Source: Candidatus Saccharimonadota bacterium
GTDB taxonomy: Bacteria; Patescibacteriota; Saccharimonadia; Saccharimonadales; Saccharimonadaceae
Reading direction: 5' to 3'
Assembly (NCBI GenBank): GCA_009777795.1
Contig: WRLC01000003.1
Location: 1 to 64,000 of the forward strand
DNA: 64,000 nucleotides
The notes below the pieces were generated by a model. That model was given only the letters and a program-made list of their open reading frames with translations, had not been told where the DNA came from and did no database searches. Below are positions 1-64,000 of this stretch, piece by piece (position 1 is the first letter of the stretch; each line of letters begins with the position of its first letter). The translations under genes and the position numbers were made by a program.

Positions 1-842
1 GTGGAGTTGTCTCTGGCGTCTACTACTCTAGTTCTTTCGGTTGGGCAGGAATAGTTGCCGGGTGTACCATTAAGAGTAATTCGTTGCATATCAGCACCGA
101 TAGGAGCTGGAGTAGGTAGGGGTGTGGGTGCAACATCAACTGTCGTAGCAAGATAGGTAATAAAGGCCCCATAGTCGCCAGCAGGTGTAGTGAGGCCGGC
201 TTGAGCACCAAAGGTGATAGTGGTGGACATGGTGTCTTCTGGATTGTTAGCAGCGGAGATGATGGTAGGTACTGTAGGAACGGAAGTGAACTCGGTACCA
301 TGGTCTAGGTTAAAGCCCCATGCTGCAGTGTCGGGTAGGGTATTATCTACGATACGGCTAGCAAAGGTAAGACCATCTAATTGGGCTAGGTTGTAGGTCA
401 GGTTAGAGTCTGCTTGGCTAGTAATACTGCCACCTATAGGAGCAAAGCCTCCTGTAGAGTCGCCGGTGCCGTCGTAGAGGCCGGGTGTGTCGGCTCTTAG
501 GAGGTTAGCTTGGTCTGCTTGGATACTTAACGTATAGCCGTAGATGGAGTTAGTGGAGACTTGGACTGTATGGGTGCCTGTACTATAGCCACCTGTAGAT
601 ATATCAGTGCCAGTGAGGGTTAAGTCGATGGCTTGGTTATTGATGGCGGTGATAGTGATACTTTCGGAGACTGTGGCGTGGATGTTGGCTGAGGCTGTGT
701 CGGTATCGATTGAGTAGGTGGTGAGGGGGGATAGAGCGAAAACAAGGATAGCGACAAGAACAAGGGAGATTAGAAATTTAGGAAGATAGCGAAGCCGAGC
801 CTGAGAAAAGACCCCCCCCCCCGGCTTTAGATTGTGCGACAT
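1..842 (-). CDS. Surface protein with G11 tract near its start (5' part; 3' end outside window)
   Basis: An open frame runs from ATG at 842 to the window edge with no stop (280 codons). It begins MSHNLKPGGGVF; the three Gly codons lie in a run of 11 G. One hydrophobic signal/anchor follows (about residues 23-40). The next 200 residues are Ser/Thr-rich and beta-sandwich-like, with a conserved AWGF motif near residue 175. Near the edge the frame reads GADMQRITLNGT and then RTRVVDARDN, the same motifs as the Fibrobacter-paralogous-domain protein at 51263-52771, so the missing C-terminus is probably that C-type-lectin-like domain. With 11 G the frame is open; 10 G would bring a stop within about 25 codons. 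A TATAGC box lies 5 nt before the ATG. Surface location is inferred. Confidence 0.75.
   Translation of the reverse strand, partial: MSHNLKPGGGVFSQARLRYLPKFLISLVLVAILVFALSPLTTYSIDTDTASANIHATVSESITITAINNQAIDLTLTGTDISTGGYSTGTHTVQVSTNSIYGYTLSIQADQANLLRADTPGLYDGTGDSTGGFAPIGGSITSQADSNLTYNLAQLDGLTFASRIVDNTLPDTAAWGFNLDHGTEFTSVPTVPTIISAANNPEDTMSTTITFGAQAGLTTPAGDYGAFITYLATTVDVAPTPLPTPAPIGADMQRITLNGTPGNYSCPTERTRVVDARDNS
812..822 (-). repeat. Homopolymeric G11 tract (C11 on + strand) in codons 7-11
   Basis: Eleven consecutive C on the + strand, read as G11 in the gene starting at 842. It sits inside the motif AATGTCGCACAAT - 6 to 8 nt - G11 - TCTTT, which recurs on the + strand at 51040-51076. Tracts of this length usually slip during replication. 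Confidence 0.85.
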
Positions 843-895
843 TGTTAGCTATATCGCGAAGCGCCCCTATCATGTTTGAGATACGTTGCATGCTT

Positions 896-1321
896 TTATT
901 TTAGCATAAGTGGGTTGGTGGTGCAAGAGGAATCGTAGTTTTGGATGGCGGAGGCGAGGGCTTCGGAGCCGAGGACGGAGCAATGGAACTTGCGGGGGGG
1001 GAGGCCGCCGAGGTAGTCGGCGATTTCTTCGGGGGTGATGGCGAGGGCGGCGGCGAGAGTGCGGCCTTTGACGAGCTCGGAGAGGGCGGAGGTGCTGGCG
1101 ATGGCGCTGGCGCAGCCGTAAGTTTTCCAGCGGATGTCTTGGATTTTGTTGTCTTTGATTTGGAGATAGACTATCATTTCGTCGCCGCAGATTTTGTTGC
1201 CGACGGTGCCTTTGACGTTGAAATCGAACTGGCTTTCGTCGCCCATGAGGAAGTTGCGGGGTTCGAGGAAGTGGTCTTTGACCGCGTCGCTGTAGGCCCA
1301 AGGGGTAGGAGGGGTGCTCAT
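896..1321 (-). CDS. iscU: Fe-S cluster assembly scaffold IscU/NifU-type
   Basis: A 141-aa protein that matches IscU along its whole length. Its role is to build a transient 2Fe-2S/4Fe-4S cluster from sulfur delivered by the desulfurase next to it, then hand it to client proteins. The three cluster ligands are present: Cys45 in KICGDEM with Asp47, Cys70 in TYGCASAIAS, and Cys114 in FHCSVL. The N-terminal YSDAVKDHF block is typical. The start ATG overlaps the stop of the upstream desulfurase gene by 4 nt, so the two are translationally coupled. It is the last gene of the nrdD-nrdG-iscS-iscU operon. The likely client is NrdG, which needs a 4Fe-4S cluster (inference from context). Confidence 0.93.
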   Translation of the reverse strand: MSTPPTPWAYSDAVKDHFLEPRNFLMGDESQFDFNVKGTVGNKICGDEMIVYLQIKDNKIQDIRWKTYGCASAIASTSALSELVKGRTLAAALAITPEEIADYLGGLPPRKFHCSVLGSEALASAIQNYDSSCTTNPLMLK

Positions 1322-2316
1322 GCGATGCCTCGGAGTTTGGTGATGACGGCGGGGAGGGCGGCCATAATGCGCCGGGCGGTATCGGCGGGAGCGTCCGGCG
1401 GAAAGCTGAAGCGGATGCTGGAGTGTGCAATCTCGGCGGCTTCGGCTGGCGACTTGTCTTGATGGAGGGCCATGATGACGTGGCTGGGCTTGCCGTCCGA
1501 GGTGGTGCAGGCGGAGCCGGTGGAGGTGGCGATGCCGTGGTGGTCGAGCATGAGCATGATGCTTTCGCCCTCGGCGCCGAGGAAGGAGACGTGGAGGGTG
1601 TTGGGGAGGGAGCTTTCTTGAGGGGTGTTGATGATGACGTCTGGGATCTCGGCGATGATGCGGGTGCGGAGCTGATCGCGGAGAGGTTTGACGTGCTGCT
1701 GGAATTGCTGGATGGTCTCGGGGGTGGCTTCGGCGGCTTCGCCAAAACTGACGATGGCGGCGGTGTTGGGCGTGCCGAGGGCGTGGGGTAGTTTATATTT
1801 GCCGCCGCGGACATAGAGGGCGGCGGCGCCCTTGCCAGCGCCAATTTTTTGGGCGGAGAGGGTGGCGAAGTCGAGGCCGAGTGTCCGGACATTGAGGGGG
1901 ATCTTGCCAAAGGCTTGAGAGAGGTCGGAGTGCTGGGCATGCTCTATATTGTATATTTCGCCGGTTTCGTGGTTGGCGAGCATGTGGGAGACAAGGGTGG
2001 GATTTTTGTCGTCGGTTTTGCTTATGCTCTGGATGATGCTGGGGTGCTCGAAGGGACTGGGGAGGAGATGGAAGTCTTGGGCGAGGAAGTAGTTGGCGAG
2101 GCTGGCGGAGGGGAAGAAGAAGATTTCATGAGGGTCGGCGCCGATGGCGGTGGCGACTTGGACGCGGGCGTGTTCGATGGCGGCGTGGGCCTGACGAGAT
2201 TCTTGGTGGAGGCCGTTTGGATTGCCGTGAGGGTCGAGAGCGCCAGCGTTGTAGTCGAGGTAGAGGCGCGAGTGTCCGGACATTGGGAACAGAGGTCCTG
2301 ACGAGTGTCCGGTCAT
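1318..2316 (-). CDS. iscS: Cysteine desulfurase, IscS/NifS family (short form)
   Basis: PLP-dependent enzyme that takes sulfur from cysteine for Fe-S assembly. Visible residues: PLP-stacking His91 (FEHPS), the NHETG-type motif at 115-119, the Schiff-base Lys157 in LSAQKIGAGKG, and the persulfide Cys270 in STGSACTTSDG. At 332 aa it is shorter than the usual 380-400 aa: the segment after LDYNAGA that normally precedes GNP is missing. The residue before the PLP lysine is Gln rather than the usual His. The start at 2316 overlaps nrdG by 4 nt; a second ATG at 2283 (MSGHSRLYLDYN) begins closer to the conserved fold. Type and role are secure; full activity of the short form is inferred. Confidence 0.88.
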   Translation of the reverse strand: MTGHSSGPLFPMSGHSRLYLDYNAGALDPHGNPNGLHQESRQAHAAIEHARVQVATAIGADPHEIFFFPSASLANYFLAQDFHLLPSPFEHPSIIQSISKTDDKNPTLVSHMLANHETGEIYNIEHAQHSDLSQAFGKIPLNVRTLGLDFATLSAQKIGAGKGAAALYVRGGKYKLPHALGTPNTAAIVSFGEAAEATPETIQQFQQHVKPLRDQLRTRIIAEIPDVIINTPQESSLPNTLHVSFLGAEGESIMLMLDHHGIATSTGSACTTSDGKPSHVIMALHQDKSPAEAAEIAHSSIRFSFPPDAPADTARRIMAALPAVITKLRGIA

Positions 2317-2819
2317 TCGACGCCTACAATCTCGCCGTTTTTGAGGTGGAGGAGGCGCTGGTTTTTACTGCCGCGGAACTTGAGGGTGAGGTCGCGCTGA
2401 GCTAAAATAAACGGGCCTTCAATGAGGGCGTCGAGTTCTTGGGCGAGCTGCCACATGGCGGGGGTAGCGTTGTCGCGGCCGTTTTTGATGTCATCGAGGA
2501 GGAAGCCGGTGAAAGCCCAGACGGTCCAGCCCATCTCTTGTTTGGCGAAACGGACGAGTTCGAGGGCGGCCTCGGCCTGCCACATCGGTTCGCCGCCACT
2601 TAGGGTGAGGCCGGTTTGGCCGCGGAAGGTGCGGAGTTTGGATTTGATGTAGTCGGTGTCGACCTCAACGCCGCCGTAGCGATCCCAAGATTCGGGGTTA
2701 TGGCAGCCGAGGCAGTGGCGGCTACAGCCCTGAAACCAGACGACAGCGCGAAGGCCGTCGCCGTCGACGATGCTATCGCGGACGACAGGGCCGGCCATGC
2801 GAACCTTGTGATTGGCCAC
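2313..2819 (-). CDS. nrdG: Anaerobic ribonucleotide reductase activating enzyme (radical SAM)
   Basis: A 168-aa radical SAM activase that makes the glycyl radical on NrdD. The cluster motif CSRHCLGC gives Cys32, Cys36 and Cys39, followed by a SAM-binding TLSGGEP block near residue 74. Length is normal for NrdG. It starts one base after the nrdD stop and overlaps iscS by 4 nt, so it is made with its substrate NrdD and with the Fe-S assembly pair that can supply its 4Fe-4S cluster. Confidence 0.95.
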   Translation of the reverse strand: MANHKVRMAGPVVRDSIVDGDGLRAVVWFQGCSRHCLGCHNPESWDRYGGVEVDTDYIKSKLRTFRGQTGLTLSGGEPMWQAEAALELVRFAKQEMGWTVWAFTGFLLDDIKNGRDNATPAMWQLAQELDALIEGPFILAQRDLTLKFRGSKNQRLLHLKNGEIVGVE

Positions 2820-2820
2820 T

Positions 2821-5136
2821 CTAGACCTTTCCGGTCATTTTGGCTTGGGATTTTTTGGCGATTTCTTGCTTGGCTTTGACGGAGTGTTTGACGCGGGCTT
2901 TTTCTTCGGACTTTTTGGCGTCGTTCCAGCGTTCGAGGGAGCCGGCCAAGTAGCCGGTGATGCGGCGGAGTCGTTCGAAGCCGACGCCGTCCTCCCACTC
3001 TTTGCGATTACAGGATGGGCAGATGTCGCCCGGGATGACACCGGAGAAGCCGCAGACTGGGTCGCGATCGACAGGGTGGTTGATGGAGCCGTAGCCGATG
3101 CCGACGTCTTTCATGTAGCGAATGATAGTTTCGAAGGCGTCGAGGTTGTGGCTGGCGTCGCCGTCAAGTTCGATGTAGGTGATGTGCCCGGCGTTGCAGA
3201 GGGCGTGGTAAGGGGCCTCGATGTCGATTTTGTCGAAGGCGGCGATGTCGTGATAGACGGGGACGTGGTAGGAGTTGGTGTAGAATTCGCGGTCGGTGAC
3301 GCCGGGGATTTCGCCAAATTCTTTGCGGTCGATGGCGGTGAAGCGCCCGGCGATGCCTTCGGCTGGGGTGGCGAGGAGGGTGAAGTTGAGGTTGTGTTTT
3401 TTGGCGAGAGCGTCGATGCGGTCGCGCATGTGGCCGACAATCTCGATGCCGATTTCTTGGATTTCTTTGTTTTCACCGTGATGGTAGCCTTCCATGGCAA
3501 CGAGGGCTTCGGCGAGGCCGATGAAGCCCATGCTTAGCGTACCGTGTTTGATGACGTCGCGGAGCTTGTCGTTGGGCCCGAGTTTGTCAGAGCCAAACCA
3601 GTTGCCTTGGCCCATCATGAAAGGGAAGTTTTTGACAGTTTGGTTGGCTTGGAAGTCGAAGCGTTCGAGCATGACGCCGGTGGCGAGGTCGATGGCGTGA
3701 TCGAGGTCTTTATAGAATTTATCCCAGTCGGCTTCTTTGCGAATACCAGTAGAAATGCCGTTTTTGAGGGCGAGACGAGGAAGGTTGACGGTGCAGAAAG
3801 AGAGGTTGCCGCGGCCGCAGACTTTGCCGTGTGATTCGGGGAAGATGCTGGCGTAAACGCGGGTGCGGCAGCCCATGTAGGTGACTTCGGAATCGTAGTT
3901 GCCGGGCTTGTAGTCTTTGATGTTAAAGGGGGCGTCGAGAAAGGCGAAGTTGGGGAAGAGGCGCTTGGCAGAGACTTCCATGGCGCGGCGGAAGAGGTCG
4001 TAGTTAGGGTCTTTGGGGTTGTAGTTGACGCCTTCTTTGACTTTGAAGACGGAAATCGGGAAGATTGGGGTCTCACCCTTGCCGAGGCCGTTCATAGTAG
4101 CCTCGAGGAACATTTTGGAAACGAGGCGGCCGGCTTCAGAGGTGTCGGTGCCGAAGTTGATGGATGTGAAGGGAACCTGAGCGCCGGCGCGGCTGTGCAT
4201 GGTGTTGAGGTTATGGATGAAGCCCTCCATGGCCTGCATGGTTTGGTGGTCGGTGTCGTAGATAGCTTCGGTGAAGATTTCGGCGGGGATGCCTTTTAGC
4301 TGCTTATTGTATTCAAGTTTGTCGAGGGCTTTTTCGTCAAGTTTGATGTTTTTGCCAGTGAAGTTGTTATATTTAATGAGGTTGTGCTTGACACTTTTGC
4401 GATAAGTTTTATTGACGCCCTGGGCCATGGCGTAGTCGAAGTTAGGGATGGATTGGCCGCCGTGTTGCTCGTTCTGGTTGGCTTGGAGTAGGATGGCGGC
4501 AAGAGCGGCGTAGGAACCGATGGAGTTTGGCGTGCGGAGGTGGCCGTGGCCGGTGTTGAAGCCGTCTTTGAACATTTTAATTGGGTCGGTTTGGCAGCAG
4601 GTGGTGGTGCCGGTGGCCCAAAAGTCCATGTCGTGGATGTGGATGTCGCCGTTGTCGTGGGCGCGGGCGAATTCGGGCTTCATGAGGAACATTTTGGCGA
4701 ATTCTTTGGAGCCCTCGGCGCCGAACTGGAGCATTTTGCCCATGGCGGAGTCGCCGTCGACGTTGGCGTTGCCGCGTTTGACGTCGCTGTCTTCGGTGGC
4801 CTTGGCAATGGCGATGGTTTTGTAGGTCTGCATGAGCTTGGTCTTGGCGTTTCGGACGTAGTTGCGCTCCTGGCGGAAAGTGATGTATTCTTTGGCAGTC
4901 TTTTTGAACTTGCTTTCGAGGAGGACTTCCTCGACTAGGTCTTGGAGCTGCTCGACGCTAGGGATTTTCTCGGTGATGGTGGATTTGGCTTTTTCGAGTA
5001 CTTTGGCGCCGAGTTCTTCGGCCTTTTTAAGGTCGAATTCCTCGGTGACAGCGGCGGCTTTGGCAATGGCACCGACAACTTTATCTGGGTTGAATTTGAC
5101 GACCTTGCCGTCGCGTTTTCTAATTGATTTAAACAT
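2821..5136 (-). CDS. nrdD: Anaerobic ribonucleoside-triphosphate reductase (class III)
   Basis: A 771-aa glycyl radical enzyme that reduces NTPs to dNTPs without oxygen. Residues 1-90 form an ATP-cone, the allosteric domain. The body has the TTTCCQTDP block, and the C-terminus has the radical loop RRITGYLAG, with Thr where E. coli has Cys. The C-terminal zinc site reads RDPVCG followed by DICPSC, so Asp stands where E. coli NrdD has the first of four Cys. A Shine-Dalgarno AGGAGG lies just before ATG 5136. It is first in the operon and carries NrdR-like boxes in its leader. It implies an anaerobic lifestyle; no aerobic reductase is in view. Confidence 0.95.
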   Translation of the reverse strand: MFKSIRKRDGKVVKFNPDKVVGAIAKAAAVTEEFDLKKAEELGAKVLEKAKSTITEKIPSVEQLQDLVEEVLLESKFKKTAKEYITFRQERNYVRNAKTKLMQTYKTIAIAKATEDSDVKRGNANVDGDSAMGKMLQFGAEGSKEFAKMFLMKPEFARAHDNGDIHIHDMDFWATGTTTCCQTDPIKMFKDGFNTGHGHLRTPNSIGSYAALAAILLQANQNEQHGGQSIPNFDYAMAQGVNKTYRKSVKHNLIKYNNFTGKNIKLDEKALDKLEYNKQLKGIPAEIFTEAIYDTDHQTMQAMEGFIHNLNTMHSRAGAQVPFTSINFGTDTSEAGRLVSKMFLEATMNGLGKGETPIFPISVFKVKEGVNYNPKDPNYDLFRRAMEVSAKRLFPNFAFLDAPFNIKDYKPGNYDSEVTYMGCRTRVYASIFPESHGKVCGRGNLSFCTVNLPRLALKNGISTGIRKEADWDKFYKDLDHAIDLATGVMLERFDFQANQTVKNFPFMMGQGNWFGSDKLGPNDKLRDVIKHGTLSMGFIGLAEALVAMEGYHHGENKEIQEIGIEIVGHMRDRIDALAKKHNLNFTLLATPAEGIAGRFTAIDRKEFGEIPGVTDREFYTNSYHVPVYHDIAAFDKIDIEAPYHALCNAGHITYIELDGDASHNLDAFETIIRYMKDVGIGYGSINHPVDRDPVCGFSGVIPGDICPSCNRKEWEDGVGFERLRRITGYLAGSLERWNDAKKSEEKARVKHSVKAKQEIAKKSQAKMTGKV

Positions 5137-5175
5137 AATACCTCCTTTTGCTTATGTTTTTTGTTTTATAATCTG

Positions 5176-5220
5176 GCCCTAGATGTAGTGTGGTTATGCT
5201 AAAAACGCTAAATCTAGTGT
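5176..5220 (-). promoter_or_regulatory. Two NrdR-box-like 16-mers upstream of nrdD
   Basis: On the minus strand ACACTAGATTTAGCGT (5205-5220) and ACACTACATCTAGGGC (5176-5191) resemble the NrdR box consensus acaCwAtATaTwGtgt. Start-to-start distance is 29 nt; known pairs are usually 31-32 nt apart, so the fit is good but not perfect. They lie between the -10 box and the nrdD start, suiting repression by NrdR. No nrdR gene is in the window. Confidence 0.55.
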
Positions 5221-5229
5221 CGTATACCT

Positions 5230-5258
5230 ATTATATGGCGCTATATGTGGGTTGTCAA
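5230..5258 (-). promoter_or_regulatory. Promoter of the nrdD operon
   Basis: Perfect sigma70-type promoter on the minus strand: TTGACA (5253-5258), 17-nt spacer, TATAAT (5230-5235). It drives nrdD-nrdG-iscS-iscU with a leader of about 90 nt that holds the NrdR-like boxes. Confidence 0.85.
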
Positions 5259-5293
5259 TAGAATTTTGGGCTTGACATTCATTTTGTTTGTGC

Positions 5294-6202
5294 TTAGGAG
5301 CTCTCATCGCTATGGAAACGCTCGTGGACTTCCTTGAGGTGGGGATCGGTGAGGTGGGTGTAGACTTGGGTGGTGGCGATGTTGGAGTGGCCGAGCAAGC
5401 CTTGGACAGAGCGGATATCGGCGCCATTCATGAGGAGGTCGGTGGCGAAGCTATGGCGTAGGGAGTGAGGGGTGATTTTTTTGGTGAGGCCGGCGAGCTT
5501 GGCATATTTTTCAATCAGGCGCTGGACGGAGCGAGAGGTGAGACGCTGATCGTCGCTATCGCCTTTGTTGGAGCTGAGATTGACAAAGAGGGCGGGAGAG
5601 TCGTCAGTGCGCGAGGCGAGGTAGAGGGAGAGGGCTTCGGCGGCGACGTTGGAGATAAAAACGGGGCGGTCTTTCTGGCCCTTGCCGCGAACGATAAACT
5701 CGCGTTTGTCGAGGTTGATTTGATCGCGATTGAGGCTGGTTAGCTCGGAAACGCGAAGCCCGGCGGAAAAGAGCAGGGCGATAAGGGCGGTGTCGCGCTC
5801 GGCAGTTTTGCTAGCGGGAGGGACGGCGGCGAGGAGCTGCTCGATTTCGTCGACGTGGAGGAAAGAGACTTGGGGTCTGGCGACTTTGGGCAGGTCAATG
5901 TGGGCTGAGTCGAGGCTTTTGATTTCGCGGCGGGCGAGGTACTTGAGGAAAACGCGCAGGGCTATGAGATGATAGCTTTGGGTGCGAGGGGAGAGGGTGC
6001 GCCTTTGTTCGTCGCGGTAGCGGTTGAGCCAGAGGCGGTATTTGCGGGCGGTTTCGAGCGTGATGTCGCCGACTCGCATGTTATCAGAGAACTCGATGAA
6101 GCGGGCGAGGTAGAGGCGGTAGTTCTCGGCAGTTTTAACGCTGCGGCCGCGTTCGATTTCTAAGAACTCGACGAAATCGTTGGTTAGGTCGCTTAGATAC
6201 AT
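5294..6202 (-). CDS. XerC/XerD-type tyrosine recombinase
   Basis: A 302-aa tyrosine recombinase with an N-terminal SAM-like DNA-binding domain (about 1-95) and a catalytic domain holding the full set R150, K174, H246, R249, H272 and Y281 (GLRVSEL, HSLRHSF, GHSNIATTQVYTH). Size and motifs fit the housekeeping Xer enzyme that resolves chromosome dimers rather than a phage integrase; no att site or phage gene is nearby. ATG 6202 is chosen over the upstream ATG at 6250 because a TATAAT box (6209-6214) ends 6 nt before it, so the mRNA would be leaderless. Which Xer paralogue it is cannot be told from sequence. Confidence 0.9.
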   Translation of the reverse strand: MYLSDLTNDFVEFLEIERGRSVKTAENYRLYLARFIEFSDNMRVGDITLETARKYRLWLNRYRDEQRRTLSPRTQSYHLIALRVFLKYLARREIKSLDSAHIDLPKVARPQVSFLHVDEIEQLLAAVPPASKTAERDTALIALLFSAGLRVSELTSLNRDQINLDKREFIVRGKGQKDRPVFISNVAAEALSLYLASRTDDSPALFVNLSSNKGDSDDQRLTSRSVQRLIEKYAKLAGLTKKITPHSLRHSFATDLLMNGADIRSVQGLLGHSNIATTQVYTHLTDPHLKEVHERFHSDESS

Positions 6203-6208
6203 GTGTAT

Positions 6209-6251
6209 ATTATAGCAGAGGGTTGACTTAAGTGCGAAATTGTACTTCAAT
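6209..6251. promoter_or_regulatory. Overlapping divergent promoters, recombinase (-) and AlbA-type regulator (+)
   Basis: Minus strand: extended -10 TGCTATAAT with the hexamer at 6209-6214, 6 nt before ATG 6202. Plus strand: TTGACT (6223-6228), 17-nt spacer, TTCAAT (6246-6251), 6 nt before ATG 6258. Both transcripts would be leaderless, and the two polymerase sites overlap. Confidence 0.6.
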
Positions 6252-6257
6252 TATATT

Positions 6258-7880
6258 ATGACAGATGATGTTATAGGGAATAAGACGCCGGGCTGGCTGG
6301 ATAGCTTGCTGAAGAACACCGAAAATCGAGATCTTGAGTTCAAGGAGGCGAAGTCGAATTTCGGGGCGGCGGATTTGAATGAGTATTGCATGGGGCTTGC
6401 GAATGATAGCGGTGGGTATTTGTTGCTGGGGGTTGACGACAGAGGAAAGATTGTGGGGACGAGCTGCTACCAGAAACGAGTGCATGAAAAGCCCCACCAG
6501 CTGCAGCAAGAGCTGGGGATCGACGTGCAGGCATATGAGGTTAACCATCCGGATGGGCGGGTGGTGGTGTTTGAAATACCGAAGCACTTCCCGGGGCGGC
6601 CAGTGGTTTATAAAGGTCGATATAAGATTCGAGTGGGGTCTTCGTTGCCGGACATGACGGCCGATCAGCTGAGGAAGATTTTTGACGAGTTGGAGCCGGA
6701 TTATTCGGCGGAGGTTTGCAAAGGGGCGAGTGTGGCGGATTTGGACCAGCAGGCGATTGATAAGCTGCGCTCGATGTGGGCGAAAAAGGCGGGGCGTCCG
6801 GATTATCTGAAGAAGAGTGATGAGCAGGTGTTAAAAGATTTGCGACTGGTTGAGGGTAAGAAAATAACGATTGCGGCAATGATTTTGCTAGGCAAGCCGG
6901 AAGCGGTTGTGAAGTACATGCCGAATTCGGAGGTGATATTTGAGTGGCGGCAAAATCCGGCACAAGTTAAGTACGACTATCGAAACGTGTGGCGGCAGGC
7001 GTTAGTTTTGGCACTGGATGAACTATGGCAGACATTGGACGCGCGCAATACGGTGTTTAGCTTCCAACAAGGTTTTGTCCAAAGAGATGTTTGGGCATTT
7101 AATGAGAAAGTAGCGCGTGAGGCATTTGTTAATGCGGTAGTGCACCGTGATTATAAGATTGTGTCGCGTTCGGTGCGGATTGGGGCGACACCTGAGGTGC
7201 TGGCGGTCGAGAGTCCGGGCGGGCTGATGCATGGGGTAACAGTGGAGAATATTTTTGACAAGTCGTTATGGCGGAATCGTTTACTGGCGGATACTTTGCA
7301 GCAGATTGGTTGGATGGAGAAGTCGGGGCAAGGAATTGATGATATATTTAAGATTTCGATTAGGGAGGGCAAGAGCAAGCCGATATTGAAAACGGATGGA
7401 TATACAGTTGATCTGGCGATACCGGCGCGGGTGGTGGACGAACAGTTTATCCGATTCTTGGAGCTGGCGACGCAAAATAGCGGTGATTTGCTGTCATTAG
7501 AGGAACTGTTGGAGCTGGAAAGGGTGCGGGCTGAGGGTAAAGTCGGGAGCGTATTGTATAAGGAGCTGCTGCTGAAGAAGGGATTGATTGAATCCGTAGG
7601 ATATGGCAGGGGGACACAGTACTTGCTGGCGAAGTCGTACTATAAAGCGGTCGGTCGGATGGGTGAGTATACAAGAATAAGGGGCTTGGACAATGCAAGC
7701 AGGCGAGGGCTGATACAAAAACACCTAGAAGAAAACGGGAAGATCACGCAAGATGAGCTTGGGCAGATGTTCCCAGAGCTTGGATATTATCAGAAATATA
7801 ATTTGATGCGAGGCTTGGTGCAAGACGGTAAGGCAAAGCGGGTGGGTGGAAACCGACGAGACGGATACTGGGAGGCGTGA
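6258..7880 (+). CDS. AlbA_2/Schlafen-type DNA-binding protein with ATPase-like and winged-helix domains
   Basis: A 540-aa protein of the family annotated as putative DNA-binding or transcriptional regulator. The N-terminal AlbA_2 domain (about 20-130) shows the ENRDLEFKEAKSNF and LANDSGGYLLLGVDD motifs. The middle (about 270-380) has the HATPase_c_4 signature VAREAFVNAVVHRDY. The last about 100 residues look like winged helices (ITQDELGQMFPELGYYQKYN). ATG 6258 is preferred to the in-frame TTG at 6240 because of the leaderless promoter. The gene stands alone; its target is unknown. Relatives occur as regulators and in phage-defence islands, but nothing here indicates a defence role. Confidence 0.8.
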   Translation: MTDDVIGNKTPGWLDSLLKNTENRDLEFKEAKSNFGAADLNEYCMGLANDSGGYLLLGVDDRGKIVGTSCYQKRVHEKPHQLQQELGIDVQAYEVNHPDGRVVVFEIPKHFPGRPVVYKGRYKIRVGSSLPDMTADQLRKIFDELEPDYSAEVCKGASVADLDQQAIDKLRSMWAKKAGRPDYLKKSDEQVLKDLRLVEGKKITIAAMILLGKPEAVVKYMPNSEVIFEWRQNPAQVKYDYRNVWRQALVLALDELWQTLDARNTVFSFQQGFVQRDVWAFNEKVAREAFVNAVVHRDYKIVSRSVRIGATPEVLAVESPGGLMHGVTVENIFDKSLWRNRLLADTLQQIGWMEKSGQGIDDIFKISIREGKSKPILKTDGYTVDLAIPARVVDEQFIRFLELATQNSGDLLSLEELLELERVRAEGKVGSVLYKELLLKKGLIESVGYGRGTQYLLAKSYYKAVGRMGEYTRIRGLDNASRRGLIQKHLEENGKITQDELGQMFPELGYYQKYNLMRGLVQDGKAKRVGGNRRDGYWEA

Positions 7881-7952
7881 AGTTGGGGCTTGGCCTAATG
7901 CAGACTTTTTATGGATTTTTGCAGACTTCTTAGGAGCTTTTTGTGGGTTGAC

Positions 7953-7987
7953 CCCTGTTGGTGAAAGCGGTCTAATACAGGGTTTTT
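7953..7987 (+). terminator. Possible terminator after the AlbA-type gene
   Basis: CCCTGT (7953-7958) pairs with ACAGGG (7977-7982) across an 18-nt loop, followed by five T. A weak but correctly placed hairpin in the convergent gap 7881-8018. The rest of that gap holds only short repeats of GCAGACTT. Confidence 0.4.
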
Positions 7988-8018
7988 ACAGGTTTTGCAA
8001 GGTTTTGGGTGCTGAGAA

Positions 8019-11000
8019 TTAGGAGCGGTGGCGACGGATGAGACGGTGAAGGCGTTTGCGATTGTAAATTAGGACGGCAAGGATAGCGGCAGAGCCGGCG
8101 CCGATGCCGATGGCGCGGGCGAAGTCGCTCGACCAGAAGATGGCGCTGGTGTCTGGGGCGTCGGGTAGGGTTGGCTCGTCGCGAGGGTCGACAGGGCGGG
8201 CGGCGATGGTGAGGATGAGGTCATGATCGGGTAGATGGGTGGTGCCGGTGTCGATGTCGTGGGCGGTGATGGTGATGCTGCCAGCGCGGGTTGGGGTGTA
8301 GGTGAAAGTGAGGCCGGCAGGTAGCGCGTGGTCGGTGACGACCGGCCAGTCGGCAGGGTCGAAAACGACTTGGGTTGGGCTAAAGATGCCGCCCATGCCA
8401 CCATCGGAGAGGTTAAAGGTGCCGTCGAAGAGGCCGTTTGGCGTGATGGTGAAGGTAATCGGCGTACCTACGACACCTTCGGTAGTGTCGGCGGTAAAGG
8501 TGAAGTCGGTGGCCGTGATGGCGACGTGAGGGTCGCCGGAAAGTCCGGGCGCTGCGGCCGAGATACCGATGTGGTTAGCCTCGATGTCGTGGGGGACGGA
8601 GACGGTGAAAGTGCAGGTGGTGGTGTTGGTCGTTATATCATAATCGTCGATGGTGAAAGTGCAGGTGGTGCGGCTCAATGCAACATCGGCAGCAGGGCCG
8701 GAAGTGCCATCGCCGGTCGGTAGGTAAGCGAGAATGGTGGCAGTGCCGTCATAAGGGCCGTTGATGGAGAGGGTATAGAGTTCACTTGTAGCACCACGCT
8801 GAATGCGGGAGGGCCCCGAGACATCTAACGTGGTGGCAAAGGTGATGATGTCGACAAGGCGTGGCGTGGCGGTGAAGGGGTCGCTGACGGAAATTGTGCG
8901 AATGCCCGGCGTGGTTGGGGTAAAGGTGAAGGTCTTGCCAACTGGATCTTTGCTGGTGGTTGGGTAATCAGAGAGGCCGAAGCTGACAGTAGGCACACTG
9001 ACGGTGGCACCGCCAATACCGGTGGAACCGATATTAAAGGCACCGTTGTAGACCGAGTTTGGCGTGATGGTGAAGGTGATTGGCGTGCCGATGGTGCCGG
9101 TCTGGGTGGTGTCGGGCGAGAGCGAGAAGTTGTTAGCGGTGATAGCAGTAAGGGCAGGGGCGGCGAGAGTCAGTGGTGGATCGCCGCTAGCAACGGCAGC
9201 GGTGATGCGCAGGTAGTGCGAGCCGGAATAATTGGCGGGCAGGCCGACGGTGAAATCGCAGATGGTGGCGCCGCTAAGGGTGGTGCCGAGGTCGGTTTCG
9301 GAAACAGTGCAGGAGCCGGAATTAGAAAATGTGGCGCCAGTAATTACACTGCCAGTAGCCGGGTCGGTGGCGGTAAAGTTGATGGTGCCAACGTAAGGCC
9401 CCGGGATGATGAGCCGATAGGTGCCACTCATGGTAGGGCTGATTTGGATGGCGGCGGTGCCGGTGAGGCTCATGCCGTCGGCCATGGTTTCGACGATGAC
9501 AGTTTTAGTGCCGAGCGAGCTAGAAACGGTGATGGTTTCAACGCCGGGCGCGGTGGTAGTGATGGTGAAAGTCCGGTTAATATCGTCGGCGGTGAAGGCT
9601 AGGGTGCTGGCGCTAAGAGTGCCGGGGCCGTCGGTGCTGATGCTGAAATTGCCGTTGAAAATAGAGTTTGGCGTGATAGTGAAGGTGAGGGTAGTGCCAG
9701 CAACGGCAATTTGAGTGGTGCTAGGTGAAAGAATGAAGTCGTTAGCGAGGATGTTGGTGGTGGCCGAAGCATCGGGCAAGGAGCGGCTACCAGTGTCGGT
9801 GGTGGCGACAACCTTGATTTGGCGAGAGCTGGAATAGTTGGCAGGTAGGGTAATGCTAAACTCGCAAGGGGTGCGGTTGGTGATGGTATTGTAGTCGGCT
9901 GCGCTGGTCTCACAGTAAGCGCCGCCAGTGCCGGTGTCGTTGACAGTGGCGCCAGCGATAGGCAGATTAGTTGTGGCATCGAGGATAGCAAGGTTAACGC
10001 GGCCAATGTAAGGGCCGTGGATATTAAGCAGGTAATAGCCAATCATTTCGCTGTCAATCTGGATGCTGCTGGTGCCAGTGAGCGACATGGTGTCGGCGAG
10101 GACGAGGATATCAACTGTTTCGGTGCCGAGGTCGCTAGTGACGGTGATGGTTTGCCAGCCATAACGCTCGGGTGAATAGTAGAAGGTTTGTCCGGGCATT
10201 GGGGTGTTGCCAGATGGCCACTCGGAGGTAGAGAAGGCGACGGTTGAGGTATCGAAAATTCCGGAGCCGCTATCATCGCTAAGAGAGAAAGTGCCGGCGT
10301 AGAGCGAGTCAGGAGTGATAGTGAACTCAATCGGTGTGTCGAGGTCGGCATCGTAGACGATGGATGGCGAGACCGAGAAGCTGAAAGCAACAACGGCGAC
10401 ATTGTGGGTGTCGGGGTCGAGGAGGCTGGTAGAGTCGGCGTCGACGGCGCGGATTTGGATTCGGTTGCCGGTGTAGGAGCTAGGCAGTGTGAAGTTAAAT
10501 GTACAGGTGCTGATTTCGGTGTCGGGGATGGCGTCGTCGGAGGTAAACGTACAGGTGGCGTCGCCATCGCTACTGATAATCTCGGCGCCAGTGATTTCGG
10601 TGTTGGTGGCTAAGTCCCAAATCGAAAGATTAATTGTGCCCTCAAGCTCGCCGCGAAGAGATAGGGTGTAGGTGCCGCTGGTTTGGCCTTTTTTGATGGT
10701 GTCGGGACCGCCGATGGCCATGGTGTCGAAGACGTGGACTTCAATCATTTGGGGGGCGATGGTGCGGCCGTCGGACGAGTCGGGAGTGATGAGGAAGCAA
10801 GCGCGGCCGAAGCTTGTCGGAGTAAAGGTGAAGGTTTTGCTAACAGGATTCTGCCCGACGGTTAGATAATCGTCATATGAATAGCTAATTTGGTCAGAAC
10901 TGAAGGTGCCGGTAAAACCGGATGGGTCGGGGCAGGTGTGGACGCCGTCGGCAATAGGTGGCGAGACCATAGCGACGTTAAAATCACCATCGAATTGGGC

Positions 11001-14000
11001 GTTTGGGGTGATGGTGAAGGTAATAGGGTTATTCATCTTTTGGTCGATTAGTTCGGGGCCGGGCTCGACGGTAAAGTCGGTCGCAAGGATGTTTATGTCT
11101 TTAGTGGCGTCAAACGGTGAAGAGAAGAGGGTAATGACGTTGCCATATTGGGCGAATTCGGAAGTAAAAGTGAATTCGCAGGATGTAGTATTGGTGATGG
11201 GGTCATAATCGTCAAGGGTAAGAACGCAACTGTTAGGCGCGAGCTTGGACGAGTCGTAGAACTCATCAGTGGAAGATTCGCCAAGCAGGATAGTACCTTC
11301 GTAAGGTCCGTTGAGGACGAGGGTGAAGGTTTCAGTGGAGCCTTTGACGAGCGTGTCGGGCCCGAGAATCTGGGCGGAGTTGGCGAGGACGAGTAGCTCG
11401 ATGGTTTGGATGCCCATGCTGGCTTGACCGGCTGGGGCGAGGGCGGTTTCGCGGATGGCGTCGACGGTGATGTCGATATAACCGGTCTGTTGAGGAACGT
11501 AGGTGAAAGTTTGAGCTTGCATGGTTTGGTCGTTAGTGGCTGGCCATTGGCTCTGGGTGCGGACAATACTGCCGGGCGGAGTGAAGTAGCCGAGAGCGCC
11601 ATTATCATCGAAGCTGTAAGTGCCGGCAAAGAGAGCGTTAGGCGTGAGGGTGAAGGTGAGAGGGGCGCCAAAGGCAACTGAAGCGCGGCTAGTAGTGGCA
11701 GATAGGCCGTCGCGAGTTATGGAGTAGCGGTTGGCGACGAGGCCAACGGTTTTGGAGGCGGGCAAGATGGTGGCATCGTCAGCGCTGATGTGAATCTCAA
11801 ACCAGTTGTAGTCAAAAATGAAGCCCTCGGCTTGAGCGCTATCAGCCATGCAGGCGGTGGTGGTGTTGGTGATGGGGTCGTAATTGTCGAGTGAGACTTC
11901 GCAAGTAAACGTGCCGTTGCCGTTGTCGGTGAAGTTGCTGGTGCCGGTAAGAACGGAATTATCAAACTGAATCTCGGAAGAGCCCTCGTGGCGGACGATA
12001 CGGCCATAGAGAGTGCCGATGAACGGGCCATTGATAGAGGTTATAAAGCGAGGCATGAGCGGCACTTCGTCGCGGGCGAGAGTGTCAGGGCCGGTGATAG
12101 TAATAGTGTCGCCCATGACATAGACGGTCAAGGTGTAAGTGTCGCCAACCTTGATGCCGCTATTTGGGTCGTCAACGCGAATAACCTCGGCGATGAGAGT
12201 CTTGACACCAGTGGAGCCGGGCGTATAGGTAAAGTCGAAATCGTCGCCACTGAAGTTCCAAGTGGCAAGGCCATCATCAGAGAACTCGGCAGTAGGGTCA
12301 TCTGGTGCGGAGATCTGGACTTGGCCGGCAAAGAGGCCATTAGGACGCAAGATGTAGTCTTGGGTGAGGCCGACGCGACTGGTTTCACAGTCAGGAGAGA
12401 TGTCGGAACAGAAAAAGAGTATGTCGTCGGGGATGATGTTGATAAGCGCCCAGTTGGCGTCGATGGTTGGTGAGGTGATATTGGCGCCGTCGGCTTGGAT
12501 GCGGACGATGGAATAGCTCGGGTCAGTGCCAGATGGGAGGGTGTAGGTAAAGGTGCGGTCGTAGGCTTCGCCGGGCAGGCAGTCGAGAAGGGTACCGCCG
12601 ATACCGCCACAAAATTCGTAGGTGAGAGTGGAGGGGTTAAATGTGCCGGAGAGCGCTGAGGTATCGGTAAAGGTGCCGTCGCCTGCGGCTTCGGGGATAC
12701 TATAACTTAGGAAGATATCGGATAGAGAGACGACGCCGCCCGGGTCGAGGTCGGATGGGTTGATGGAGAGGGTACAGTCGCTACTTTGACCGCGGGAGAT
12801 GGCGGAAGGTACGCAAGTGAGGGCGATGTGAGAGTCGATGACGTCAAAAGTGATGTCGCTATCGTCGATAGCTGGGTCGTCGCTCTCGCCAGAGAGGGTA
12901 TGTTCGCCAGTCTCGGCTGGAATGTAGCGGAAGGTTTCGTCGATACCAGAGCCATTGAAGGTGAATTCGAGCGTAGGGGTGCTGCTACCAGAGCCGCGAT
13001 CAAAGTTGCCGTCGAGGTCGCTGGAAAGGGTGATAGAGCCGAAATATGGTGCGTTAAAAGTGGATAGACCAAAGCGGGCGCTACAGCCGACGCAGCCGTG
13101 ATTTTCGTCGATTGGCGGGTTGTCGAGAGAGTAGATCTCGTAGCTTTGAGCGAGGAGGCCGACGGAGACTGAGCGCTGGGCAGGAGCGAGTGAGCCGGAA
13201 GAGGTGCCAGTAATAATGGGCCAGAAGAGATAATAGCCGTTGGCTTCGGTGTCGTCGTAGAGGTTGTCAATAATATAATCCCAAGATGGTGAGGTATAGG
13301 TGAAGGCGAGGACTTGGCCGGTGAGGTCGGCAGTGTCGGAAAGAGTGGTGGTGAAGACGCCGCTAGAGGAAAGACGAGGGTCGGAGCTAGTGAAGGTGCC
13401 GCCGAGGACGCTGGTCTCGGTTTCGCCAGTGGTGTCGGCGAGGCTGATGGTGCCATTATAGGAGCCATTTAAGATAATCCGGCAATCAAGCGGTGTACCG
13501 GGGTCAAGAAAGGCATTAGCGGCCCAAGCGCCGGTGGTGCCCTCAGACATACATTGCATGGAGAAAGTGGTGGCAATGGTAGTGATGGTGATGTTAAGCG
13601 TGGCGTTATCAACATAGCTGTTGCCAGAGTCGACCAGTAGGGTGATGAGACCAGAATAGCCGGACGGTGGAGTGTAGGTGAAAGTGCGAGAGGTTTGGTC
13701 GGTGAAGACTAGCTGATTGCCACCCACGACGTTAGCGCCACTGAAAGTGCCGCCCATGCCGCCATCGGTGAGAGTGACGGTGCCAGTATAATTATAGTCG
13801 AGGGAAACCGTATAGTTGCCACCAGCGCCAGTGCCGGAAAGGGTAGTAGGGCCGGTGAGAACGAGGGCGTCGGTGTAGGTATAGCCGGCGCTAGCAATGT
13901 AGGTTGAGCTGCCAATGGTGACGGCGACATCGACCACACCAGCGCTATGGGCGGGGGTGAGGCAGCTGATTTGAGTGTCGCTAATGATGTTGACCTCTTT

Positions 14001-15047
14001 GCAAGGATTGCCGCCAACGGTGACGAGATAAGGCAACTGAGTGATGCGGGCGTAGCCGTTGCCGGATTGGCCGGCTTGGGTGCCGCCGTTTGGAGCCGGC
14101 ATGGTACCAGTGGTGCTACCGTCTAGTGTCGCAGCGTTAAAAGCTTGGTACTGGGAGCCGAGGAGGTAGGCGCCGCCGATAGCGGTATTGCTGGGTACGT
14201 TGGACGAGGTGAAGACGAAACCGGAGCCGCCAGCGCCGTTGAGACCGGAACCGCCGCCGAACCAACCGCCGCCGCCGCCGGAGACATTGATGGCAGTAGA
14301 GAAAGGACAGTTGACAGCTGCGCCGAAGGCACCTTGACCGGCGCAACCGAGGACGTTGTTGGCGCCGCCGGAGGTTTGGGTGGCGACACCACCGGCTTGG
14401 TCGCCGGAAGTGAAGCTGGTGAGACCGCCGCCTGCACCGCCGCTGGTGCTGTTCCATTGATTACCGCTGGCGCCACCGCCACCGCCTGCAACGATAGCAC
14501 GAGCGTAAAGTGAGTTGATGCCGATGCGGATATCGGTGCCGCCACCACCGGAAGCAGTTTCGTGGCCGGTGCCGTTGTCGGTGCGGTAAGCACCGCCGCC
14601 GCCGTTAGCGCCACCCGGGTAAGGGGCGCTAGAAGTACGGGAGGCTTGGGAGCCAGCGCCGCCGACGCAAGCCCAGATGTTGGTGCCGGAAGATAAGTAA
14701 ACGGTGCCGGTCGAGTAGCCGCCGCGACCACCGGCAAAGGCTCCGGCATTACCACCGGCAGCACCCCAAGTTTCGAGCTGATAGTAGCCATTGGCTGGTA
14801 TAGTGTAGGTGGAACAGCCGGTGCTAGTGAAGTTGGTGGGCGCGCCGACTGTGTAGTCGGTGAAGCCGCTGCCAGTAATGATAATGTTTTGGCCGCCACG
14901 GCTGGGACCACGATCAGGAGTGATGTCGGTGATGTTAGTGGAGGCTAAGATAAAACCAAGGACGCCGACGAAGACGGCGAAAGAAGCGACGAAAGCGACT
15001 TTATATCGATGCCGACGTAAGAAACTAGTTTTGTGAAACCTTATCAT
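8019..15047 (-). CDS. Giant repeat-rich surface protein (2342 aa)
   Basis: Residues 1-40 are a basic stretch plus a signal/anchor helix. Then come an IPT/TIG-like motif (ITPDRGPSRGGQNIIITG), a glycine-rich domain (about 80-340, many GGG and GGWFGGGSG), and about 1900 residues of Ig-like beta repeats. The repeats alternate two motifs: GPYxGT (for example NGPYEGT, HGPYIGR, PGPYVGT) and ITFTITPNSxYxG; six or more copies at about 190-residue spacing are visible. The C-terminus has a helix (GIGAGSAAILAVLIY) and a basic tail, so both ends are membrane-associated or the N-terminus is cleaved. No LPXTG is seen. An adhesin or stalk is the best guess. It is a single gene with its own start ATG at 15047. 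Confidence 0.85.
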   Translation of the reverse strand: MIRFHKTSFLRRHRYKVAFVASFAVFVGVLGFILASTNITDITPDRGPSRGGQNIIITGSGFTDYTVGAPTNFTSTGCSTYTIPANGYYQLETWGAAGGNAGAFAGGRGGYSTGTVYLSSGTNIWACVGGAGSQASRTSSAPYPGGANGGGGAYRTDNGTGHETASGGGGTDIRIGINSLYARAIVAGGGGGASGNQWNSTSGGAGGGLTSFTSGDQAGGVATQTSGGANNVLGCAGQGAFGAAVNCPFSTAINVSGGGGGWFGGGSGLNGAGGSGFVFTSSNVPSNTAIGGAYLLGSQYQAFNAATLDGSTTGTMPAPNGGTQAGQSGNGYARITQLPYLVTVGGNPCKEVNIISDTQISCLTPAHSAGVVDVAVTIGSSTYIASAGYTYTDALVLTGPTTLSGTGAGGNYTVSLDYNYTGTVTLTDGGMGGTFSGANVVGGNQLVFTDQTSRTFTYTPPSGYSGLITLLVDSGNSYVDNATLNITITTIATTFSMQCMSEGTTGAWAANAFLDPGTPLDCRIILNGSYNGTISLADTTGETETSVLGGTFTSSDPRLSSSGVFTTTLSDTADLTGQVLAFTYTSPSWDYIIDNLYDDTEANGYYLFWPIITGTSSGSLAPAQRSVSVGLLAQSYEIYSLDNPPIDENHGCVGCSARFGLSTFNAPYFGSITLSSDLDGNFDRGSGSSTPTLEFTFNGSGIDETFRYIPAETGEHTLSGESDDPAIDDSDITFDVIDSHIALTCVPSAISRGQSSDCTLSINPSDLDPGGVVSLSDIFLSYSIPEAAGDGTFTDTSALSGTFNPSTLTYEFCGGIGGTLLDCLPGEAYDRTFTYTLPSGTDPSYSIVRIQADGANITSPTIDANWALINIIPDDILFFCSDISPDCETSRVGLTQDYILRPNGLFAGQVQISAPDDPTAEFSDDGLATWNFSGDDFDFTYTPGSTGVKTLIAEVIRVDDPNSGIKVGDTYTLTVYVMGDTITITGPDTLARDEVPLMPRFITSINGPFIGTLYGRIVRHEGSSEIQFDNSVLTGTSNFTDNGNGTFTCEVSLDNYDPITNTTTACMADSAQAEGFIFDYNWFEIHISADDATILPASKTVGLVANRYSITRDGLSATTSRASVAFGAPLTFTLTPNALFAGTYSFDDNGALGYFTPPGSIVRTQSQWPATNDQTMQAQTFTYVPQQTGYIDITVDAIRETALAPAGQASMGIQTIELLVLANSAQILGPDTLVKGSTETFTLVLNGPYEGTILLGESSTDEFYDSSKLAPNSCVLTLDDYDPITNTTSCEFTFTSEFAQYGNVITLFSSPFDATKDINILATDFTVEPGPELIDQKMNNPITFTITPNAQFDGDFNVAMVSPPIADGVHTCPDPSGFTGTFSSDQISYSYDDYLTVGQNPVSKTFTFTPTSFGRACFLITPDSSDGRTIAPQMIEVHVFDTMAIGGPDTIKKGQTSGTYTLSLRGELEGTINLSIWDLATNTEITGAEIISSDGDATCTFTSDDAIPDTEISTCTFNFTLPSSYTGNRIQIRAVDADSTSLLDPDTHNVAVVAFSFSVSPSIVYDADLDTPIEFTITPDSLYAGTFSLSDDSGSGIFDTSTVAFSTSEWPSGNTPMPGQTFYYSPERYGWQTITVTSDLGTETVDILVLADTMSLTGTSSIQIDSEMIGYYLLNIHGPYIGRVNLAILDATTNLPIAGATVNDTGTGGAYCETSAADYNTITNRTPCEFSITLPANYSSSRQIKVVATTDTGSRSLPDASATTNILANDFILSPSTTQIAVAGTTLTFTITPNSIFNGNFSISTDGPGTLSASTLAFTADDINRTFTITTTAPGVETITVSSSLGTKTVIVETMADGMSLTGTAAIQISPTMSGTYRLIIPGPYVGTINFTATDPATGSVITGATFSNSGSCTVSETDLGTTLSGATICDFTVGLPANYSGSHYLRITAAVASGDPPLTLAAPALTAITANNFSLSPDTTQTGTIGTPITFTITPNSVYNGAFNIGSTGIGGATVSVPTVSFGLSDYPTTSKDPVGKTFTFTPTTPGIRTISVSDPFTATPRLVDIITFATTLDVSGPSRIQRGATSELYTLSINGPYDGTATILAYLPTGDGTSGPAADVALSRTTCTFTIDDYDITTNTTTCTFTVSVPHDIEANHIGISAAAPGLSGDPHVAITATDFTFTADTTEGVVGTPITFTITPNGLFDGTFNLSDGGMGGIFSPTQVVFDPADWPVVTDHALPAGLTFTYTPTRAGSITITAHDIDTGTTHLPDHDLILTIAARPVDPRDEPTLPDAPDTSAIFWSSDFARAIGIGAGSAAILAVLIYNRKRLHRLIRRHRS

Positions 15048-15104
15048 TGATGAGTTCCCTTATCCTATACTCATTATTTAATTATATAATAACATAAGCG
15101 AAAT

Positions 15105-15136
15105 AAAAAAACCAGCCTAATTTGGGCTGGTTTTTA
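15105..15136 (-). terminator. Intrinsic terminator of the 15150-15548 gene
   Basis: ACCAGCC (15111-15117) pairs with GGCTGGT (15125-15131) across a 7-nt loop. On the minus strand the stem is followed by a U-run (A-run at 15105-15110). Confidence 0.85.
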
Positions 15137-15149
15137 AAAAGTCGTCTGA

Positions 15150-15548
15150 CTATTTTGATTGCTTGTCAATTTCGTTGATAACGCGGAGCAGCGAGTCGGC
15201 CTTGCGGCTGTCGTCGTTGATGCCTTTGGTGGCCTCATAGGCGACTTCAAGCATACCGCCGTCTTTAGTGACATCATAGACACGCATAGTGAGGTCAAAC
15301 TTTTCATCGGCAGGAAGCTTGACAGAGCCAATGATTGGTCGGAGGTCAGCCAGAACTTCATTCTTGACGCGGCTTAAGTCGCCGCTTGGCGCTGCAACAG
15401 CAATATGCGTCTCGTGCTTTTCTTCAGCCTTTGGTTTGGGGAGAGGTGCCTCTTCGTGCTTCTCCTCATGTAGCTCGTCATCATCCGACATGTCGCCGTT
15501 GGCGATGCCCGCTAATGCGCGTTCTAGTTCTGCTTCTTCGTTGTCCAT
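15150..15548 (-). CDS. Hypothetical acidic 132-aa protein
   Basis: Soluble protein with no signal peptide. The first 50 residues are acidic and low-complexity (MSDDDELHEEKHEE); the last 75 form a compact alpha/beta-looking part (LPADEKFDLTMRVYDVT). Purine-rich GGGTAGG lies 5 nt before the ATG as ribosome site. It is followed by its own terminator, so it forms a separate transcript from the giant gene downstream. No family recognised. Confidence 0.75.
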   Translation of the reverse strand: MDNEEAELERALAGIANGDMSDDDELHEEKHEEAPLPKPKAEEKHETHIAVAAPSGDLSRVKNEVLADLRPIIGSVKLPADEKFDLTMRVYDVTKDGGMLEVAYEATKGINDDSRKADSLLRVINEIDKQSK

Positions 15549-15624
15549 GTGCCTACCCTTTCTCTCGTTTAACTCTAGTCTAACATAAGCAATTTACCAA
15601 GTCAAGAACTTTCTAAGAATTCGG

Positions 15625-16089
15625 CTAACCGCGGATCTTTTGCGAGATGATGTCAAGGAGGCCGCTAGGGTTGTCGATTTCAGGGATTTTGTCGGCAAGG
15701 AGTTTTTGGAGTTTCTTGACATCAAAATCTTTTTTTGGTAGTTGGAGGACGGCTTGCTCTTTGAAGCGCTTTTTGGGGATGAAGTTGATGGCAGTAGGCT
15801 TGCCCTCGGGCCCAGTGAAGCTGTAGCTCTTGTAGCCGCTAATTGGTAGTTCGCGGTCGTTAATCTTGATGGCGTCTCTGGAGACGCTGTACTTAACAAT
15901 AGGTGGCTTAGTCTTTTGCTGGACAATGAGGGCGATGGCAGCAACAATGACGACGGCAAGAAAAGTCCAAGAACGAATTAAGATAGCTAGACCAGCCATG
16001 CTGAGAACGGCCAAAACAAAGGCGACGTAAAAGGTCGTGCTACGCTTGCTAATGGTGTACTCGCTGGCTTCCCACTCGATCTTTTCCAT
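15625..16089 (-). CDS. Two-TM membrane protein with PH-like C-terminal domain
   Basis: A 154-aa protein with two adjacent transmembrane helices (about 20-57) and a cytoplasmic beta-rich tail (VKYSVSRDAIKINDRELPI) like bacterial PH-type membrane proteins. The -10 box TATAAT (16096-16101) ends 6 nt before ATG, so the mRNA is probably leaderless. It lies downstream of, and on the same strand as, the VirB6-like gene, 29 nt after its end, but has its own promoter. Function unknown. Confidence 0.75.
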   Translation of the reverse strand: MEKIEWEASEYTISKRSTTFYVAFVLAVLSMAGLAILIRSWTFLAVVIVAAIALIVQQKTKPPIVKYSVSRDAIKINDRELPISGYKSYSFTGPEGKPTAINFIPKKRFKEQAVLQLPKKDFDVKKLQKLLADKIPEIDNPSGLLDIISQKIRG

Positions 16090-16118
16090 ATATATATTAT
16101 ATATATTTAATTGGAAGA

Positions 16119-19100
16119 TTACAAGCTTGGTTTTTTGGTAGTCCAGCCGAGGCGGTCGCGGACTTCGACGTCTATGAGATTGCGCTCAGCGGCACCAAGG
16201 CGGTTGAACATGGCTTGGGTTTCTTCGTCGATATTACCTAGGGCAAAGGATTGGTTGCGGGTACTGCCGTGCATGCCGAGGCGATAGTCAACCAGCTTCT
16301 CGACTAGGCTCTTATCCATACCGAGTTGGGTGATGTGAGCGGAGTCGGCAATGCGCATAATAGCGTCAATATATTCCGGAGTCTGGCTACTAAGCATCGG
16401 AGCCCAGCTGTTGTCCTTGCCGGGATCGCCCCATAGATTATTGTAAATGTCGGAAGTTTCGAACTTACCGCCGCGCTCGGTCATCTCGGCAATCTTGAGC
16501 TTGGTGAGGATATCGGTATTCATTTCAGACATCAACATACCATTGCCGTTAGCGATTTGCCATTTAGCGCGGGCCATCCAGAGACCGATTTCGTCGGCAA
16601 CTTCGCCAACGGCCCAGCCACGACCTTTCTTCTCGTCATCGGCCATTTCATTAAGACCGAGCAGGGCGTCGTTAATCATGGCGATTTGACCGGCTTTCAT
16701 ACCTTTAAGCTGTGCGGCGGACATGTCCTTGAGGTAAGAGGCGACGGTGTCGCGGTTCAAAATCTTCTGCAAACCGCCATCCTCACGGCGTTCGGTGCGC
16801 CAGAGCAGGAGGTCGGTCAAGTTGGTCAACGTTTCACCGTCAATCTCGCCGGATGTGGCGGCAGAGCGGAGCTGTTTGACCAAGAAACCAGCCTGCAAGG
16901 CATCGGGCTTAATGCCGGCTTCGCGCATGAGGTCGCCGATGGCCTCAAAGGTGGTGCGGTCTTGTGATTTGGCAATGCCCGGTTGGGTGATGTCGGCGAG
17001 GAGCTTGAGCATACCAAGACCACTGTCGTCCTTAGCCCAGTCAATGAGGGCTAGTGGTCGGGTAGCATTCTCGTGCTCACGAATAAGGTCGTTGACTGCC
17101 TTGCCTTTTTCAAGCGCAATTTGCTCCCAGACAGCTTGAACGGCTTGATCGCGAGTCTCGTCGGGGTGGTTTTGCATGCGGACTTGGATTTTACCTTCGA
17201 AATTACCGAATTTGCCACGGCGGATGTTCATGCTCTTAGCGTAGCTGGCGAGGTGGGCGGCATCAGGCTTATATTTAAGTAAACAGTCCATGAGGTATTT
17301 ATACTCATCGCTATCGACGGCCTTACCCGCTTCTGACCAGTTCTTGGTGGCTTCGGCGATTTCGTCAGTAATTAAGTTATAGTCGCCGCGGAGCGCCATG
17401 ACGTCGATGGCGGCGGTCATCTTGTTGAGGTCGCTTTCCTTGAAGGCATTGCGGAGCGATCGCTGGATGTCATAGGTCTTCTTGGTGTCGTTAAAGAGGA
17501 TGGCGTAAGCTTCACGCTCCTTTTTATCCATCATGTTATAGGTTTGGACTGCGCGAGAGGCGGAGTAATCGAGCATCTTCTTGGCCTCGACATCAGTGAT
17601 GCGGGCGGTAATGCGGTTGTTTTTGTTGTACTCATTAAAGAGCGTGCCGCCAATTGGGGCGATGTATTTCTCGTAGTCGCTGAGACCCTTATTGTACTCT
17701 TGGAGCTCCTCAGCTGACATAACGTCGGCAGCATTGAAGTTTGGGTTGTTCTTGGTCGCATCGTAAGTTTCCTTAGCGCGATAAGCAGCTTGAATGGTCT
17801 TGGTCTGGAAGCGGAGGTCGCCGTCGTCGTTGCGGGCTTTGCGCTCTAGAGCAGTGTAGGTCTGGAGCCAAGCCTGCGAGCCTTGTCCGGCAATCTTGGC
17901 GAGTTTTTTCTGGCCGGGTGTGCGGGCTGGGTGGGCGGCGTCGGTCCAAGCAGAAGATTCGTTCAACGTGCTGGCGCGGTCGAGAGAGGCGATGCCTGCG
18001 TGAAGCTCGTCAACACCGGCCTGCTTGGCGGTATAGCCAAGTTTGTGGTCGAGTTCGAAGTTGCCCTTCTTCAGGCTGTGAGCAGAAACATACTTATCAA
18101 CATAGGAGCCGACGAGGTGGGTAGCACTCTTGTTCTCGAGGGCGAGGCTTTCGCCGCGGAGGGCCTTTTGCTTCTCGAGAAAGGCGGCAAGCTTGCTGCT
18201 GCCCATGAGGCCCATTTGACCACGCATACCTGCGTTGACATTGCGAGCGCGGGCGATGGCCTGCTGTTCCTTGCTCCAGCCACCGAGTGCGGTTTGGGCA
18301 GGAGCAAAAGGTTTGCGGACGAGGTCGTTGACCTTGCCAAGCATAGTGCCGGACATTCGGAGGAGGGCAGGCGTCATGACGAGAGGGACAACTTGGACGG
18401 CCATACCGAGGACGACTTGGAGCATACCGTCGGCGGTGGCGATAATGGCCCAGCCAGCTAGGCGGGCGGCACCAAAGAGAACGGCGAACATTGGGAAAAT
18501 GACGAGCATCTGGAGGAAGAACTTGCGCCAGAGGTCGAAGAACTTTTCGGTGCTGGTGAGGAGGAGGGCGGCGAAAGCGAGTGGGGAAAGCATGACGAGG
18601 AGGAAAATAAGGGCTTGGCGGGCGGCCATGGTGAAAAGGGCGGCGAGAACGGCGACAAGGGCGCCAAGCAAGACCGGCGCGAGGACGAAGAAGAGGCCAG
18701 AGAGGCCACCAGAGATAACAAGACCTAAGGCGAGGCCGCCGCCGACAACTACAGCGCCGGTGGCAACGGCGAAGACGGCCTCCCAAGTAGGGATGTCGGC
18801 GAGGCTAATCGCCCCAGAAGATGCGGCACCCTCGGCGACGGAGTCAAAGAGGCCGACGAGGCTGACGCCAAGGATGTCCGAGATATTAACCGCGGCAACC
18901 GAGACGTAGAACGAAAGATTGATAAGAATAGCGACGACGAGGAGCTTGGGGGCGGCGCGACGGAGGGCATAGTTGGTGATGTTCCACTGGGTGAAGTGGG
19001 AGAAAATCATGATTAAGAACATTATAACGAAGACAATATTGGCCATGTTGCGGATATACTGCCAGATATAAAAGAGTGGAGAGTCGAAAACGTCGGCTTG

Positions 19101-19430
19101 CATGTTGACGACGAGGAGAGCCTCGAGGGCGCTCATGGCGGCGTCGGTGCCGGCGGCAATAATACCGGTAATCGGACAGATGGCCCAAGCCATTTTACCC
19201 ATTTGGTCGGTGCAGTTGTTGACTGGGGCGGATTCCTCTTCCTCCTCTTCCTCCTCTTCTTCAGGCTCTTCAGGGGTGGGTGTAGGGGCAGGAGCAGGGA
19301 CAACAGGGGTGGCTGGGGTTTCAGGTATAGTCGGTAAGGTAGGGTCAGCATAAACATTGGCCGACACGAGAAAGGCCCCCGCTAGAATCGAGGCAATAAA
19401 AATAGAAAACGTTTGGAATCGTTTTTTCAT
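16119..19430 (-). CDS. VirB6/TrbL-like polytopic type IV secretion protein (1103 aa)
   Basis: Order: signal peptide (1-28, ending VYADP), Pro- then Glu-rich linker (30-66, with a run of Glu), about eight transmembrane helices (75-410) laid out as in VirB6/TrbL inner-membrane proteins, and a 690-residue charged cytoplasmic tail from the GGWSKEQQAIARARN region onward. VirB6/TrbL proteins form part of the type IV secretion channel. No VirB4 or VirD4 ATPase is in the window, so system membership is inferred from topology and from the VirB2-like genes directly upstream and divergent. ATG 19430 is chosen because signal peptide and promoter fit it; the frame stays open further upstream to 19532. Confidence 0.75.
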   Translation of the reverse strand: MKKRFQTFSIFIASILAGAFLVSANVYADPTLPTIPETPATPVVPAPAPTPTPEEPEEEEEEEEEESAPVNNCTDQMGKMAWAICPITGIIAAGTDAAMSALEALLVVNMQADVFDSPLFYIWQYIRNMANIVFVIMFLIMIFSHFTQWNITNYALRRAAPKLLVVAILINLSFYVSVAAVNISDILGVSLVGLFDSVAEGAASSGAISLADIPTWEAVFAVATGAVVVGGGLALGLVISGGLSGLFFVLAPVLLGALVAVLAALFTMAARQALIFLLVMLSPLAFAALLLTSTEKFFDLWRKFFLQMLVIFPMFAVLFGAARLAGWAIIATADGMLQVVLGMAVQVVPLVMTPALLRMSGTMLGKVNDLVRKPFAPAQTALGGWSKEQQAIARARNVNAGMRGQMGLMGSSKLAAFLEKQKALRGESLALENKSATHLVGSYVDKYVSAHSLKKGNFELDHKLGYTAKQAGVDELHAGIASLDRASTLNESSAWTDAAHPARTPGQKKLAKIAGQGSQAWLQTYTALERKARNDDGDLRFQTKTIQAAYRAKETYDATKNNPNFNAADVMSAEELQEYNKGLSDYEKYIAPIGGTLFNEYNKNNRITARITDVEAKKMLDYSASRAVQTYNMMDKKEREAYAILFNDTKKTYDIQRSLRNAFKESDLNKMTAAIDVMALRGDYNLITDEIAEATKNWSEAGKAVDSDEYKYLMDCLLKYKPDAAHLASYAKSMNIRRGKFGNFEGKIQVRMQNHPDETRDQAVQAVWEQIALEKGKAVNDLIREHENATRPLALIDWAKDDSGLGMLKLLADITQPGIAKSQDRTTFEAIGDLMREAGIKPDALQAGFLVKQLRSAATSGEIDGETLTNLTDLLLWRTERREDGGLQKILNRDTVASYLKDMSAAQLKGMKAGQIAMINDALLGLNEMADDEKKGRGWAVGEVADEIGLWMARAKWQIANGNGMLMSEMNTDILTKLKIAEMTERGGKFETSDIYNNLWGDPGKDNSWAPMLSSQTPEYIDAIMRIADSAHITQLGMDKSLVEKLVDYRLGMHGSTRNQSFALGNIDEETQAMFNRLGAAERNLIDVEVRDRLGWTTKKPSL

Positions 19431-19472
19431 TGGTTTGGTTGGTTTACGCTTATGGCATAAATCAACACTGTT

Positions 19473-19501
19473 ATTATAGCACACTATACCCGAAAAAGCA
19501 A
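19473..19501 (-). promoter_or_regulatory. Promoter of the VirB6-like gene
   Basis: Minus strand TTGCTT (19496-19501), 17-nt spacer, TATAAT (19473-19478); leader of about 35 nt without a clear Shine-Dalgarno. Confidence 0.75.
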
Positions 19502-19588
19502 GAGCTTTACGTGATTTTGTAGTTAAGCACAAGCGCAGTGGTGTTTGATGGCTTGATTTTGCTGGAGATGTGATATAATGTGGTCAAT

Positions 19589-19957
19589 ATGAATAGGCTT
19601 GCTCGCTTGTTGATGGTGCTGTTGGTGGCGGTGGCGGGGGTTGTCGCTGTGCCGGCGACTGTCAGCGGGAGTGGATATGATTGTGAGCAAGGGGCGATTA
19701 TCCAAGTATCCTGTGATGATGAAGGCGGTGGTATCTTTGGGGTTTTGAACTTGGTTTTGAACGTTTTGACGGTAGGCGTGGGGATTGCTGCGACGGCCGG
19801 AGTAATTTTTGCAGCGCTACGTTATACGCAGGCGCGCGACAACACAGAGAGCGCAGCGGGGGCGAAGAGGATGATTATAAATATACTTATTGGCTTGGCG
19901 GCTTGGGCAGTGTTTTGGACGCTGCTACAATGGTTGTTGCCGGGGGGTATCTTTTGA
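19589..19957 (+). CDS. VirB2-like small membrane protein 1
   Basis: A 122-aa protein: signal peptide (1-25), short Cys-containing region (CEQGAIIQVSC), then two hydrophobic helices separated by a basic loop (ALRYTQARDNTESAAGAKRM). This is the layout of VirB2/TrbC pilins. ATG 19589 follows an extended -10 box (TGATATAAT, hexamer 19574-19579) by 9 nt, so the mRNA is nearly leaderless; an in-frame GTG at 19580 would lie at the transcription start. Its TGA overlaps the ATG of the next gene. Confidence 0.7.
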   Translation: MNRLARLLMVLLVAVAGVVAVPATVSGSGYDCEQGAIIQVSCDDEGGGIFGVLNLVLNVLTVGVGIAATAGVIFAALRYTQARDNTESAAGAKRMIINILIGLAAWAVFWTLLQWLLPGGIF

Positions 19958-20742
19958 TGAGTGCTGTGCGCAGCAAGCTTGCAAAGATGCTCTTGGTATT
20001 CATGTTGATAATGACTGGAGCGATAGCGACCAACCTTACGGTCGCTAGTCAACCTACCTATGCAGCTTGCCCGAACGGGAACTTCCTTAACTTCCGTCCG
20101 TGGTGGCACGGGTTGCGCAATAACACAACTTGCGAGCTGGTCACGCCGGTGACCCGAATTGATTCAGATGGGAACGTGTCGGTAGGAACTGGTGGCAGCG
20201 GCGGGTACACTATAACGACATTTGCTTGGAGGATTGTGTTTAACTCTATGGATATATTGTTTGGTATTGTAGCTTATGCAGCAGTGTTCTTTGTTGTCTT
20301 GGGAGGATTCAATGTGCTGTTTAGTGGTGGCGACCCGGGCAAAGTGAGCAAAGGTAAGATGACAATCATGAATGCCTTGTTGGGCGTAGCGGTTGCATTG
20401 CTAGCGAGTGGCTTAGTGCGTTTCGTAAACGACACTTTGATTGGTACCGGGAATCACAATCTACGGATAGAAAATTCAACTGGCACGTTTAGGGTAGTCG
20501 ACGGATACGACGTGAACACTGACGACGTTTGGCTGGGTGCTATGGGTGCGTTTCTAATGGTGGCTGGGATTGGTGCAGTGATGATGGTGGTTTGGGGTGG
20601 TGTGAAACTATCGATGGCGTCGGGCGACCCAGCGGCAACGGCGAAGGCGAAAAATACGATTCTTTTTGCACTAATTGGCGCGATTGTGATGCTGCTGGCT
20701 AGCTTTATTGTGGGCTTTGTAGCTGACTCGGTGGGAGGATAG
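19957..20742 (+). CDS. VirB2-like protein with two pilin-like helical hairpins
   Basis: A 261-aa protein with a signal peptide (1-35, ending YAA) and two copies of a VirB2-like hairpin: helix, basic loop, helix. The loops read SGGDPGKVSKGKMTIMNA and MASGDPAATAKAKNTILFA. A Cys-containing loop (CPNGNF, TTCEL) follows the signal peptide. It looks like a tandem fusion of two units of the type found singly in the next two genes. It starts within the stop codon of the gene before (TGATG), so it is coupled to it. Probable type IV secretion or pseudopilus component; exact role unknown. Confidence 0.7.
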   Translation: MSAVRSKLAKMLLVFMLIMTGAIATNLTVASQPTYAACPNGNFLNFRPWWHGLRNNTTCELVTPVTRIDSDGNVSVGTGGSGGYTITTFAWRIVFNSMDILFGIVAYAAVFFVVLGGFNVLFSGGDPGKVSKGKMTIMNALLGVAVALLASGLVRFVNDTLIGTGNHNLRIENSTGTFRVVDGYDVNTDDVWLGAMGAFLMVAGIGAVMMVVWGGVKLSMASGDPAATAKAKNTILFALIGAIVMLLASFIVGFVADSVGG

Positions 20743-20748
20743 GAAGAG

Positions 20749-21192
20749 ATGACAAAACAAATGAGGCAAAAAATGTTTCACGGGGTACGGTTGACGTTGG
20801 CTGGGATTTTTGCGGTGCTGGCAATCTTGGGTGTGGCGTTAGCGAGTAATATTTTGACGACAGATGACGCGGCGGCTAAGCCAGCGATATGCGGGACGGC
20901 GGCGACTAGCGGCATGACTTCAGCTGAACTAGCAGCGTTAGGCTGCGGCAATGAGGCTGGTGAGGACATAGTTAACTCGCGGGCAACGAACATCTTACGG
21001 ACGTTGGTTTGGTTTGGCTGTGCGGTGGCGTTGACCTTTGTGATAGTGGGCGGCATCAAACTGGCGACCAGCGAAGGCGATCAGGCGAAGGTGGCGAAGG
21101 CGCGGAACACAATTGTCTTTGCGGCGATTGGGTTAGTGATTGCGCTACTAGCGACATTCATCGTGGACGAAGTCGTGGCTTTATTCATGTAA
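20749..21192 (+). CDS. VirB2-like small membrane protein 3
   Basis: A 147-aa protein: signal peptide (about 1-45), Cys-containing stretch (CGTAAT, LGCGNEAGED), then helix-loop-helix with loop SEGDQAKVAKARNTIVFA. It lies 6 nt after the preceding gene with a purine-rich ribosome site (AGGAAGAG), so it belongs to the same operon. The loop motif is shared with the flanking VirB2-like genes. Confidence 0.7.
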   Translation: MTKQMRQKMFHGVRLTLAGIFAVLAILGVALASNILTTDDAAAKPAICGTAATSGMTSAELAALGCGNEAGEDIVNSRATNILRTLVWFGCAVALTFVIVGGIKLATSEGDQAKVAKARNTIVFAAIGLVIALLATFIVDEVVALFM

Positions 21193-21197
21193 AGCCC

Positions 21198-21226
21198 TTG
21201 ACAGCTAAACGCGGTACTGCTATAAT
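21198..21226 (+). promoter_or_regulatory. Strong promoter of the fourth VirB2-like gene
   Basis: TTGACA (21198-21203), 17-nt spacer, TATAAT (21221-21226): full consensus. With the Shine-Dalgarno AAGGAG at 21242-21247 and the strong terminator after the gene, it suggests high expression of this one protein. Confidence 0.9.
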
Positions 21227-21252
21227 TGGCTTAAAGAATACAAGGAGAAAAA

Positions 21253-21561
21253 ATGTTTAAATTTCTTGCAGCACCTACTTGGACTACGCCGGGTACAGGG
21301 GCTTCTACTAGCTTAACTGACGCGAACTCGGTCGTGGCGCTGGTAGTGCAAACTTTGATTTTTGTGGCCTGTGCAGTGGCCTTTGTGTTTGTGATTGTCG
21401 GTGGTATCAAGTACATCACAAGCGGTGGCGACGAGAAGAAGGTCGCAAGTGCAAAGAATACGATTCTTTACGCAATCATCGGTTTGGTTGCTGCGCTCTT
21501 GGCTGGCGTGATTCTTAACGTCGTGCTAAGTGCAATCGGCATCAACACATTCACGTTCTAA
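21253..21561 (+). CDS. VirB2-like small membrane protein 4, probable major pilin-like subunit
   Basis: A 102-aa protein without a typical signal peptide: a short polar start (FLAAPTWTTPGTGAS), then helix-loop-helix with loop SGGDEKKVASAKNTILYA. It is the smallest of the four related proteins. It alone has a consensus promoter, a perfect ribosome site and a strong terminator, as expected for the abundant structural subunit of a type IV secretion-like pilus. That role is inferred. Confidence 0.72.
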   Translation: MFKFLAAPTWTTPGTGASTSLTDANSVVALVVQTLIFVACAVAFVFVIVGGIKYITSGGDEKKVASAKNTILYAIIGLVAALLAGVILNVVLSAIGINTFTF

Positions 21562-21580
21562 GATATTAGATAACGGACAC

Positions 21581-21611
21581 ACAAAACCCCCGAGAAATCG
21601 GGGGATTTTGT
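21581..21611. terminator. Strong terminator after the VirB2-like gene
   Basis: CCCCCGA (21587-21593), GAAA tetraloop, TCGGGGG (21598-21604), flanked by A- and T-rich arms that extend the stem (ACAAAA / ATTTTGT). Confidence 0.92.
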
Positions 21612-21640
21612 TTGTGACCCTGTTGAGGGTGGCGCCGGTA

Positions 21641-21663
21641 AAGCCCCGATTGCTCGGGGCTTT
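21641..21663 (-). terminator. Terminator of the Hsp20 gene
   Basis: AAGCCCCGA, loop TTGC, TCGGGGCTT, 15 nt downstream of the hsp20 stop on the minus strand. It insulates the convergent pair together with the terminator at 21581-21611. Confidence 0.85.
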
Positions 21664-21677
21664 AATCTTTCGTCTGG

Positions 21678-22166
21678 CTATTTTTTGTATTGGACAGGGA
21701 CTTTGGTGGTGGTTGGGACTTGCTTCTCAAAGCAAATCGTTAGCACACCATTGTCAACACTGGCCTCAACGCTGTCTTCTTTGATTTTGACCGTTTCCGG
21801 TAATTTAATCGAGCGCGCGACCTCACCCCAATAACACTCTTGCGCGAAGTAGTTCATCGCTTGTGCGTCTTCGTTGCTCGAAAGCATACCCGAAACCGTG
21901 AGCACTAAATCTTCCGACAAGCTAACATCCAAGTTAGTTTTGTCAATACCTGCTACACGGGTTTTAATGACTAGCTTGTCGACAGTTTCATAAACATCGA
22001 CGGCTAGCTGCCCAGGCACGTTTTCGTCGCCCTCGGCGTCTTCCCACCCGTCTGTTTGGATCTCTTCCTCGACTATGGTCTCGGTCGCGACATCTTCGCC
22101 ATCATTCGAAAATGCTGCCTCCAAGGCCTCTGCGTCTAAGAGATCACTATCCTCATTGCGAGCCAT
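21678..22166 (-). CDS. Small heat-shock protein, Hsp20/alpha-crystallin family
   Basis: A 162-aa chaperone that holds unfolding proteins. An acidic N-terminal arm (1-50) is followed by the alpha-crystallin domain (about 52-145) with the typical strands YETVDKLVIKTRVAGI and the A-x-x-x-NGVL signature (ASVDNGVLTI), and a short C-terminal extension. Shine-Dalgarno GGAGGAG lies before ATG 22166, with a TTGACT element about 60 nt upstream. No CIRCE operator is visible. Single gene between two terminators and a divergent comF. Confidence 0.92.
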   Translation of the reverse strand: MARNEDSDLLDAEALEAAFSNDGEDVATETIVEEEIQTDGWEDAEGDENVPGQLAVDVYETVDKLVIKTRVAGIDKTNLDVSLSEDLVLTVSGMLSSNEDAQAMNYFAQECYWGEVARSIKLPETVKIKEDSVEASVDNGVLTICFEKQVPTTTKVPVQYKK

Positions 22167-22287
22167 TTCTCCTCCACTTATACTTATATCTTAATAGTAT
22201 AGGTATTCTTTTGCGAAGTCAAGGGTTTTCCAACATTTTTAACCTTAAACATTATGTTTATAGGGGTAAGGCAGATATAATTATCTT

Positions 22288-22968
22288 ATGGGATTGCTGG
22301 ATTTGATTTTGCCGCTCTATTGCGCGCGTTGCGGGCGGGTGGGGGCGGCGCTGTGCGGGGCGTGCGCGGAGGAGACATTGCGCGAGGCGGAGAATTGCTG
22401 CATGGAGTGCGGGAATTACAATGAAGGCTGGCGGTGTTCGGAGTGTGGCGAGCTGGAGGCGGAGAGTTTCACGTTTGGCTTTTATGACCAGCCGATTGGC
22501 AAAATGGCGACGGAGTTGAAGATGAAGGGTGCGCGACATCTAGTGGGGCCATTGGCGCGGTTGTTGGCGGAGGCGTTGCCAGATGTGGAGGGGCGAGTGG
22601 TGGTGGTGCCGGTGCCGACGATTAAAAGGCATCGGAAGGAGCGTAGTGTGGCGCATGCGGAGTTGGTGGGGCGGGAGTTGGCGCGGGCGCGGGGGTGGGA
22701 GTATGCGGAGGTTGTGGGGCGAGTGCGGGATGTGGTGCAGACGGGAAAGTCGGGGAAAGTGAGGCGCGAGCAAGTGGTGGGAGCTTTTAAGGTAGAACTC
22801 CCCCTATTATACCAGTATATCACAGAAGGGGCAAAAAGTCAAGAGGCTATGTTTATTCTGCTGGACGATATTACGACGACGGGGGCGACTTTGGGGGAGT
22901 GTGAGAAGGTTTTGCGGGAGGCGGGGGTGGAAAGGGTGCGGCGGGTGGTCTTGGCAAAAACGCGATAG
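22288..22968 (+). CDS. comF: ComF-family phosphoribosyltransferase-like protein
   Basis: A 226-aa protein with a zinc-ribbon N-terminus (Cys pairs CARC, CGAC, CMEC, CSEC in residues 12-56) and a PRPP-binding-type C-terminus with LLDDITTTGATL. The Q-x-G-K-x9-GAF block near 155-170 is diagnostic of ComF/GntX. The family is needed for DNA uptake in competent bacteria, probably in handling incoming single strands. The -10 TATAAT (22276-22281) ends 6 nt before ATG, so the mRNA is probably leaderless. The promoter of the tRNA-Ser gene lies across its 3' end. Confidence 0.9.
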   Translation: MGLLDLILPLYCARCGRVGAALCGACAEETLREAENCCMECGNYNEGWRCSECGELEAESFTFGFYDQPIGKMATELKMKGARHLVGPLARLLAEALPDVEGRVVVVPVPTIKRHRKERSVAHAELVGRELARARGWEYAEVVGRVRDVVQTGKSGKVRREQVVGAFKVELPLLYQYITEGAKSQEAMFILLDDITTTGATLGECEKVLREAGVERVRRVVLAKTR

Positions 22969-22979
22969 TGTGATATATT
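22951..22979 (+). promoter_or_regulatory. Promoter of tRNA-Ser
   Basis: TTGGCA (22951-22956), 17-nt spacer, TATATT (22974-22979), inside and just after the end of comF; predicted start within a few bases of the tRNA. Confidence 0.6.
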
Positions 22980-22988
22980 AAAGGGGTC

Positions 22989-23081
22989 GGAGGGATACCC
23001 AAGTGGCTGAAGGGGACGGTTTGCTAAATCGTTAGTGTGGGGAAACTTGCAGCGAGGGTTCGAATCCCTCTCCCTCCGCCA
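22989..23081 (+). tRNA. tRNA-Ser (anticodon GCU)
   Basis: 93 nt with encoded CCA. The acceptor stem GGAGGGA pairs with TCCCTCC, the anticodon loop TTGCTAA carries GCT, the long variable arm is typical of class II tRNAs, and the T arm reads GAGGGTTCGAATCCCTC. It reads AGC/AGU codons. Confidence 0.95.
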
Positions 23082-23105
23082 AGGCACTGAGACAATAAGA
23101 GTTGT

Positions 23106-23140
23106 AAAAACCGCCCAAGAATGAATATTGGGCGGTTTTT
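23106..23140. terminator. Bidirectional terminator between tRNA-Ser and upp
   Basis: CCGCCCAA (23111-23118), 9-nt loop, TTGGGCGG (23128-23135), with A5 before and T5 after, so it can end transcription from both sides. Confidence 0.92.
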
Positions 23141-23158
23141 GATTGTTTTCCAAATCTT

Positions 23159-23791
23159 TTACTTGGTGCCGAAAATGCGGTCGCCAGCGTCGCCGAGGCC
23201 GGGCACAATGTAAGCGTGCTCGTTGAGGTGAGAATCGATGGCGCAGGCGTAGATGCTGACGTCGGGGTGTTCTTGTTGCATGAACGCGACACCTTCGGGC
23301 GCGGCGATGATGCAGAGAAACTTGATGTCGGAGACGCCTCGCTTTTTGAGCTTGTTGACGGCGTCAACAGCGGTGCCGCCAGTAGCGAGCATGGGGTCAA
23401 CGACAATGACGCTGCGCTTCTCGATATCGTTGGGCAGCTTGCAGTAGTACTCAACGGGGCTTTTGGTCTCGGGGTCGCGGTAAGTGCCGATGTGGCCGAC
23501 TTTGGCGACGGGAATCAGGCCCAGCGCGCCAAAAAGCATGGCTTCACCAGCGCGGAGGATAGAGACCAAGGCAAGTTTCTTGCCCTCGATGACCGGGCTC
23601 TCGCAAGTGCAGATGGGAGTCTCGATGGTGATGGTCTCGGTTGGGAGGTCGCGGGTGGCTTCATAGCACATGAGGCCGGCGATTTCCTCAACCAGTTCGC
23701 GGAATTCTTTGACGCTGGTCTTTCCGTCGCGGAGCAGGGTCAACTTATGCTGAATTAAGGGGTGGTCAAGCAAAATTACATCATTCGACAT
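23159..23791 (-). CDS. upp: Uracil phosphoribosyltransferase
   Basis: A 210-aa enzyme converting uracil and PRPP to UMP. The PRPP-binding loop [12 protein letters not shown] and the C-terminal uracil-binding [12 protein letters not shown] are present, and length is normal. ATG 23791 with GGAGGCC upstream is preferred to the longer frame starting at 23815. Its start overlaps the 3' end of uraA by 11 nt, so import and salvage of uracil are coupled in one operon. It ends at the bidirectional terminator. Confidence 0.97.
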
Positions 23792-25151
23792 TTTCTGGGG
23801 CCTCCTTTCGCCCAATATTCAGAATCAGGTTGAGAACGATACCAGCGATAGCGGCGGTGGCGATGGCGGGGAGCTCGGCGCCGAAAAAGGGAATCATGCC
23901 GTTGCCCGCGAAAGCGTAGGACCCACCGAGACCGACGACCAAGACAACAGCGATGACAGCGGCGTTGCGGCCGTCGAAGATGTTGACTTTTTTCTCAATC
24001 ATCAGGGCGACGCCTTGGACGGCGATGACGCCGAAGAGGTAAATGCAGGCGCCGTTGATGACCGCGGCCGGGATGGAGTTGACGAAGGCGTTGACCGGAC
24101 CGATGAACGACGAAGCGATGGCGAGCAGGGCTGCGCCAATGACAGTGGCGTTCGAAAAGACCTTGGAAATGGCCTTGACGGCGATGTTTTCGCCGTAGTT
24201 GGTGCCGGCCGGGCCGCCAAACAGGGCTGCTACGATGTCGCCGATGCCATCAGCAACAAGATTAAGCCAGAGCTTATTCTTGATGTTGTATTTGCGGCGA
24301 GACTGCTTCTCTTCGGCCAGCTTGTCGACATAGAGGTCAATTTGGAACAAGTGGGCCGTGCTCTCGGGGATGGTAGCGATGGCGATGGGCATGATAGCGA
24401 GCAGGGCGGCAATCGAGGGAACAGGGGCCGTGAAGTGCGGTGTGGTAATGAAATTGGACGCCGCAACGCGGGAAAAATCGACCAAACCCATGGGGATGCT
24501 GGCTAAGAAGCCAACTCCGATGCCAAGAAGGATCGACGACTGCTGCCAAACGCCTTTCAGGAATACGGAAAAGAGGACGGTGGAAAGTAAGGTGATGAGG
24601 GCTGCAATCCAAGCGATGTTGCTGGTGAGGCCGGTCGCGGCGTCGTAGCCGGAAGCGTTGTTGAGGGCGACGACGAAGAGCGACCCGCCGACGATGAGGG
24701 CGACCGAACCGGTGACCGACGGGGGCAGGACCTTTTCGATTTTGGCCATACCAACGCGTGCGACAAGTAGCCCGGCAAGGGCCGAGGCGACGCCGGCCAT
24801 AATGATGCCGAACTGAGCCTGACCGATGAGGGCATCGGGCGCGACTTCGCCGAAAGCTTTGACGCCGGTGAGGGCGGCAACGGCGGCGATGAAACTGAAG
24901 CTACTGCCGTAATAGAGGGGAATCGCGGTCTTGTCCTTGCTGAAAAACTTGGTGACGAGTTGGGTCGCGATGGTCGCCACACCAGATGCAAAAAGGGCGG
25001 TCGAGGTGTGGAAACCCATGAGTAAGGCGGCCAATACGGTGGCGGGGAACATGGTGATGAATTGCTGAAGGGAAAAGACGAGCAGTTTACCGGGTGATGG
25101 CGTTTCGTTGGGCAAATAGCCCACGGCATTGGGATTTTTGGTGCTTCTCAT
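23781..25151 (-). CDS. uraA: Uracil/xanthine permease, NCS2 family
   Basis: A 456-aa transporter of the nucleobase:cation symporter-2 family, with about 12-14 hydrophobic segments and the family block [13 protein letters not shown] around residue 305. Pairing with upp identifies uracil as the probable substrate. Shine-Dalgarno AAAGGAGG precedes ATG. The leader (about 80 nt) contains a small hairpin (AAGGT-N5-ACCTT) but no recognisable riboswitch. Confidence 0.93.
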
Positions 25152-25234
25152 AAAGCTACCTCCTTTTAATAAAAGATTTGGATGTCAAGGTTCTACACCT
25201 TACCACCCATTACATAAGTAGTGTATCTTGGTTG

Positions 25235-25263
25235 ATTATATCATAACGAGAGGGGTTTTGCAA
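25235..25263 (-). promoter_or_regulatory. Promoter of uraA-upp
   Basis: Minus strand TTGCAA (25258-25263), 17-nt spacer, TATAAT (25235-25240). TTGCAA is palindromic, so it could also serve the + strand -10 TATAAT at 25284-25289 in front of tRNA-Arg, but that spacer is 20 nt. Confidence 0.7.
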
Positions 25264-25297
25264 AACTTTTATATAAAATGTGGTATAATATATATGT

Positions 25298-25373
25298 GGT
25301 CTGGTAGCTCAACTGGAAGAGCAGATCCGTCCTAAGGATAAGGTTGTAGGTTCGAGTCCTATCCAGACTACCA
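25298..25373 (+). tRNA. tRNA-Arg (anticodon CCU)
   Basis: 76 nt with encoded CCA. Acceptor GGTCTGG pairs with CCAGACT (G1:U72 wobble), D arm GCTC-GAGC, anticodon loop GTCCTAA with CCT, T arm GTAGG TTCGAGT CCTAT. It reads AGG codons. Position 32 is G, which is unusual. Confidence 0.88.
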
Positions 25374-25385
25374 GAGAGACCTTTA

Positions 25386-25412
25386 GCGCCCTTTGTAGGG
25401 TGCTTGCTTTTT
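25386..25412 (+). terminator. Terminator of tRNA-Arg
   Basis: GCGCCCT (25386-25392), loop TTGT, AGGGTGC (25397-25403), then a T-rich tail. The tail also holds the -35 box of the next gene. Confidence 0.7.
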
Positions 25413-25432
25413 GGCGCGAACTGTGCCATAAT
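25404..25432 (+). promoter_or_regulatory. Promoter of cassette 1
   Basis: TTGCTT (25404-25409), 17-nt spacer, CATAAT (25427-25432), 9 nt before ATG 25442. Same architecture as the cassette 2 promoter (CATAAT, 8 nt before ATG). Confidence 0.65.
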
Positions 25433-25441
25433 TTGAAGTAA

Positions 25442-28400
25442 ATGGCAAGGAATATTCCGGATAAAGGCTATGGTGGGATTTATGGGGCGGAGGCTGCGGG
25501 TAAAAATCCGGAAAATGTGAAAGGTGCGGGGTCGGCGGCCGAGGCGGCGGACCATTTTGCGGCGGCGGAAAAGTCGGCCAGCAAGGCGGCGCCAAAGATT
25601 AGCGATAAAACGACAAGCAGCAGTGCTGATGTGGCGGAGAATTATGCGCCGAAATATACATCGCTCGGGGTCCTGTCGCCCGACAATACCTCAAGCTCGG
25701 AAAAACTGACGAAAAAGGTGAGTGGGAGCGGGCGGAGTAAGAAGCCGCTGATTGCGGCGGGCGGGTTGACGGGTTTGATTGCGGTGTTGATGTTGACGGT
25801 TTCAAGTATGTTGCCGATTCACCTGATTGAGAATATGATTGATATGCGTAATTCGTTTGGCACGACGGCGGAGATGCGGGGGACGCGGTTGATTACGCGG
25901 GCGGTGGGGAAGCATAACACGACGGCGATAACGAACTTTTCGCGGCGGAATACAATGTCGGCGGGGCGGATTGCTCAGATGAACCGAGGGTTGGCGCCGG
26001 AGGGACTACGGTTGCAGCTGGATAGCGGCGGGCAAAATGTGGTGTTGCAGTCGGCGTTGGACCCGGGAACGAATCGAATTAATTTGGATGCGGGCGGCAA
26101 TATGGAATTTCGGACGGTGGCGATGAATGAGGTGGAGTTTGCGGGGCTGATTAATGACCATCCGAATATTCGCAACGGCTTTAATAAGGGTGCGCGGACG
26201 ATGACGGGGCGGACGGCGGGGTGGTATAACCGGGCGATGGCGTTTTTCTTGAACAAGAATGCGCTGACGCGGAATTTGTTTAAGGATTTTATCGGGAGAG
26301 CGGAGGGTAATGCCAATTTTCGGGATGCGCAGGCGCGGCTAGCGACCGCGGAAGCGAGAGTGGCGAAAAATAATATTGACTTGGCGACGCAAGAGCGGAT
26401 GACGAATGCGGAGACGGGCGAGGTGTCGGACGTAGTAAACCAAAATCAGTCGGGGCGAAATTTGGACACGGCGAAGGTGGCGATTGGAGCGGACATTCGG
26501 GCGCGGGCGCTGCAAATTGCCGGGCGAGCGGGCGGAATCGGGGCGGCAATGTCGGCGAGTTGCGCGGTGTTTTTGGCGGTGGGGGCGGCGTCGGCGGTGT
26601 TTGCGGCGATTGAAATGTCGAAGGCCTTACATGTGGTGGCGGGCTGGTTTGAGGCGGGGCAGAAAACGATGGCGGGTGAGGGAGATGACAGCTATCATGC
26701 GTTTGGCGAGGCATTGACGGAGGCGACGGTGACGACGGCGTTTGATGAAAACGGCAATGAAATTGAGCTGCACGGCGGGGCGAAAAAGAGCGCGACGGAA
26801 TCGGCGGGGTTGACGCAGGTCTTGATTGGTGGGACATTTTCGGCAGAGGACGACCAAAGCGCGATGAAATATCATGCGGAAAAAGCGGTGGGGTACTTGG
26901 GCTTGACGGGCGGAACGGTGGCGGGGTGTTTTGCGGCGATGATTGCGGGGGGAATTTTGGGGGCGGTGAGTGAAGTGTTTGCGATTGTGGTTTCGTTCAT
27001 CCCGATTGCCGGACAGGCGTTTGCGGTGAGCCGGATTGTGGCGCGGACGGCGGGCAATTTGGCCTTGCAGGCGGGGATTGCGGCGGCGTTGGGCGTGGCG
27101 ATTGGAGCGATTGTGCCGATGTTGGCGAAAAGTTTTGTGACGACGATTGCGACGGACGTGGGGGGCGAGGACTTTGGTAATATGATTGGCAGTGTGGGCG
27201 GGCGATATATGTCGGGTACGCATCAGGCGAATGGTGGCGTGGTGGCGACAGAGGAGCGGGCGTTGGCATTTTACCGCGAGACGCAGGCGGTTTTGGCACG
27301 ACAGGCGGAGTTGGAGCGGTTGGAGCGGAGTCCGTTTGATATGACGAATCGGAATACGTTTTTGGGCAGTTTGGCTTACCGGATGTCGGGTTTTGCGGCG
27401 AGCAGCGGGTCGCTTTTGAGCAACTTTACGGGTTTGGCGAGTGCGGCGCAGACGTCGAGGTTGCCGTGGCAGTTTAATGCTAGCGCGAGTCAGGCGCTGG
27501 CGTTTAAGGAAAGTCTGGGGAATTGCCCGCAGTTGTCGTCGCTCTATCCGGAGGGGATGAGCGCGACGGATGACGGGCGGTTGCATACGGTGGCGTGTGA
27601 TATTTTTGGTAATCCGATGCGGAGCAATGATTTGAATACGATGGAGTTTGACCCGGAATATATTTATTGGAAGACGGCGTTTACGTGTGATGAGGACGGC
27701 GAGTGTTCGTTTGGCAAGCAGGGTGGAGCGACGCAGACCTACACGGGGACGCATTTGGATGGGACGACGTGGTCGGTGACGGGTGCGGCGTCGATTGAGC
27801 TGGATGATAACGGGATGGAGAAAATTAATCCGAAGAGCGATTTGGGCAAAATGGTGGTTTATGGAGTGAACCGGTCGACTGACCCGGGAGTGTTGGACGT
27901 GAATATTATGATGGCGGAAAATAATGTGGGGCCGAGCTGGTTGGGTTGGGTGCCGGCGGTGGGGAGTATCCAGCAGGTAATCTCAACGGTGAATCAGAAT
28001 GAGGCTTTGCAAAGTGGTTGGGTGGACGGGAAGAATTATTGCAATGGCTGTACGCCGGAATGGGATACGAAATACCGGTATTTAAGCCAATATATTGTGG
28101 ACACGAATTTGTATGAGGGGATGGGGTCGATTGAGCGCAGTCCGGTGGTGGCGTTTTTGGAGGAGGAGGTTTGGCCGACCTTGGATCGTAGTTTTGAGGG
28201 GGTGTTGGCGCGAAATATGGGGGTGCCGAAGGAGTTTGTGGCCGACACGTTGGCGTTTACGTTTGATTTGTTGGAGACGCAATATGCTTACTTAGCGGCT
28301 TGGCCAGCAGCCTCCCAATCCTCGGCAGACATTTTCAGTCCTACGCTCCAAATCTGTTCAAAATCGCGAGCCTCTTCCTATCGGGGTTCTCACGATTTTT

Positions 28401-28519
28401 CACAGACTTGTTCACTCGGTGGAAATGTATTGCCTCGGATTGGGGAGTTTGCTGGCCACGTTCTTGGGTCTACTGGAACAGATTTGCGGCGACGGTTTAA
28501 TGCGGAGGCCACGGCATGA
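25442..28519 (+). CDS. Cassette 1 gene A: large membrane-anchored protein (1025 aa), novel family
   Basis: Starts MARNIPDKGYGGIYG. A polar Ala/Ser-rich tail (1-100) is followed by one TM helix (about 102-126, ending LPIH), a large region, and hydrophobic segments near 363-390, 485-528 and 540-562. Conserved with the paralogue at 31279-34410: the N-terminal motif, GWFEAGQK, GDDSYHAFGE, EDFGNxxGS, SPFDxTNxNTFLG, YTGTHxDGxTWSV and the end RRRFNAEA. Residues 954-1006 are encoded by a palindromic element absent from the paralogue. No known domain recognised. The mRNA is nearly leaderless. It overlaps the next gene by ATGA, so it is made with a secreted hydrolase and a PEGA protein. A surface or secretion role is inferred. 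Confidence 0.8.
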   Translation: MARNIPDKGYGGIYGAEAAGKNPENVKGAGSAAEAADHFAAAEKSASKAAPKISDKTTSSSADVAENYAPKYTSLGVLSPDNTSSSEKLTKKVSGSGRSKKPLIAAGGLTGLIAVLMLTVSSMLPIHLIENMIDMRNSFGTTAEMRGTRLITRAVGKHNTTAITNFSRRNTMSAGRIAQMNRGLAPEGLRLQLDSGGQNVVLQSALDPGTNRINLDAGGNMEFRTVAMNEVEFAGLINDHPNIRNGFNKGARTMTGRTAGWYNRAMAFFLNKNALTRNLFKDFIGRAEGNANFRDAQARLATAEARVAKNNIDLATQERMTNAETGEVSDVVNQNQSGRNLDTAKVAIGADIRARALQIAGRAGGIGAAMSASCAVFLAVGAASAVFAAIEMSKALHVVAGWFEAGQKTMAGEGDDSYHAFGEALTEATVTTAFDENGNEIELHGGAKKSATESAGLTQVLIGGTFSAEDDQSAMKYHAEKAVGYLGLTGGTVAGCFAAMIAGGILGAVSEVFAIVVSFIPIAGQAFAVSRIVARTAGNLALQAGIAAALGVAIGAIVPMLAKSFVTTIATDVGGEDFGNMIGSVGGRYMSGTHQANGGVVATEERALAFYRETQAVLARQAELERLERSPFDMTNRNTFLGSLAYRMSGFAASSGSLLSNFTGLASAAQTSRLPWQFNASASQALAFKESLGNCPQLSSLYPEGMSATDDGRLHTVACDIFGNPMRSNDLNTMEFDPEYIYWKTAFTCDEDGECSFGKQGGATQTYTGTHLDGTTWSVTGAASIELDDNGMEKINPKSDLGKMVVYGVNRSTDPGVLDVNIMMAENNVGPSWLGWVPAVGSIQQVISTVNQNEALQSGWVDGKNYCNGCTPEWDTKYRYLSQYIVDTNLYEGMGSIERSPVVAFLEEEVWPTLDRSFEGVLARNMGVPKEFVADTLAFTFDLLETQYAYLAAWPAASQSSADIFSPTLQICSKSRASSYRGSHDFSQTCSLGGNVLPRIGEFAGHVLGSTGTDLRRRFNAEATA
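28301..28458 (+). repeat. 158-bp imperfect palindromic element, translated in frame
   Basis: Outer arms TGGCCAGCA (28301-28309) and TGCTGGCCA (28450-28458). Reading both arms inward: CTCCCAATCC against CTCCCCAATCC, ACATTTTCA against ACATTTCCA, ATCTGTTCAAAATCGCGAG against GTCTGTGAAAAATCGTGAG; the loop is about 18 nt near 28372-28389. The + strand here is C-rich, unlike the G-rich gene around it. It supplies 53 codons with no stop. Resembles a MITE or a Rickettsia-type palindromic element. Confidence 0.8.
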
Positions 28520-29796
28520 ACAAGGTGAAGCGATGGTTGGTTGTGGTGGGGGGGTTGGTTTTGGCGTTGTCGCCGACGATGGTGATGGCGAATCGGGATG
28601 AGTTGTTTTGGGCGGAGACGGGGATTCTGTTTTATGATCCGGATGATATGGCGATTGCGTGCGCGAGCATGGCGATGGGACAGGCGACGGGCAGTAGCAC
28701 AGCGGGGTTGAGCGCGCAGCAGGCAGCGTTTGTCGATCAATATCAGGGGATTGCGTCGGCGCTGAGTGTGCAGTATGGGATTCCTTGGGAGGCGGTGATG
28801 GCGCAGGGGATTTTGGAGAGCGCGGCGGGGATGAGTAGTTTTGCGCGGAACCGGAATAACTTTTTTGGGATTGGGGCGGTTGATAGCAACCCGAACAATG
28901 CGCATTATTTTGAGACGCCGGAGGCGGGCTGGGAGGGGTACTATCGATTTATTCGGGATAATCCGCGGTATCGCAATCATGGGGTGTTTCGCGAGCCGAC
29001 GATAACGGACCCGTATGCGTACGTGGCGGCGGTGAAGGCGGCGGGGTATGCGACGGATCCGCTGTATGTTGATAAGTTGGCGCCGATTATTACGGCGATT
29101 GTGGCGCGGGCGGGGGAGCAGGGTTGGCAGACGTCGGCGGAGTTGGCGGCGGCGAATCCGGAGATGTTGACGGCGGCGGAGCAGAATGCGGCGGGGGCGA
29201 ATGAGGGGTCGGACGTTTCGAATTTCTTGACTTATTGCTCGGGGGTGAATTTGACGGGGAATTATGCGCAGGATTTGCATAATACGATTATGGCGTTTTC
29301 GTGGGATGGAATTCGGAGCCAACCGGCAAATAATCCGAAGCCGGAATATTATAGCGCGCTGTCGGGGATGGGCTTCTTTGGCAATCAGGATGCGTATGTG
29401 AAGGCGGGGGCGTCGTGTGATGCGTTTGTGGCAACCGTGATGCGGGCGAGCGGGGCGGATACGGATTTTCCGTGCTGCGGGACGAGCAACCAGCTGAATT
29501 ATTTGGCGAACAACCCGCTTTATACGGAGGTGCCGAATTTGGGTAATGTGTCGAATTTGCAGGATGGTGATATATTTGTATTGAATGGGCATATTATGAT
29601 ATTTATCAATGAAAATGGGCAGCCGAAGGTGGCGCATGCGAGCCGGGATACGGGGACGACGTGCCGAAGTTATAGTGGGATGCTAACGACGACGGCGGGG
29701 GGGCGGATTTCGTCGTGCGCGCGGACGGGCGAGCGAGGGACGGTTTATTTTAGCGATAGCCGGGGGAGTTATCGGATTTTTAGGAGGAATGGGTGA
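28516..29796 (+). CDS. Cassette 1 gene B: secreted peptidoglycan hydrolase (glucosaminidase + papain-like domain)
   Basis: A 426-aa protein. Signal peptide 1-26 (ending MVMA), then the motif FYDPDD. Residues about 75-200 match the glucosaminidase family (FlgJ/LytG type): PWEAVMAQGILESAAG with the likely catalytic Glu, then NNFFGIGAV and the YSR-like blocks. Residues about 255-400 look like an NlpC/P60 or CHAP-type cysteine peptidase: candidate nucleophile Cys301 (SCDAFVATVMR), a CC pair (FPCCGTS) and candidate His358 (NGHIMIF). It should cut glycan and peptide bonds of cell walls. Starts within the end of gene A (ATGA) and ends within the start of gene C. Targets could be self or host wall; undetermined. 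Confidence 0.82.
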   Translation: MNKVKRWLVVVGGLVLALSPTMVMANRDELFWAETGILFYDPDDMAIACASMAMGQATGSSTAGLSAQQAAFVDQYQGIASALSVQYGIPWEAVMAQGILESAAGMSSFARNRNNFFGIGAVDSNPNNAHYFETPEAGWEGYYRFIRDNPRYRNHGVFREPTITDPYAYVAAVKAAGYATDPLYVDKLAPIITAIVARAGEQGWQTSAELAAANPEMLTAAEQNAAGANEGSDVSNFLTYCSGVNLTGNYAQDLHNTIMAFSWDGIRSQPANNPKPEYYSALSGMGFFGNQDAYVKAGASCDAFVATVMRASGADTDFPCCGTSNQLNYLANNPLYTEVPNLGNVSNLQDGDIFVLNGHIMIFINENGQPKVAHASRDTGTTCRSYSGMLTTTAGGRISSCARTGERGTVYFSDSRGSYRIFRRNG

Positions 29797-30413
29797 GCAA
29801 GTGGGTTTATGTGTTGGGGGGTGTGGCGGCGGCGGTTTTGTTGGGGCTGGGGATTTATCGGGCGATTTGGTCGGCGACGTTGACGTTGGTGGTGGCGCCG
29901 TATGATGCGGTGATTTATGTGGATGGGGCGGCGGCGGTGAATGGGGCGACAAAGCGGGTGCGGCCGGGCGAGTATGTGGTGGCGGTGAGGCGAGAAGGGT
30001 TTGATGATGAGGAGCATAAGGTGGAAGTGCGGCGGGGCGATGAGGCGCGGGTGATGGTGGCGTTGTTGCCGTCGGACGGGGATTATTCGTGGTATATGGA
30101 GAATGCGGAGGATGGGTTGATTTTGGACTCGGTGATGAGCGCGCGGTCGACCGAGCGGGAGGAGCAGCTGACGGAGCGGTGGCCGGTGTTGAATGCTTTG
30201 CCGCAGCGGACGAATTTCTATGAGTTGACGTTGTTTGCGTTGCCGAGTTCGGAAAATCCGCGGATGGTGCTGATGTTGACAATTTATGAGATTCCGCGGG
30301 ATGGGATTTTGGCGACGCCAGAGAAGTTTGCGGAATATTCGGCGGCGGCGCGGGGGTGGCTTTTGGAACAGGGGTTGGAAGAGGGTGAGTTTGAGATAAT
30401 TTCGGGGAATTAG
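29793..30413 (+). CDS. Cassette 1 gene C: membrane-anchored PEGA-domain protein
   Basis: A 206-aa protein with an N-terminal TM anchor (about 5-25) and a PEGA domain (about 30-90: YDAVIYVDGAAA, RPGEYVVAVRREGF). PEGA is a small surface beta domain. The remaining 115 residues are unassigned, beginning with LLPSDGDYSWY, a motif shared with the paralogue at 35645. It overlaps gene B by 4 nt. It may tether or position the hydrolase outside the membrane (inference). Very strong G bias on the coding strand. Confidence 0.8.
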   Translation: MSKWVYVLGGVAAAVLLGLGIYRAIWSATLTLVVAPYDAVIYVDGAAAVNGATKRVRPGEYVVAVRREGFDDEEHKVEVRRGDEARVMVALLPSDGDYSWYMENAEDGLILDSVMSARSTEREEQLTERWPVLNALPQRTNFYELTLFALPSSENPRMVLMLTIYEIPRDGILATPEKFAEYSAAARGWLLEQGLEEGEFEIISGN

Positions 30414-30432
30414 CGGCTGCAGGGGTCGGGCA

Positions 30433-30461
30433 TTGACTTTTAGCCATAAGTGTGATATAAT
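30433..30461 (+). promoter_or_regulatory. Promoter of the lipoprotein gene
   Basis: TTGACT (30433-30438), 17-nt spacer, TATAAT (30456-30461). The leader of about 80 nt contains TGGTGC-GAGA-GCGCCA, a 6-bp hairpin with GNRA tetraloop, and the near-repeat GGTATCCTACGGGGTACGGG. No known riboswitch recognised. Confidence 0.75.
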
Positions 30462-30545
30462 GGGGAGGGTATCCTACGGGGTACGGGTAGAATGTTTCCC
30501 TAAAACAATGGTGCGAGAGCGCCAAAATACTTTGAAAAGGAGAGA

Positions 30546-31184
30546 ATGATGATGAAAAAGATGACTTGTTTACTGATGCTTGCTCTCGCAATCTTTTGTT
30601 TGGCGGGATGCACGAGGAGTACTTCGGCGATGCCGGAGAGAGAACAGCCGGTGGTTTCGGCGCAGAATGATGTAGCTGGGAGAGATGATAGCACATCAAG
30701 CACCGGCGAGCCAACTGAGCCAGCAGCCCCTGAAGGGGATTCATGGCTGGATGAGTTAACTGAGGCAGTAGCGCTTGGCGAGTATCCGAACTGGGATGAG
30801 TGGGTCACGGAAGACCAGTTTAACCGTGTGCTTGCAGCAAAAGGAAGCCACTTTGAGCCGCAAGGGGACTACACTTGGGATAATGGGATAGGTCTTACGG
30901 TTGCGGTGGAAACATCGCTTGCCCGTGGTCTTGGATCGGATGACCGTTGGCACATAGTGCCTTACTATGCCGGAGGGTTCGCTCACACGCCAAGCCCCGG
31001 CTTCACATCCCAAGTTTGGCGGGATGAGCGCTGGATAAGCAGATATGTGGTTGACGAGCGAGGCATGTCGCAGCGGTTGGCCGAGGACTTATGGACTCTA
31101 CTATTGTACAGCGATTCGTTAGAAACGTTGGCTGATAACATTCTGTCTATCGACGGGATGAAAGAAGAGCTAGCTAATAAGTAA
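30546..31184 (+). CDS. Lipoprotein of unknown function between the two cassettes
   Basis: A 212-aa protein with a lipoprotein signal: basic start, hydrophobic core, lipobox LAGC with the lipidated Cys near residue 21. A Ser/Thr/Pro-rich linker follows (to about 65), then a folded part (DEWVTEDQFNRVLAAKGSHFEPQ onward) with no family recognised. Three ATG codons in a row (30546, 30549, 30552); AGGAG spacing favours the second or third. It has its own promoter and does not share the extreme G bias of cassette 1, so it may have a different history. Confidence 0.8.
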   Translation: MMMKKMTCLLMLALAIFCLAGCTRSTSAMPEREQPVVSAQNDVAGRDDSTSSTGEPTEPAAPEGDSWLDELTEAVALGEYPNWDEWVTEDQFNRVLAAKGSHFEPQGDYTWDNGIGLTVAVETSLARGLGSDDRWHIVPYYAGGFAHTPSPGFTSQVWRDERWISRYVVDERGMSQRLAEDLWTLLLYSDSLETLADNILSIDGMKEELANK

Positions 31185-31216
31185 TCAGCATCAATCTAGA
31201 CTCTTATTTTATTTTT

Positions 31217-31242
31217 AGCCCCTTGGCGTACGCTAGGGGGCT
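31217..31242 (+). other. Hairpin before cassette 2
   Basis: AGCCCC (31217-31222) pairs with GGGGCT (31237-31242), with GCGTACGC at the tip. No U-run follows on the + strand, so termination is doubtful; it abuts the -35 box of cassette 2. Confidence 0.45.
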
Positions 31243-31270
31243 TGAAAGTGGTTATGATATATGACATAAT
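31242..31270 (+). promoter_or_regulatory. Promoter of cassette 2
   Basis: TTGAAA (31242-31247), 17-nt spacer, CATAAT (31265-31270), 8 nt before ATG 31279; the mRNA is probably leaderless. Confidence 0.65.
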
Positions 31271-31278
31271 TATTGTAA

Positions 31279-34200
31279 ATGGCGAGGACGATACCGAAAA
31301 CCGGTTATGGAGGTATTTACGGCGAGGAGGACGTGCGGAACAAGCGCGCGGGTAATGCGGCGGACGATTTTGCCAGTGCGGAGAAAAATGCCAGCGGAGG
31401 CGCGCCAAAAAATAATGAGCAGACGACGAGCAGCAGTACGGACGTAGCGGAGAATGGAGCGGCAGGTCAAGGGCCGAAATACAGTGGCGACGGAGCGGGC
31501 GCTGGGAAAGCGGGTGGCAAAGCTGGGGGCGTTGCGGGAGCGGCGGCAAAAGCGACACCGATGGGCAGATTTATGGGCGGGATGAAGAACGCGTTTAAGA
31601 GTGGCGATGATGGGGACAGAAAGCCGCTGTTTGCGATTGGCGGGCTAACGGGTATTGTGGGGGTTATTATGATGTTGGTGTCGAGTACGCTACCGATACA
31701 TATGATAAGCAATTTTGGCGATTTGAGGAATACGATGTTCGGGCAAAATAGTGAGCGGACGAACGTGCTGATACGCAGGATGACGAGAGGTGAGGTTGAT
31801 AGCAACTTGTTTAGCAAACGTTCGACGATGGGCAACCGTAGGTTGGCACAGATGAACCGCGGGTTGAATGACACTGGGTTTCGTTTTGAATTTGATAGCG
31901 GCTCGAAGCACTATGTGATGTTAAGAGCGGAAGTTGATCCTAGCACGGGGACAATAAAACGGACCTCAAGCGGTCAGGTGGATTTCACGGGTGCGCAAAG
32001 GATAAATAGTGAGGTGGAGTTGAAGGCTATGTTCGATGGCGATAAGGCTTTCCGGACGGCATGGAATGATGGCACGAAAACGATGACTGGAAAGAATAGC
32101 GGTTGGTTTAATAGGGCGATGGCCTATATGCTTAGAGGTAATAGGCTGACGCGGAATTTGTTTAAGGGCTTTATCGCTAGGGAAGATGCGAGAGCAGCGC
32201 TGAGGGCAATGCAGGGGCGGTTAAGCAACTCGGAGAAAATCCAGACTAACGGGTCATTGACGGACGCAACTCGGACGGTCACGGAAGGCACCGACTCAAA
32301 CGGCAATCCAACTACTACCGACACAACTACCTCACCGCAGGCAAGACAAAAAAGATTTCAAGACCTGAATGCTAAGATTACAAGCGATATACGAGTCAAA
32401 GCGATGCAGTTGGTGACGGGGGTAGCGGCGGCTTATTGTGGGGTGAAATTGGCGATAGCGGCGGTTTCGGCGGTATATGCGATGGATGCGGCAATGCGCG
32501 GATTAGCTGTGGTGGCGGGTTATTTTGAGGCTGGGCAGAAACCATTGGCTGGTGATGGAGATGACAGCTATCATGCTTTTGGCGAGATGCTAAATACGGC
32601 AACTGAAACTACTATTGTCGACGAAAACGGCAACAGAGAAGTATTGAATGATGGCGTGAAAATGAGCCCGACAGAGGCGCGCGGGATGCAGGCAATTTTG
32701 GTAGGCGGGCTTTCGGCCGGAGACGTGGTGGATGACCCGAGTGTGGCAAAATATAGCATGGAACAGGCAATGAAACATGTCTCGACATCAGCAAATGAGG
32801 TGCGGAACTGTTCGCGTGCGATGATGATAGCAGGAGGCGTGCAGATAGGTATCTTCGCAGCGCAAGTGATTGTAGGTATCTTCACTCTGGGTATTGGGGC
32901 CGGCCTAATCGAGATTGGTAAGATAGCGGCACAACAGGCAGGTAGCGCGCTGGTGATGTCAATCTTGGCGGGCGCAGCGATAAAGAAACTGGTGCCGATT
33001 ATTGCGATGACGGCGATCACGGCGATTGCGACTGAAGTTTGGGGAGAAGATTTTGGTAATTTGGTAGGTAGCTTTGGCTCGCGATATTTCAGCAAGGGGC
33101 ACCAAGGTAATGGCGGACCGGCTACGGGCTATGACAATGCGTTGGCGTTTTATGTTGAGCAGCAGAGGGTGCTGGCCTATGCGGCGGAGTTAGACCGAGC
33201 GACAAAAAGCCCGTTTGACATCACGAACCAGAACACATTCCTTGGCAAGATCTCGAGCAACCTAGCGATTGCTAGCGCCGGTAGGTCGAAGTCGATATTA
33301 GGACAGATGAATACATTAGGAGCTTTGACAGGCTCGATGCGGCTACCAGTGAACATGAGCTCAGCGGCGACTTATGAAATTGCCTTCCGCGATACGATTA
33401 ATTGGTCGAGCGATGGGAATGGTTGTTCGAGGCTAGAGATGATTGGCGCGGTGGGGGATATGTTCTGCAACCCAATTCGTAGTAATGATCTGACTACGAG
33501 CGTGGACGATCCGGAATTCGTGTTTTATAAAACAGCGGCGTCTTGCCGGGGGAGCAGCAACGGCTCGCCATGCTCATTTGGTGTGCGCGCAACAAGTGGC
33601 TCGACCAATTCGGAAACTGGCCACTATCCGGGCAAGACTTACACTGGGACGCATCCAGATGGCAGGACATGGTCAGTAACGGTGAATGCGACAATTGAGA
33701 CAGGTAGTGATGGCTTGGAAAAAATAAATTACGACTCAGATCTAGGTAAAATGATAAAGTATGGCGTTGATAGAAAAACCGACCCGGGAATCACCGACGC
33801 AAATATCGTACAGGAAGAGGCAAATCTGACGACTGGTCTAAATGCTCTGGACACTGTACTGAATGCAATCCCTGTTGTCGGTGATTTCATGCAGATTGCT
33901 CAGGGAGCGCGCCAAAACTTGGCGTTGGAGGCAGGCTGGGTAAATGGTGAGGCGTTTTGCGCCGGGTGTGAGCATGATAACGATGCGGTGCGGGCGAAAT
34001 GGTCCACAGACTATCGATACTTAAACCAATATATAGTTGACACTAACGCATATGAGAATGTTGGGGCGATAGATAGCAACCCAGTGGTGGCGTTTATGGA
34101 GGAATATATTTGGCCGTTTGAGGATAGGAGCTATGCGGGAATCTTGGCGGCGAATATGGGCATGCCGAAAGAATGGGTTGTGGCGACGCTGGCTTTTGCG

Positions 34201-34410
34201 GAAGACTTGCGAGATTCGCCGAGCGAGGTTGATGATTTGATTGCGAGTGCGCCAAATATTTATATGACTTACTACCACGGGATTGATTTAGAGCAGTTGA
34301 CCGTGCCAGAAGACGATGGCCCATATAGTGTCTTAGCAAACATGCAACAGTCGACGCAGACGGCTGGCGTGGAGTGGCGCCGACGGTTTAACGCCGAGGC
34401 GGTAGCATGA
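31279..34410 (+). CDS. Cassette 2 gene A: paralogue of the 25442 gene (1043 aa)
   Basis: Starts MARTIPKTGYGGIYG. Same layout as the cassette 1 protein: polar tail, TM near 118-140 (GGLTGIVGVIMM...LPIH), large middle part with hydrophobic helices (about 380-405, 515-560), and the shared motifs GYFEAGQK, GDDSYHAFGE, EDFGNLVGS and RRRFNAEA. It lacks the palindromic insert; its C-terminal 65 residues are normal coding sequence (ESP-type acidic linker, GPYSVLANMQQ). Codon use is less G-biased than in cassette 1. It overlaps the next gene by ATGA. Function unknown; co-expression with a hydrolase suggests an envelope-spanning carrier or scaffold. Confidence 0.8.
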   Translation: MARTIPKTGYGGIYGEEDVRNKRAGNAADDFASAEKNASGGAPKNNEQTTSSSTDVAENGAAGQGPKYSGDGAGAGKAGGKAGGVAGAAAKATPMGRFMGGMKNAFKSGDDGDRKPLFAIGGLTGIVGVIMMLVSSTLPIHMISNFGDLRNTMFGQNSERTNVLIRRMTRGEVDSNLFSKRSTMGNRRLAQMNRGLNDTGFRFEFDSGSKHYVMLRAEVDPSTGTIKRTSSGQVDFTGAQRINSEVELKAMFDGDKAFRTAWNDGTKTMTGKNSGWFNRAMAYMLRGNRLTRNLFKGFIAREDARAALRAMQGRLSNSEKIQTNGSLTDATRTVTEGTDSNGNPTTTDTTTSPQARQKRFQDLNAKITSDIRVKAMQLVTGVAAAYCGVKLAIAAVSAVYAMDAAMRGLAVVAGYFEAGQKPLAGDGDDSYHAFGEMLNTATETTIVDENGNREVLNDGVKMSPTEARGMQAILVGGLSAGDVVDDPSVAKYSMEQAMKHVSTSANEVRNCSRAMMIAGGVQIGIFAAQVIVGIFTLGIGAGLIEIGKIAAQQAGSALVMSILAGAAIKKLVPIIAMTAITAIATEVWGEDFGNLVGSFGSRYFSKGHQGNGGPATGYDNALAFYVEQQRVLAYAAELDRATKSPFDITNQNTFLGKISSNLAIASAGRSKSILGQMNTLGALTGSMRLPVNMSSAATYEIAFRDTINWSSDGNGCSRLEMIGAVGDMFCNPIRSNDLTTSVDDPEFVFYKTAASCRGSSNGSPCSFGVRATSGSTNSETGHYPGKTYTGTHPDGRTWSVTVNATIETGSDGLEKINYDSDLGKMIKYGVDRKTDPGITDANIVQEEANLTTGLNALDTVLNAIPVVGDFMQIAQGARQNLALEAGWVNGEAFCAGCEHDNDAVRAKWSTDYRYLNQYIVDTNAYENVGAIDSNPVVAFMEEYIWPFEDRSYAGILAANMGMPKEWVVATLAFAEDLRDSPSEVDDLIASAPNIYMTYYHGIDLEQLTVPEDDGPYSVLANMQQSTQTAGVEWRRRFNAEAVA

Positions 34411-35648
34411 GAACGCTAGCCATAAGACGATGGCGGATTGTGTCCGCGGCTTTGGTGCTGGCTTTGTCGCCGCAAGCGGTCCTAGCTAGGAACGCTGCGC
34501 AAGAGGAAAAGTTCGCGGAATATGACATTATGTTTTATGACCCAGACGATAACGCTGGTTGTGGTACCAGCTCGTTTGTGGCGGCTTCTCCGGTATCCGG
34601 TTCTGCATATGAACGGTTAAAAGACGCGGTGCGGCAATATGGTGAATTCGCAATGGAGATGCAACGGACCTATGGCACGCCGTGGGAGGTGGTCTTCGCG
34701 CAGATGCAAATGGAGTCTGGCACTGGAACTGCTGGGCATGCGATTAACGGGGCGCATAATAACTGGCTTGGAATCACAGGCACAGGGGATGCTGGGTCTT
34801 GGACTTCGCCGGGTGGTCGTAACTGGGCGGTTTATAGTAGCATAGAGGCAAGCATCGCGGATTGGGCTGGGCCGCGGGTGCTGAGAAACGGCATGTACAA
34901 CGCCGCGTTTCAATATCTAGATCCGAATAGCTATAGTCTGGGAAGCTTCTTGCAGGCGATGATTGCGGTCTATGCGCCAAGCTCGGATGGCAATAATGTG
35001 GAAGTATATGTGGCGAATGTGCTAAGCTTTATCAACGGACCAATTCGCGAAGTGCGAGAGGAAATGGGCTGGCCCAGCTCGGCGGAATTGGCCGAGCAAG
35101 AGAACATCCCAATTGGCGGGCAGAATCCGCTGGGCGGGACGGTAGACCCGACCCAAGCTGCCGGTACTTGTTTCATGGGTGGCAACGGCGATATCACCGA
35201 AGCAGCGATTGCCTTTTCGTGGGAGGGAATGAGAAGCCAGCCGAAAAATAACCCGACGCCGGCATACCGAGAAGCTATGGAAGCTGTCGGGTTAGCTGGT
35301 GTGAGCTGCAATGGTGGGCCGTCGGGTGCAAGCTGTGATGTTTTTGTGGCGACGGTAATGAGGGCAACTGTGGACCCGAACTTTCCGTGTTGTGGGACAA
35401 GCAACCAGCTAGCTAATTTGGCCGTCAACCCGTTGTACGAGGAGATTCCGAATTTGGGCAATACTTCAAACTTGCAGTCGGGGGATATCTTTGTCTTGAA
35501 CGGGCATATTATGATGTTTATTATTGACAACGGAACGCCGAAGATGGCGCATGCGTCTTGCAACGACCGGACGGGTGAGCGGGGTGGAGTGTTCTTTAGC
35601 GACAGCCGTGGGGCTTACCGGATCTTTCGATATATAGGAGGTGCGTGA
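34407..35648 (+). CDS. Cassette 2 gene B: secreted peptidoglycan hydrolase paralogue
   Basis: A 413-aa protein. Signal peptide about 1-28 (ALVLALSPQAVLA), FYDPDD motif, glucosaminidase domain (about 75-215: PWEVVFAQMQMESGTG, NNWLGITGTGD), and the C-terminal papain-like domain with SCDVFVATVMRA, FPCCGTS and NGHIMMF. Motif order matches the cassette 1 protein throughout, and the C-terminal ERGGVFFSDSRGAYRIFR mirrors its ERGTVYFSDSRGSYRIFR. Starts in the stop of gene A and overlaps gene C. The two copies differ most in the glucosaminidase part, so they could differ in substrate (inference). Confidence 0.82.
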   Translation: MRTLAIRRWRIVSAALVLALSPQAVLARNAAQEEKFAEYDIMFYDPDDNAGCGTSSFVAASPVSGSAYERLKDAVRQYGEFAMEMQRTYGTPWEVVFAQMQMESGTGTAGHAINGAHNNWLGITGTGDAGSWTSPGGRNWAVYSSIEASIADWAGPRVLRNGMYNAAFQYLDPNSYSLGSFLQAMIAVYAPSSDGNNVEVYVANVLSFINGPIREVREEMGWPSSAELAEQENIPIGGQNPLGGTVDPTQAAGTCFMGGNGDITEAAIAFSWEGMRSQPKNNPTPAYREAMEAVGLAGVSCNGGPSGASCDVFVATVMRATVDPNFPCCGTSNQLANLAVNPLYEEIPNLGNTSNLQSGDIFVLNGHIMMFIIDNGTPKMAHASCNDRTGERGGVFFSDSRGAYRIFRYIGGA

Positions 35649-36283
35649 TGCAAGAAGAACGCGAGCAACAACAGAGGACTACTTTGATTCTCGGGATTAT
35701 AGTGGGAGCGGTGGTGGTCGGCGCGGTTATTTGGTACATATTATATAATGTGCGGTATTCGGCACGCTTGGAGTTGCATATTGCGCCGAACAACGCGCTG
35801 ATTTACTTGAATGATAAAGAAATTAGGAATCGGAACCAGCAGATTAGGCCGGGGGAGCATGTGATACGGGTTGAGCGGGAGGGCTTTGAGACCCAAGAAG
35901 AAGAGTTTAGTGTGGCGGGCGGCGAGACGTTTAATGTTTCGATAGCGTTATTGCCAAGCGATGGGAACTTAGACTGGTATAATAACAACCCAAGGGATGC
36001 GCTGATTCTGGATGGTGTGCGGCAGCGTGAGCAGGACAGAATAGTGCAAGATGCGTTGAATTCGGACCCGATTTTTGGGATTTTGCCGTTTACGGAGGAT
36101 GAGTTTGGGCTGAAATATGTGATTGAGGCGGCTTATAGTAATGGGGTGAGGTTGTTGATTCGGTTGAATACTTGCTCGGATATGGTGGCGGAATATTATA
36201 AAGAGCAAGCTTTTGAATGGCTGCGCTCGCAAGGATTTGAGCCGAATAATTATCATATTGATTACATGACGCTTTGCGGCTAG
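35645..36283 (+). CDS. Cassette 2 gene C: membrane-anchored PEGA-domain protein paralogue
   Basis: A 212-aa protein with a short acidic cytoplasmic start, TM helix (about 12-34), PEGA domain (about 40-95: NNALIYLNDKEI, RPGEHVIRVEREGF), and the shared LLPSDGNLDWY motif. The C-terminal part contains two Cys (NTCSD and the terminal TLCG) that the cassette 1 copy lacks. It ends tail-to-tail with recF, sharing 4 nt (36280-36283). Confidence 0.8.
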   Translation: MMQEEREQQQRTTLILGIIVGAVVVGAVIWYILYNVRYSARLELHIAPNNALIYLNDKEIRNRNQQIRPGEHVIRVEREGFETQEEEFSVAGGETFNVSIALLPSDGNLDWYNNNPRDALILDGVRQREQDRIVQDALNSDPIFGILPFTEDEFGLKYVIEAAYSNGVRLLIRLNTCSDMVAEYYKEQAFEWLRSQGFEPNNYHIDYMTLCG

Positions 36284-37302
36284 GTGAGGGTGATGAGGGG
36301 TTTGAGGTTGGGGGGCGGGGCGACGGCGGTGATGATGATTTGGTGGGAGGAGAAGTTTTTCATGAGGGCGGTTTGGCGGGGGCGGTCGAGTTCGGAGAAG
36401 ACGTCGTCGAGGAGGATAAGTGGGGCGAGGTTTTTGGAGTCGGCGAGGGCGGCGGCTTCGATGAATTTTTGGGCGATGATGATGGTGCGGTTTTCGCCGC
36501 GGGAGGCGGTGCCGTCGGCGAGCTTGCCGTTGAAGGCGTAGAGGAAGTCGTCGCGGTGGGGGCCGAAAGTGGTGGCGCCGACGGCGATATCGCGGGCGAA
36601 ATTGGTTTCGAGGGCTTGGAGATAGGTTTGTTCGTCGATGACGCGGCCGGAATATTTGAGCTGGACCTCGGCTGGCGCGTCGGAGATTTGGTTGTAGACG
36701 TCGGTGAGACGTTGGTTGATTTGGCTGGCGCCGTAGGCACGGCCGACGAGGATTTCGCTGCCGTATTGGGCGAGGATGACGTCCCAAGCGTAGAGGTTTT
36801 CGCGGGTGGCGTAGCCGGATTTGAGGAGTTTGTTGCGTTGGGAGAGGGCTTTTTTGTAGCGGCTGCTGGCGCGTTGGAAGCTGGGGTTTAATTGGCTAAA
36901 AAAACGGTCGAAATAATCGCGGCGGGAGGTAGGGGAGCGGTGGATGAGGTTTAAGTCGTCGGGCTCAAAAAGAACAACTGGGTAGCGATGTTCGGTTTTT
37001 AGTCTTTTTGATTTTTCGCCATTTATTTTAAAGGTCTTCCCTGTGGAATCGATGATTACTCTTGGAGTAAGACCGTCGGTTTTTGTTAGTTCGGCGAAAG
37101 AGTTCGGTTTTGTGGTTTGGATGATTTCGCGGTCGGTCGATTTGAAGCTGGTGCCGTGGAGGAGAAGGTAGAGGGCTTCTAGAATGGAGGTTTTGCCGGT
37201 GCCGTTTTTGCCGACGATGAGGGTGGTGGTGGGGGAAAAGTCCATGGCGAAGGCGTCGTGGGAGCGGAAGTTTTTGAGGCGGATAGAACTGACGATTTGC
37301 AT
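36280..37302 (-). CDS. recF: DNA replication and repair protein RecF
   Basis: A 340-aa SMC-like ATPase that loads recombination proteins at gaps. Walker A GKNGTGKT (residues 31-38), Walker B LAPLILLDDVFSELD near the C-terminus, and an ABC-signature-like SRGENRTIIIAQ before it. It starts 12 nt after the dnaN stop, in the usual dnaA-dnaN-recF order. Its end overlaps the convergent PEGA gene by 4 nt. Confidence 0.95.
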   Translation of the reverse strand: MQIVSSIRLKNFRSHDAFAMDFSPTTTLIVGKNGTGKTSILEALYLLLHGTSFKSTDREIIQTTKPNSFAELTKTDGLTPRVIIDSTGKTFKINGEKSKRLKTEHRYPVVLFEPDDLNLIHRSPTSRRDYFDRFFSQLNPSFQRASSRYKKALSQRNKLLKSGYATRENLYAWDVILAQYGSEILVGRAYGASQINQRLTDVYNQISDAPAEVQLKYSGRVIDEQTYLQALETNFARDIAVGATTFGPHRDDFLYAFNGKLADGTASRGENRTIIIAQKFIEAAALADSKNLAPLILLDDVFSELDRPRQTALMKNFSSHQIIITAVAPPPNLKPLITLT

Positions 37303-37314
37303 GGCGGATTTTGC

Positions 37315-38406
37315 TTAGGCCTTTCGGGGCATGACGATGTAGACGAGGCTGCCGGAGTCGTTGCCGCGGACGATGAGTTTGCCGCCGCTGAAATCGAGGA
37401 TGACTTCGGGGGCGTCGAAGACGCTGAGGGCGTCGATGAGGAAGCGGATGTTGAAGGCCATGGAGATGTCTTGGCCGCTGACGACGGCGGGCATTTCGGA
37501 GGAGTTGGAGCCGAGTTCGGACTCGACGGCGGCGACTTCGAGGAGGTTTTGTTTGCTGTTGGTTTTGAGGACGGCGGTGTTGTCGACGATGCGGGCGAAA
37601 ACTTGGGCGACGCGGAGGAGGCGGAGGAGTTCGGAGCGGTCGACAACGGCGGTGTCGTCGCCAGCGTCGGTGATGAGTTGGCGGTAGTCGGGGTAGCTGC
37701 CGGAAATGAGGTTGGTGGTGATTTTGGCGTGGCTGGCGACGAGGAATTGCATTTGGCTGGCGCCGGCGCGGATGACGAGATCGCCATCTTCGGCAACGCC
37801 GAGGGCTTCATGGATGGCGGCGGTAGGAACGATGACGCGGAGGTCGTCGTTGAATTTAGGTAGGAGCTCGGTTTCGGCGAGGCGGTAGCCGTCGGTGGCG
37901 GCGGTGAAGAGTTTCTTATTAAATGAGTTGAAGCAGACGCCGGTGAGGGCGGGGCGGGAGAAGTCGTTGGAGGCGGCGCCGACAACGCGCTGGAGGTTTT
38001 GGCGGAATTCGGCGAGGGAGAGGGTGAGGGAGAGGGCGTCTTTTTCGAGCTCGGGGACTTCGGGGAAGTCTTCGGCGTCGGTGCCGTTGAAGGTGGCGGA
38101 GAAGCCTTTGCCGGAGACTTTTAGCTTGGTGTCGAGAGTTTGGAGCTCGAGCTCGGCGTTGGGGAGGTTGTTAATGAACTCGGCGAGTGGTTTAGCGGGA
38201 ACGGTGATGACGCCGGATTTTTTGACTTTGGCGTCGAGGGTTTCTTCGCTTGCTAGTTCGAGATTGTTGGCGATGATGGTGAGTTTGTTGCCGTCGGCGC
38301 GGAGGAGGACGTTGCTGAGGATGGGGAGTTGGTTGCGAGAGTTGGCGATGCGGGAGATGTTATTTAGAGTTTTTGAGAGTTTGGTTTTATTGATTAAAAA
38401 GTGCAT
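37315..38406 (-). CDS. dnaN: DNA polymerase III beta subunit (sliding clamp)
   Basis: A 363-aa clamp of normal length, with the three-fold repeated beta-clamp architecture and the typical C-terminal SLVYIVMPRKA. It encircles DNA and tethers polymerase III. Shine-Dalgarno AAAGGAGGAG lies before ATG 38406. It is preceded by the G-rich dnaA-dnaN spacer and followed closely by recF. Confidence 0.97.
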   Translation of the reverse strand: MHFLINKTKLSKTLNNISRIANSRNQLPILSNVLLRADGNKLTIIANNLELASEETLDAKVKKSGVITVPAKPLAEFINNLPNAELELQTLDTKLKVSGKGFSATFNGTDAEDFPEVPELEKDALSLTLSLAEFRQNLQRVVGAASNDFSRPALTGVCFNSFNKKLFTAATDGYRLAETELLPKFNDDLRVIVPTAAIHEALGVAEDGDLVIRAGASQMQFLVASHAKITTNLISGSYPDYRQLITDAGDDTAVVDRSELLRLLRVAQVFARIVDNTAVLKTNSKQNLLEVAAVESELGSNSSEMPAVVSGQDISMAFNIRFLIDALSVFDAPEVILDFSGGKLIVRGNDSGSLVYIVMPRKA

Positions 38407-38644
38407 GTTGCTCCTCCTTTTATTAAAAGATTATTATTCTTATTAGGGTTGTGGTTCTTGTGGGAAAGTGGGGTTTTTACGGGGTTGAGTTGGGATTGAC
38501 GGTTGTGGGTAAGTGGGGGGAAGGTGGTGGGGTGGTTGTGGGATTTTTTAGTGTTTGAGTTTGTGATTTTTGTGGTTGTGGGTAAGTGGGGAAGGAAGGG
38601 GGGAGTTGTGAGGGGGTTTTCCACATTTTTGGGCCGGCTATTGG
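38407..38644. other. G-rich dnaA-dnaN spacer with DnaA-box-like repeats
   Basis: 238 nt, very G-rich on the + strand. GGTTGTGGGTAAGTGGGG occurs twice (38501-38518 and 38574-38591, 73 nt apart); each holds TGTGGGTAA, one base from the DnaA box TGTGGATAA. A further TTTTCCACA-like site lies near 38620. Several G3-G5 runs could form G-quadruplexes. Confidence 0.6.
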
Positions 38645-39991
38645 TTAGCATGCGGCCTCCTGAATGTGGATGACTTGGTCGCGGAGGAGACCGTCGGTGG
38701 CGATGAGCTTATTGATTTTTTGGACGCCGTTCATGGCGGTGGTGTGGTCTTTGCGGCCGAGGGCGCGGGCGATTTGGGGGTAGGAGAGGGCGAGCTCGGT
38801 TTTCATGAGGTACATGGCGATTTGGCGGGGGGTGAGAATGTGTTTTTCGCGACTGTCGCTGGAGAGCTCGGTGACGGTGAGGTGGAAGTAGGAGGCGGTG
38901 GCTTTGATGATGTTTTCGGGGCTGGTGCGGGGGCGGAGTTTTTTGGTGTCTTGGAGTTCGGCTTCGAGGCGGGCGAGGGAGAAGCGGGGGCCGAGGCTCA
39001 TTTGGAGGAGGCCGGCGTAGTTGAGAGCGCCCTCGAGCTCGCGGATGTTGGAGGTGTATTTTTTGGCGATGAATTCGATGATGTCGGAGCTGAAGTGGAG
39101 TTTGCTAAGCTCGGCTTTGGTGTTGAGGATGGCACAGCGGGTTTCAAAGTCGGGCGGTTGGACGGCGATAATCATGCCTTGTTCGCAGCGGGAGGTGAGG
39201 CGATCGGCGAGGTCGGCGATGCGGGATGGCGGTCGGTCGGAGCTGATGATGATTTGCTTGTTGTTTTGCTGGAGGTCGTTAAAGGTGTGGAAGAATTCTT
39301 TTTGGCTTTCTTTTTTGCCTTCGAGAAATTGCATGTCGTCGATGATGAGGACGTCGTTTTCGCGGTATTTTTCGGTGAAGCCGGAGAGTTTTTTCTGGAC
39401 GCTGGCGACGAAATCTTTATAGAAGGTGTCGATGGATATATATAATATACGGAAGTCGGGGTGTTTGGCTTGGATTTCGTTGCCGACGGCTTGGATGAGG
39501 TGGGTTTTGCCGAGGCCGACGCCGCCGTGGATGTAGAGGGGGTTGTAGCGGGTGCCGGGCTCTTCGGCGACGCCGCGACAGGCGGCGAAGACAAGGTTGT
39601 TGTTGTCGCCGACGACGAAGTTATCGAAGACGTATTTGGGGTTGAGGTTGGTGGAGTGGTGCTTGATGGTGGTGGGTTTGGTGGGGAGGGAGGTGGTGAG
39701 GTCAATGGTGGTGTCTTTGCGGCGTTTGGCGATTTTTTCGGCGTCGCTGGCGCCGGCGACGATGTACTCGATGAGCTCGGGGGCGAAGTTGGCGGCTTTG
39801 AGGGCGTCGCGGACGGGGGCGGCGTATTTGCCTTCGAGTTGGCGGATGATGAATTTGTTGGGGGAGCTGAGGATGAGGCGGCCGTTTTCAGCGCTGATGA
39901 ACTCGAGCTTGCTGAAAAAGGTTTTGAAAGTCAGCGCGTCAGTGCTGGTTTCTAGGGCGCCTTTGGCGGCGTGCCATTTCTGTTCCTCCAT
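38645..39991 (-). CDS. dnaA: Chromosomal replication initiator DnaA
   Basis: A 448-aa AAA+ initiator that binds DnaA boxes and melts the origin. Domain I about 1-85, linker with Pro/Thr to about 115, AAA+ core with Walker A GGVGLGKT (156-163) and Walker B VLIIDD (214-219), and a C-terminal helix-turn-helix with DHTTAMNGVQKI. ATG 39991 is chosen because MEEQKWHAAK begins the conserved domain and a TATAAT box ends 9 nt upstream; the frame continues upstream to 40030 across that box. Transcribed away from rpmH, as in most bacteria. Confidence 0.96.
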   Translation of the reverse strand: MEEQKWHAAKGALETSTDALTFKTFFSKLEFISAENGRLILSSPNKFIIRQLEGKYAAPVRDALKAANFAPELIEYIVAGASDAEKIAKRRKDTTIDLTTSLPTKPTTIKHHSTNLNPKYVFDNFVVGDNNNLVFAACRGVAEEPGTRYNPLYIHGGVGLGKTHLIQAVGNEIQAKHPDFRILYISIDTFYKDFVASVQKKLSGFTEKYRENDVLIIDDMQFLEGKKESQKEFFHTFNDLQQNNKQIIISSDRPPSRIADLADRLTSRCEQGMIIAVQPPDFETRCAILNTKAELSKLHFSSDIIEFIAKKYTSNIRELEGALNYAGLLQMSLGPRFSLARLEAELQDTKKLRPRTSPENIIKATASYFHLTVTELSSDSREKHILTPRQIAMYLMKTELALSYPQIARALGRKDHTTAMNGVQKINKLIATDGLLRDQVIHIQEAAC

Positions 39992-40000
39992 GTTAGTTAT

Positions 40001-40029
40001 ATTATAGTGGGAGAGGGGGGAGTTGTCCA
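40001..40029 (-). promoter_or_regulatory. dnaA promoter overlapped by a DnaA box
   Basis: Minus strand TGGACA (40024-40029), 17-nt spacer, TATAAT (40001-40006), 9 nt before the ATG. TTGTCCACA (40023-40031), one mismatch from a DnaA box, covers the -35, suggesting autorepression. Confidence 0.65.
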
Positions 40030-40211
40030 CAGGGTTTTGGTAATTTGTGGAATTAATTTTATGTTTTGTGGGTCTTGAATGTGAATAACAGAGTGGGAGT
40101 TTTCCACAGGATGGAGGGGCCCCGATAAGGGCTTGTGGATAAATACTTGATTTTTGTGGAAAAGTTTGTTATGATATACAATGAAAATAGCTTAAAGGAA
40201 AGAAGTATAGT
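40004..40211. other. oriC-like spacer between dnaA and rpmH with DnaA boxes
   Basis: Sites: TTGTCCACA (40023-40031), TTTTCCACA (40100-40108), perfect TGTGGATAA (40134-40142), TGTGGAAAA (40155-40163), plus weaker TGTGGAATT near 40046. AT-rich stretches lie at 40050-40075 and 40139-40190. Gene order and boxes fit an origin, but GC skew does not change here. Confidence 0.6.
40147..40175 (+). promoter_or_regulatory. rpmH promoter with DnaA box in its spacer
   Basis: TTGATT (40147-40152), 17-nt spacer, TATGAT (40170-40175). TGTGGAAAA (40155-40163) lies inside the spacer, so DnaA could block both divergent promoters. Confidence 0.7.
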
Positions 40212-40349
40212 ATGCCAAAGCGAACATATCAACCACACAAAAGGCAGCGGCAAACGACGCATGGGTTTTTGGTGCGGATGGCGACGCCGAATGGGCGGAA
40301 GGTGTTAGCGCGCCGCCGGGCAAAGGGTCGCCAGAAACTAGCAGTTTAG
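40212..40349 (+). CDS. rpmH: 50S ribosomal protein L34
   Basis: A 45-aa basic protein, [19 protein letters not shown] onward with [20 protein letters not shown], which is the L34 signature over its whole length. AAAGGAAAG lies about 10 nt before the ATG as ribosome site. It is first in the rpmH-rnpA pair downstream of the oriC-like region, as in most bacteria. Confidence 0.97.
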
Positions 40350-40356
40350 GGGTGCG

Positions 40357-40710
40357 GTGTTAAGTGCGAAGTATCGGTTCCATTCCCGCGGGGGGGTGAG
40401 GGCGGTGCTTCGGGCTGGGAAAACGGAGCGCGGCAAGGAGATTTCGTTGGTTTGGGCGAAGAATCGGCGGGGTGGGACGCGGTTTGGTGTGGTGGTGAGT
40501 AAGAAGGTGATGAAGTCGGCAGTGGGGCGCAATAGAGTGCGGCGGCGAGTTTATGAGATAATCGGGGCTTGGTTGAAGGAGCAGATTGAGGCTAACGGCC
40601 TGCCACCGAGCCGGGATGGGATGGTAATATTATATAGTGCGAGTTTTCGCGAGATGGAAATGGCAGAATTCCGGGAGCGGCTGGTTAGCTTGCTCAATAA
40701 GACCTTGTAA
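40357..40710 (+). CDS. rnpA: Ribonuclease P protein component
   Basis: A 117-aa basic protein that helps the RNase P RNA process tRNA 5' ends. The RNR motif is clear (AVGRNRVRRRVYE), as are the N-terminal FHSRGGVRAVLR and FGVVVSKKV blocks. The start is GTG 40357, seven bases after the rpmH stop; no better ATG exists. The RNase P RNA gene is not in the window. Confidence 0.95.
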   Translation: MLSAKYRFHSRGGVRAVLRAGKTERGKEISLVWAKNRRGGTRFGVVVSKKVMKSAVGRNRVRRRVYEIIGAWLKEQIEANGLPPSRDGMVILYSASFREMEMAEFRERLVSLLNKTL

Positions 40711-40733
40711 AAGTTGGCGTCGCGTGTTATAGT
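40705..40733 (+). promoter_or_regulatory. Leaderless-type promoter of yidC
   Basis: TTGTAA (40705-40710), 17-nt spacer, extended -10 TGTTATAGT with hexamer 40728-40733, then 6 nt to ATG 40740. Confidence 0.65.
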
Positions 40734-40739
40734 CATGAC

Positions 40740-41690
40740 ATGAGTATTTGGGATTTGATAGTTGTCCAACCGATTTTTAACTTGTTGTTAGCGGCGTATC
40801 AGCTGGTCGGTGATTTTGGTGTGGCGTTGATTATATTTACGTTGCTGGTGAAGCTGGCGATGTGGCCGCTGATGAAGCGACAGTTGAGCCAGACACGTTT
40901 GATGCGAAAGATCCAACCAGAGTTGGCGGAAATTAAGAAGCGCTGCAAGGGCAACAAGCAGATGGAGAGCCTGCAGATGATGGAGCTTTACAAGCGACAT
41001 AATGTGAAGCCGTTTGCTTCGATCTTGACGCTGGTGATTCAGATTCCGATTTTTATTGCGATTTATGGCGTGGTGCGGAATGCTTTGTCGAGCCCGGAGG
41101 CGGTGGAAAAGTTTGCCTATGGCTTTATGCAGGGCTGGTCGCGGATCAGTGAACTGATTACGAATTTTGACGCGTTTACGCCGCGGTTGTTCGGCGCGGT
41201 TGATTTGCGAGCAACGCCGTTGCCGCTGGCGTCGGTGAGTGCGGGAATCTTGTTGGGGCTGGTGTTGCTGTCGGGTGTGTTGCAATATGTGATGACCAAG
41301 CAGCAGATGCCGAAGCGAGATGGTAAGCGGACGTTGAAGGCGATTATGAAGGAAGCGGCGGATGGCAAGGAAGCCGACCAGAGTGAAGTCAACGCGATTG
41401 TACAGGGGCGGATGGCGTTTATGATGCCGTTGATGATGATATTTATTATGATCCAGTTGCCGGGCGCAATTATTTTATATTTCTTCACCTCTAACTTGCT
41501 GTCGGTAATCCAGCAAAAGATTGTGCTAAGTAAAGACTTGGATACGATGGAGGGCTTGGCAGAAAAGAAGGTTTTGAAGGAACTGCGAGACATACAGGAG
41601 GGTGAGGTGGTGAAGAAGCAGGGGGAGAAGACGGTGACGCGAGTGAAGATTGCTGACAGTAAGAAGGGCAGCAAGAAAGGGAAGAAATGA
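40740..41690 (+). CDS. yidC: Membrane protein insertase YidC/Oxa1
   Basis: A 316-aa insertase of the short Gram-positive type, without the large periplasmic domain of E. coli YidC. Five hydrophobic segments, with the Lys/Arg/Gln-rich cytoplasmic loop after the first (MKRQLSQTRLMRKIQPEL) and a basic C-terminal tail (KKGSKKGKK) that can bind ribosomes. The start overlaps no other gene and follows a leaderless promoter. It overlaps jag by ATGA. It inserts inner-membrane proteins with or without Sec. Confidence 0.95.
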   Translation: MSIWDLIVVQPIFNLLLAAYQLVGDFGVALIIFTLLVKLAMWPLMKRQLSQTRLMRKIQPELAEIKKRCKGNKQMESLQMMELYKRHNVKPFASILTLVIQIPIFIAIYGVVRNALSSPEAVEKFAYGFMQGWSRISELITNFDAFTPRLFGAVDLRATPLPLASVSAGILLGLVLLSGVLQYVMTKQQMPKRDGKRTLKAIMKEAADGKEADQSEVNAIVQGRMAFMMPLMMIFIMIQLPGAIILYFFTSNLLSVIQQKIVLSKDLDTMEGLAEKKVLKELRDIQEGEVVKKQGEKTVTRVKIADSKKGSKKGKK

Positions 41691-42142
41691 ATAGGGAAGA
41701 GTCGATTCGTTTTGCGACGAAGTTCTTAGAGGACACAATTTCGTTTTTTGGAGTGAATGTAGCGGTGCGCTCGACGACAGAAGACGATGTAATCCATTTG
41801 GCGGTGCCATCGTCGACATTGAACGCGGTGCTGATTGGGCGGAATGCGGAGACTTTGCGAGGGCTGCAGAATTTGGTTGCGGCGGCGTTAGCGCAAAAGG
41901 AGGCGGCTTTGACGCGGGTGAACATCGATGTGGCTGGCTATAAGGAGCAGCGGGCGGCGCATATTGAGAGCCGGGCGCGCGACTGGGTGGAGCGGGTGCG
42001 ACGAGAGGGGCGACTTGAGCTGGACCTGAATGCGGCGGATCGCCGGGTGGTGCATAAGTATGTCGAGGACATTTCGGATGTTGAGGGGCACTCTGAGGGC
42101 GAGGGGCGAGAGCGCAAGTTGATTTTAGAACTGAAGAAATAG
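41687..42142 (+). CDS. jag: Jag/KhpB-type RNA-binding protein (KH + R3H)
   Basis: A 151-aa protein with a KH domain (about 45-100, IGRNAETLRGLQNLV) and an R3H domain (about 105-150, with R-x3-H as DRRVVHKYV). The N-terminal Jag_N domain of longer homologues is missing. Always found after yidC; KhpB proteins bind RNA and affect cell elongation and division in Firmicutes. Translationally coupled to yidC by 4-nt overlap. Confidence 0.92.
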   Translation: MNREESIRFATKFLEDTISFFGVNVAVRSTTEDDVIHLAVPSSTLNAVLIGRNAETLRGLQNLVAAALAQKEAALTRVNIDVAGYKEQRAAHIESRARDWVERVRREGRLELDLNAADRRVVHKYVEDISDVEGHSEGEGRERKLILELKK

Positions 42143-42157
42143 TGGTATACTGATGGC

Positions 42158-42475
42158 ATGAAGCCGACGAAGAAGCAGCAGCAGATTTTGGATTATATTG
42201 AGCAGTTCCGGGCGGAGCAAGGGGTGGCGCCAACTTATAGGGAGATTATGTTTGGCTTGGGGTATTCGTCAGTGGCGACAGTGGCGGAGCATATCCAGAA
42301 CTTGACGGCAAAGGGGTTGCTTCTGAAAGAGGACTTTGCGGCGCGTTCGGTGGCAGTACCGCGGGAAAGTGTGCTGGAAGTGGATTTTTTGCAGGAGATC
42401 TCGGTGCGCCGGGCGCGTGGCGAGGATAAAGAGGCGGAGACATTGCAAAAAGCTTGGCAGATTTTGACCGATTAG
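42158..42475 (+). CDS. LexA-type winged-helix DNA-binding protein without peptidase domain
   Basis: A 105-aa protein whose first 65 residues match the LexA DNA-binding domain: MKPTKKQQQILDYIEQF, PPTYREI-like APTYREIMFGLGY, SVATVAEHIQNLTAKGLL. The serine peptidase half of LexA is absent; the last 35 residues are unrelated (VDFLQEISVRRARGEDKEAE). It therefore cannot self-cleave like LexA. It may be a repressor controlled in another way. The -10 TATACT (42146-42151) ends 6 nt before the ATG (leaderless). Confidence 0.82.
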   Translation: MKPTKKQQQILDYIEQFRAEQGVAPTYREIMFGLGYSSVATVAEHIQNLTAKGLLLKEDFAARSVAVPRESVLEVDFLQEISVRRARGEDKEAETLQKAWQILTD

Positions 42476-42531
42476 AGGGCTTAATTGCCGCTTGACTTGC
42501 AGAAAAGAGATAAACTTGGTATAATAGGTGA

Positions 42532-43647
42532 ATGAAGAAGCGTGTAAAGGATATGACGGCAAAGGAGCTGGACAAAGCGCTGGACGAGCCGGAGTTGGTG
42601 AACCTTTCGCCGAAAGGCGCTAAGGCGAAGAAACAACGCAAGAAGCGAATAGCATTATGGGTTTCGCTGGGTTTTGTTTTCCTGCTGTTGGCTGGCATTG
42701 GGGCTTTGATTTTTGTGGTTTCGAATGATTTAGGGAAGTCGTTTAGTGGCGGTATTTTCGGGTTGTTGCAGAAAGAAAAGCTGAAGACTGATGAACATGG
42801 GCGGACGAACGTGTTGATTTTTGGGGCGGATGACATAGGTTTGACGGACTCGATTATGGTTGCGTCGGTTGACCAAGAGACGGGCGATCGGCTGACTTTT
42901 TCGGTGCCACGTGATTTGTATGTTAAGCATGGTTGTGGCAAGGGTAAGATTAATGAAGTGTACTCCTGTGAAGTGCGACGAGGTAAGACAGAGGCTGAGG
43001 CGGCACAGGCACTGGCGAGTAAAATCACTGAGATAACGGGGGTTGAGGTGCAGTACGTAGTGAGCTTGGACTTTACTGTGTTGAAAGAGCTGGTGGACCG
43101 CGTGGGGGGAATTGAGGTGGTGATTCCGCATAATATGGCGGAGGAGAATGGAAGTTGTAATTTCCGGTACAAAGAGGGACAGGTGGTGAAGATGAATGGT
43201 GAGCAGGCGCTTTGTTTCTCGCGGGCGCGAAATAGTAATGGCGGTTATGGCATACCGAATGACTTCGAGCGAGGGAGGAACCAGCAGCGTGTAATCAGGT
43301 CCCTACAAACGGCGGCGCTAAATGATGGGAAGCTATTGACACCGACGGCGGCGCTTAGCACGATTGATTCAATGGGCAAGCACTTGAGGACAAGCCTACA
43401 TACGAATGAGTTAAGGTCGGCATTGGACTTGCTGAAAGGCTCGGGGGACGGGAACGATCGGGGCGAGTACACGTTTATGGACAAGGAGAGAGGGGTTTAT
43501 CTGTTGCGCGACGAATGTACGGTTTCGACGACTGAGGCGCCTTGTGGGGCGAACGGCGGGCAAATGATTTTGGTGCCAGCGGGGACGACCGACTGGTACA
43601 ATTACGCGAAGATTCATGAGCATTTTGCCGAGGTAATGGCGGGCTAG
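42532..43647 (+). CDS. LytR-CpsA-Psr (LCP) family cell-envelope glycopolymer transferase
   Basis: A 371-aa protein: basic cytoplasmic tail (1-40), TM (about 43-65), then the LCP domain (about 85-260) with NVLIFGADDIGLTDSIMVASV, FSVPRDLYV and FSRARNSNGGYGIPNDFERGRNQQRV, which hold the Asp and Arg residues that bind the polyprenyl pyrophosphate. LCP enzymes attach teichoic-acid-like or capsular polymers to peptidoglycan, which fits a monoderm wall. Extended -10 TGGTATAAT ends 6 nt before ATG. Confidence 0.9.
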   Translation: MKKRVKDMTAKELDKALDEPELVNLSPKGAKAKKQRKKRIALWVSLGFVFLLLAGIGALIFVVSNDLGKSFSGGIFGLLQKEKLKTDEHGRTNVLIFGADDIGLTDSIMVASVDQETGDRLTFSVPRDLYVKHGCGKGKINEVYSCEVRRGKTEAEAAQALASKITEITGVEVQYVVSLDFTVLKELVDRVGGIEVVIPHNMAEENGSCNFRYKEGQVVKMNGEQALCFSRARNSNGGYGIPNDFERGRNQQRVIRSLQTAALNDGKLLTPTAALSTIDSMGKHLRTSLHTNELRSALDLLKGSGDGNDRGEYTFMDKERGVYLLRDECTVSTTEAPCGANGGQMILVPAGTTDWYNYAKIHEHFAEVMAG

Positions 43648-43714
43648 GGCTTGATTTTCCTTTCGTAAGGCTATATATTATAGATAATAAATTGGGCAAA
43701 AGGAGGATAGTTAG

Positions 43715-44383
43715 ATGCAAAATGGACAGAAGGGGCTAGTAAAGAGCTTGGCCGCGTCGTTAGTGGGCGGTAGCTTTTTTGCAGGGTTAAGTATCGCGGT
43801 AAGTATTGCGATGTTGGCAAAGGTAATGCCGACTTTGGTTTCACCGTTTGGGCTACTGATAAGCGGGTCGGGAGATGCGTATTGGCAGATGTTGATCTGG
43901 ATTTCGTTTGCGATTGCGGCGATTGGTCTCGCGATTGTGCCTTTCGTATTAGTGAAGAAAGTGACCGATGGCGAGATGGTGAAGCACGAGTTCGCTAAGG
44001 GTGCGAAGATACTCTGGGTAATCGTTGCTTTGAACATGTTCTTGGCGGTAGCGACAATCTTTATCTCGCTATTTTCGATGGGGATTGAGGGTATGAGCGA
44101 GAAGGCGGCTGGGGCGCTGCAGAAGCAGTACTGGTTGGGGACGTTTGTGCCGGTATTGGTAGCAGCTTTGGTGAACGGAGTTGGCGCGTTCTTCCTAGGG
44201 GCGATTGCAAGCGGTAAGATGAAGCTGATGAACACCTTCAAGGTTGCTAGCATCTGTGTGGCTGGCGTGGCAGTGGCGTTGATGGTAGTAGCTAGTTTGG
44301 TGACGCTACATCCTAAGCAGAGTAGTGGAAGTGGGAGTAGCGACTATAACTTGGATATGATTTTAAGAGGAATGGGGTACTAA
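43715..44383 (+). CDS. Polytopic membrane protein, unknown function
   Basis: A 222-aa protein with four or five TM helices (about 8-36, 60-84, 103-130, 140-165, 172-195), a positive loop between helices (KKVTDGEMVKHEFAKGAK), and a Ser/Gly-rich polar tail. Shine-Dalgarno AGGAGG lies before ATG. The next gene starts immediately after its stop, so the two probably act together. No family recognised. Confidence 0.75.
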   Translation: MQNGQKGLVKSLAASLVGGSFFAGLSIAVSIAMLAKVMPTLVSPFGLLISGSGDAYWQMLIWISFAIAAIGLAIVPFVLVKKVTDGEMVKHEFAKGAKILWVIVALNMFLAVATIFISLFSMGIEGMSEKAAGALQKQYWLGTFVPVLVAALVNGVGAFFLGAIASGKMKLMNTFKVASICVAGVAVALMVVASLVTLHPKQSSGSGSSDYNLDMILRGMGY

Positions 44384-46078
44384 ATGGCAGAGAGTGTTTT
44401 TGGTGGGAGCGAGGCGAAGCCGGAGGCTGGGGGTGTTTTTGCTGACAATAGCCAGCCAGCGGCGGTGAGTGGGGATGTGTTTTCGGCTGCAGCGCCTGTT
44501 GTGCCACAGGAGAAGAAGCCGTTGCCGTGGAAGAAGATCATGAAGATTGGCATACCGGTGTTGGCGGTTTTGTTGTTGGGCGGCGGAGTGTTGGCTTTCT
44601 TCTTGGTGCAGAACAGCGACGACAAAATCATTGGCGATGCTTTGGCGAACCTTTTGAAGGATAACGAGGTGAAAGTTGACGGCGAGGTATCGATAACGAA
44701 CCTAAACAGCGCCGGCGATAAGATTAACGTGAAGTTTGGTGTTGAGTCGCGGTCTGACATAGAGGGCCGAAACGGCGAGGCGAGCGTTGACTTGCGAGTG
44801 CGTCCGACTATATCGGGCATAGAAGGGTTGGATGGTTCGCAAGAGTTTAGCGGCAAGTTGCAGGCGGCCTATGTGGACGAGAGCTTTTTTGTGAGGATGG
44901 ACTATCTGCAGGTGGCACAGCAAGTTATAGATATGGTAGCGCCCGAGATGGGCACCGAATGGCCAGAGGAAGCGACACGTTATAATGACCGATGGCTGAT
45001 GGTTTCGAACCAGACATTGACGGACTTGATTGGCAGTAGCAATGATGACCTGCAAGAGTGCTTGCAGAACGAGGCACAGGCATTGCGCGGTAATAAAAAG
45101 GCGGCTCGAGAGCTGTACAGGATTATGACGACGATTGTGAAGTTTGAGCGCGAGAGCAAGAGCGGTGGCACGGCGGTTTATAGCGTGGCGCCATCGACCG
45201 TACTTTCTGACTACTATGACTTTATGCGGCAAGTTTATGATAGCGGCGTGGTGCGGGGTTTTGTAGGCTGTATGGACGATTTCCAAGTTGGTGCGTCGGA
45301 AGACTTTTATGAGATGTTAAGCCGGGCGATAGAGCAGTATGAAGAGATGACGGCTGACGAGCGCGAGCGGAATGAAAGAAGCTTGAAGGAAACTATGAAG
45401 AGCTTGCCGAAGGTGACGGTGGAGATTAGTACTCGGGCGCGCCGCTTTACAGGGCTAACGGTCAAGGGATCGATGAATGAGATGCGGTTTGAAATTGGGC
45501 TGAAGCTTGAGAGTAAACACGATAAGAGCGTGTCGATCGTGGCGCCGGAAGGATATTTGGAGCTGACGGTAAATGATCTGAATGGATTTGGCGACTTGGA
45601 TATTAACAGTATCCTGAACGCCGGGCAGACGGCAACGCAGCGTAATGCAACTGACAGAGTGATAGCCCAGCTGAATCAGTATATGGCGGACAACCAAGGC
45701 CGACTGCCGACATTAGAGTTGGGGTATGGCGGGGAAGTCATGGAAGACGATACGTTTTTTGAAGAATACCTAGCAAGTGGTTGGGACCCGGTTTTTACTC
45801 TAAGAGTATTAAACGATGACGGGAGCAAAGAGTTTCCGGGCTCGTATGGTGCGATGACAAATAGCGGGCCGTTTTTCCTTCAGAACTACTCGGGTGGTGG
45901 CTATAGCAGCATACGCTACTCGCGATATGGTGATATGAACGGGGATTTGTGGCTAGTTTATGGCGCGCGCTGTAGCGATGAGGTGGCAAGTACAGTGGAC
46001 CGTGTGTCGGGTGGCAGTAGTGTGGCGATAACTACTTACTTGGGCGACGGGCAATACTACTGCGCAGATAACAGCTGA
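44384..46078 (+). CDS. Single-TM extracytoplasmic protein (564 aa)
   Basis: Cytoplasmic Pro/Ala-rich tail (1-48), one TM (about 52-74) and a large outer part. The C-terminal third has NATDRVIAQLNQYMADNQGRLPT, a helix-plus-GxLPT pattern that recalls the region after the N-terminal helix of type IV pilins and pseudopilins. Two Cys pairs (CMDD, CSDE and YYCADN) could form disulfides. It begins directly after the stop of the preceding membrane gene. Function unknown; a surface or envelope role is inferred. Confidence 0.72.
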   Translation: MAESVFGGSEAKPEAGGVFADNSQPAAVSGDVFSAAAPVVPQEKKPLPWKKIMKIGIPVLAVLLLGGGVLAFFLVQNSDDKIIGDALANLLKDNEVKVDGEVSITNLNSAGDKINVKFGVESRSDIEGRNGEASVDLRVRPTISGIEGLDGSQEFSGKLQAAYVDESFFVRMDYLQVAQQVIDMVAPEMGTEWPEEATRYNDRWLMVSNQTLTDLIGSSNDDLQECLQNEAQALRGNKKAARELYRIMTTIVKFERESKSGGTAVYSVAPSTVLSDYYDFMRQVYDSGVVRGFVGCMDDFQVGASEDFYEMLSRAIEQYEEMTADERERNERSLKETMKSLPKVTVEISTRARRFTGLTVKGSMNEMRFEIGLKLESKHDKSVSIVAPEGYLELTVNDLNGFGDLDINSILNAGQTATQRNATDRVIAQLNQYMADNQGRLPTLELGYGGEVMEDDTFFEEYLASGWDPVFTLRVLNDDGSKEFPGSYGAMTNSGPFFLQNYSGGGYSSIRYSRYGDMNGDLWLVYGARCSDEVASTVDRVSGGSSVAITTYLGDGQYYCADNS

Positions 46079-46081
46079 TAG

Positions 46082-46110
46082 TTGCTTTTTATACGAGCTT
46101 GTGGTATGAT
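46082..46110 (+). promoter_or_regulatory. Leaderless-type promoter of uvrA
   Basis: TTGCTT (46082-46087), 17-nt spacer, TATGAT (46105-46110), then 6 nt to ATG 46117. No LexA-box-like palindrome seen. Confidence 0.7.
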
Positions 46111-46116
46111 ATAAGA

Positions 46117-48969
46117 ATGGAAAACGTGATTTCGGTGCGGGGCGCGAAGCAGCACAACCTGAAAGATGTTGATGTCGACATTCCGCGAGACAAGTTTGTG
46201 GTGATTACTGGTGTGTCGGGTTCTGGCAAGTCGAGCTTGGCGTTTGATACGATTTATGCTGAAGGTCAGCGGCGTTATGTGGAGAGTTTGAGCAGTTATG
46301 CGCGGCAGTTCTTGGGTGTGATGGACAAGCCGGACGTAGACCATATTACGGGGTTGAGCCCGGCGATTTCGATTGATCAAAAATCGACTTCGCGCAATCC
46401 GCGTTCGACTGTGGCGACAGTGACTGAAGTGTATGATTATTTGCGTTTATTGTTTGCGCGGGCGGGTGTGCCACATTGTCCGATTTGTGATCGGGTGGTG
46501 GCGAAGCGGAGTGTGGAGAATATCACGAACGAAGTTTTGGAAACGCCGGGCGGTACAAAAATGATAATTTTGGCGCCGATTGTAAACGAGAAAAAAGGTG
46601 AGTTTCAGCACATTCCAGAGCAATATATGAGCAAGGGATTTGTGCGAGCGCGGATTGACGGGATTATTTATGCGTTGGACGAATTTCCGGCTTTGGAGAA
46701 AATGAAAAAGCACACAATCGAGATTGTGGTTGATCGGCTGACGATGGATAAGGAGTTGGAGGCGCGAGTGGCACAATCGGTGGAGCAGGCGCTGGAAGTG
46801 GGCAATGGGATGTTGCAGTTGATGTTCCCGGATGAGGGCGACCGGATGATAACGCTGTCGCAAAAATATGCCTGCCCGGAGCATCCGGATGTCTTGATAC
46901 CGGATTTGGAGCCGCGGTTGTTTAGTTTCAACTCGCCGCAGGGGGCGTGCGAGACTTGTACGGGGCTTGGGGTACGGCTGGAAGTTGACCCGGAGCTGGT
47001 GCTAAACAAGAATTTGACATTGGCAGAGGGGGCAATTCGTCCATTTAATCGAATCAACCAAGACTCTTGGTGGTTGAAAAAGCTAGCGGCGGTTGGCGCG
47101 AAACATGGGTTTGACATTAAGACGCCGCTCCGAGAAATGAGCGACGAGGCGATTTACAAGATTCTGTATGGTACGGGCAATGACAAATATAAAATGACGG
47201 TTGGTGGACATGGCAAGTGGGGAGATGGGGCGACCTATGAGTCGACTTATGAGGGTGTGGTGCCGAATTTGGAGCGGCGATATCGGGAGACGGATAGCGA
47301 TTTTATGCGGCGGGATATTGAGAGGTTTATGCGGACGGAGAAATGCATAACCTGCAAGGGCGACAGGCTAAAGGCGGTGGTGCTGGCGGTGCGGATTGGC
47401 AAATGGAATATTATGGATATCTGCAATATGGATGTCGACACGGTTTTGGAGCATTTTGACGAAATGCCGGGGGCGATTTCGGAGACGCAGAAAATGGTGG
47501 CTGATCCGGTAATAAAAGAAATTATTGCGCGGGTTGGCTTTATGCAGAATGTGGGGTTGGGATATATTGAGTTAGCGCGAGCGGCAAATACGTTGTCGGG
47601 TGGTGAGGCGCAGCGGATACGGCTTTCGACGCAGATTGGCTCGGGTTTGCAGGGGGTGCTTTATGTGTTGGACGAGCCGTCGATTGGGCTACACCAAAGG
47701 GATAATGCGAGGTTGGTTGAGGCTTTGAAGCGGCTACGCGATATTGGCAACTCGGTTTTGGTAGTGGAGCATGACGAAGAGACGATTCGGGCAGCGGATT
47801 ATTTGGTGGATATTGGACCGCGGGCTGGTCGGCGGGGTGGACGAGTGGTGGCGGCGGGTACGCCAAAGGAAGTGGAGGAAAATAAGCAAAGTTTGACCGG
47901 GCAGTTTTTAAGTGGTGCGAAGAAGATTGCTGTGCCGAAGAAACGGCGGAAGGTGGCGGTTGGCTTAGATGGCGGAAAATATATTGAAGTATGGGGGGCG
48001 CGGGAGAACAACCTAAAGAACTTAAATGTGAAGTTCCCGCTTGGCGTGATGACGGCGGTGACGGGGGTTTCGGGTTCGGGTAAGTCGACGTTGGTGAACG
48101 ATATCTTGGCAAACGAATTGCTGGCACGGTTGCACCGGGCGCAGACGGTGGCGGGTGCGCATGATAAGATTACTGGGCTGGACAATCTAGATAAGACGAT
48201 TGTGATAGACCAGAGCCCGATTGGTCGGACGCCAAGGAGTAATCCGGCGACTTACACGGGAGTTTGGAACTATGTGCGTGAGTTGTTTGCGGGGTTGCCA
48301 GAAGCAGAGATGCGCGGCTATAAAGCGGGGCGGTTTAGCTTTAATGTGAAGGGCGGGCGTTGTGAACGATGCCAGGGCGACGGGGTGATTAAAATTGAGA
48401 TGCACTTTCTGCCGGATATTTTTGTGGAGTGTGAGGAATGCCATGGCAAGCGTTATAACCGCGAGGCGCTGGAAGTAAAATTTAAGGGCAAGAGTATTGC
48501 CGACGTGCTGGCGATGACGGTGGATGAGGCGGCGGAGTTCTTTAGCAACTTCCCGGCGGTTAGCAATAAGCTGAAGACTTTGCAGAAGGCGGGACTAGGC
48601 TATATTGGGCTGGGGCAGCCGGCGACGACGCTATCGGGTGGTGAGGCGCAGAGGATTAAGTTGGCGACGGAGTTGGCGCGGCCGAATACGAACAAGACGC
48701 TCTATATTCTGGACGAGCCGACAACGGGGCTACATAGCGATGACGTGGAGAAATTATTGGAACTGCTGAATGGGCTGATGACGGGCGGCAACTCGATGAT
48801 TATTATCGAGCATAATTTGGATGTGATAAAGACGGCGGACTGGATTATTGATTTGGGGCCGGAGGGCGGAGTGAAGGGCGGGCATGTGATAGCGATGGGG
48901 ACGCCGGAGCAGGTGGCGAAAAATCCGAAGTCGGCTACAGGGGAGTTCTTGAAGAAAGTTTTGCGTTAA
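46117..48969 (+). CDS. uvrA: Excinuclease ABC subunit A
   Basis: A 950-aa ABC-type damage sensor of nucleotide excision repair. Both ATPase halves are complete: Walker A GVSGSGKSS near residue 30 and GVSGSGKST near 655, signature motifs LSGGEAQRI twice, and Walker B VLDEPSIGLH and ILDEPTTGLH. Zinc-binding Cys pairs: CPIC, CETC and the CERC/CEEC module. ATG 46117 (MENVISVRGAKQHNL) is chosen over the upstream ATG at 46099, which lies within the promoter. Length is normal. Its end overlaps the convergent peptide-binding gene by 4 nt. Confidence 0.97.
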   Translation: MENVISVRGAKQHNLKDVDVDIPRDKFVVITGVSGSGKSSLAFDTIYAEGQRRYVESLSSYARQFLGVMDKPDVDHITGLSPAISIDQKSTSRNPRSTVATVTEVYDYLRLLFARAGVPHCPICDRVVAKRSVENITNEVLETPGGTKMIILAPIVNEKKGEFQHIPEQYMSKGFVRARIDGIIYALDEFPALEKMKKHTIEIVVDRLTMDKELEARVAQSVEQALEVGNGMLQLMFPDEGDRMITLSQKYACPEHPDVLIPDLEPRLFSFNSPQGACETCTGLGVRLEVDPELVLNKNLTLAEGAIRPFNRINQDSWWLKKLAAVGAKHGFDIKTPLREMSDEAIYKILYGTGNDKYKMTVGGHGKWGDGATYESTYEGVVPNLERRYRETDSDFMRRDIERFMRTEKCITCKGDRLKAVVLAVRIGKWNIMDICNMDVDTVLEHFDEMPGAISETQKMVADPVIKEIIARVGFMQNVGLGYIELARAANTLSGGEAQRIRLSTQIGSGLQGVLYVLDEPSIGLHQRDNARLVEALKRLRDIGNSVLVVEHDEETIRAADYLVDIGPRAGRRGGRVVAAGTPKEVEENKQSLTGQFLSGAKKIAVPKKRRKVAVGLDGGKYIEVWGARENNLKNLNVKFPLGVMTAVTGVSGSGKSTLVNDILANELLARLHRAQTVAGAHDKITGLDNLDKTIVIDQSPIGRTPRSNPATYTGVWNYVRELFAGLPEAEMRGYKAGRFSFNVKGGRCERCQGDGVIKIEMHFLPDIFVECEECHGKRYNREALEVKFKGKSIADVLAMTVDEAAEFFSNFPAVSNKLKTLQKAGLGYIGLGQPATTLSGGEAQRIKLATELARPNTNKTLYILDEPTTGLHSDDVEKLLELLNGLMTGGNSMIIIEHNLDVIKTADWIIDLGPEGGVKGGHVIAMGTPEQVAKNPKSATGEFLKKVLR

Positions 48970-50648
48970 GGGGTGCGGTTGCGGGTGGTGCGGAGAGTGG
49001 CGTAGCGATTGGCGGTTTCGAAGCGAGACATCGGGCTGACGAGGATGGTGGATTCGGGGAAAGAAGTGGCGAAGTCGGCGGAGATATAGAGCATTTCGGA
49101 TTGATAGAGACCGATGGCAGGTAGGTCGGCTACCCATTCGCGGAGGAACTCTTCGTAGCGGGCGCGGCGGACACGGAGGTCGGTGGTGGCGTTGGCGGCA
49201 GTCAAATAGATGTCGGCGGCGCTAGAAACATAATTGGAGAAGTTGCGGGCGCCAACTTGCGAGGAGTGGAAATATTGGCTGGGGTCAGGGTCGCTAGGTA
49301 GGACGATGGTTTGGAGAAGGAGGTCGTAATCGCGGGCGTCAATTGTGTTCCAGAGGATTTGCGAGCCTTCGGGGTAGACAGTGAGCTCAACTGGAATGCC
49401 GGCCGCGCGGAGTTGTTCAGTGATGGCGTTTGCAACGGCTTGATTGCTGGCCAGAAATTGGAGGGGCTGGACGATGGCAGTACTGGCAACGCGAGGTGGG
49501 ATAGCAGGGGCATTGAGCGGGAAGCGAGAGATTATAATTGGGTAGTCGAGTGGGGTGAGATTGCCGGCGACCATGCGGATTTTGGTGAGGTCGAGGGCAG
49601 CGGCGATAGTTTGACGAACGCCGAGTTGGGAGGTTTGGGTAGCGGAGGTGTTGAGGAACAAATAAGTGCCGGCGGAGAGGAGGGCGCGGCGCTCGCGGAA
49701 ACTGTTGCGGCGGGCGAGCTCGCCAAAGTCGGCGGCCGAGAGCTCGGCGCTGGCGGTGATGGAGGCTTGATTAAGCCCGGTGATGATGTCGGCGTGGTTG
49801 GAGTAGGTGTGGATTTCGTAGCTGTTGAGTAGAGCTGGGCTGCCGTAGAAGCCGTCAAAGCGGGCGGTAGAAACGATTTGCGGGCTGGCGCTGGAAGCTT
49901 TGATACGGGTAAACATGAAAGGGCCGGCGCCGATGGGATTCATGTTGAAGTTGGAGTTGATGAGTTGGGAGGGTGGGATGTCGCCAAGTAAGTGTTTGGG
50001 GAGGACGAAAAAAGTGAGTTGCTCGGGGAAGGAGGCTTGAGAGCTCGGTAAAGTGAACGTGATGGTGAGGGAGTCTTTTTTAGTAGCGCGGATATTGGAC
50101 CAGTTGTTTTGGGCGGCGTAGTGAGTGAGGGGATTTTGCATGAGCTCAACGGTGAAGAGGACGTCGTCGGCGGTGAGTGGCGTGCCGTCGTGGAAGGTGA
50201 GGCCTTCGCGTAGGGCGACTTCCCATTCGCGGGCATCGGCGGAGTTGGTCCAGCTGGCAGCGAGATTGCCAGTGATGTGGCCGCTTTGGTCGTAGCCGAG
50301 GAGGCGGGCGTGGATGAGATTGACAGCGGCGAGCTCGGAGTTGGTGGTGGCAAAGAGGGGATTTAGCGTGCGGATATCGCCGAGGGTGGCTTCGCTATAA
50401 AGGCCGCCGCGGGCGCTGGTGGTGGTTGAGGTGATGGAGCGCCAGAGGAGCAGTTGAACGCCAGTCATGAGGAGTAGTAGGGCAACGGTGCCGAACCAGA
50501 GAAAGACTTGTTTGCGGACATAGTGGACTTTATGGAGACTACCGACGAAATGGGTCTTGACGTGGCTAGTGCCGCGCTTGCCGAGTTCGGCGATGTCCTG
50601 ACCAAGATACTTGGTGCGGCGGACGTGTTTTTTCCAAAACTTTGGCAT
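48966..50648 (-). CDS. Membrane-anchored peptide-binding protein, SBP_bac_5 (OppA/DppA) family
   Basis: A 560-aa solute-binding protein. A basic cytoplasmic start and one TM helix (about 50-72) anchor it instead of a lipobox. Family blocks: LNPLFATTNSE near the N-terminus, WEVALREGLTFHDGTPLTADDVLFTVE, and the late YDLLLQTIVLPSDPDPSQYF. It would capture oligopeptides for an ABC importer, in line with a scavenging lifestyle. The permease and ATPase genes are not in the window. It follows secG by 20 nt and may be read from the same promoter. Confidence 0.88.
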   Translation of the reverse strand: MPKFWKKHVRRTKYLGQDIAELGKRGTSHVKTHFVGSLHKVHYVRKQVFLWFGTVALLLLMTGVQLLLWRSITSTTTSARGGLYSEATLGDIRTLNPLFATTNSELAAVNLIHARLLGYDQSGHITGNLAASWTNSADAREWEVALREGLTFHDGTPLTADDVLFTVELMQNPLTHYAAQNNWSNIRATKKDSLTITFTLPSSQASFPEQLTFFVLPKHLLGDIPPSQLINSNFNMNPIGAGPFMFTRIKASSASPQIVSTARFDGFYGSPALLNSYEIHTYSNHADIITGLNQASITASAELSAADFGELARRNSFRERRALLSAGTYLFLNTSATQTSQLGVRQTIAAALDLTKIRMVAGNLTPLDYPIIISRFPLNAPAIPPRVASTAIVQPLQFLASNQAVANAITEQLRAAGIPVELTVYPEGSQILWNTIDARDYDLLLQTIVLPSDPDPSQYFHSSQVGARNFSNYVSSAADIYLTAANATTDLRVRRARYEEFLREWVADLPAIGLYQSEMLYISADFATSFPESTILVSPMSRFETANRYATLRTTRNRTP

Positions 50649-50668
50649 TTACCCCCTATCAAACTTTG

Positions 50669-50893
50669 CTAAACCATAGGCACGAAAAATTCGGCGATGA
50701 TGGACAAGATAAAGATGGAGACAAGGACAAGGGTGGTGTTGAGGAGGCTCTTTTCGAGGCCGCGGCGCTTGATGTTGAGCTCGCCGCTTGAGCCAAGCCC
50801 GGCGCCGAGGCTAGCCCCGCGTTGCTGAAGGAGAATGAGGATAATCGATAAGCTGGCACTGATGACCATAATTGTGCGAAGGAAAGTTTCCAT
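50669..50893 (-). CDS. secG: Preprotein translocase subunit SecG
   Basis: A 74-aa protein with two TM helices (about 3-22 and 48-72) joined by the SecG loop QQRGASLGAGLGSSGE. It stimulates SecYEG transport. ATG 50893 is chosen because a TACAAT box (50900-50905) ends 6 nt before it; an upstream in-frame ATG at 50911 would lie over that box. Confidence 0.9.
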   Translation of the reverse strand: METFLRTIMVISASLSIILILLQQRGASLGAGLGSSGELNIKRRGLEKSLLNTTLVLVSIFILSIIAEFFVPMV

Positions 50894-50936
50894 AGGACTA
50901 TTGTAGCACATTAGGCGAAAGATAGCAAGATAGGGC

Positions 50937-50965
50937 TTGACTTAGCGTAAAAGATGAGCTAAAAT
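50937..50965 (+). promoter_or_regulatory. Promoter of the leader ORF / surface protein transcript
   Basis: TTGACT (50937-50942), 17-nt spacer, TAAAAT (50960-50965). A second -10-like TATAAT at 51013-51018 could give a leaderless start at ATG 51029, in frame with the leader ORF. Confidence 0.55.
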
Positions 50966-50998
50966 GATAATGTATAAATGTATCAAAAGAGGTAAGGA

Positions 50999-51082
50999 AT
51001 GAGTCAAGCTATTATAATACGTGCGACAATGCCAAAGGCAATGTCGCACAATAAAAAGTCGGGGGGGGGGGTCTTTAGATGA
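50999..51082 (+). CDS. Leader ORF interrupted at a G11 tract
   Basis: 27 codons. The ATG at 50999 has the ribosome site GAGGTAAGGA directly before it. The frame contains MSHNKKSGGGVF, matching the start MSHNLKPGGGVF of the gene at 842, then stops (TGA 51080-51082) four codons after the G11 tract. With 10 G the same frame would run 89 codons to TAA at 51267-51269, overlapping the ATG of the surface protein gene at 51263. It may be a regulatory leader peptide or a decayed gene start. Confidence 0.55.
   Translation: MSQAIIIRATMPKAMSHNKKSGGGVFR
51021..51049 (+). other. Hairpin covering the conserved MSHN start
   Basis: GTGCGACA-a-TGCC-AAA-GGCA-a-TGTCGCAC: 12 paired bases around one A/A mismatch, loop AAA. 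Its 3' arm contains the ATG at 51041 and the motif shared with 830-842. No U-run follows. Confidence 0.7.
51061..51071 (+). repeat. Homopolymeric G11 tract in the leader ORF
   Basis: Eleven G inside CAATGTCGCACAAT - AAAAAGTC - G11 - TCTTT. Same length and flanks as the tract at 812-822, but here the 11-G state closes the leader frame. Confidence 0.88.
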
Positions 51083-51166
51083 TAGACTAGCTGACCCGCG
51101 TCTTTTTTATTTATTTTCGTGCCTTCAGATGACTCTTTCTGGAGGCAAATACATTCAAGCTAAGAA

Positions 51167-51209
51167 TGCTCCGATGGCGTCCCTTTACTACGTTTGTCGG
51201 GGCATTTTT
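51167..51209 (+). terminator. Possible attenuator before the surface protein gene
   Basis: TGCTCCGA (51167-51174) pairs with TCGGGGCA (51197-51204), 22-nt loop, followed by T5 (51205-51209). It lies between the leader stop and ATG 51263, inside the stretch that would be translated if the G tract had 10 G. Confidence 0.55.
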
Positions 51210-51262
51210 GGTGGCAAAGAGTTAGAGTCAAAGGTAAATAAATTAAGAGGTAAGGAGAAAAA

Positions 51263-52771
51263 ATGGTAAGGAAATATAAGGATATACAAGGTAAGTTAGG
51301 TTGGGTGAGGAGAGTGGCGGGAGCGGTGGGCGTTGCGGCGGCTTTCGGGGTATTGGTTGGGATGGTGTCGGATGGGATAAGGCGAGTCGAGGCGGAAGAA
51401 ATCCAGATTAATGCTACGCTAGGTATGGGTTCTCTTTCGATTACTGATGGTGCTTGTTCCTTTGCTAATGGCAGTCAAACGGATTATAACGCTGCCAGTA
51501 ATGTACTAGACATAAGCGTGCTGACCGACAGTATTGCTAGTAATTGCTTGGGTATTAGTGTGGTGTCTTTGAGCAATAATGGTTATACGCTAACCATTGA
51601 AGGCCCAAGCACAGGCAATTTGACTCTTGCTAACCATAACATCACTGGTGCTACTGGTAGTATTGCAGCTCCAGCTGTTTTTGACCATGATGTGGCGGAA
51701 AGTGCTTGGGGTTTTGCGATACCTAGCGGCCAAATAAGAGATGTGGCAAATGGTTTTGATGCGAGCTATAGCGTATTAGCGCCAAGCAATACAACCAATA
51801 CCGCTAAATACGCCGCTGTGCCGACGACAGCTACAGCAGTATCGGCGACGACAACAGCTAACCCGTCAGCTCATAAATACGATTTCTTTTTTGCGGTTTC
51901 GGCTGGGACATATGTGCCGACAGGTACATATCGAGGGGTGGTGACTATTACGGCGGCTGGGAATGCGGCGCCGATGCCGACTGAAGCGCCAGCCGGTGCG
52001 GATATGCAGCGGATTACTTTGAACGGTACGTTTGGGGATTACTTCTGCCCAACTTCTCGCACCAGAGTAGTTGACGCGCGCGACAACAACAGCTACTGGA
52101 TACGCAAAGTAGGCGACCTCTGCTGGATGGAGACCAACCTTGCCTACAAAGGCGGTGGTACCAACACTTACGGCGATACCATGACTATCACCGCAGGTAC
52201 AACTGGTCCTAATGCCCTAGTTGCAGGAGTGACCGGCTCATCTGGTGCCTGCTATGGCGACAACGCAACGATGAACACTAACGGCCAAGGCTGCTTCTGG
52301 GAGCCAACTGGTAGCAACATCACAACAGGCACAACTGACCCAAGTACTAGCACTACAGGCACAGGCCAATACGGTGTGTTATATAACTGGTGTGCAGCTA
52401 TGGGCGGCCAAGCTTCTGCTTGCCAGACCAGTACTGCCACCCAACCCGATACTACTATTAACGTATGCCCAAGCGGTTGGAGACTGCCGACAGGCAATAG
52501 TACAACTGGCGAATTCACATTACTAAATAACACCATCAACAGCGGAAGTACCAGCAGTCCGACAGGCCTATTAACCAATGGCCTTTATATGTACGCCGGC
52601 TTCTTCAACAGTGGCTCGTTCCTCACTCAGGGCTCAATCGGCTACTATTGGTCTTCTACTGTTGGTATCGCCTCCAATGCTCTCAGCCTGTACTACCTCA
52701 GCTCCAATGTCTATCCTGCGTACACGAGCAATAAGGGCCGCGGCTACTCTGTTCGTTGTGTCGCGCCTTGA
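51263..52771 (+). CDS. Surface protein with Fibrobacter-paralogous (C-type-lectin-like) C-terminal domain
   Basis: A 502-aa protein: signal peptide (about 1-45, ending VEAEE), a beta-rich module (45-235) with the AWGF motif and GTYRGVVTITAAG end, then from about residue 245 the domain annotated as Fibrobacter succinogenes major paralogous domain (ADMQRITLNGTF, VVDARDNNSYWIRKVGDLCWM, YYWSST, GYSVRCV). That domain has a C-type-lectin-like fold, a type often used as the variable target of diversity-generating retroelements. Shine-Dalgarno AAGGAG lies before ATG. The DNA from about 52030 on is C-rich on the + strand, unlike its neighbours, which suggests transfer or inversion. No reverse transcriptase is in the window. 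Confidence 0.8.
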   Translation: MVRKYKDIQGKLGWVRRVAGAVGVAAAFGVLVGMVSDGIRRVEAEEIQINATLGMGSLSITDGACSFANGSQTDYNAASNVLDISVLTDSIASNCLGISVVSLSNNGYTLTIEGPSTGNLTLANHNITGATGSIAAPAVFDHDVAESAWGFAIPSGQIRDVANGFDASYSVLAPSNTTNTAKYAAVPTTATAVSATTTANPSAHKYDFFFAVSAGTYVPTGTYRGVVTITAAGNAAPMPTEAPAGADMQRITLNGTFGDYFCPTSRTRVVDARDNNSYWIRKVGDLCWMETNLAYKGGGTNTYGDTMTITAGTTGPNALVAGVTGSSGACYGDNATMNTNGQGCFWEPTGSNITTGTTDPSTSTTGTGQYGVLYNWCAAMGGQASACQTSTATQPDTTINVCPSGWRLPTGNSTTGEFTLLNNTINSGSTSSPTGLLTNGLYMYAGFFNSGSFLTQGSIGYYWSSTVGIASNALSLYYLSSNVYPAYTSNKGRGYSVRCVAP

Positions 52772-52792
52772 AGTCTATGATATACTGTTAGT

Positions 52793-54418
52793 ATGGGAAG
52801 GATCAAGTGGAAGTCGGTGGTGGCGTTGGCGAATACCGAGATGCCGATAAAGATAACGGCGGTGATCTTGGCGTGTTCGACGCTGGGGTCGGCGCTTTTG
52901 GGGTTGTTTCGCGACCGGTGGTTGAATACGATGTATCTGGCGACTTACAAAGAAGGGATTGATGCTTATACGGCGGCATTTTCGGTGCCGGATTTCATGT
53001 TTTTCTTGCTGGTGAGCGGGGCGCTAACGGTTTCGTTTATACCGGTTTTTACAGAGCGGCTAGGTAAGGGCAACCGGAAGTCGGCTTGGGAGCTGTCGTC
53101 GTCGTTGTTGAATATTATGGCGCTAGTGATGTTTGTGGTGTCGGTGTTGATAATCATCTTTGCCGAGCCATTGGCTTGGTTGATTGCGCCGGGCTTTTCG
53201 GCGGAGACGCACCAGCTGACGGTGAGCTTGATGCGGGTGATTGCGGTCAACCCGTTGTTGTTTTCGATTTCGACGGTTTTGCTCTCGATGCAGCAGGCGG
53301 TCGGGCGGTTCCTGTCGTTTGCGTTGGCGCCGATTATATATAATATATGTATCCTAATTGGTGTGCGGGTGTTTACGGGCGGGATTACGATATTTGGCGT
53401 GCAGATTTTTGACGGTGGGATTATGGGTGTGGCGCTGGGCGTGGCGCTGGGCTCGATAGTGCAGTTGTTGATTGCGCTATTCGGGATGATTGGACTAGGC
53501 TTTGAGTACGAACTAAAGATCTTCTGGAAGAACTTGGGGCTTCGGAAAGTGGGGAGCTTGCTACCGGCGCGAACGGCGGACCAGGGGCTGAACTATGTGG
53601 CGAGCTTTGTGAACACGAACTTGGCGTCGCGGATGGCGGCGGGGACGGTGCGGCAGTTGCAGCAGGCGACGACGTTGGCCAGTATGCCGGTGTCGTTGGT
53701 GGGAGTGGCGATTTCGACGGCCTTTTTCCCGAAACTGTCGCGTGAGATCAATGAGGAAGATGGCGATGCTTTTAACCATAGCTTGCGGACGGCGCTTAGG
53801 CTAGTGATTTGGTTGATTTTGCCGATTGCGATTGTGGCGTTTTTCGCGCGAGGATATGTGGCGGCGTTTATTGTGAACGGTGGTAATGCGATGATTGCGG
53901 GGCTACTAGGCGTGCTATGTGTGACGATTGTTTGCTCGAGCGTGTTCCAGATTTTGGTGCGGGCGTTTTACGCGAATCAAGACACGAAGACGCCATTCTT
54001 CGTGTCGCTGGTGTCGGTAGGCGTGATGGTGGTGATGGCAATTCTGCTGGCGCGATATACGAATTTGGGGGCGTTTGGCATAGCATACGCGAAGGCAACG
54101 AGCGCGATATTGGAAATCTGTTTGCTGTTTGGGATTTTGGGCTTTCGGCGGCGGAGCGTGTTTACGTTGGAGTTTGTGCGTGGTGTGATAAAGATGTGCG
54201 TGGCGGGGTTCTTCACGGCGTTGGCTGTCTATACAATGGTGCGTCTATTTCCGTTTCGATTATCGGACGTGAGCTTTATGAGTACCTTCCCGAAATTTGC
54301 TTTGATAACGGGCGTCGGATTTATCACTTATATAGTCGCAGGATACTTCTTGGCGGTAGATGAAGTGAGCCCGATTGTGGCAAGAATCAAGAAAATCGTT
54401 TTCCGCAATGTTGAGTAA
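52793..54418 (+). CDS. murJ: Lipid II flippase MurJ
   Basis: A 541-aa polytopic protein of the MurJ/MviN family with 13-14 TM helices. It moves lipid II across the membrane for peptidoglycan synthesis. Family blocks: FRDRWLN near the start, the FIPVFTERLGKGNRKSAWEL loop, and AFYANQDTKTPF around residue 395. Extended -10 TGATATACT (hexamer 52781-52786) ends 6 nt before the ATG: leaderless. It overlaps uvrC by 11 nt in another frame. Confidence 0.94.
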   Translation: MGRIKWKSVVALANTEMPIKITAVILACSTLGSALLGLFRDRWLNTMYLATYKEGIDAYTAAFSVPDFMFFLLVSGALTVSFIPVFTERLGKGNRKSAWELSSSLLNIMALVMFVVSVLIIIFAEPLAWLIAPGFSAETHQLTVSLMRVIAVNPLLFSISTVLLSMQQAVGRFLSFALAPIIYNICILIGVRVFTGGITIFGVQIFDGGIMGVALGVALGSIVQLLIALFGMIGLGFEYELKIFWKNLGLRKVGSLLPARTADQGLNYVASFVNTNLASRMAAGTVRQLQQATTLASMPVSLVGVAISTAFFPKLSREINEEDGDAFNHSLRTALRLVIWLILPIAIVAFFARGYVAAFIVNGGNAMIAGLLGVLCVTIVCSSVFQILVRAFYANQDTKTPFFVSLVSVGVMVVMAILLARYTNLGAFGIAYAKATSAILEICLLFGILGFRRRSVFTLEFVRGVIKMCVAGFFTALAVYTMVRLFPFRLSDVSFMSTFPKFALITGVGFITYIVAGYFLAVDEVSPIVARIKKIVFRNVE

Positions 54419-55670
54419 TTTACCGAGTTCGCCGGGGGTGTATTTCCATCACGATGAGGACGGTAAGATAATTTATATTGGCAAAGCGGCGAATTTGAAA
54501 AACCGGGTTAGCTCGTATTATCAAAAAACAAGGACGCGGGATGCGAAAACGCGGGCGCTGGTGGCGGAGATTAAGAAGACGACTTGGCGAACGACGGAAA
54601 GCGAGCTGGACGCGTTGTTTCTTGAGTCGGAGCTGGTGAAGCGATACCATCCGAAATATAATATTTTGTTGCAAGACGATAAGTCGGCGATATATATAAG
54701 GATTGGCGCGAAAGGTTCGCAGGTGCCGTATATAACGTTAGTGCATAACCCGATGGGTGATGAGGCGAAGTATTTTGGGCCGTATTATGCGAAGTTGCCG
54801 GTGAAGAAAGCTTTGAAAGCGTTAAGGCGGGTGTTGCCGTTTTATGAAAAGCCGTATGATGGGAAGCGGAGTTTGTATTCGCAACTTAATTTGACGCCGG
54901 GGCTGGAGCTGGCGGTGGACGCAGCGGATTACGAGGCGCGACTAAAAGTTTATAAGTCGAACTTGAGGACATTACAGAGGATTTTGGAGGGTAAGCGGGT
55001 GGAGGCGACGAAGGACTTTGAGCGTGAGATGGAGCAGGCGAGCGAGGCGCAGGATTTTGAGCGGGCGGCGTTGTTAAGGAATCAGATCCACGGGTTGCAG
55101 GCGCTTGGGCAGAGGATGGTATTTGCGAGTGATGAGTTTGCGGAATTGGAGGCTGACCCGGCGTTGATGGAGTTAGCGCGGGCGCTGAAGTTGTCGGAGC
55201 CGCCGCGGCGGATTGAGGGATTTGATATTAGCCACCAGAGCGGGACGAATGTGGTGGGGAGTGCGGTGGTGTTTAAGAATGGCGTGGCGAGCCGGGCGGA
55301 TTATAGACTGTTTAAGCTTAGGACGCAGAAGAATGATGATTTTGCGAATATGCGGGAGGTGATTACTCGTCGACTAAAACACTTGGAAGATTGGGGTAGG
55401 CCGGACTTGGTGATTATTGATGGTGGGATTGGGCAGTTGACGGCAGTGGAAGACTTGCTACGTGAGGCAGGAATTCGTGTGGCGGGCTGGAACAAAACGG
55501 CGAAAGAACTGATTGTGGCGAATGAGCAAGGCTTTCATAGGACGGTGAGTTTGCCGGAGAGTTCGCATGCTTATAAACTAATTGTGCGGATCGATGATGA
55601 AGCGCATCGGTTTGCGATTAATTATCACACAAAGTTGAAGAGAAAAGCTGCGATACCGGACAAGAAGTAG
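54408..55670 (+). CDS. uvrC: Excinuclease ABC subunit C lacking the C-terminal HhH domain
   Basis: A 420-aa nuclease. GIY-YIG domain (1-90: GVYFHHDEDGKIIYIGKAANLKNRV) for the 3' cut; UVR motif (about 195-230: EMEQASEAQDFERAALLRNQI) for UvrB contact; RNase H-like domain (270-410) with FDISHQSG, VIIDGGIGQL and EAHRFAINYH for the 5' cut. It stops at KLKRKAAIPDKK, where longer UvrC proteins (about 600 aa) go on to a helix-hairpin-helix pair. ATG 54408 (MLSNLPSSPGVYF) starts the conserved domain. uvrB is not in the window. Confidence 0.93.
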   Translation: MLSNLPSSPGVYFHHDEDGKIIYIGKAANLKNRVSSYYQKTRTRDAKTRALVAEIKKTTWRTTESELDALFLESELVKRYHPKYNILLQDDKSAIYIRIGAKGSQVPYITLVHNPMGDEAKYFGPYYAKLPVKKALKALRRVLPFYEKPYDGKRSLYSQLNLTPGLELAVDAADYEARLKVYKSNLRTLQRILEGKRVEATKDFEREMEQASEAQDFERAALLRNQIHGLQALGQRMVFASDEFAELEADPALMELARALKLSEPPRRIEGFDISHQSGTNVVGSAVVFKNGVASRADYRLFKLRTQKNDDFANMREVITRRLKHLEDWGRPDLVIIDGGIGQLTAVEDLLREAGIRVAGWNKTAKELIVANEQGFHRTVSLPESSHAYKLIVRIDDEAHRFAINYHTKLKRKAAIPDKK

Positions 55671-55685
55671 GGCTCTTGCGGCTTG

Positions 55686-56492
55686 TTATTGGCTGTAGAT
55701 TTCCATGTAGAGTTCGTAGAGCTCGTCGCTTGGCTCGGGTTCTTCAACGTAAGGGACGCGCATGACGATAAACTTAAGTGGCGCCATGGCGGGGATGTTG
55801 CCAAAGGCGGTCTCGCCGTAGGCTTTTTGGAAGGGGATAGTAATTTCGCGGACGCCACCGACACGGAGGCCATCAAGTGGGGTGCTGCAGGCGTTGTCGT
55901 CGGTTTCGATTCGGCCGCTGGTGCAAATGCGGGCGCCGGTAGCGAAGCCACCGACTCGGCCGATGAGGCCCTCTTTAAAACCGGTGATAAAATCAACGGT
56001 GGCCATGGTAGGGAAGCGGACGCGGGTGGCGGTGCGCCATGCGTTGAGGTCGTTAGGGTCGCTGATTTCAAAGCTGGAGTCGAAGACGGTTTCGTCGCCG
56101 AGCCAGCCGATGTAGAGGATGGAGTTGAGGTCGTTGATGTCGGTGAGTGGGTCGCCAGTGCCGACGACAAGGTCGCGGACCTGCAACTCGGAGACATTGG
56201 CAGCGACGAAGCTACGGACGTTGGCGCGGTATTTGGCGAAAGTCTCGAAGTAGAGCTCGTTAGTTTCGTCGGCGGCCGCGGCGAGTTCATCACCATAGGC
56301 AGCGAGGAGCTCGTCGAGGCGGGCCTCTTTCTCGCGGCGTTCGGCGAGGAGGATATCGTCGATTTTGTCCTGATTGTTGCTGCCAAGCGCCATGCTAATA
56401 AAAAGGGCGCCAGTTGAAAATACCATCAATGCCGCGATGGCTATGACGGCGATACGGGTACCGCGTGAGGTTTTGGTTTCAGTTGCAATCAT
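55686..56492 (-). CDS. Membrane-anchored FKBP-type peptidyl-prolyl isomerase
   Basis: A 268-aa protein: TM anchor (about 13-36), charged helical linker (40-95), then an FKBP-like domain with GDPLTDINDLNSILYIGWLGD, the FDSSF-like VFDSSFE, and the C-terminal LRVGGVREITIPFQKAYGE and PLKFIVMRV. FKBPs assist folding at proline bonds; this one would act outside the membrane on secreted proteins. CTSG and NACST form a likely disulfide insertion. Ribosome site CGGAG lies before ATG, with an ATTATA (-10) box about 23 nt upstream of it. Confidence 0.85.
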   Translation of the reverse strand: MIATETKTSRGTRIAVIAIAALMVFSTGALFISMALGSNNQDKIDDILLAERREKEARLDELLAAYGDELAAAADETNELYFETFAKYRANVRSFVAANVSELQVRDLVVGTGDPLTDINDLNSILYIGWLGDETVFDSSFEISDPNDLNAWRTATRVRFPTMATVDFITGFKEGLIGRVGGFATGARICTSGRIETDDNACSTPLDGLRVGGVREITIPFQKAYGETAFGNIPAMAPLKFIVMRVPYVEEPEPSDELYELYMEIYSQ

Positions 56493-56549
56493 TCAAATCT
56501 CCGTTCCTATATATATTATATATATCAGATAAGGGATAGAGATGCAAGC

Positions 56550-59162
56550 TTAAGCGGTTTGATAGCCGGCAGAAAGACAGACTTTCCCAATGGCTTGCAT
56601 AATGTCGTTGATTTCGGCGGAAGACATGGTGTGAGTTGTGTCGGCGAGTGTGATATGAAAAGTGGTGGTTTTTTGGCCGTCTTTCTCGAAGATATCGAGG
56701 GGTTGGAGGCTCCATTCTAGGTTAGCGTCGACGAAAGTTGAGAAGGAGTTTTGGAGGGTTTGCTCGACTTGCTGGAAGCTCTTGGTGGCAGGGGCGATGA
56801 TGCTGATGTAGCGCTTGGCGCTAGGGAAGCGGCTGGTGAAAGAACGCTTAGCGGGTTGGCTAGCAGGACAAACTTTGGTCAAGAAATCACTGAGGTTAAG
56901 GGACTCGGCGGCAAAAACGGGTTGGTCGGTGCCGAAGCGTGCGACTATGGCAGGCTCGAGTTGGCCGAAGCGGAGCAGCTCGGTGCCGCCCTGCATAATT
57001 TTGGCGGAATGGCTAGTGTAGAGGTTGTCTTGGAGCGGTTCGAAGGTGAAGTCGGTGATTTTAGCGGCGTCGAGCAGGCTGACTAGCCAGTGTTTGAGGG
57101 TGTAGAAGTCGCTGTTGGTTTGGAGGAGGGCGAGTTGTTGGCGTTCAACAGGGACGCCGGAGCTGTCGAGGCCCCAAGATTTGTTGAAGACTTGGTTGAT
57201 TTCAAAGAGGGTGAAGTTGCGGTCAAGGTCGCGAAGGTTGATTTCGAGCTTGGAGAGGAGGCTTGGCAAGAGGCGAGTGCGGATGGCTTGGAGTTCAGGC
57301 GAGATGGAGTTGATGAGCTCGTAGGCGTCGTCAAGTGGAAGACTACACTTCTCGAGTAAGTCGCGGCTGATGAAGCTGTAAGTGAGGACTTCGTTGGCGC
57401 CGAAGGCGGCGAGCTTGTCGCGGAGTTGATGAGCGAGTTGGCCGAAGGGATCGGTTTGCGGAGCGCTGAAATCGCGCAATGGTAATTGATGCGGGAGGTT
57501 GTCGAAGCCGAGTAGGCGGCCGACTTCTTCGATGACGTCTTCGGCGATGTTGATATCGGTGCGCCAGTAGGGTGCGAGAACGATGAGTTCGCTGGCTTCG
57601 CCGGTTGTGCCGGCCCAGCCGGCGTCAAAGCCGACGTTTTGGAGGGCTTCTTCGACTTCGCCTTCGGTGTAATTGCTGCCGAGGAGGGTATTGAAGCTTT
57701 CTAGTCGAAGAGTAAGTTTAGGGTTTTTGGCGTTTTTACCGGCTTCGGCGAGGCTGGAGCGGAGGCCGAAGTTGAGATTTTTGCGTAAAGAGTTGGCGGT
57801 GAGCAAAATGGCTTGTTCGGCGAGGGCGGCAGGTTGGCCTTTGGTGAAGCGGGTGGTAGCTTCGGAGAAAATGCCGTAGCGGAAGCTGGTTTCGCGGATG
57901 CGGTAGAGATTGAAAGAGGCGCTTTCGACGACGACGCGTTTGGTGGAGGCGTCAATTTCGGTGCCGAGGCCGCCCATGACGCCAGCGAGGGCAATCGGTA
58001 CGCCGCTAGAAGTGATGACGGTGTCGCGCGGGTCGAGATCAATAGTTTTGTGGTTGAGGAGGGTGAGTTGCTCGCCTTTTTTGGCGGCGCGGACGGTGAT
58101 TTTGGCCATTTTGCCGCCGCCGAGGGCAAGGAGTTTGTCGTAGTCGAAAAAGTGGAGTGGCTGGCCGGTGAGGAGCATGAGATAGTTGGACCAGTCGACG
58201 AGTGGGTTGATAGTGCGGACGTTAGAAAGCATGAGCGGAACGCCGATTTGGCGAAGGTGGCGGAATTCGGTGAAGGCAGGGTCGGATGCGTCGGTTTTGT
58301 TAGCGAGGCCGGCTTCGAGGATGATGGCGGTGTAGCGGGAGCAGAGTTCGGGGTCTTCAATCTCGACGTCGAGAGAGATGGCGCCGTCGGCGCTGGTGAC
58401 GGCTTTTTTGCCGATTTTGGCCCATTCGCCAGCGTCGATGCGGCGGAGGCGCTCGATTTTGTCGGCGATTTCGTTTTCTTCAAGGTAGGTTGGGGTGGTG
58501 AACTTTTTGCCAAAAATGCCGGCGACTTCACGGGCGAAGCCGATGACACCGAAGCAGTCGGGGCGGTGGGTGAGGGATTTATTTTCGATGTCAAAGAGGG
58601 TGCTGTCGAGCCGGAGGACGCTGGCGAATGGGGCGCCGACTAGGGAGGCGTCGTCGTCTTGGTCGTTTTGGTTAGTGTCGGGGTCGACTTCAAGGATGCC
58701 TTCATGAGCGGGGCCGAGGTCGAGTTCGTCGATGGCGGCGAGCATGCCGTAGCTTTGGACGCCGCAGAGTTTTTTGGCGCCGATAACGAATGGTTTTTTG
58801 TCGCCGAAGGTGGCAGGGACGGTGGCGCCGGGCGCAATCCAGACGGCGAGCAGGCCTTTTTTGACGTTGGGCGCGCCGCAAACTACGGGGATGAGGCCTT
58901 TGGAATTGCGGGCAATGAGGGTGTTTGGGGCGTACTTTTCCATGATGCCGGCGTCGTCGACATAGCATAAGTGGAGGTGGTCGGAGCTCTCGATAGGTTC
59001 GCAACTTTTGACCTCGACGACGAAGATGCCGTTGTATTTGCCGTTGTATTCAACGGCTTCTTCGACCTCGACAAGGCGGCTGCCGATGCGTTCGGCCAGC
59101 TCGGCGTCAGTGATGCCGCTGAGATCGACGAATTCTTCGAGCCATTTTCGAGATATAATCAT
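56550..59162 (-). CDS. pheT: Phenylalanyl-tRNA synthetase beta subunit
   Basis: An 870-aa subunit, somewhat longer than the usual 790-820. N-terminal EMAP-like tRNA-binding domain (about 40-155: HLHLCYVDDAG, PVVCGAPNVKKG), B3/B4 editing and B5 domains in the middle, and a C-terminal ferredoxin-fold anticodon domain (RFPSAKRYISIIAP). It overlaps pheS by 4 nt, with AAAGGAGC before ATG. Confidence 0.96.
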   Translation of the reverse strand: MIISRKWLEEFVDLSGITDAELAERIGSRLVEVEEAVEYNGKYNGIFVVEVKSCEPIESSDHLHLCYVDDAGIMEKYAPNTLIARNSKGLIPVVCGAPNVKKGLLAVWIAPGATVPATFGDKKPFVIGAKKLCGVQSYGMLAAIDELDLGPAHEGILEVDPDTNQNDQDDDASLVGAPFASVLRLDSTLFDIENKSLTHRPDCFGVIGFAREVAGIFGKKFTTPTYLEENEIADKIERLRRIDAGEWAKIGKKAVTSADGAISLDVEIEDPELCSRYTAIILEAGLANKTDASDPAFTEFRHLRQIGVPLMLSNVRTINPLVDWSNYLMLLTGQPLHFFDYDKLLALGGGKMAKITVRAAKKGEQLTLLNHKTIDLDPRDTVITSSGVPIALAGVMGGLGTEIDASTKRVVVESASFNLYRIRETSFRYGIFSEATTRFTKGQPAALAEQAILLTANSLRKNLNFGLRSSLAEAGKNAKNPKLTLRLESFNTLLGSNYTEGEVEEALQNVGFDAGWAGTTGEASELIVLAPYWRTDINIAEDVIEEVGRLLGFDNLPHQLPLRDFSAPQTDPFGQLAHQLRDKLAAFGANEVLTYSFISRDLLEKCSLPLDDAYELINSISPELQAIRTRLLPSLLSKLEINLRDLDRNFTLFEINQVFNKSWGLDSSGVPVERQQLALLQTNSDFYTLKHWLVSLLDAAKITDFTFEPLQDNLYTSHSAKIMQGGTELLRFGQLEPAIVARFGTDQPVFAAESLNLSDFLTKVCPASQPAKRSFTSRFPSAKRYISIIAPATKSFQQVEQTLQNSFSTFVDANLEWSLQPLDIFEKDGQKTTTFHITLADTTHTMSSAEINDIMQAIGKVCLSAGYQTA

Positions 59163-60184
59163 TGGAGCTCCTTTAGGGCTTTAATACGGCCGCTTTCAAA
59201 AACGCGGACGTCGTTGATTTGGCGGGCGAGCATGACGAGACGGTCGATGCCGCCACCCCAAGCGAAACCGCGGAATTCGGTAGGGTCGAGGCCGGCGTGG
59301 TTTAGGACGTTGGGGTGAATCATGCCGCAGCCGAGCATCTCGAGCCAGCCGGCGCTTTTGCCGCCGGTGAGGGCAGCGGGCTTTTCGATTAGGAACTCGA
59401 GGCCGGGCTCGGTGAAGGGGAAGAAAGCGGGCTGGGTTTTGATGCGGAGTTTTTGGCCGTAGTAGGTCTCAAAAAAGTTGCGCAGGACGCCGAGCATTTG
59501 GGCGAGGTTGGCGTCGCGCGAGACGAAAATACCCTCGCATTGGTAGAAAGTGTGTTCGTGGGTGGCGTCGGTGTCTTCGTTTCTAAAGCAGCGGCCGTAA
59601 GAGACGCTGGCGATGGGTTTATTGTCGTTAATGAGGGCGGTGCGGCCGGCAAGGAGGATGCGGTTTTGCATGGTGGAAGTGTGGGCGGGTGGGATGAAGC
59701 CCTCGCTGGTGCGGAAAGAGTCGTAGGAGTCGCGGGCGGGGTGGCCGTCGGGGAAGTTGAGAGCTTCGAACATGTTGAAATCGTCGTCGAGCTGGCGGCT
59801 TTCGACAGCGGTAAAGCCCATGTCGCGGTAAATGGCGACGACGCGTTCGATTTCTTCAGTTAGGGGATGGCGGGAGCCGAGGTCGGCGGTGCTAAGGGTA
59901 GGTTTGGTGGCGATTTGGTCTTGAGTGCTGGGTGCGAAGGGCGCTGTGATGTCGATCGGTGGCAAAGTGGGCGGTTTTACTCGTAGAGTAGATTGGGTCT
60001 CGGCGACGATTTGCTCAAGGGAATCCTTCAATTCGTTGAGTTGGCGGCCAAATTCGGCGCGGCGGGCCATTTCGGTCTGCATGATTTGGGCGGTGGCTTC
60101 GCGCCAAATGTCGGATTTGAGGACGCGTTCGTCGCCGGCGCGGGCGCGTTGTTCGAGGGTTTCCCTAACCTTATCTAAGTCCAT
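59159..60184 (-). CDS. pheS: Phenylalanyl-tRNA synthetase alpha subunit
   Basis: A 341-aa catalytic subunit of a class II synthetase. Motif 2 (SYGRCFRNEDTDATHEHTF) and motif 3 (FAWGGGIDRLVML) are intact; the N-terminal coiled coil is present (LEQRARAG...EMARRAEFGRQLNELKDSLEQ). ATG 60184 (MDLDKVRETLEQ) is preferred to the frame start at 60274 because the promoter TTGCAA - 18 nt - TATATA ends 6 nt before it. Confidence 0.96.
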   Translation of the reverse strand: MDLDKVRETLEQRARAGDERVLKSDIWREATAQIMQTEMARRAEFGRQLNELKDSLEQIVAETQSTLRVKPPTLPPIDITAPFAPSTQDQIATKPTLSTADLGSRHPLTEEIERVVAIYRDMGFTAVESRQLDDDFNMFEALNFPDGHPARDSYDSFRTSEGFIPPAHTSTMQNRILLAGRTALINDNKPIASVSYGRCFRNEDTDATHEHTFYQCEGIFVSRDANLAQMLGVLRNFFETYYGQKLRIKTQPAFFPFTEPGLEFLIEKPAALTGGKSAGWLEMLGCGMIHPNVLNHAGLDPTEFRGFAWGGGIDRLVMLARQINDVRVFESGRIKALKELQ

Positions 60185-60190
60185 ATAATA

Positions 60191-60220
60191 TATATAGCAT
60201 AAATCGTAAGGTGATTGCAA
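60191..60220 (-). promoter_or_regulatory. Leaderless-type promoter of pheS-pheT
   Basis: Minus strand TTGCAA (60215-60220), 18-nt spacer, TATATA (60191-60196), then 6 nt to ATG 60184. No T-box leader, as there is no 5' untranslated region to hold one. Confidence 0.65.
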
Positions 60221-60275
60221 GAGGGGGGCTGGATATTGGCTAGTGTGATATAATGAAGGTAAAAGGATAAGCATT

Positions 60276-60887
60276 ATGAAAAGTAAGAAAAGTGTGGCGA
60301 AAGAGTGTAATTTTAAGTGGTGGAAAGCGGTGGTTGGAGTTGTGGCTGCGGTTTTACTGGTTGCGATTTTGGGTTATATGGTGGAAATATGGCGGGGAGT
60401 TGGGCATGTCTCGAATAATGCGGCCGTGGCAGACTGGAGGGCAGTTGGGCTGCAACATTATGGCGAAGTGGGCGTGAGCGATGATGGGAATTGGTATTTG
60501 ATACCGGATGTGCGGGTGAAATTGCCGTATTTTAAGACGGTGGAGAATGCTAGGTTTGTGCATGGGTCGTCGCCTTTGCGTTATTTTGTCGGTTATGAGA
60601 TGTCAGATGATGCGAATAAGGCGGAGGGGTTTCGGATAACGTTGACGTACGATGTGTCGTTAGATAGGGAGAATATGATTTCGGATGGCTATTGTGTGGG
60701 GCCGTTTGCGATTGATTATAACTTGAGTGGCAGCGATTCTGAGTATCGGACTGTGGCCGAGATAGTTTTGAGCGATGGGCGGGCGGTTGAGCTGAAGGTG
60801 CGGACAAATGACCGTTGTAAGGATTTTGTTAGTGGTGAGCGTGGGGAGTTTTTGGAAGAGCAGTTTAGTAGGCTGGAGAGTTATTAA
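60276..60887 (+). CDS. Single-TM protein of unknown function (203 aa)
   Basis: A basic N-terminus, TM helix (about 14-36), then an extracytoplasmic beta-rich part (YGEVGVSDDGNWYLIPDVRV, YVGPFAIDYN-like repeats) with two Cys (YCVGPF, DRCKDF). An extended -10 TGATATAAT (hexamer 60249-60254) precedes a leader of about 15 nt with AAAAGGA. It ends tail-to-tail with the next gene, sharing 4 nt. No family recognised. Confidence 0.7.
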   Translation: MKSKKSVAKECNFKWWKAVVGVVAAVLLVAILGYMVEIWRGVGHVSNNAAVADWRAVGLQHYGEVGVSDDGNWYLIPDVRVKLPYFKTVENARFVHGSSPLRYFVGYEMSDDANKAEGFRITLTYDVSLDRENMISDGYCVGPFAIDYNLSGSDSEYRTVAEIVLSDGRAVELKVRTNDRCKDFVSGERGEFLEEQFSRLESY

Positions 60888-61138
60888 GCGGCGCCCATGC
60901 GGGAGATGAGGAAGATGATGCCGCCGAAAATGAGGATGATGAGGACGGTGAGCCAGAAGCGAGCGGCGTCGCCCTCGTGCCGGGCGAAATCGGTGATGTA
61001 TTTGGATTTGTCGACCATGTCAGGTGGTTCTTGATCGGCGATGTCTTTGAGGCGTTTGGCATCGCGTTCGCGTAGCTCGCGGGCGACGCGGTCGGCTAGG
61101 CGCCCCTCGGACCCTTGTTGTCGTTGTAAAATCGCCAT
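60884..61138 (-). CDS. Small tail-anchored membrane protein (84 aa)
   Basis: A charged helical N-terminal part (RLADRVARELRERDAKRLKDIADQ) and one TM helix at the end (about 60-80, LTVLIILIFGGIIFLIS). The C-terminal anchor suggests a cytoplasmic domain held at the membrane. Function unknown. Confidence 0.7.
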   Translation of the reverse strand: MAILQRQQGSEGRLADRVARELRERDAKRLKDIADQEPPDMVDKSKYITDFARHEGDAARFWLTVLIILIFGGIIFLISRMGAA

Positions 61139-61142
61139 ACTC

Positions 61143-61171
61143 TTGACACTCCCTTTTCAATTTGATACTAT
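61143..61171 (+). promoter_or_regulatory. Promoter of the MIP channel gene
   Basis: TTGACA (61143-61148), 17-nt spacer, TACTAT (61166-61171), then a leader of about 17 nt with AAGGAGG before ATG 61194. Confidence 0.8.
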
Positions 61172-61193
61172 GATTATATCAGAAGGAGGATAA

Positions 61194-62159
61194 ATGGCAA
61201 CTAAAAAGGCTAAAAAACCAGCCGGCAACAACGCCAAGGCGCCAGCGAAAACTGCGCCGAAAGTAGTAGCCGCTAGGGGTGGAAATACCACTGTTAATAT
61301 TACAGAGGTAAACGAAACGGTGATTATCGCGTCGCCGTCAAAAAATAAAGCGGACTGTGAGCCGAAAACATTGTTTTCTGGCTTCTTCAAGAAAAAACAC
61401 GAGGACGAGGACATCTTGACGATTTTCAAGAGCCCGCGAATTATTGGCGCGGTCTTGGGTGAAATCATCGGGACGATGCTTTTGGCGCTCGTGGTCTTGG
61501 TCTTGACAAGAAGCTTGGAGCCAATTTATTTGATCTTTGCGTTCTTGTTCATTACACTGGCAGTTTACCCAATCTCGGGTGCGCACCTCAACCCATTGGT
61601 GACAGTTGGTATGATGGTGACGCGACGAGTGTCGGCAATACGAGGTGTATTTTACATCATCGCGCAGTTGATTGGTGCGATGTTGGGTTGGCTGGTCATT
61701 CAGTGCTTGATTGGTGTGGCGACGTCGGATATGGTGGACTCGACGGTGGCTGCAGCGACGATCCAGCCGATTACCGAAAACAGCAAGTTGGCTGGCTTAA
61801 TCGCGGTTGAGGCAATTGGCGCGATTATCTACGGTTTCGCGTTTGCTAGGGCCTTGAAGTACAAGAAGTCAGCATTTACTTTCGCGGCATTGGTGGCAGC
61901 TGGTGTGTTTACAGTTGTTTTGGTCGGCTTGTTCTTGTCGTTTGACTTCTTTGGCGCGCCAAACTCGATTGCCTTCAACCCAGCGTTGGCTGTAGCGATG
62001 GAAGCATTCATGGCGAAGGACACGATTGTCTGGCAGGTAGTAATTACCTATGCTTTGGTGCCGTTGGTCGGTGGTATTCTAGGGTTCTTGCTTGCGGACT
62101 TTACGTCGGCGCTTTCGGGCGAGTCCTGCGATTGCAGCCGCAAAGATTGCAAGTGCTAA
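61194..62159 (+). CDS. MIP/aquaporin family channel with Cys-rich tail
   Basis: A 321-aa channel with six TM helices (about 84-310). The two pore loops carry NPL (133-135, SGAHLNPLVTVG) and NPA (262-264, AFNPALAVAM); the first usually reads NPA. The N-terminal 80 residues are a Lys/Ala-rich cytoplasmic extension, and the C-terminus ends GESCDCSRKDCKC, with four Cys in ten residues that could bind metal. Substrate (water, glycerol or other small solute) cannot be told. Its last 81 nt overlap the convergent surface protein gene. Codon use is less G-biased than in neighbouring + genes and, with the strong promoter, suggests high expression. Confidence 0.87.
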   Translation: MATKKAKKPAGNNAKAPAKTAPKVVAARGGNTTVNITEVNETVIIASPSKNKADCEPKTLFSGFFKKKHEDEDILTIFKSPRIIGAVLGEIIGTMLLALVVLVLTRSLEPIYLIFAFLFITLAVYPISGAHLNPLVTVGMMVTRRVSAIRGVFYIIAQLIGAMLGWLVIQCLIGVATSDMVDSTVAAATIQPITENSKLAGLIAVEAIGAIIYGFAFARALKYKKSAFTFAALVAAGVFTVVLVGLFLSFDFFGAPNSIAFNPALAVAMEAFMAKDTIVWQVVITYALVPLVGGILGFLLADFTSALSGESCDCSRKDCKC

Positions 62160-63038
62160 GATAAGTACAGTGAAAATGAAGAGAGCAGTGGGAGCAACGA
62201 AGACCCACTTGCTCTCTTCAACTGTTTGGCCGAGGAAGCGGCTTTGTTGGGTGAGCTTGTAGATGCCAAAAGGACCTTTGCTTTGCCAGTTGAGTTCGAA
62301 GCGGCGGGAGGTGCCGGGAAAAATGAGTTTGGCGGGTTCGGTGATTTCGCCGACAGTCTTACCAAAGAAGTTGGTGATGAGGAGGCGGCTTTCGGCGTCG
62401 AAGTCGGTATTGCCGGAGTTCTCGATGATGAGGGAGGTGTTGACGTTGCGGGATTGATAGCGGCCTTGCCAAGTGCGTTCGATGACGGTGCCGCGCTCAA
62501 TGGTGTTGCCGTTGATGTTGGCATAGAGCAAGGAGGCGACGCGGCGGACGGCGACGACGCCGGAGGCGTCGGCAGGAGGGATGACTTCGGCCATGATACC
62601 GGCGTATTGGCCGCCGGCGGGAACGCTGGCGGGAATGGTGATAGTGAACTCGATGGTGCGCCGGGCGTTAGGCGCGAGGGTGAAAGAGGCGGCTTCGTCT
62701 AGGCTGTCAGATTGGTTGGCGAAGGAAATCCAGCGGTAAATTTGGGAATGGGCGGTGGCGGGGTCGTCGAAAATGTTGCGAGAGTAGTCGGGTGCGACTT
62801 GATAGGGGGCGGCGTAGACGCGGACTTGGTAGGGGGTGTCGCCGGAGTTGATGACGGTGATTTCGGCGGTTTGGGTTTGGCCGGGGTCGAGGGTGAGGCG
62901 TTGGGTGCTGGGCGAAATGGAAATGCTGACGTTGGAATCGGCGGCGGCGAGGGGCCGGGCGAGGCCGATGGTGAGGAGGGCGGCGGTGGTTAGGGCCGCG
63001 GCAAGGGTGGTTATGCGTGAGATTTTGAGGTTAGTCAT
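62079..63038 (-). CDS. Membrane-anchored DUF916-like surface protein
   Basis: A 319-aa protein: signal peptide (1-33, ending AAADS), an Ig-like pair (35-270) beginning ISPSTQRLTLDPGQTQTAEI with the VPAGGQYAGIMAEV strand, one TM (about 282-305) and a basic tail. This layout matches DUF916 proteins, which accompany WxL surface proteins in Firmicutes; the next upstream gene encodes a WxL-like protein, as that pairing predicts. The Ig-like fold and anchoring are clear; the WxL link is inferred. No clear Shine-Dalgarno; it starts 20 nt after the upstream gene. Confidence 0.8.
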   Translation of the reverse strand: MTNLKISRITTLAAALTTAALLTIGLARPLAAADSNVSISISPSTQRLTLDPGQTQTAEITVINSGDTPYQVRVYAAPYQVAPDYSRNIFDDPATAHSQIYRWISFANQSDSLDEAASFTLAPNARRTIEFTITIPASVPAGGQYAGIMAEVIPPADASGVVAVRRVASLLYANINGNTIERGTVIERTWQGRYQSRNVNTSLIIENSGNTDFDAESRLLITNFFGKTVGEITEPAKLIFPGTSRRFELNWQSKGPFGIYKLTQQSRFLGQTVEESKWVFVAPTALFIFTVLILALAIFAAAIAGLARKRRRKVRKQEP

Positions 63039-63057
63039 GGCTAGACGTACCTAAACT

Positions 63058-63660
63058 TTAGGGGTTAGCGCTGGCAGTGTAGGTGACTTGGTTGGAATAG
63101 GTGATGCCGGAGTCAAGGGTGTAGTCGACGAGGGCGCCGAAGTTGACGAAGAATTGCGAGGTGCCGGAGGTGCTGGTGGCGAGGAGGGTGGCAGGGGTGG
63201 CAGCGGCAGGAACGGGCGAGAAGGTCGAGGTGCTGTTTTGGGCGGTGTTGGTGGATGCATTTACGACATTATAGCCCCAAGTGTTGGCGGTGAGGACAGA
63301 GGCGGCGGTGCCGATTGGCGCGACGACATCGGTGGTCGTGAGAGGGGCGGAAGTGCCGTCGTCGAAGAGGGCACCGTTGTTAGCGTCGGTGGCAATCATC
63401 GAGAGGGTGACGGTGGCGCCGTTTTCGTCGTTGCAGGAGAGGGTGAGGGGAACTTCGGTTGAGGCAAAACCGCTGTTGATGGTAGGGTCGGCAGGGATGG
63501 TGACAGGGTTGCTGGCCGTGGTGGTGAGAGTAATCACCGAGCTAGAGGTGACTTGGACGGTTTGGTTCCAAGTTGATGGGGTTGCGGCGTTGGCTGAAGC
63601 CAGACCGATGGCACCGATAAGGGTGGTAGCGGCGACGCCTGAGATTACTATTTTTTTCAT
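63058..63660 (-). CDS. Secreted WxL-like beta-sandwich protein (200 aa)
   Basis: Signal peptide 1-25 (ASANA), then a Thr/Ser-rich domain with TWGYNV in the middle and an end of the form DSGITYSNQVTYTASAN. These two motifs correspond to AWGF and GTYxxxVTxTA in the surface proteins at 1-842 and 51263-52771, so all three share one module. ATG 63660 with AAAAGGAG is preferred to the frame start at 63711, which overlaps the -10 box. It shares a transcript with the DUF916-like gene downstream. Confidence 0.78.
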   Translation of the reverse strand: MKKIVISGVAATTLIGAIGLASANAATPSTWNQTVQVTSSSVITLTTTASNPVTIPADPTINSGFASTEVPLTLSCNDENGATVTLSMIATDANNGALFDDGTSAPLTTTDVVAPIGTAASVLTANTWGYNVVNASTNTAQNSTSTFSPVPAAATPATLLATSTSGTSQFFVNFGALVDYTLDSGITYSNQVTYTASANP

Positions 63661-63709
63661 TTTGCTCCTTTTTGCTTTACTTTTAGGTTTTTGTTTATGT
63701 ACCCTCTCC

Positions 63710-63738
63710 ATTATATCAAATCATAAGCGTTTTGTCAA
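63710..63738 (-). promoter_or_regulatory. Consensus promoter of the WxL-like/DUF916-like pair
   Basis: Minus strand TTGACA (63733-63738), 17-nt spacer, TATAAT (63710-63715): a full match to consensus, so the secreted protein is probably abundant. Leader of about 40 nt. Confidence 0.9.
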
Positions 63739-63769
63739 GTGCTATTTGGAAATCCTAAATACTGCCCTC

Positions 63770-63867
63770 GCCTCGCTACTCCCCTCGAACGAAACAGCAG
63801 GGGCGTTGCACCTCCCTCTTGGCCTACGGCCAATTCACCCCCGCATCGTTCTCGAGGAGTGCGAGGC
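63770..63867. repeat. 98-nt intergenic imperfect palindrome
   Basis: Outer arms GCCTCGCTACTCCCCTCGAACG (63770-63791, first 22 nt) and CGTTCTCGAGGAGTGCGAGGC (63847-63867) are near inverse complements. Inside sits a perfect TTGGCC-TAC-GGCCAA hairpin (about 63819-63833). C-rich on the + strand. On the minus strand it begins about 13 nt after the stop of the gene entering at 64000. Confidence 0.65.
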
Positions 63868-63879
63868 CTCGGGTAATTG

Positions 63880-64000
63880 TCAGGGTAGGGAGATTAGGAT
63901 GGCGCGGAAGCCGATGTAGGCTTGTTGGGCGCCGTTGGCGTCGGACTGGGCGAAGATGCCGGAGCTGGCGCCGTTTTCGGCGTTGCCGCCGCGGAGGGTC
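63880..64000 (-). CDS. C-terminal end of an FGE-sulfatase/C-type-lectin-like protein (partial)
   Basis: Forty codons from the window edge to TGA at 63880-63882. The visible part reads LRGGNAENGASSGIF, then AQQAYIGFRAI, the RGG...GFR ending typical of formylglycine-generating-enzyme (SUMF1) domains and of many lectin-fold surface proteins. The start lies outside the window. A fold assignment from 40 residues is tentative; a surface role fits its neighbours. Confidence 0.6.
   Translation of the reverse strand, partial: TLRGGNAENGASSGIFAQSDANGAQQAYIGFRAILISLP

Follow-up and report, generated by a model that had tools for sequence, protein, structure and literature searches.

The tandem gene cassettes found in the 64,000-nucleotide stretch of DNA analysed here (the window) probably encode the distal module, facing the wall, of the chromosomal type IV secretion system (T4SS) of Saccharibacteria, as judged from gene order and domain content. 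This reading is based on the position of the three cassette genes (A, B and C) downstream of VirB4 in relatives, on detached cassettes still being found at recF, on T4SS pilin genes and a VirB6-like gene in the window, and on M23 or CHAP domains carried by some A homologues. It also agrees with the published T4SS, which is dnaA-proximal and essential, with an essential peptidase and lysozyme after virB4 (PMC12102498, PMC10633639). The original prediction described an apparently undescribed cassette; the observation itself is real and coherent, but it is mostly explained by a known system, as the cassette corresponds to the end of the published Saccharibacterial T4SS locus (PMC12102498, PMC10633639). 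Epibiotic growth requires the T4SS in the one Saccharibacterium tested, and the wall-crossing part of this machine is poorly defined. To this, the locus adds A as a conserved unnamed component and B as a hydrolase whose domains are swapped between close relatives.

Organization of the two cassettes

The A-B-C cassettes lie head-to-tail at 25442-30413 and 31279-36283, separated by a lipoprotein gene that was absent from the original prediction:

25442..28519, forward strand: gene A1, 1025 aa, large membrane protein of the probable T4SS distal module, family unnamed
28516..29796, forward strand: gene B1, 426 aa, VirB1/PrgK-like wall hydrolase with Glucosaminidase (PF01832) and NlpC/P60-like domains
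29793..30413, forward strand: gene C1, 206 aa, membrane-anchored PEGA protein
30546..31184, forward strand: lipoprotein gene between the cassettes
31279..34410, forward strand: gene A2, 1043 aa, paralogue of A1
34407..35648, forward strand: gene B2, 413 aa, paralogue of B1
35645..36283, forward strand: gene C2, 212 aa, paralogue of C1

The ORF coordinates confirm the predicted head-to-tail arrangement, with a 4-nt overlap at all four gene junctions within the two cassettes. The copies are collinear, and their amino-acid identity is 41% for A, 40% for B and 32% for C. Copy 1 is, as had been noticed, more G-biased than copy 2, with third-position GC skews of 0.62, 0.71 and 0.90 for A1, B1 and C1 versus 0.32, 0.24 and 0.56 for A2, B2 and C2, and the gap is mostly confined to third codon positions. 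Downstream of the cassettes follow the convergent recF, dnaN and dnaA genes, the 3' end of C2 overlapping that of recF (36280-37302, reverse strand). On the other side, a tRNA-Arg(CCT) gene (25298-25373, forward strand) ends 68 nt upstream of A1 and marks a possible integration or rearrangement point.

Both A proteins start with MARxIPxxGYGGIYG and end with RRRFNAEA, and the description of A as a membrane protein of about 1000 aa from no recognised family still stands. A had no match in Pfam, NCBIfam or PHROG, and the A profile found none among PDB sequences. The N-terminus is disordered and followed by one membrane helix near residue 117 and more helices between ~350 and 610. The predicted topology comprises a cytoplasmic N-terminus, ~4-5 membrane helices and a Cys-containing C-terminal ectodomain, in which conserved cysteines accompany the motif AExDRxxRSPFDxTSxNTFLGS. 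A fold search against PDB and BFVD with the A2 model, whose full-length pLDDT is only 61, gave no credible match, nor did the C-terminal domain (model pLDDT 80) match there, which does not by itself prove a novel fold. Among 21 A homologues, four end in an M23 domain and one in a CHAP domain; M23 was not detected in A1 or A2.

Gene B encodes a glucosaminidase joined to a papain-like domain, as proposed. The Glucosaminidase domain (PF01832) is recognised in the two copies with E-values of 4e-23 and 8e-9, while the second half holds an invariant Cys and Gly-His and its profile matches MepS/Spr NlpC/P60 structures (E 0.0015). The hydrophobic N-terminus, a signal or an anchor, makes the proposed secretion reasonable but falls short of proof. 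The assignment of C as an anchored PEGA protein likewise holds, the PEGA domain matching with E-values of 5.7e-5 and 6e-7 in the two copies, and none of the papers searched was found to describe PEGA in Saccharibacteria. A lipoprotein gene occupies the equivalent place in two further genomes of the genus (G003 and G002), although its similarity to the window's copy is marginal and the sequences are poorly conserved. Upstream of both the lipoprotein gene (30433-30461) and A2 (31242-31270, ending 8 nt ahead of the ATG) are promoter-like sites, and the second cassette may therefore be transcribed separately; the sites match at 10-11/12, and the scan yields no more of them than shuffled sequence does.

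Relation to the Saccharibacterial T4SS locus

Relatives were found by searching with A2, after which the gene neighbourhoods of the matches were examined. The common family order is VirB6-PrgI(VirB3)-TrsD-like-VirB4-A-B-C, all in one direction, followed by convergent recF-dnaN-dnaA. The order from VirB6 to recF and dnaN is found in loci L038, L040, L064, L082 and L083, and close variants of it occur in L036, L042-L047, L077, L078 and L085. L064 lies on the only named contig found in a scan with A2, CAMNUC010000012.1 of an uncultured Candidatus Saccharibacteria, and shows exactly this order. Pfam backs the PrgI and VirB4 assignments in relatives, while the TrsD-like gene is identified from its position and from PMC12102498; in nearly all linked loci, this VirB4 N-terminal-like part is a separate gene before VirB4. 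A survey of 195 genomes of the class found VirB4 in 183 and A in 118, the latter nearly all of one family. Among the matches listed, A follows VirB4 in the same orientation at a distance of at most 600 nt in 49 of 95 genomes and lies within 12 kb of it in 6 more. The 40 genomes without linkage among these matches comprise 37 of genus g2, 2 of the window's genus and 1 whose VirB4 is not among the matches listed. The A family is a conserved yet unnamed component of the T4SS locus, directly following VirB4 in nearly all genera other than g2 and that of the window.

In the window's own genome (G000), contig 1 carries the single VirB4 and the single PrgI, which flank a TrsD-like gene, and no A-B-C is found there:

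Contig 1, 7265-9067: VirB4, 75% identical to the VirB4 of locus L047, P-loop_TraG 3e-28
Locus L060, 9067-10065, reverse strand: TrsD-like gene (VirB4 N-terminal homologue)
Contig 1, 10046-10678: PrgI (VirB3), PrgI PF12666 1.2e-12

This VirB4 belongs to the Patescibacterial clade and has PrgI/VirB3 near it, as in the MPF-FATA-like T4SS of Patescibacteria. A T2SSE/PilB-type ATPase gene (L060, 5582-7255, reverse strand) directly adjoins the three genes (7265-10678, reverse strand), a possible link between T4SS and type IV pilus genes. Further T4SS components are found in the window itself and elsewhere in the genome:

16119..19532, reverse strand: probable VirB6, polytopic, homologous to the gene that precedes PrgI in relatives
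19580-19957, 19903-20742, 20749-21192 and 21253-21561, forward strand: four tandem T4SS_pilin genes (PF18895, VirB2-like)
Locus L032, 10365-13124 and 14156-17377, reverse strand: two further VirB6-like paralogues, close together elsewhere on contig 3

The four PF18895 genes at 19580-21561 form a VirB2-like pilin array of the kind known from the Patescibacterial T4SS, with the first gene just below the curated cut-off. Members of the VirB6-like family have 6-8 hydrophobic segments, and a weak TrbL match (PF04610, best E 0.0073) is seen in 2 of 12 members, not including that of the window. Against one VirB4, three VirB6-like genes are present in G000 and apparently three in G003, a 97% complete relative in the same genus. 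G003 is laid out like G000, having a single VirB4 and both cassettes at recF. In neither genome is A-B-C linked to VirB4, which lies on another contig in G000 and ~48 kb away in G003. A relaxase (PF03432) was not matched in four genomes of the genus, and PF10412 hits were present but unlinked to the A-B-C or T4SS loci. In this genus, the motor genes (PrgI, TrsD-like and VirB4) have thus parted from A-B-C, which remained at its recF site and underwent duplication, a separation that makes A-B-C hard to recognise as T4SS here.

The T4SS of Patescibacteria is described as having MPF-FATA ancestry, with TrsD, PrgI and pilin arrays and a location near dnaA; in S. epibionticum, no VirB8 is reported, and the genes directly following virB4, for a peptidase and a lysozyme, are essential (PMC12102498). 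The cluster as a whole (SEML1_0006-0019 in S. epibionticum) is also essential, with coupling and relaxase proteins unrecognised (PMC10633639). The genes described here share with this system PrgI, a TrsD-like protein, VirB4, a VirB6-like protein and a VirB2-like pilin array, as well as hydrolases downstream of virB4, the site beside dnaA-dnaN-recF and the lack of a recognised relaxase (PMC12102498, PMC10633639). We infer that the S. epibionticum peptidase corresponds to an A of M23 type and its lysozyme to a B of phage-lysozyme type. Unlike in that system, A-B-C in the window is duplicated and separated from PrgI-TrsD-VirB4, B combines a glucosaminidase with NlpC/P60 instead of a phage-type lysozyme, and A is without M23. 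The TM7 operon that combines VirB4 and VirB6 with the M23 endopeptidase MepM offers a similar comparison, as it shares a conserved VirB4, a clade-specific membrane component and a hydrolase within the operon, but in the window's genus the operon is split and M23 was not detected in A1 or A2 (PMC7739484). What is new here is the duplication of A-B-C within this genus and its detachment from VirB4, with VirB6, A, B and C multiplied around one motor.

Duplication and hydrolase exchange

The original prediction allowed that the more G-biased copy might differ in age or origin, of which a different origin is not supported by the A tree. Here, win_A1 groups with G003_A1 and G002_A1, then with G001_A, whereas win_A2 groups with G003_A2, and all six genus sequences form one supported clade. 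Of the genus's four genomes, three have an A1 type and two an A2 type, both types occurring in G000 and G003. Import of copy 1 from elsewhere was rejected given this distribution and the finding that copy 1 of G003 is again more G-biased at third positions for A and C, with a weaker gap. As the copies diverged before the species of the genus split, the difference in G-bias is no sign of recent import. The tree therefore places the duplication at the base of the genus or close to it, with G001, which has a single cassette, reaching that state afterwards. Other duplications involve this end of the locus, namely an independent tandem pair in G014 and the patterns A-B-C-B-C, A-B-B-C-C and A-B-C-B among L077, L078 and L080; the latter variety points to an end prone to duplication.

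B proteins across relatives share an N-terminal (I/V)LFYDPD-like motif (around ILFYDPD) despite swapped hydrolase domains. Elsewhere, the catalytic domains are Phage_lysozyme2 with NlpC/P60, GDSL or C39, compared with Glucosaminidase and NlpC/P60 in the window, and a swap to Phage_lysozyme2 and a C39-like peptidase is found inside the window's own genus (G001; L035 4946-6865, reverse strand). The constant motif with varying catalytic domains is consistent with a hydrolase that is dedicated to the T4SS and pressed to vary its substrate. Such swapping offers a way to test how these parasites cope with the walls of different hosts.

Proposed roles and competing readings

By domains and synteny, B resembles VirB1/PrgK-like proteins, that is, exported multidomain peptidoglycan hydrolases encoded together with a T4SS. 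PrgK of pCF10 and TraG of pIP501 are VirB1-like hydrolases of two or three domains (PMC12857230) and, like B, combine glycan-cleaving and papain-like domains near VirB4. B differs from them in its GH73-type glycan-cleaving domain, its single short N-terminal anchor and a scaffold supplied by the separate protein A. In the proposed mechanism, A would serve as a membrane scaffold whose large ectodomain reaches from the machine's membrane part into the wall, and C, as an anchored PEGA protein, may hold or position B. Once exported, B would open peptidoglycan by cutting both its glycans and its peptides, in the manner of PrgK or TraG in Gram-positive conjugation, and thereby let the channel or VirB2-like pili cross the cell's own wall and possibly that of the host. 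The duplicate cassette would then provide two alternative distal ends for one VirB4. Synteny supports the original proposal that the three products make up a single complex, at the surface or for secretion, that displays a hydrolase.

It is quite conceivable, if somewhat short of an even chance, that the two ends are specialised, with copies 1 and 2 equipping one motor for own versus host wall or for two host types. Both copies are intact and ~40% identical, both A types persist in G000 and G003, the hydrolase domains of B swap within the genus (Phage_lysozyme2 and C39 in G001), and three VirB6 copies face one VirB4 in G000; against this, G001 manages with one cassette. A slightly more tentative suggestion is that A takes the place of VirB8, or else is an overgrown scaffold of PrgK type from which, in this genus, the hydrolase domain has passed to B. 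A occupies the slot just after VirB4, which is that of prgK and prgL in pCF10. In addition, an M23 or CHAP domain is present at the C-terminus of some A proteins, and no VirB8 is reported in S. epibionticum (PMC12102498). In fold searches, which are weak for such a model, A2 showed neither an NTF2-like nor a hydrolase fold, a point against this suggestion. The more elaborate picture of one VirB4 with two interchangeable ends and several VirB6 variants, switchable per wall or host, and with A as a new VirB8-replacing scaffold family, is unlikely as a whole. The duplicated, detached distal end and the unnamed A family are the parts worth following.

Several observations count against assigning A-B-C to the T4SS, as neither sequence nor fold match links A to any known T4SS subunit, A-B-C is unlinked to VirB4 in the window's genome, and the conservation of A-B-C seen elsewhere breaks down in the large genus g2. 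There, A is retained at recF without B and C (L049, L070 and L072), with a second A, likewise solitary, at another site (L037, L069, L071, L073 and L074). This partly bears out the refuting condition of the original prediction, by which A homologues would mostly stand without B and C. An independent surface complex presenting a hydrolase to the host wall, with no tie to the T4SS, would account for A not being adjacent to VirB4 in these two genera, but is improbable, as nearly all other genera have A directly behind VirB4, in what looks like the ancestral order, and the cassettes that have separated are still found at the same recF site. That A is an extended VirB6 is most improbable and was rejected, since, despite its ~1000 aa, several membrane helices and large hydrophilic domains reminiscent of extended VirB6 proteins (PMC12857230), its profile comparison with the VirB6-like family of these genomes gave an hhalign probability of 1%, PF04610 (TrbL/VirB6) had no hit among 21 A members, and the slot upstream of PrgI is filled by that other polytopic family with its weak TrbL/VirB6 match. 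Elsewhere in the window, a gene at 8019-15047 (reverse strand) encodes a 2342-aa surface-type protein with glycine-rich ALK_LTK_GRD and TIG domains, a possible adhesin.
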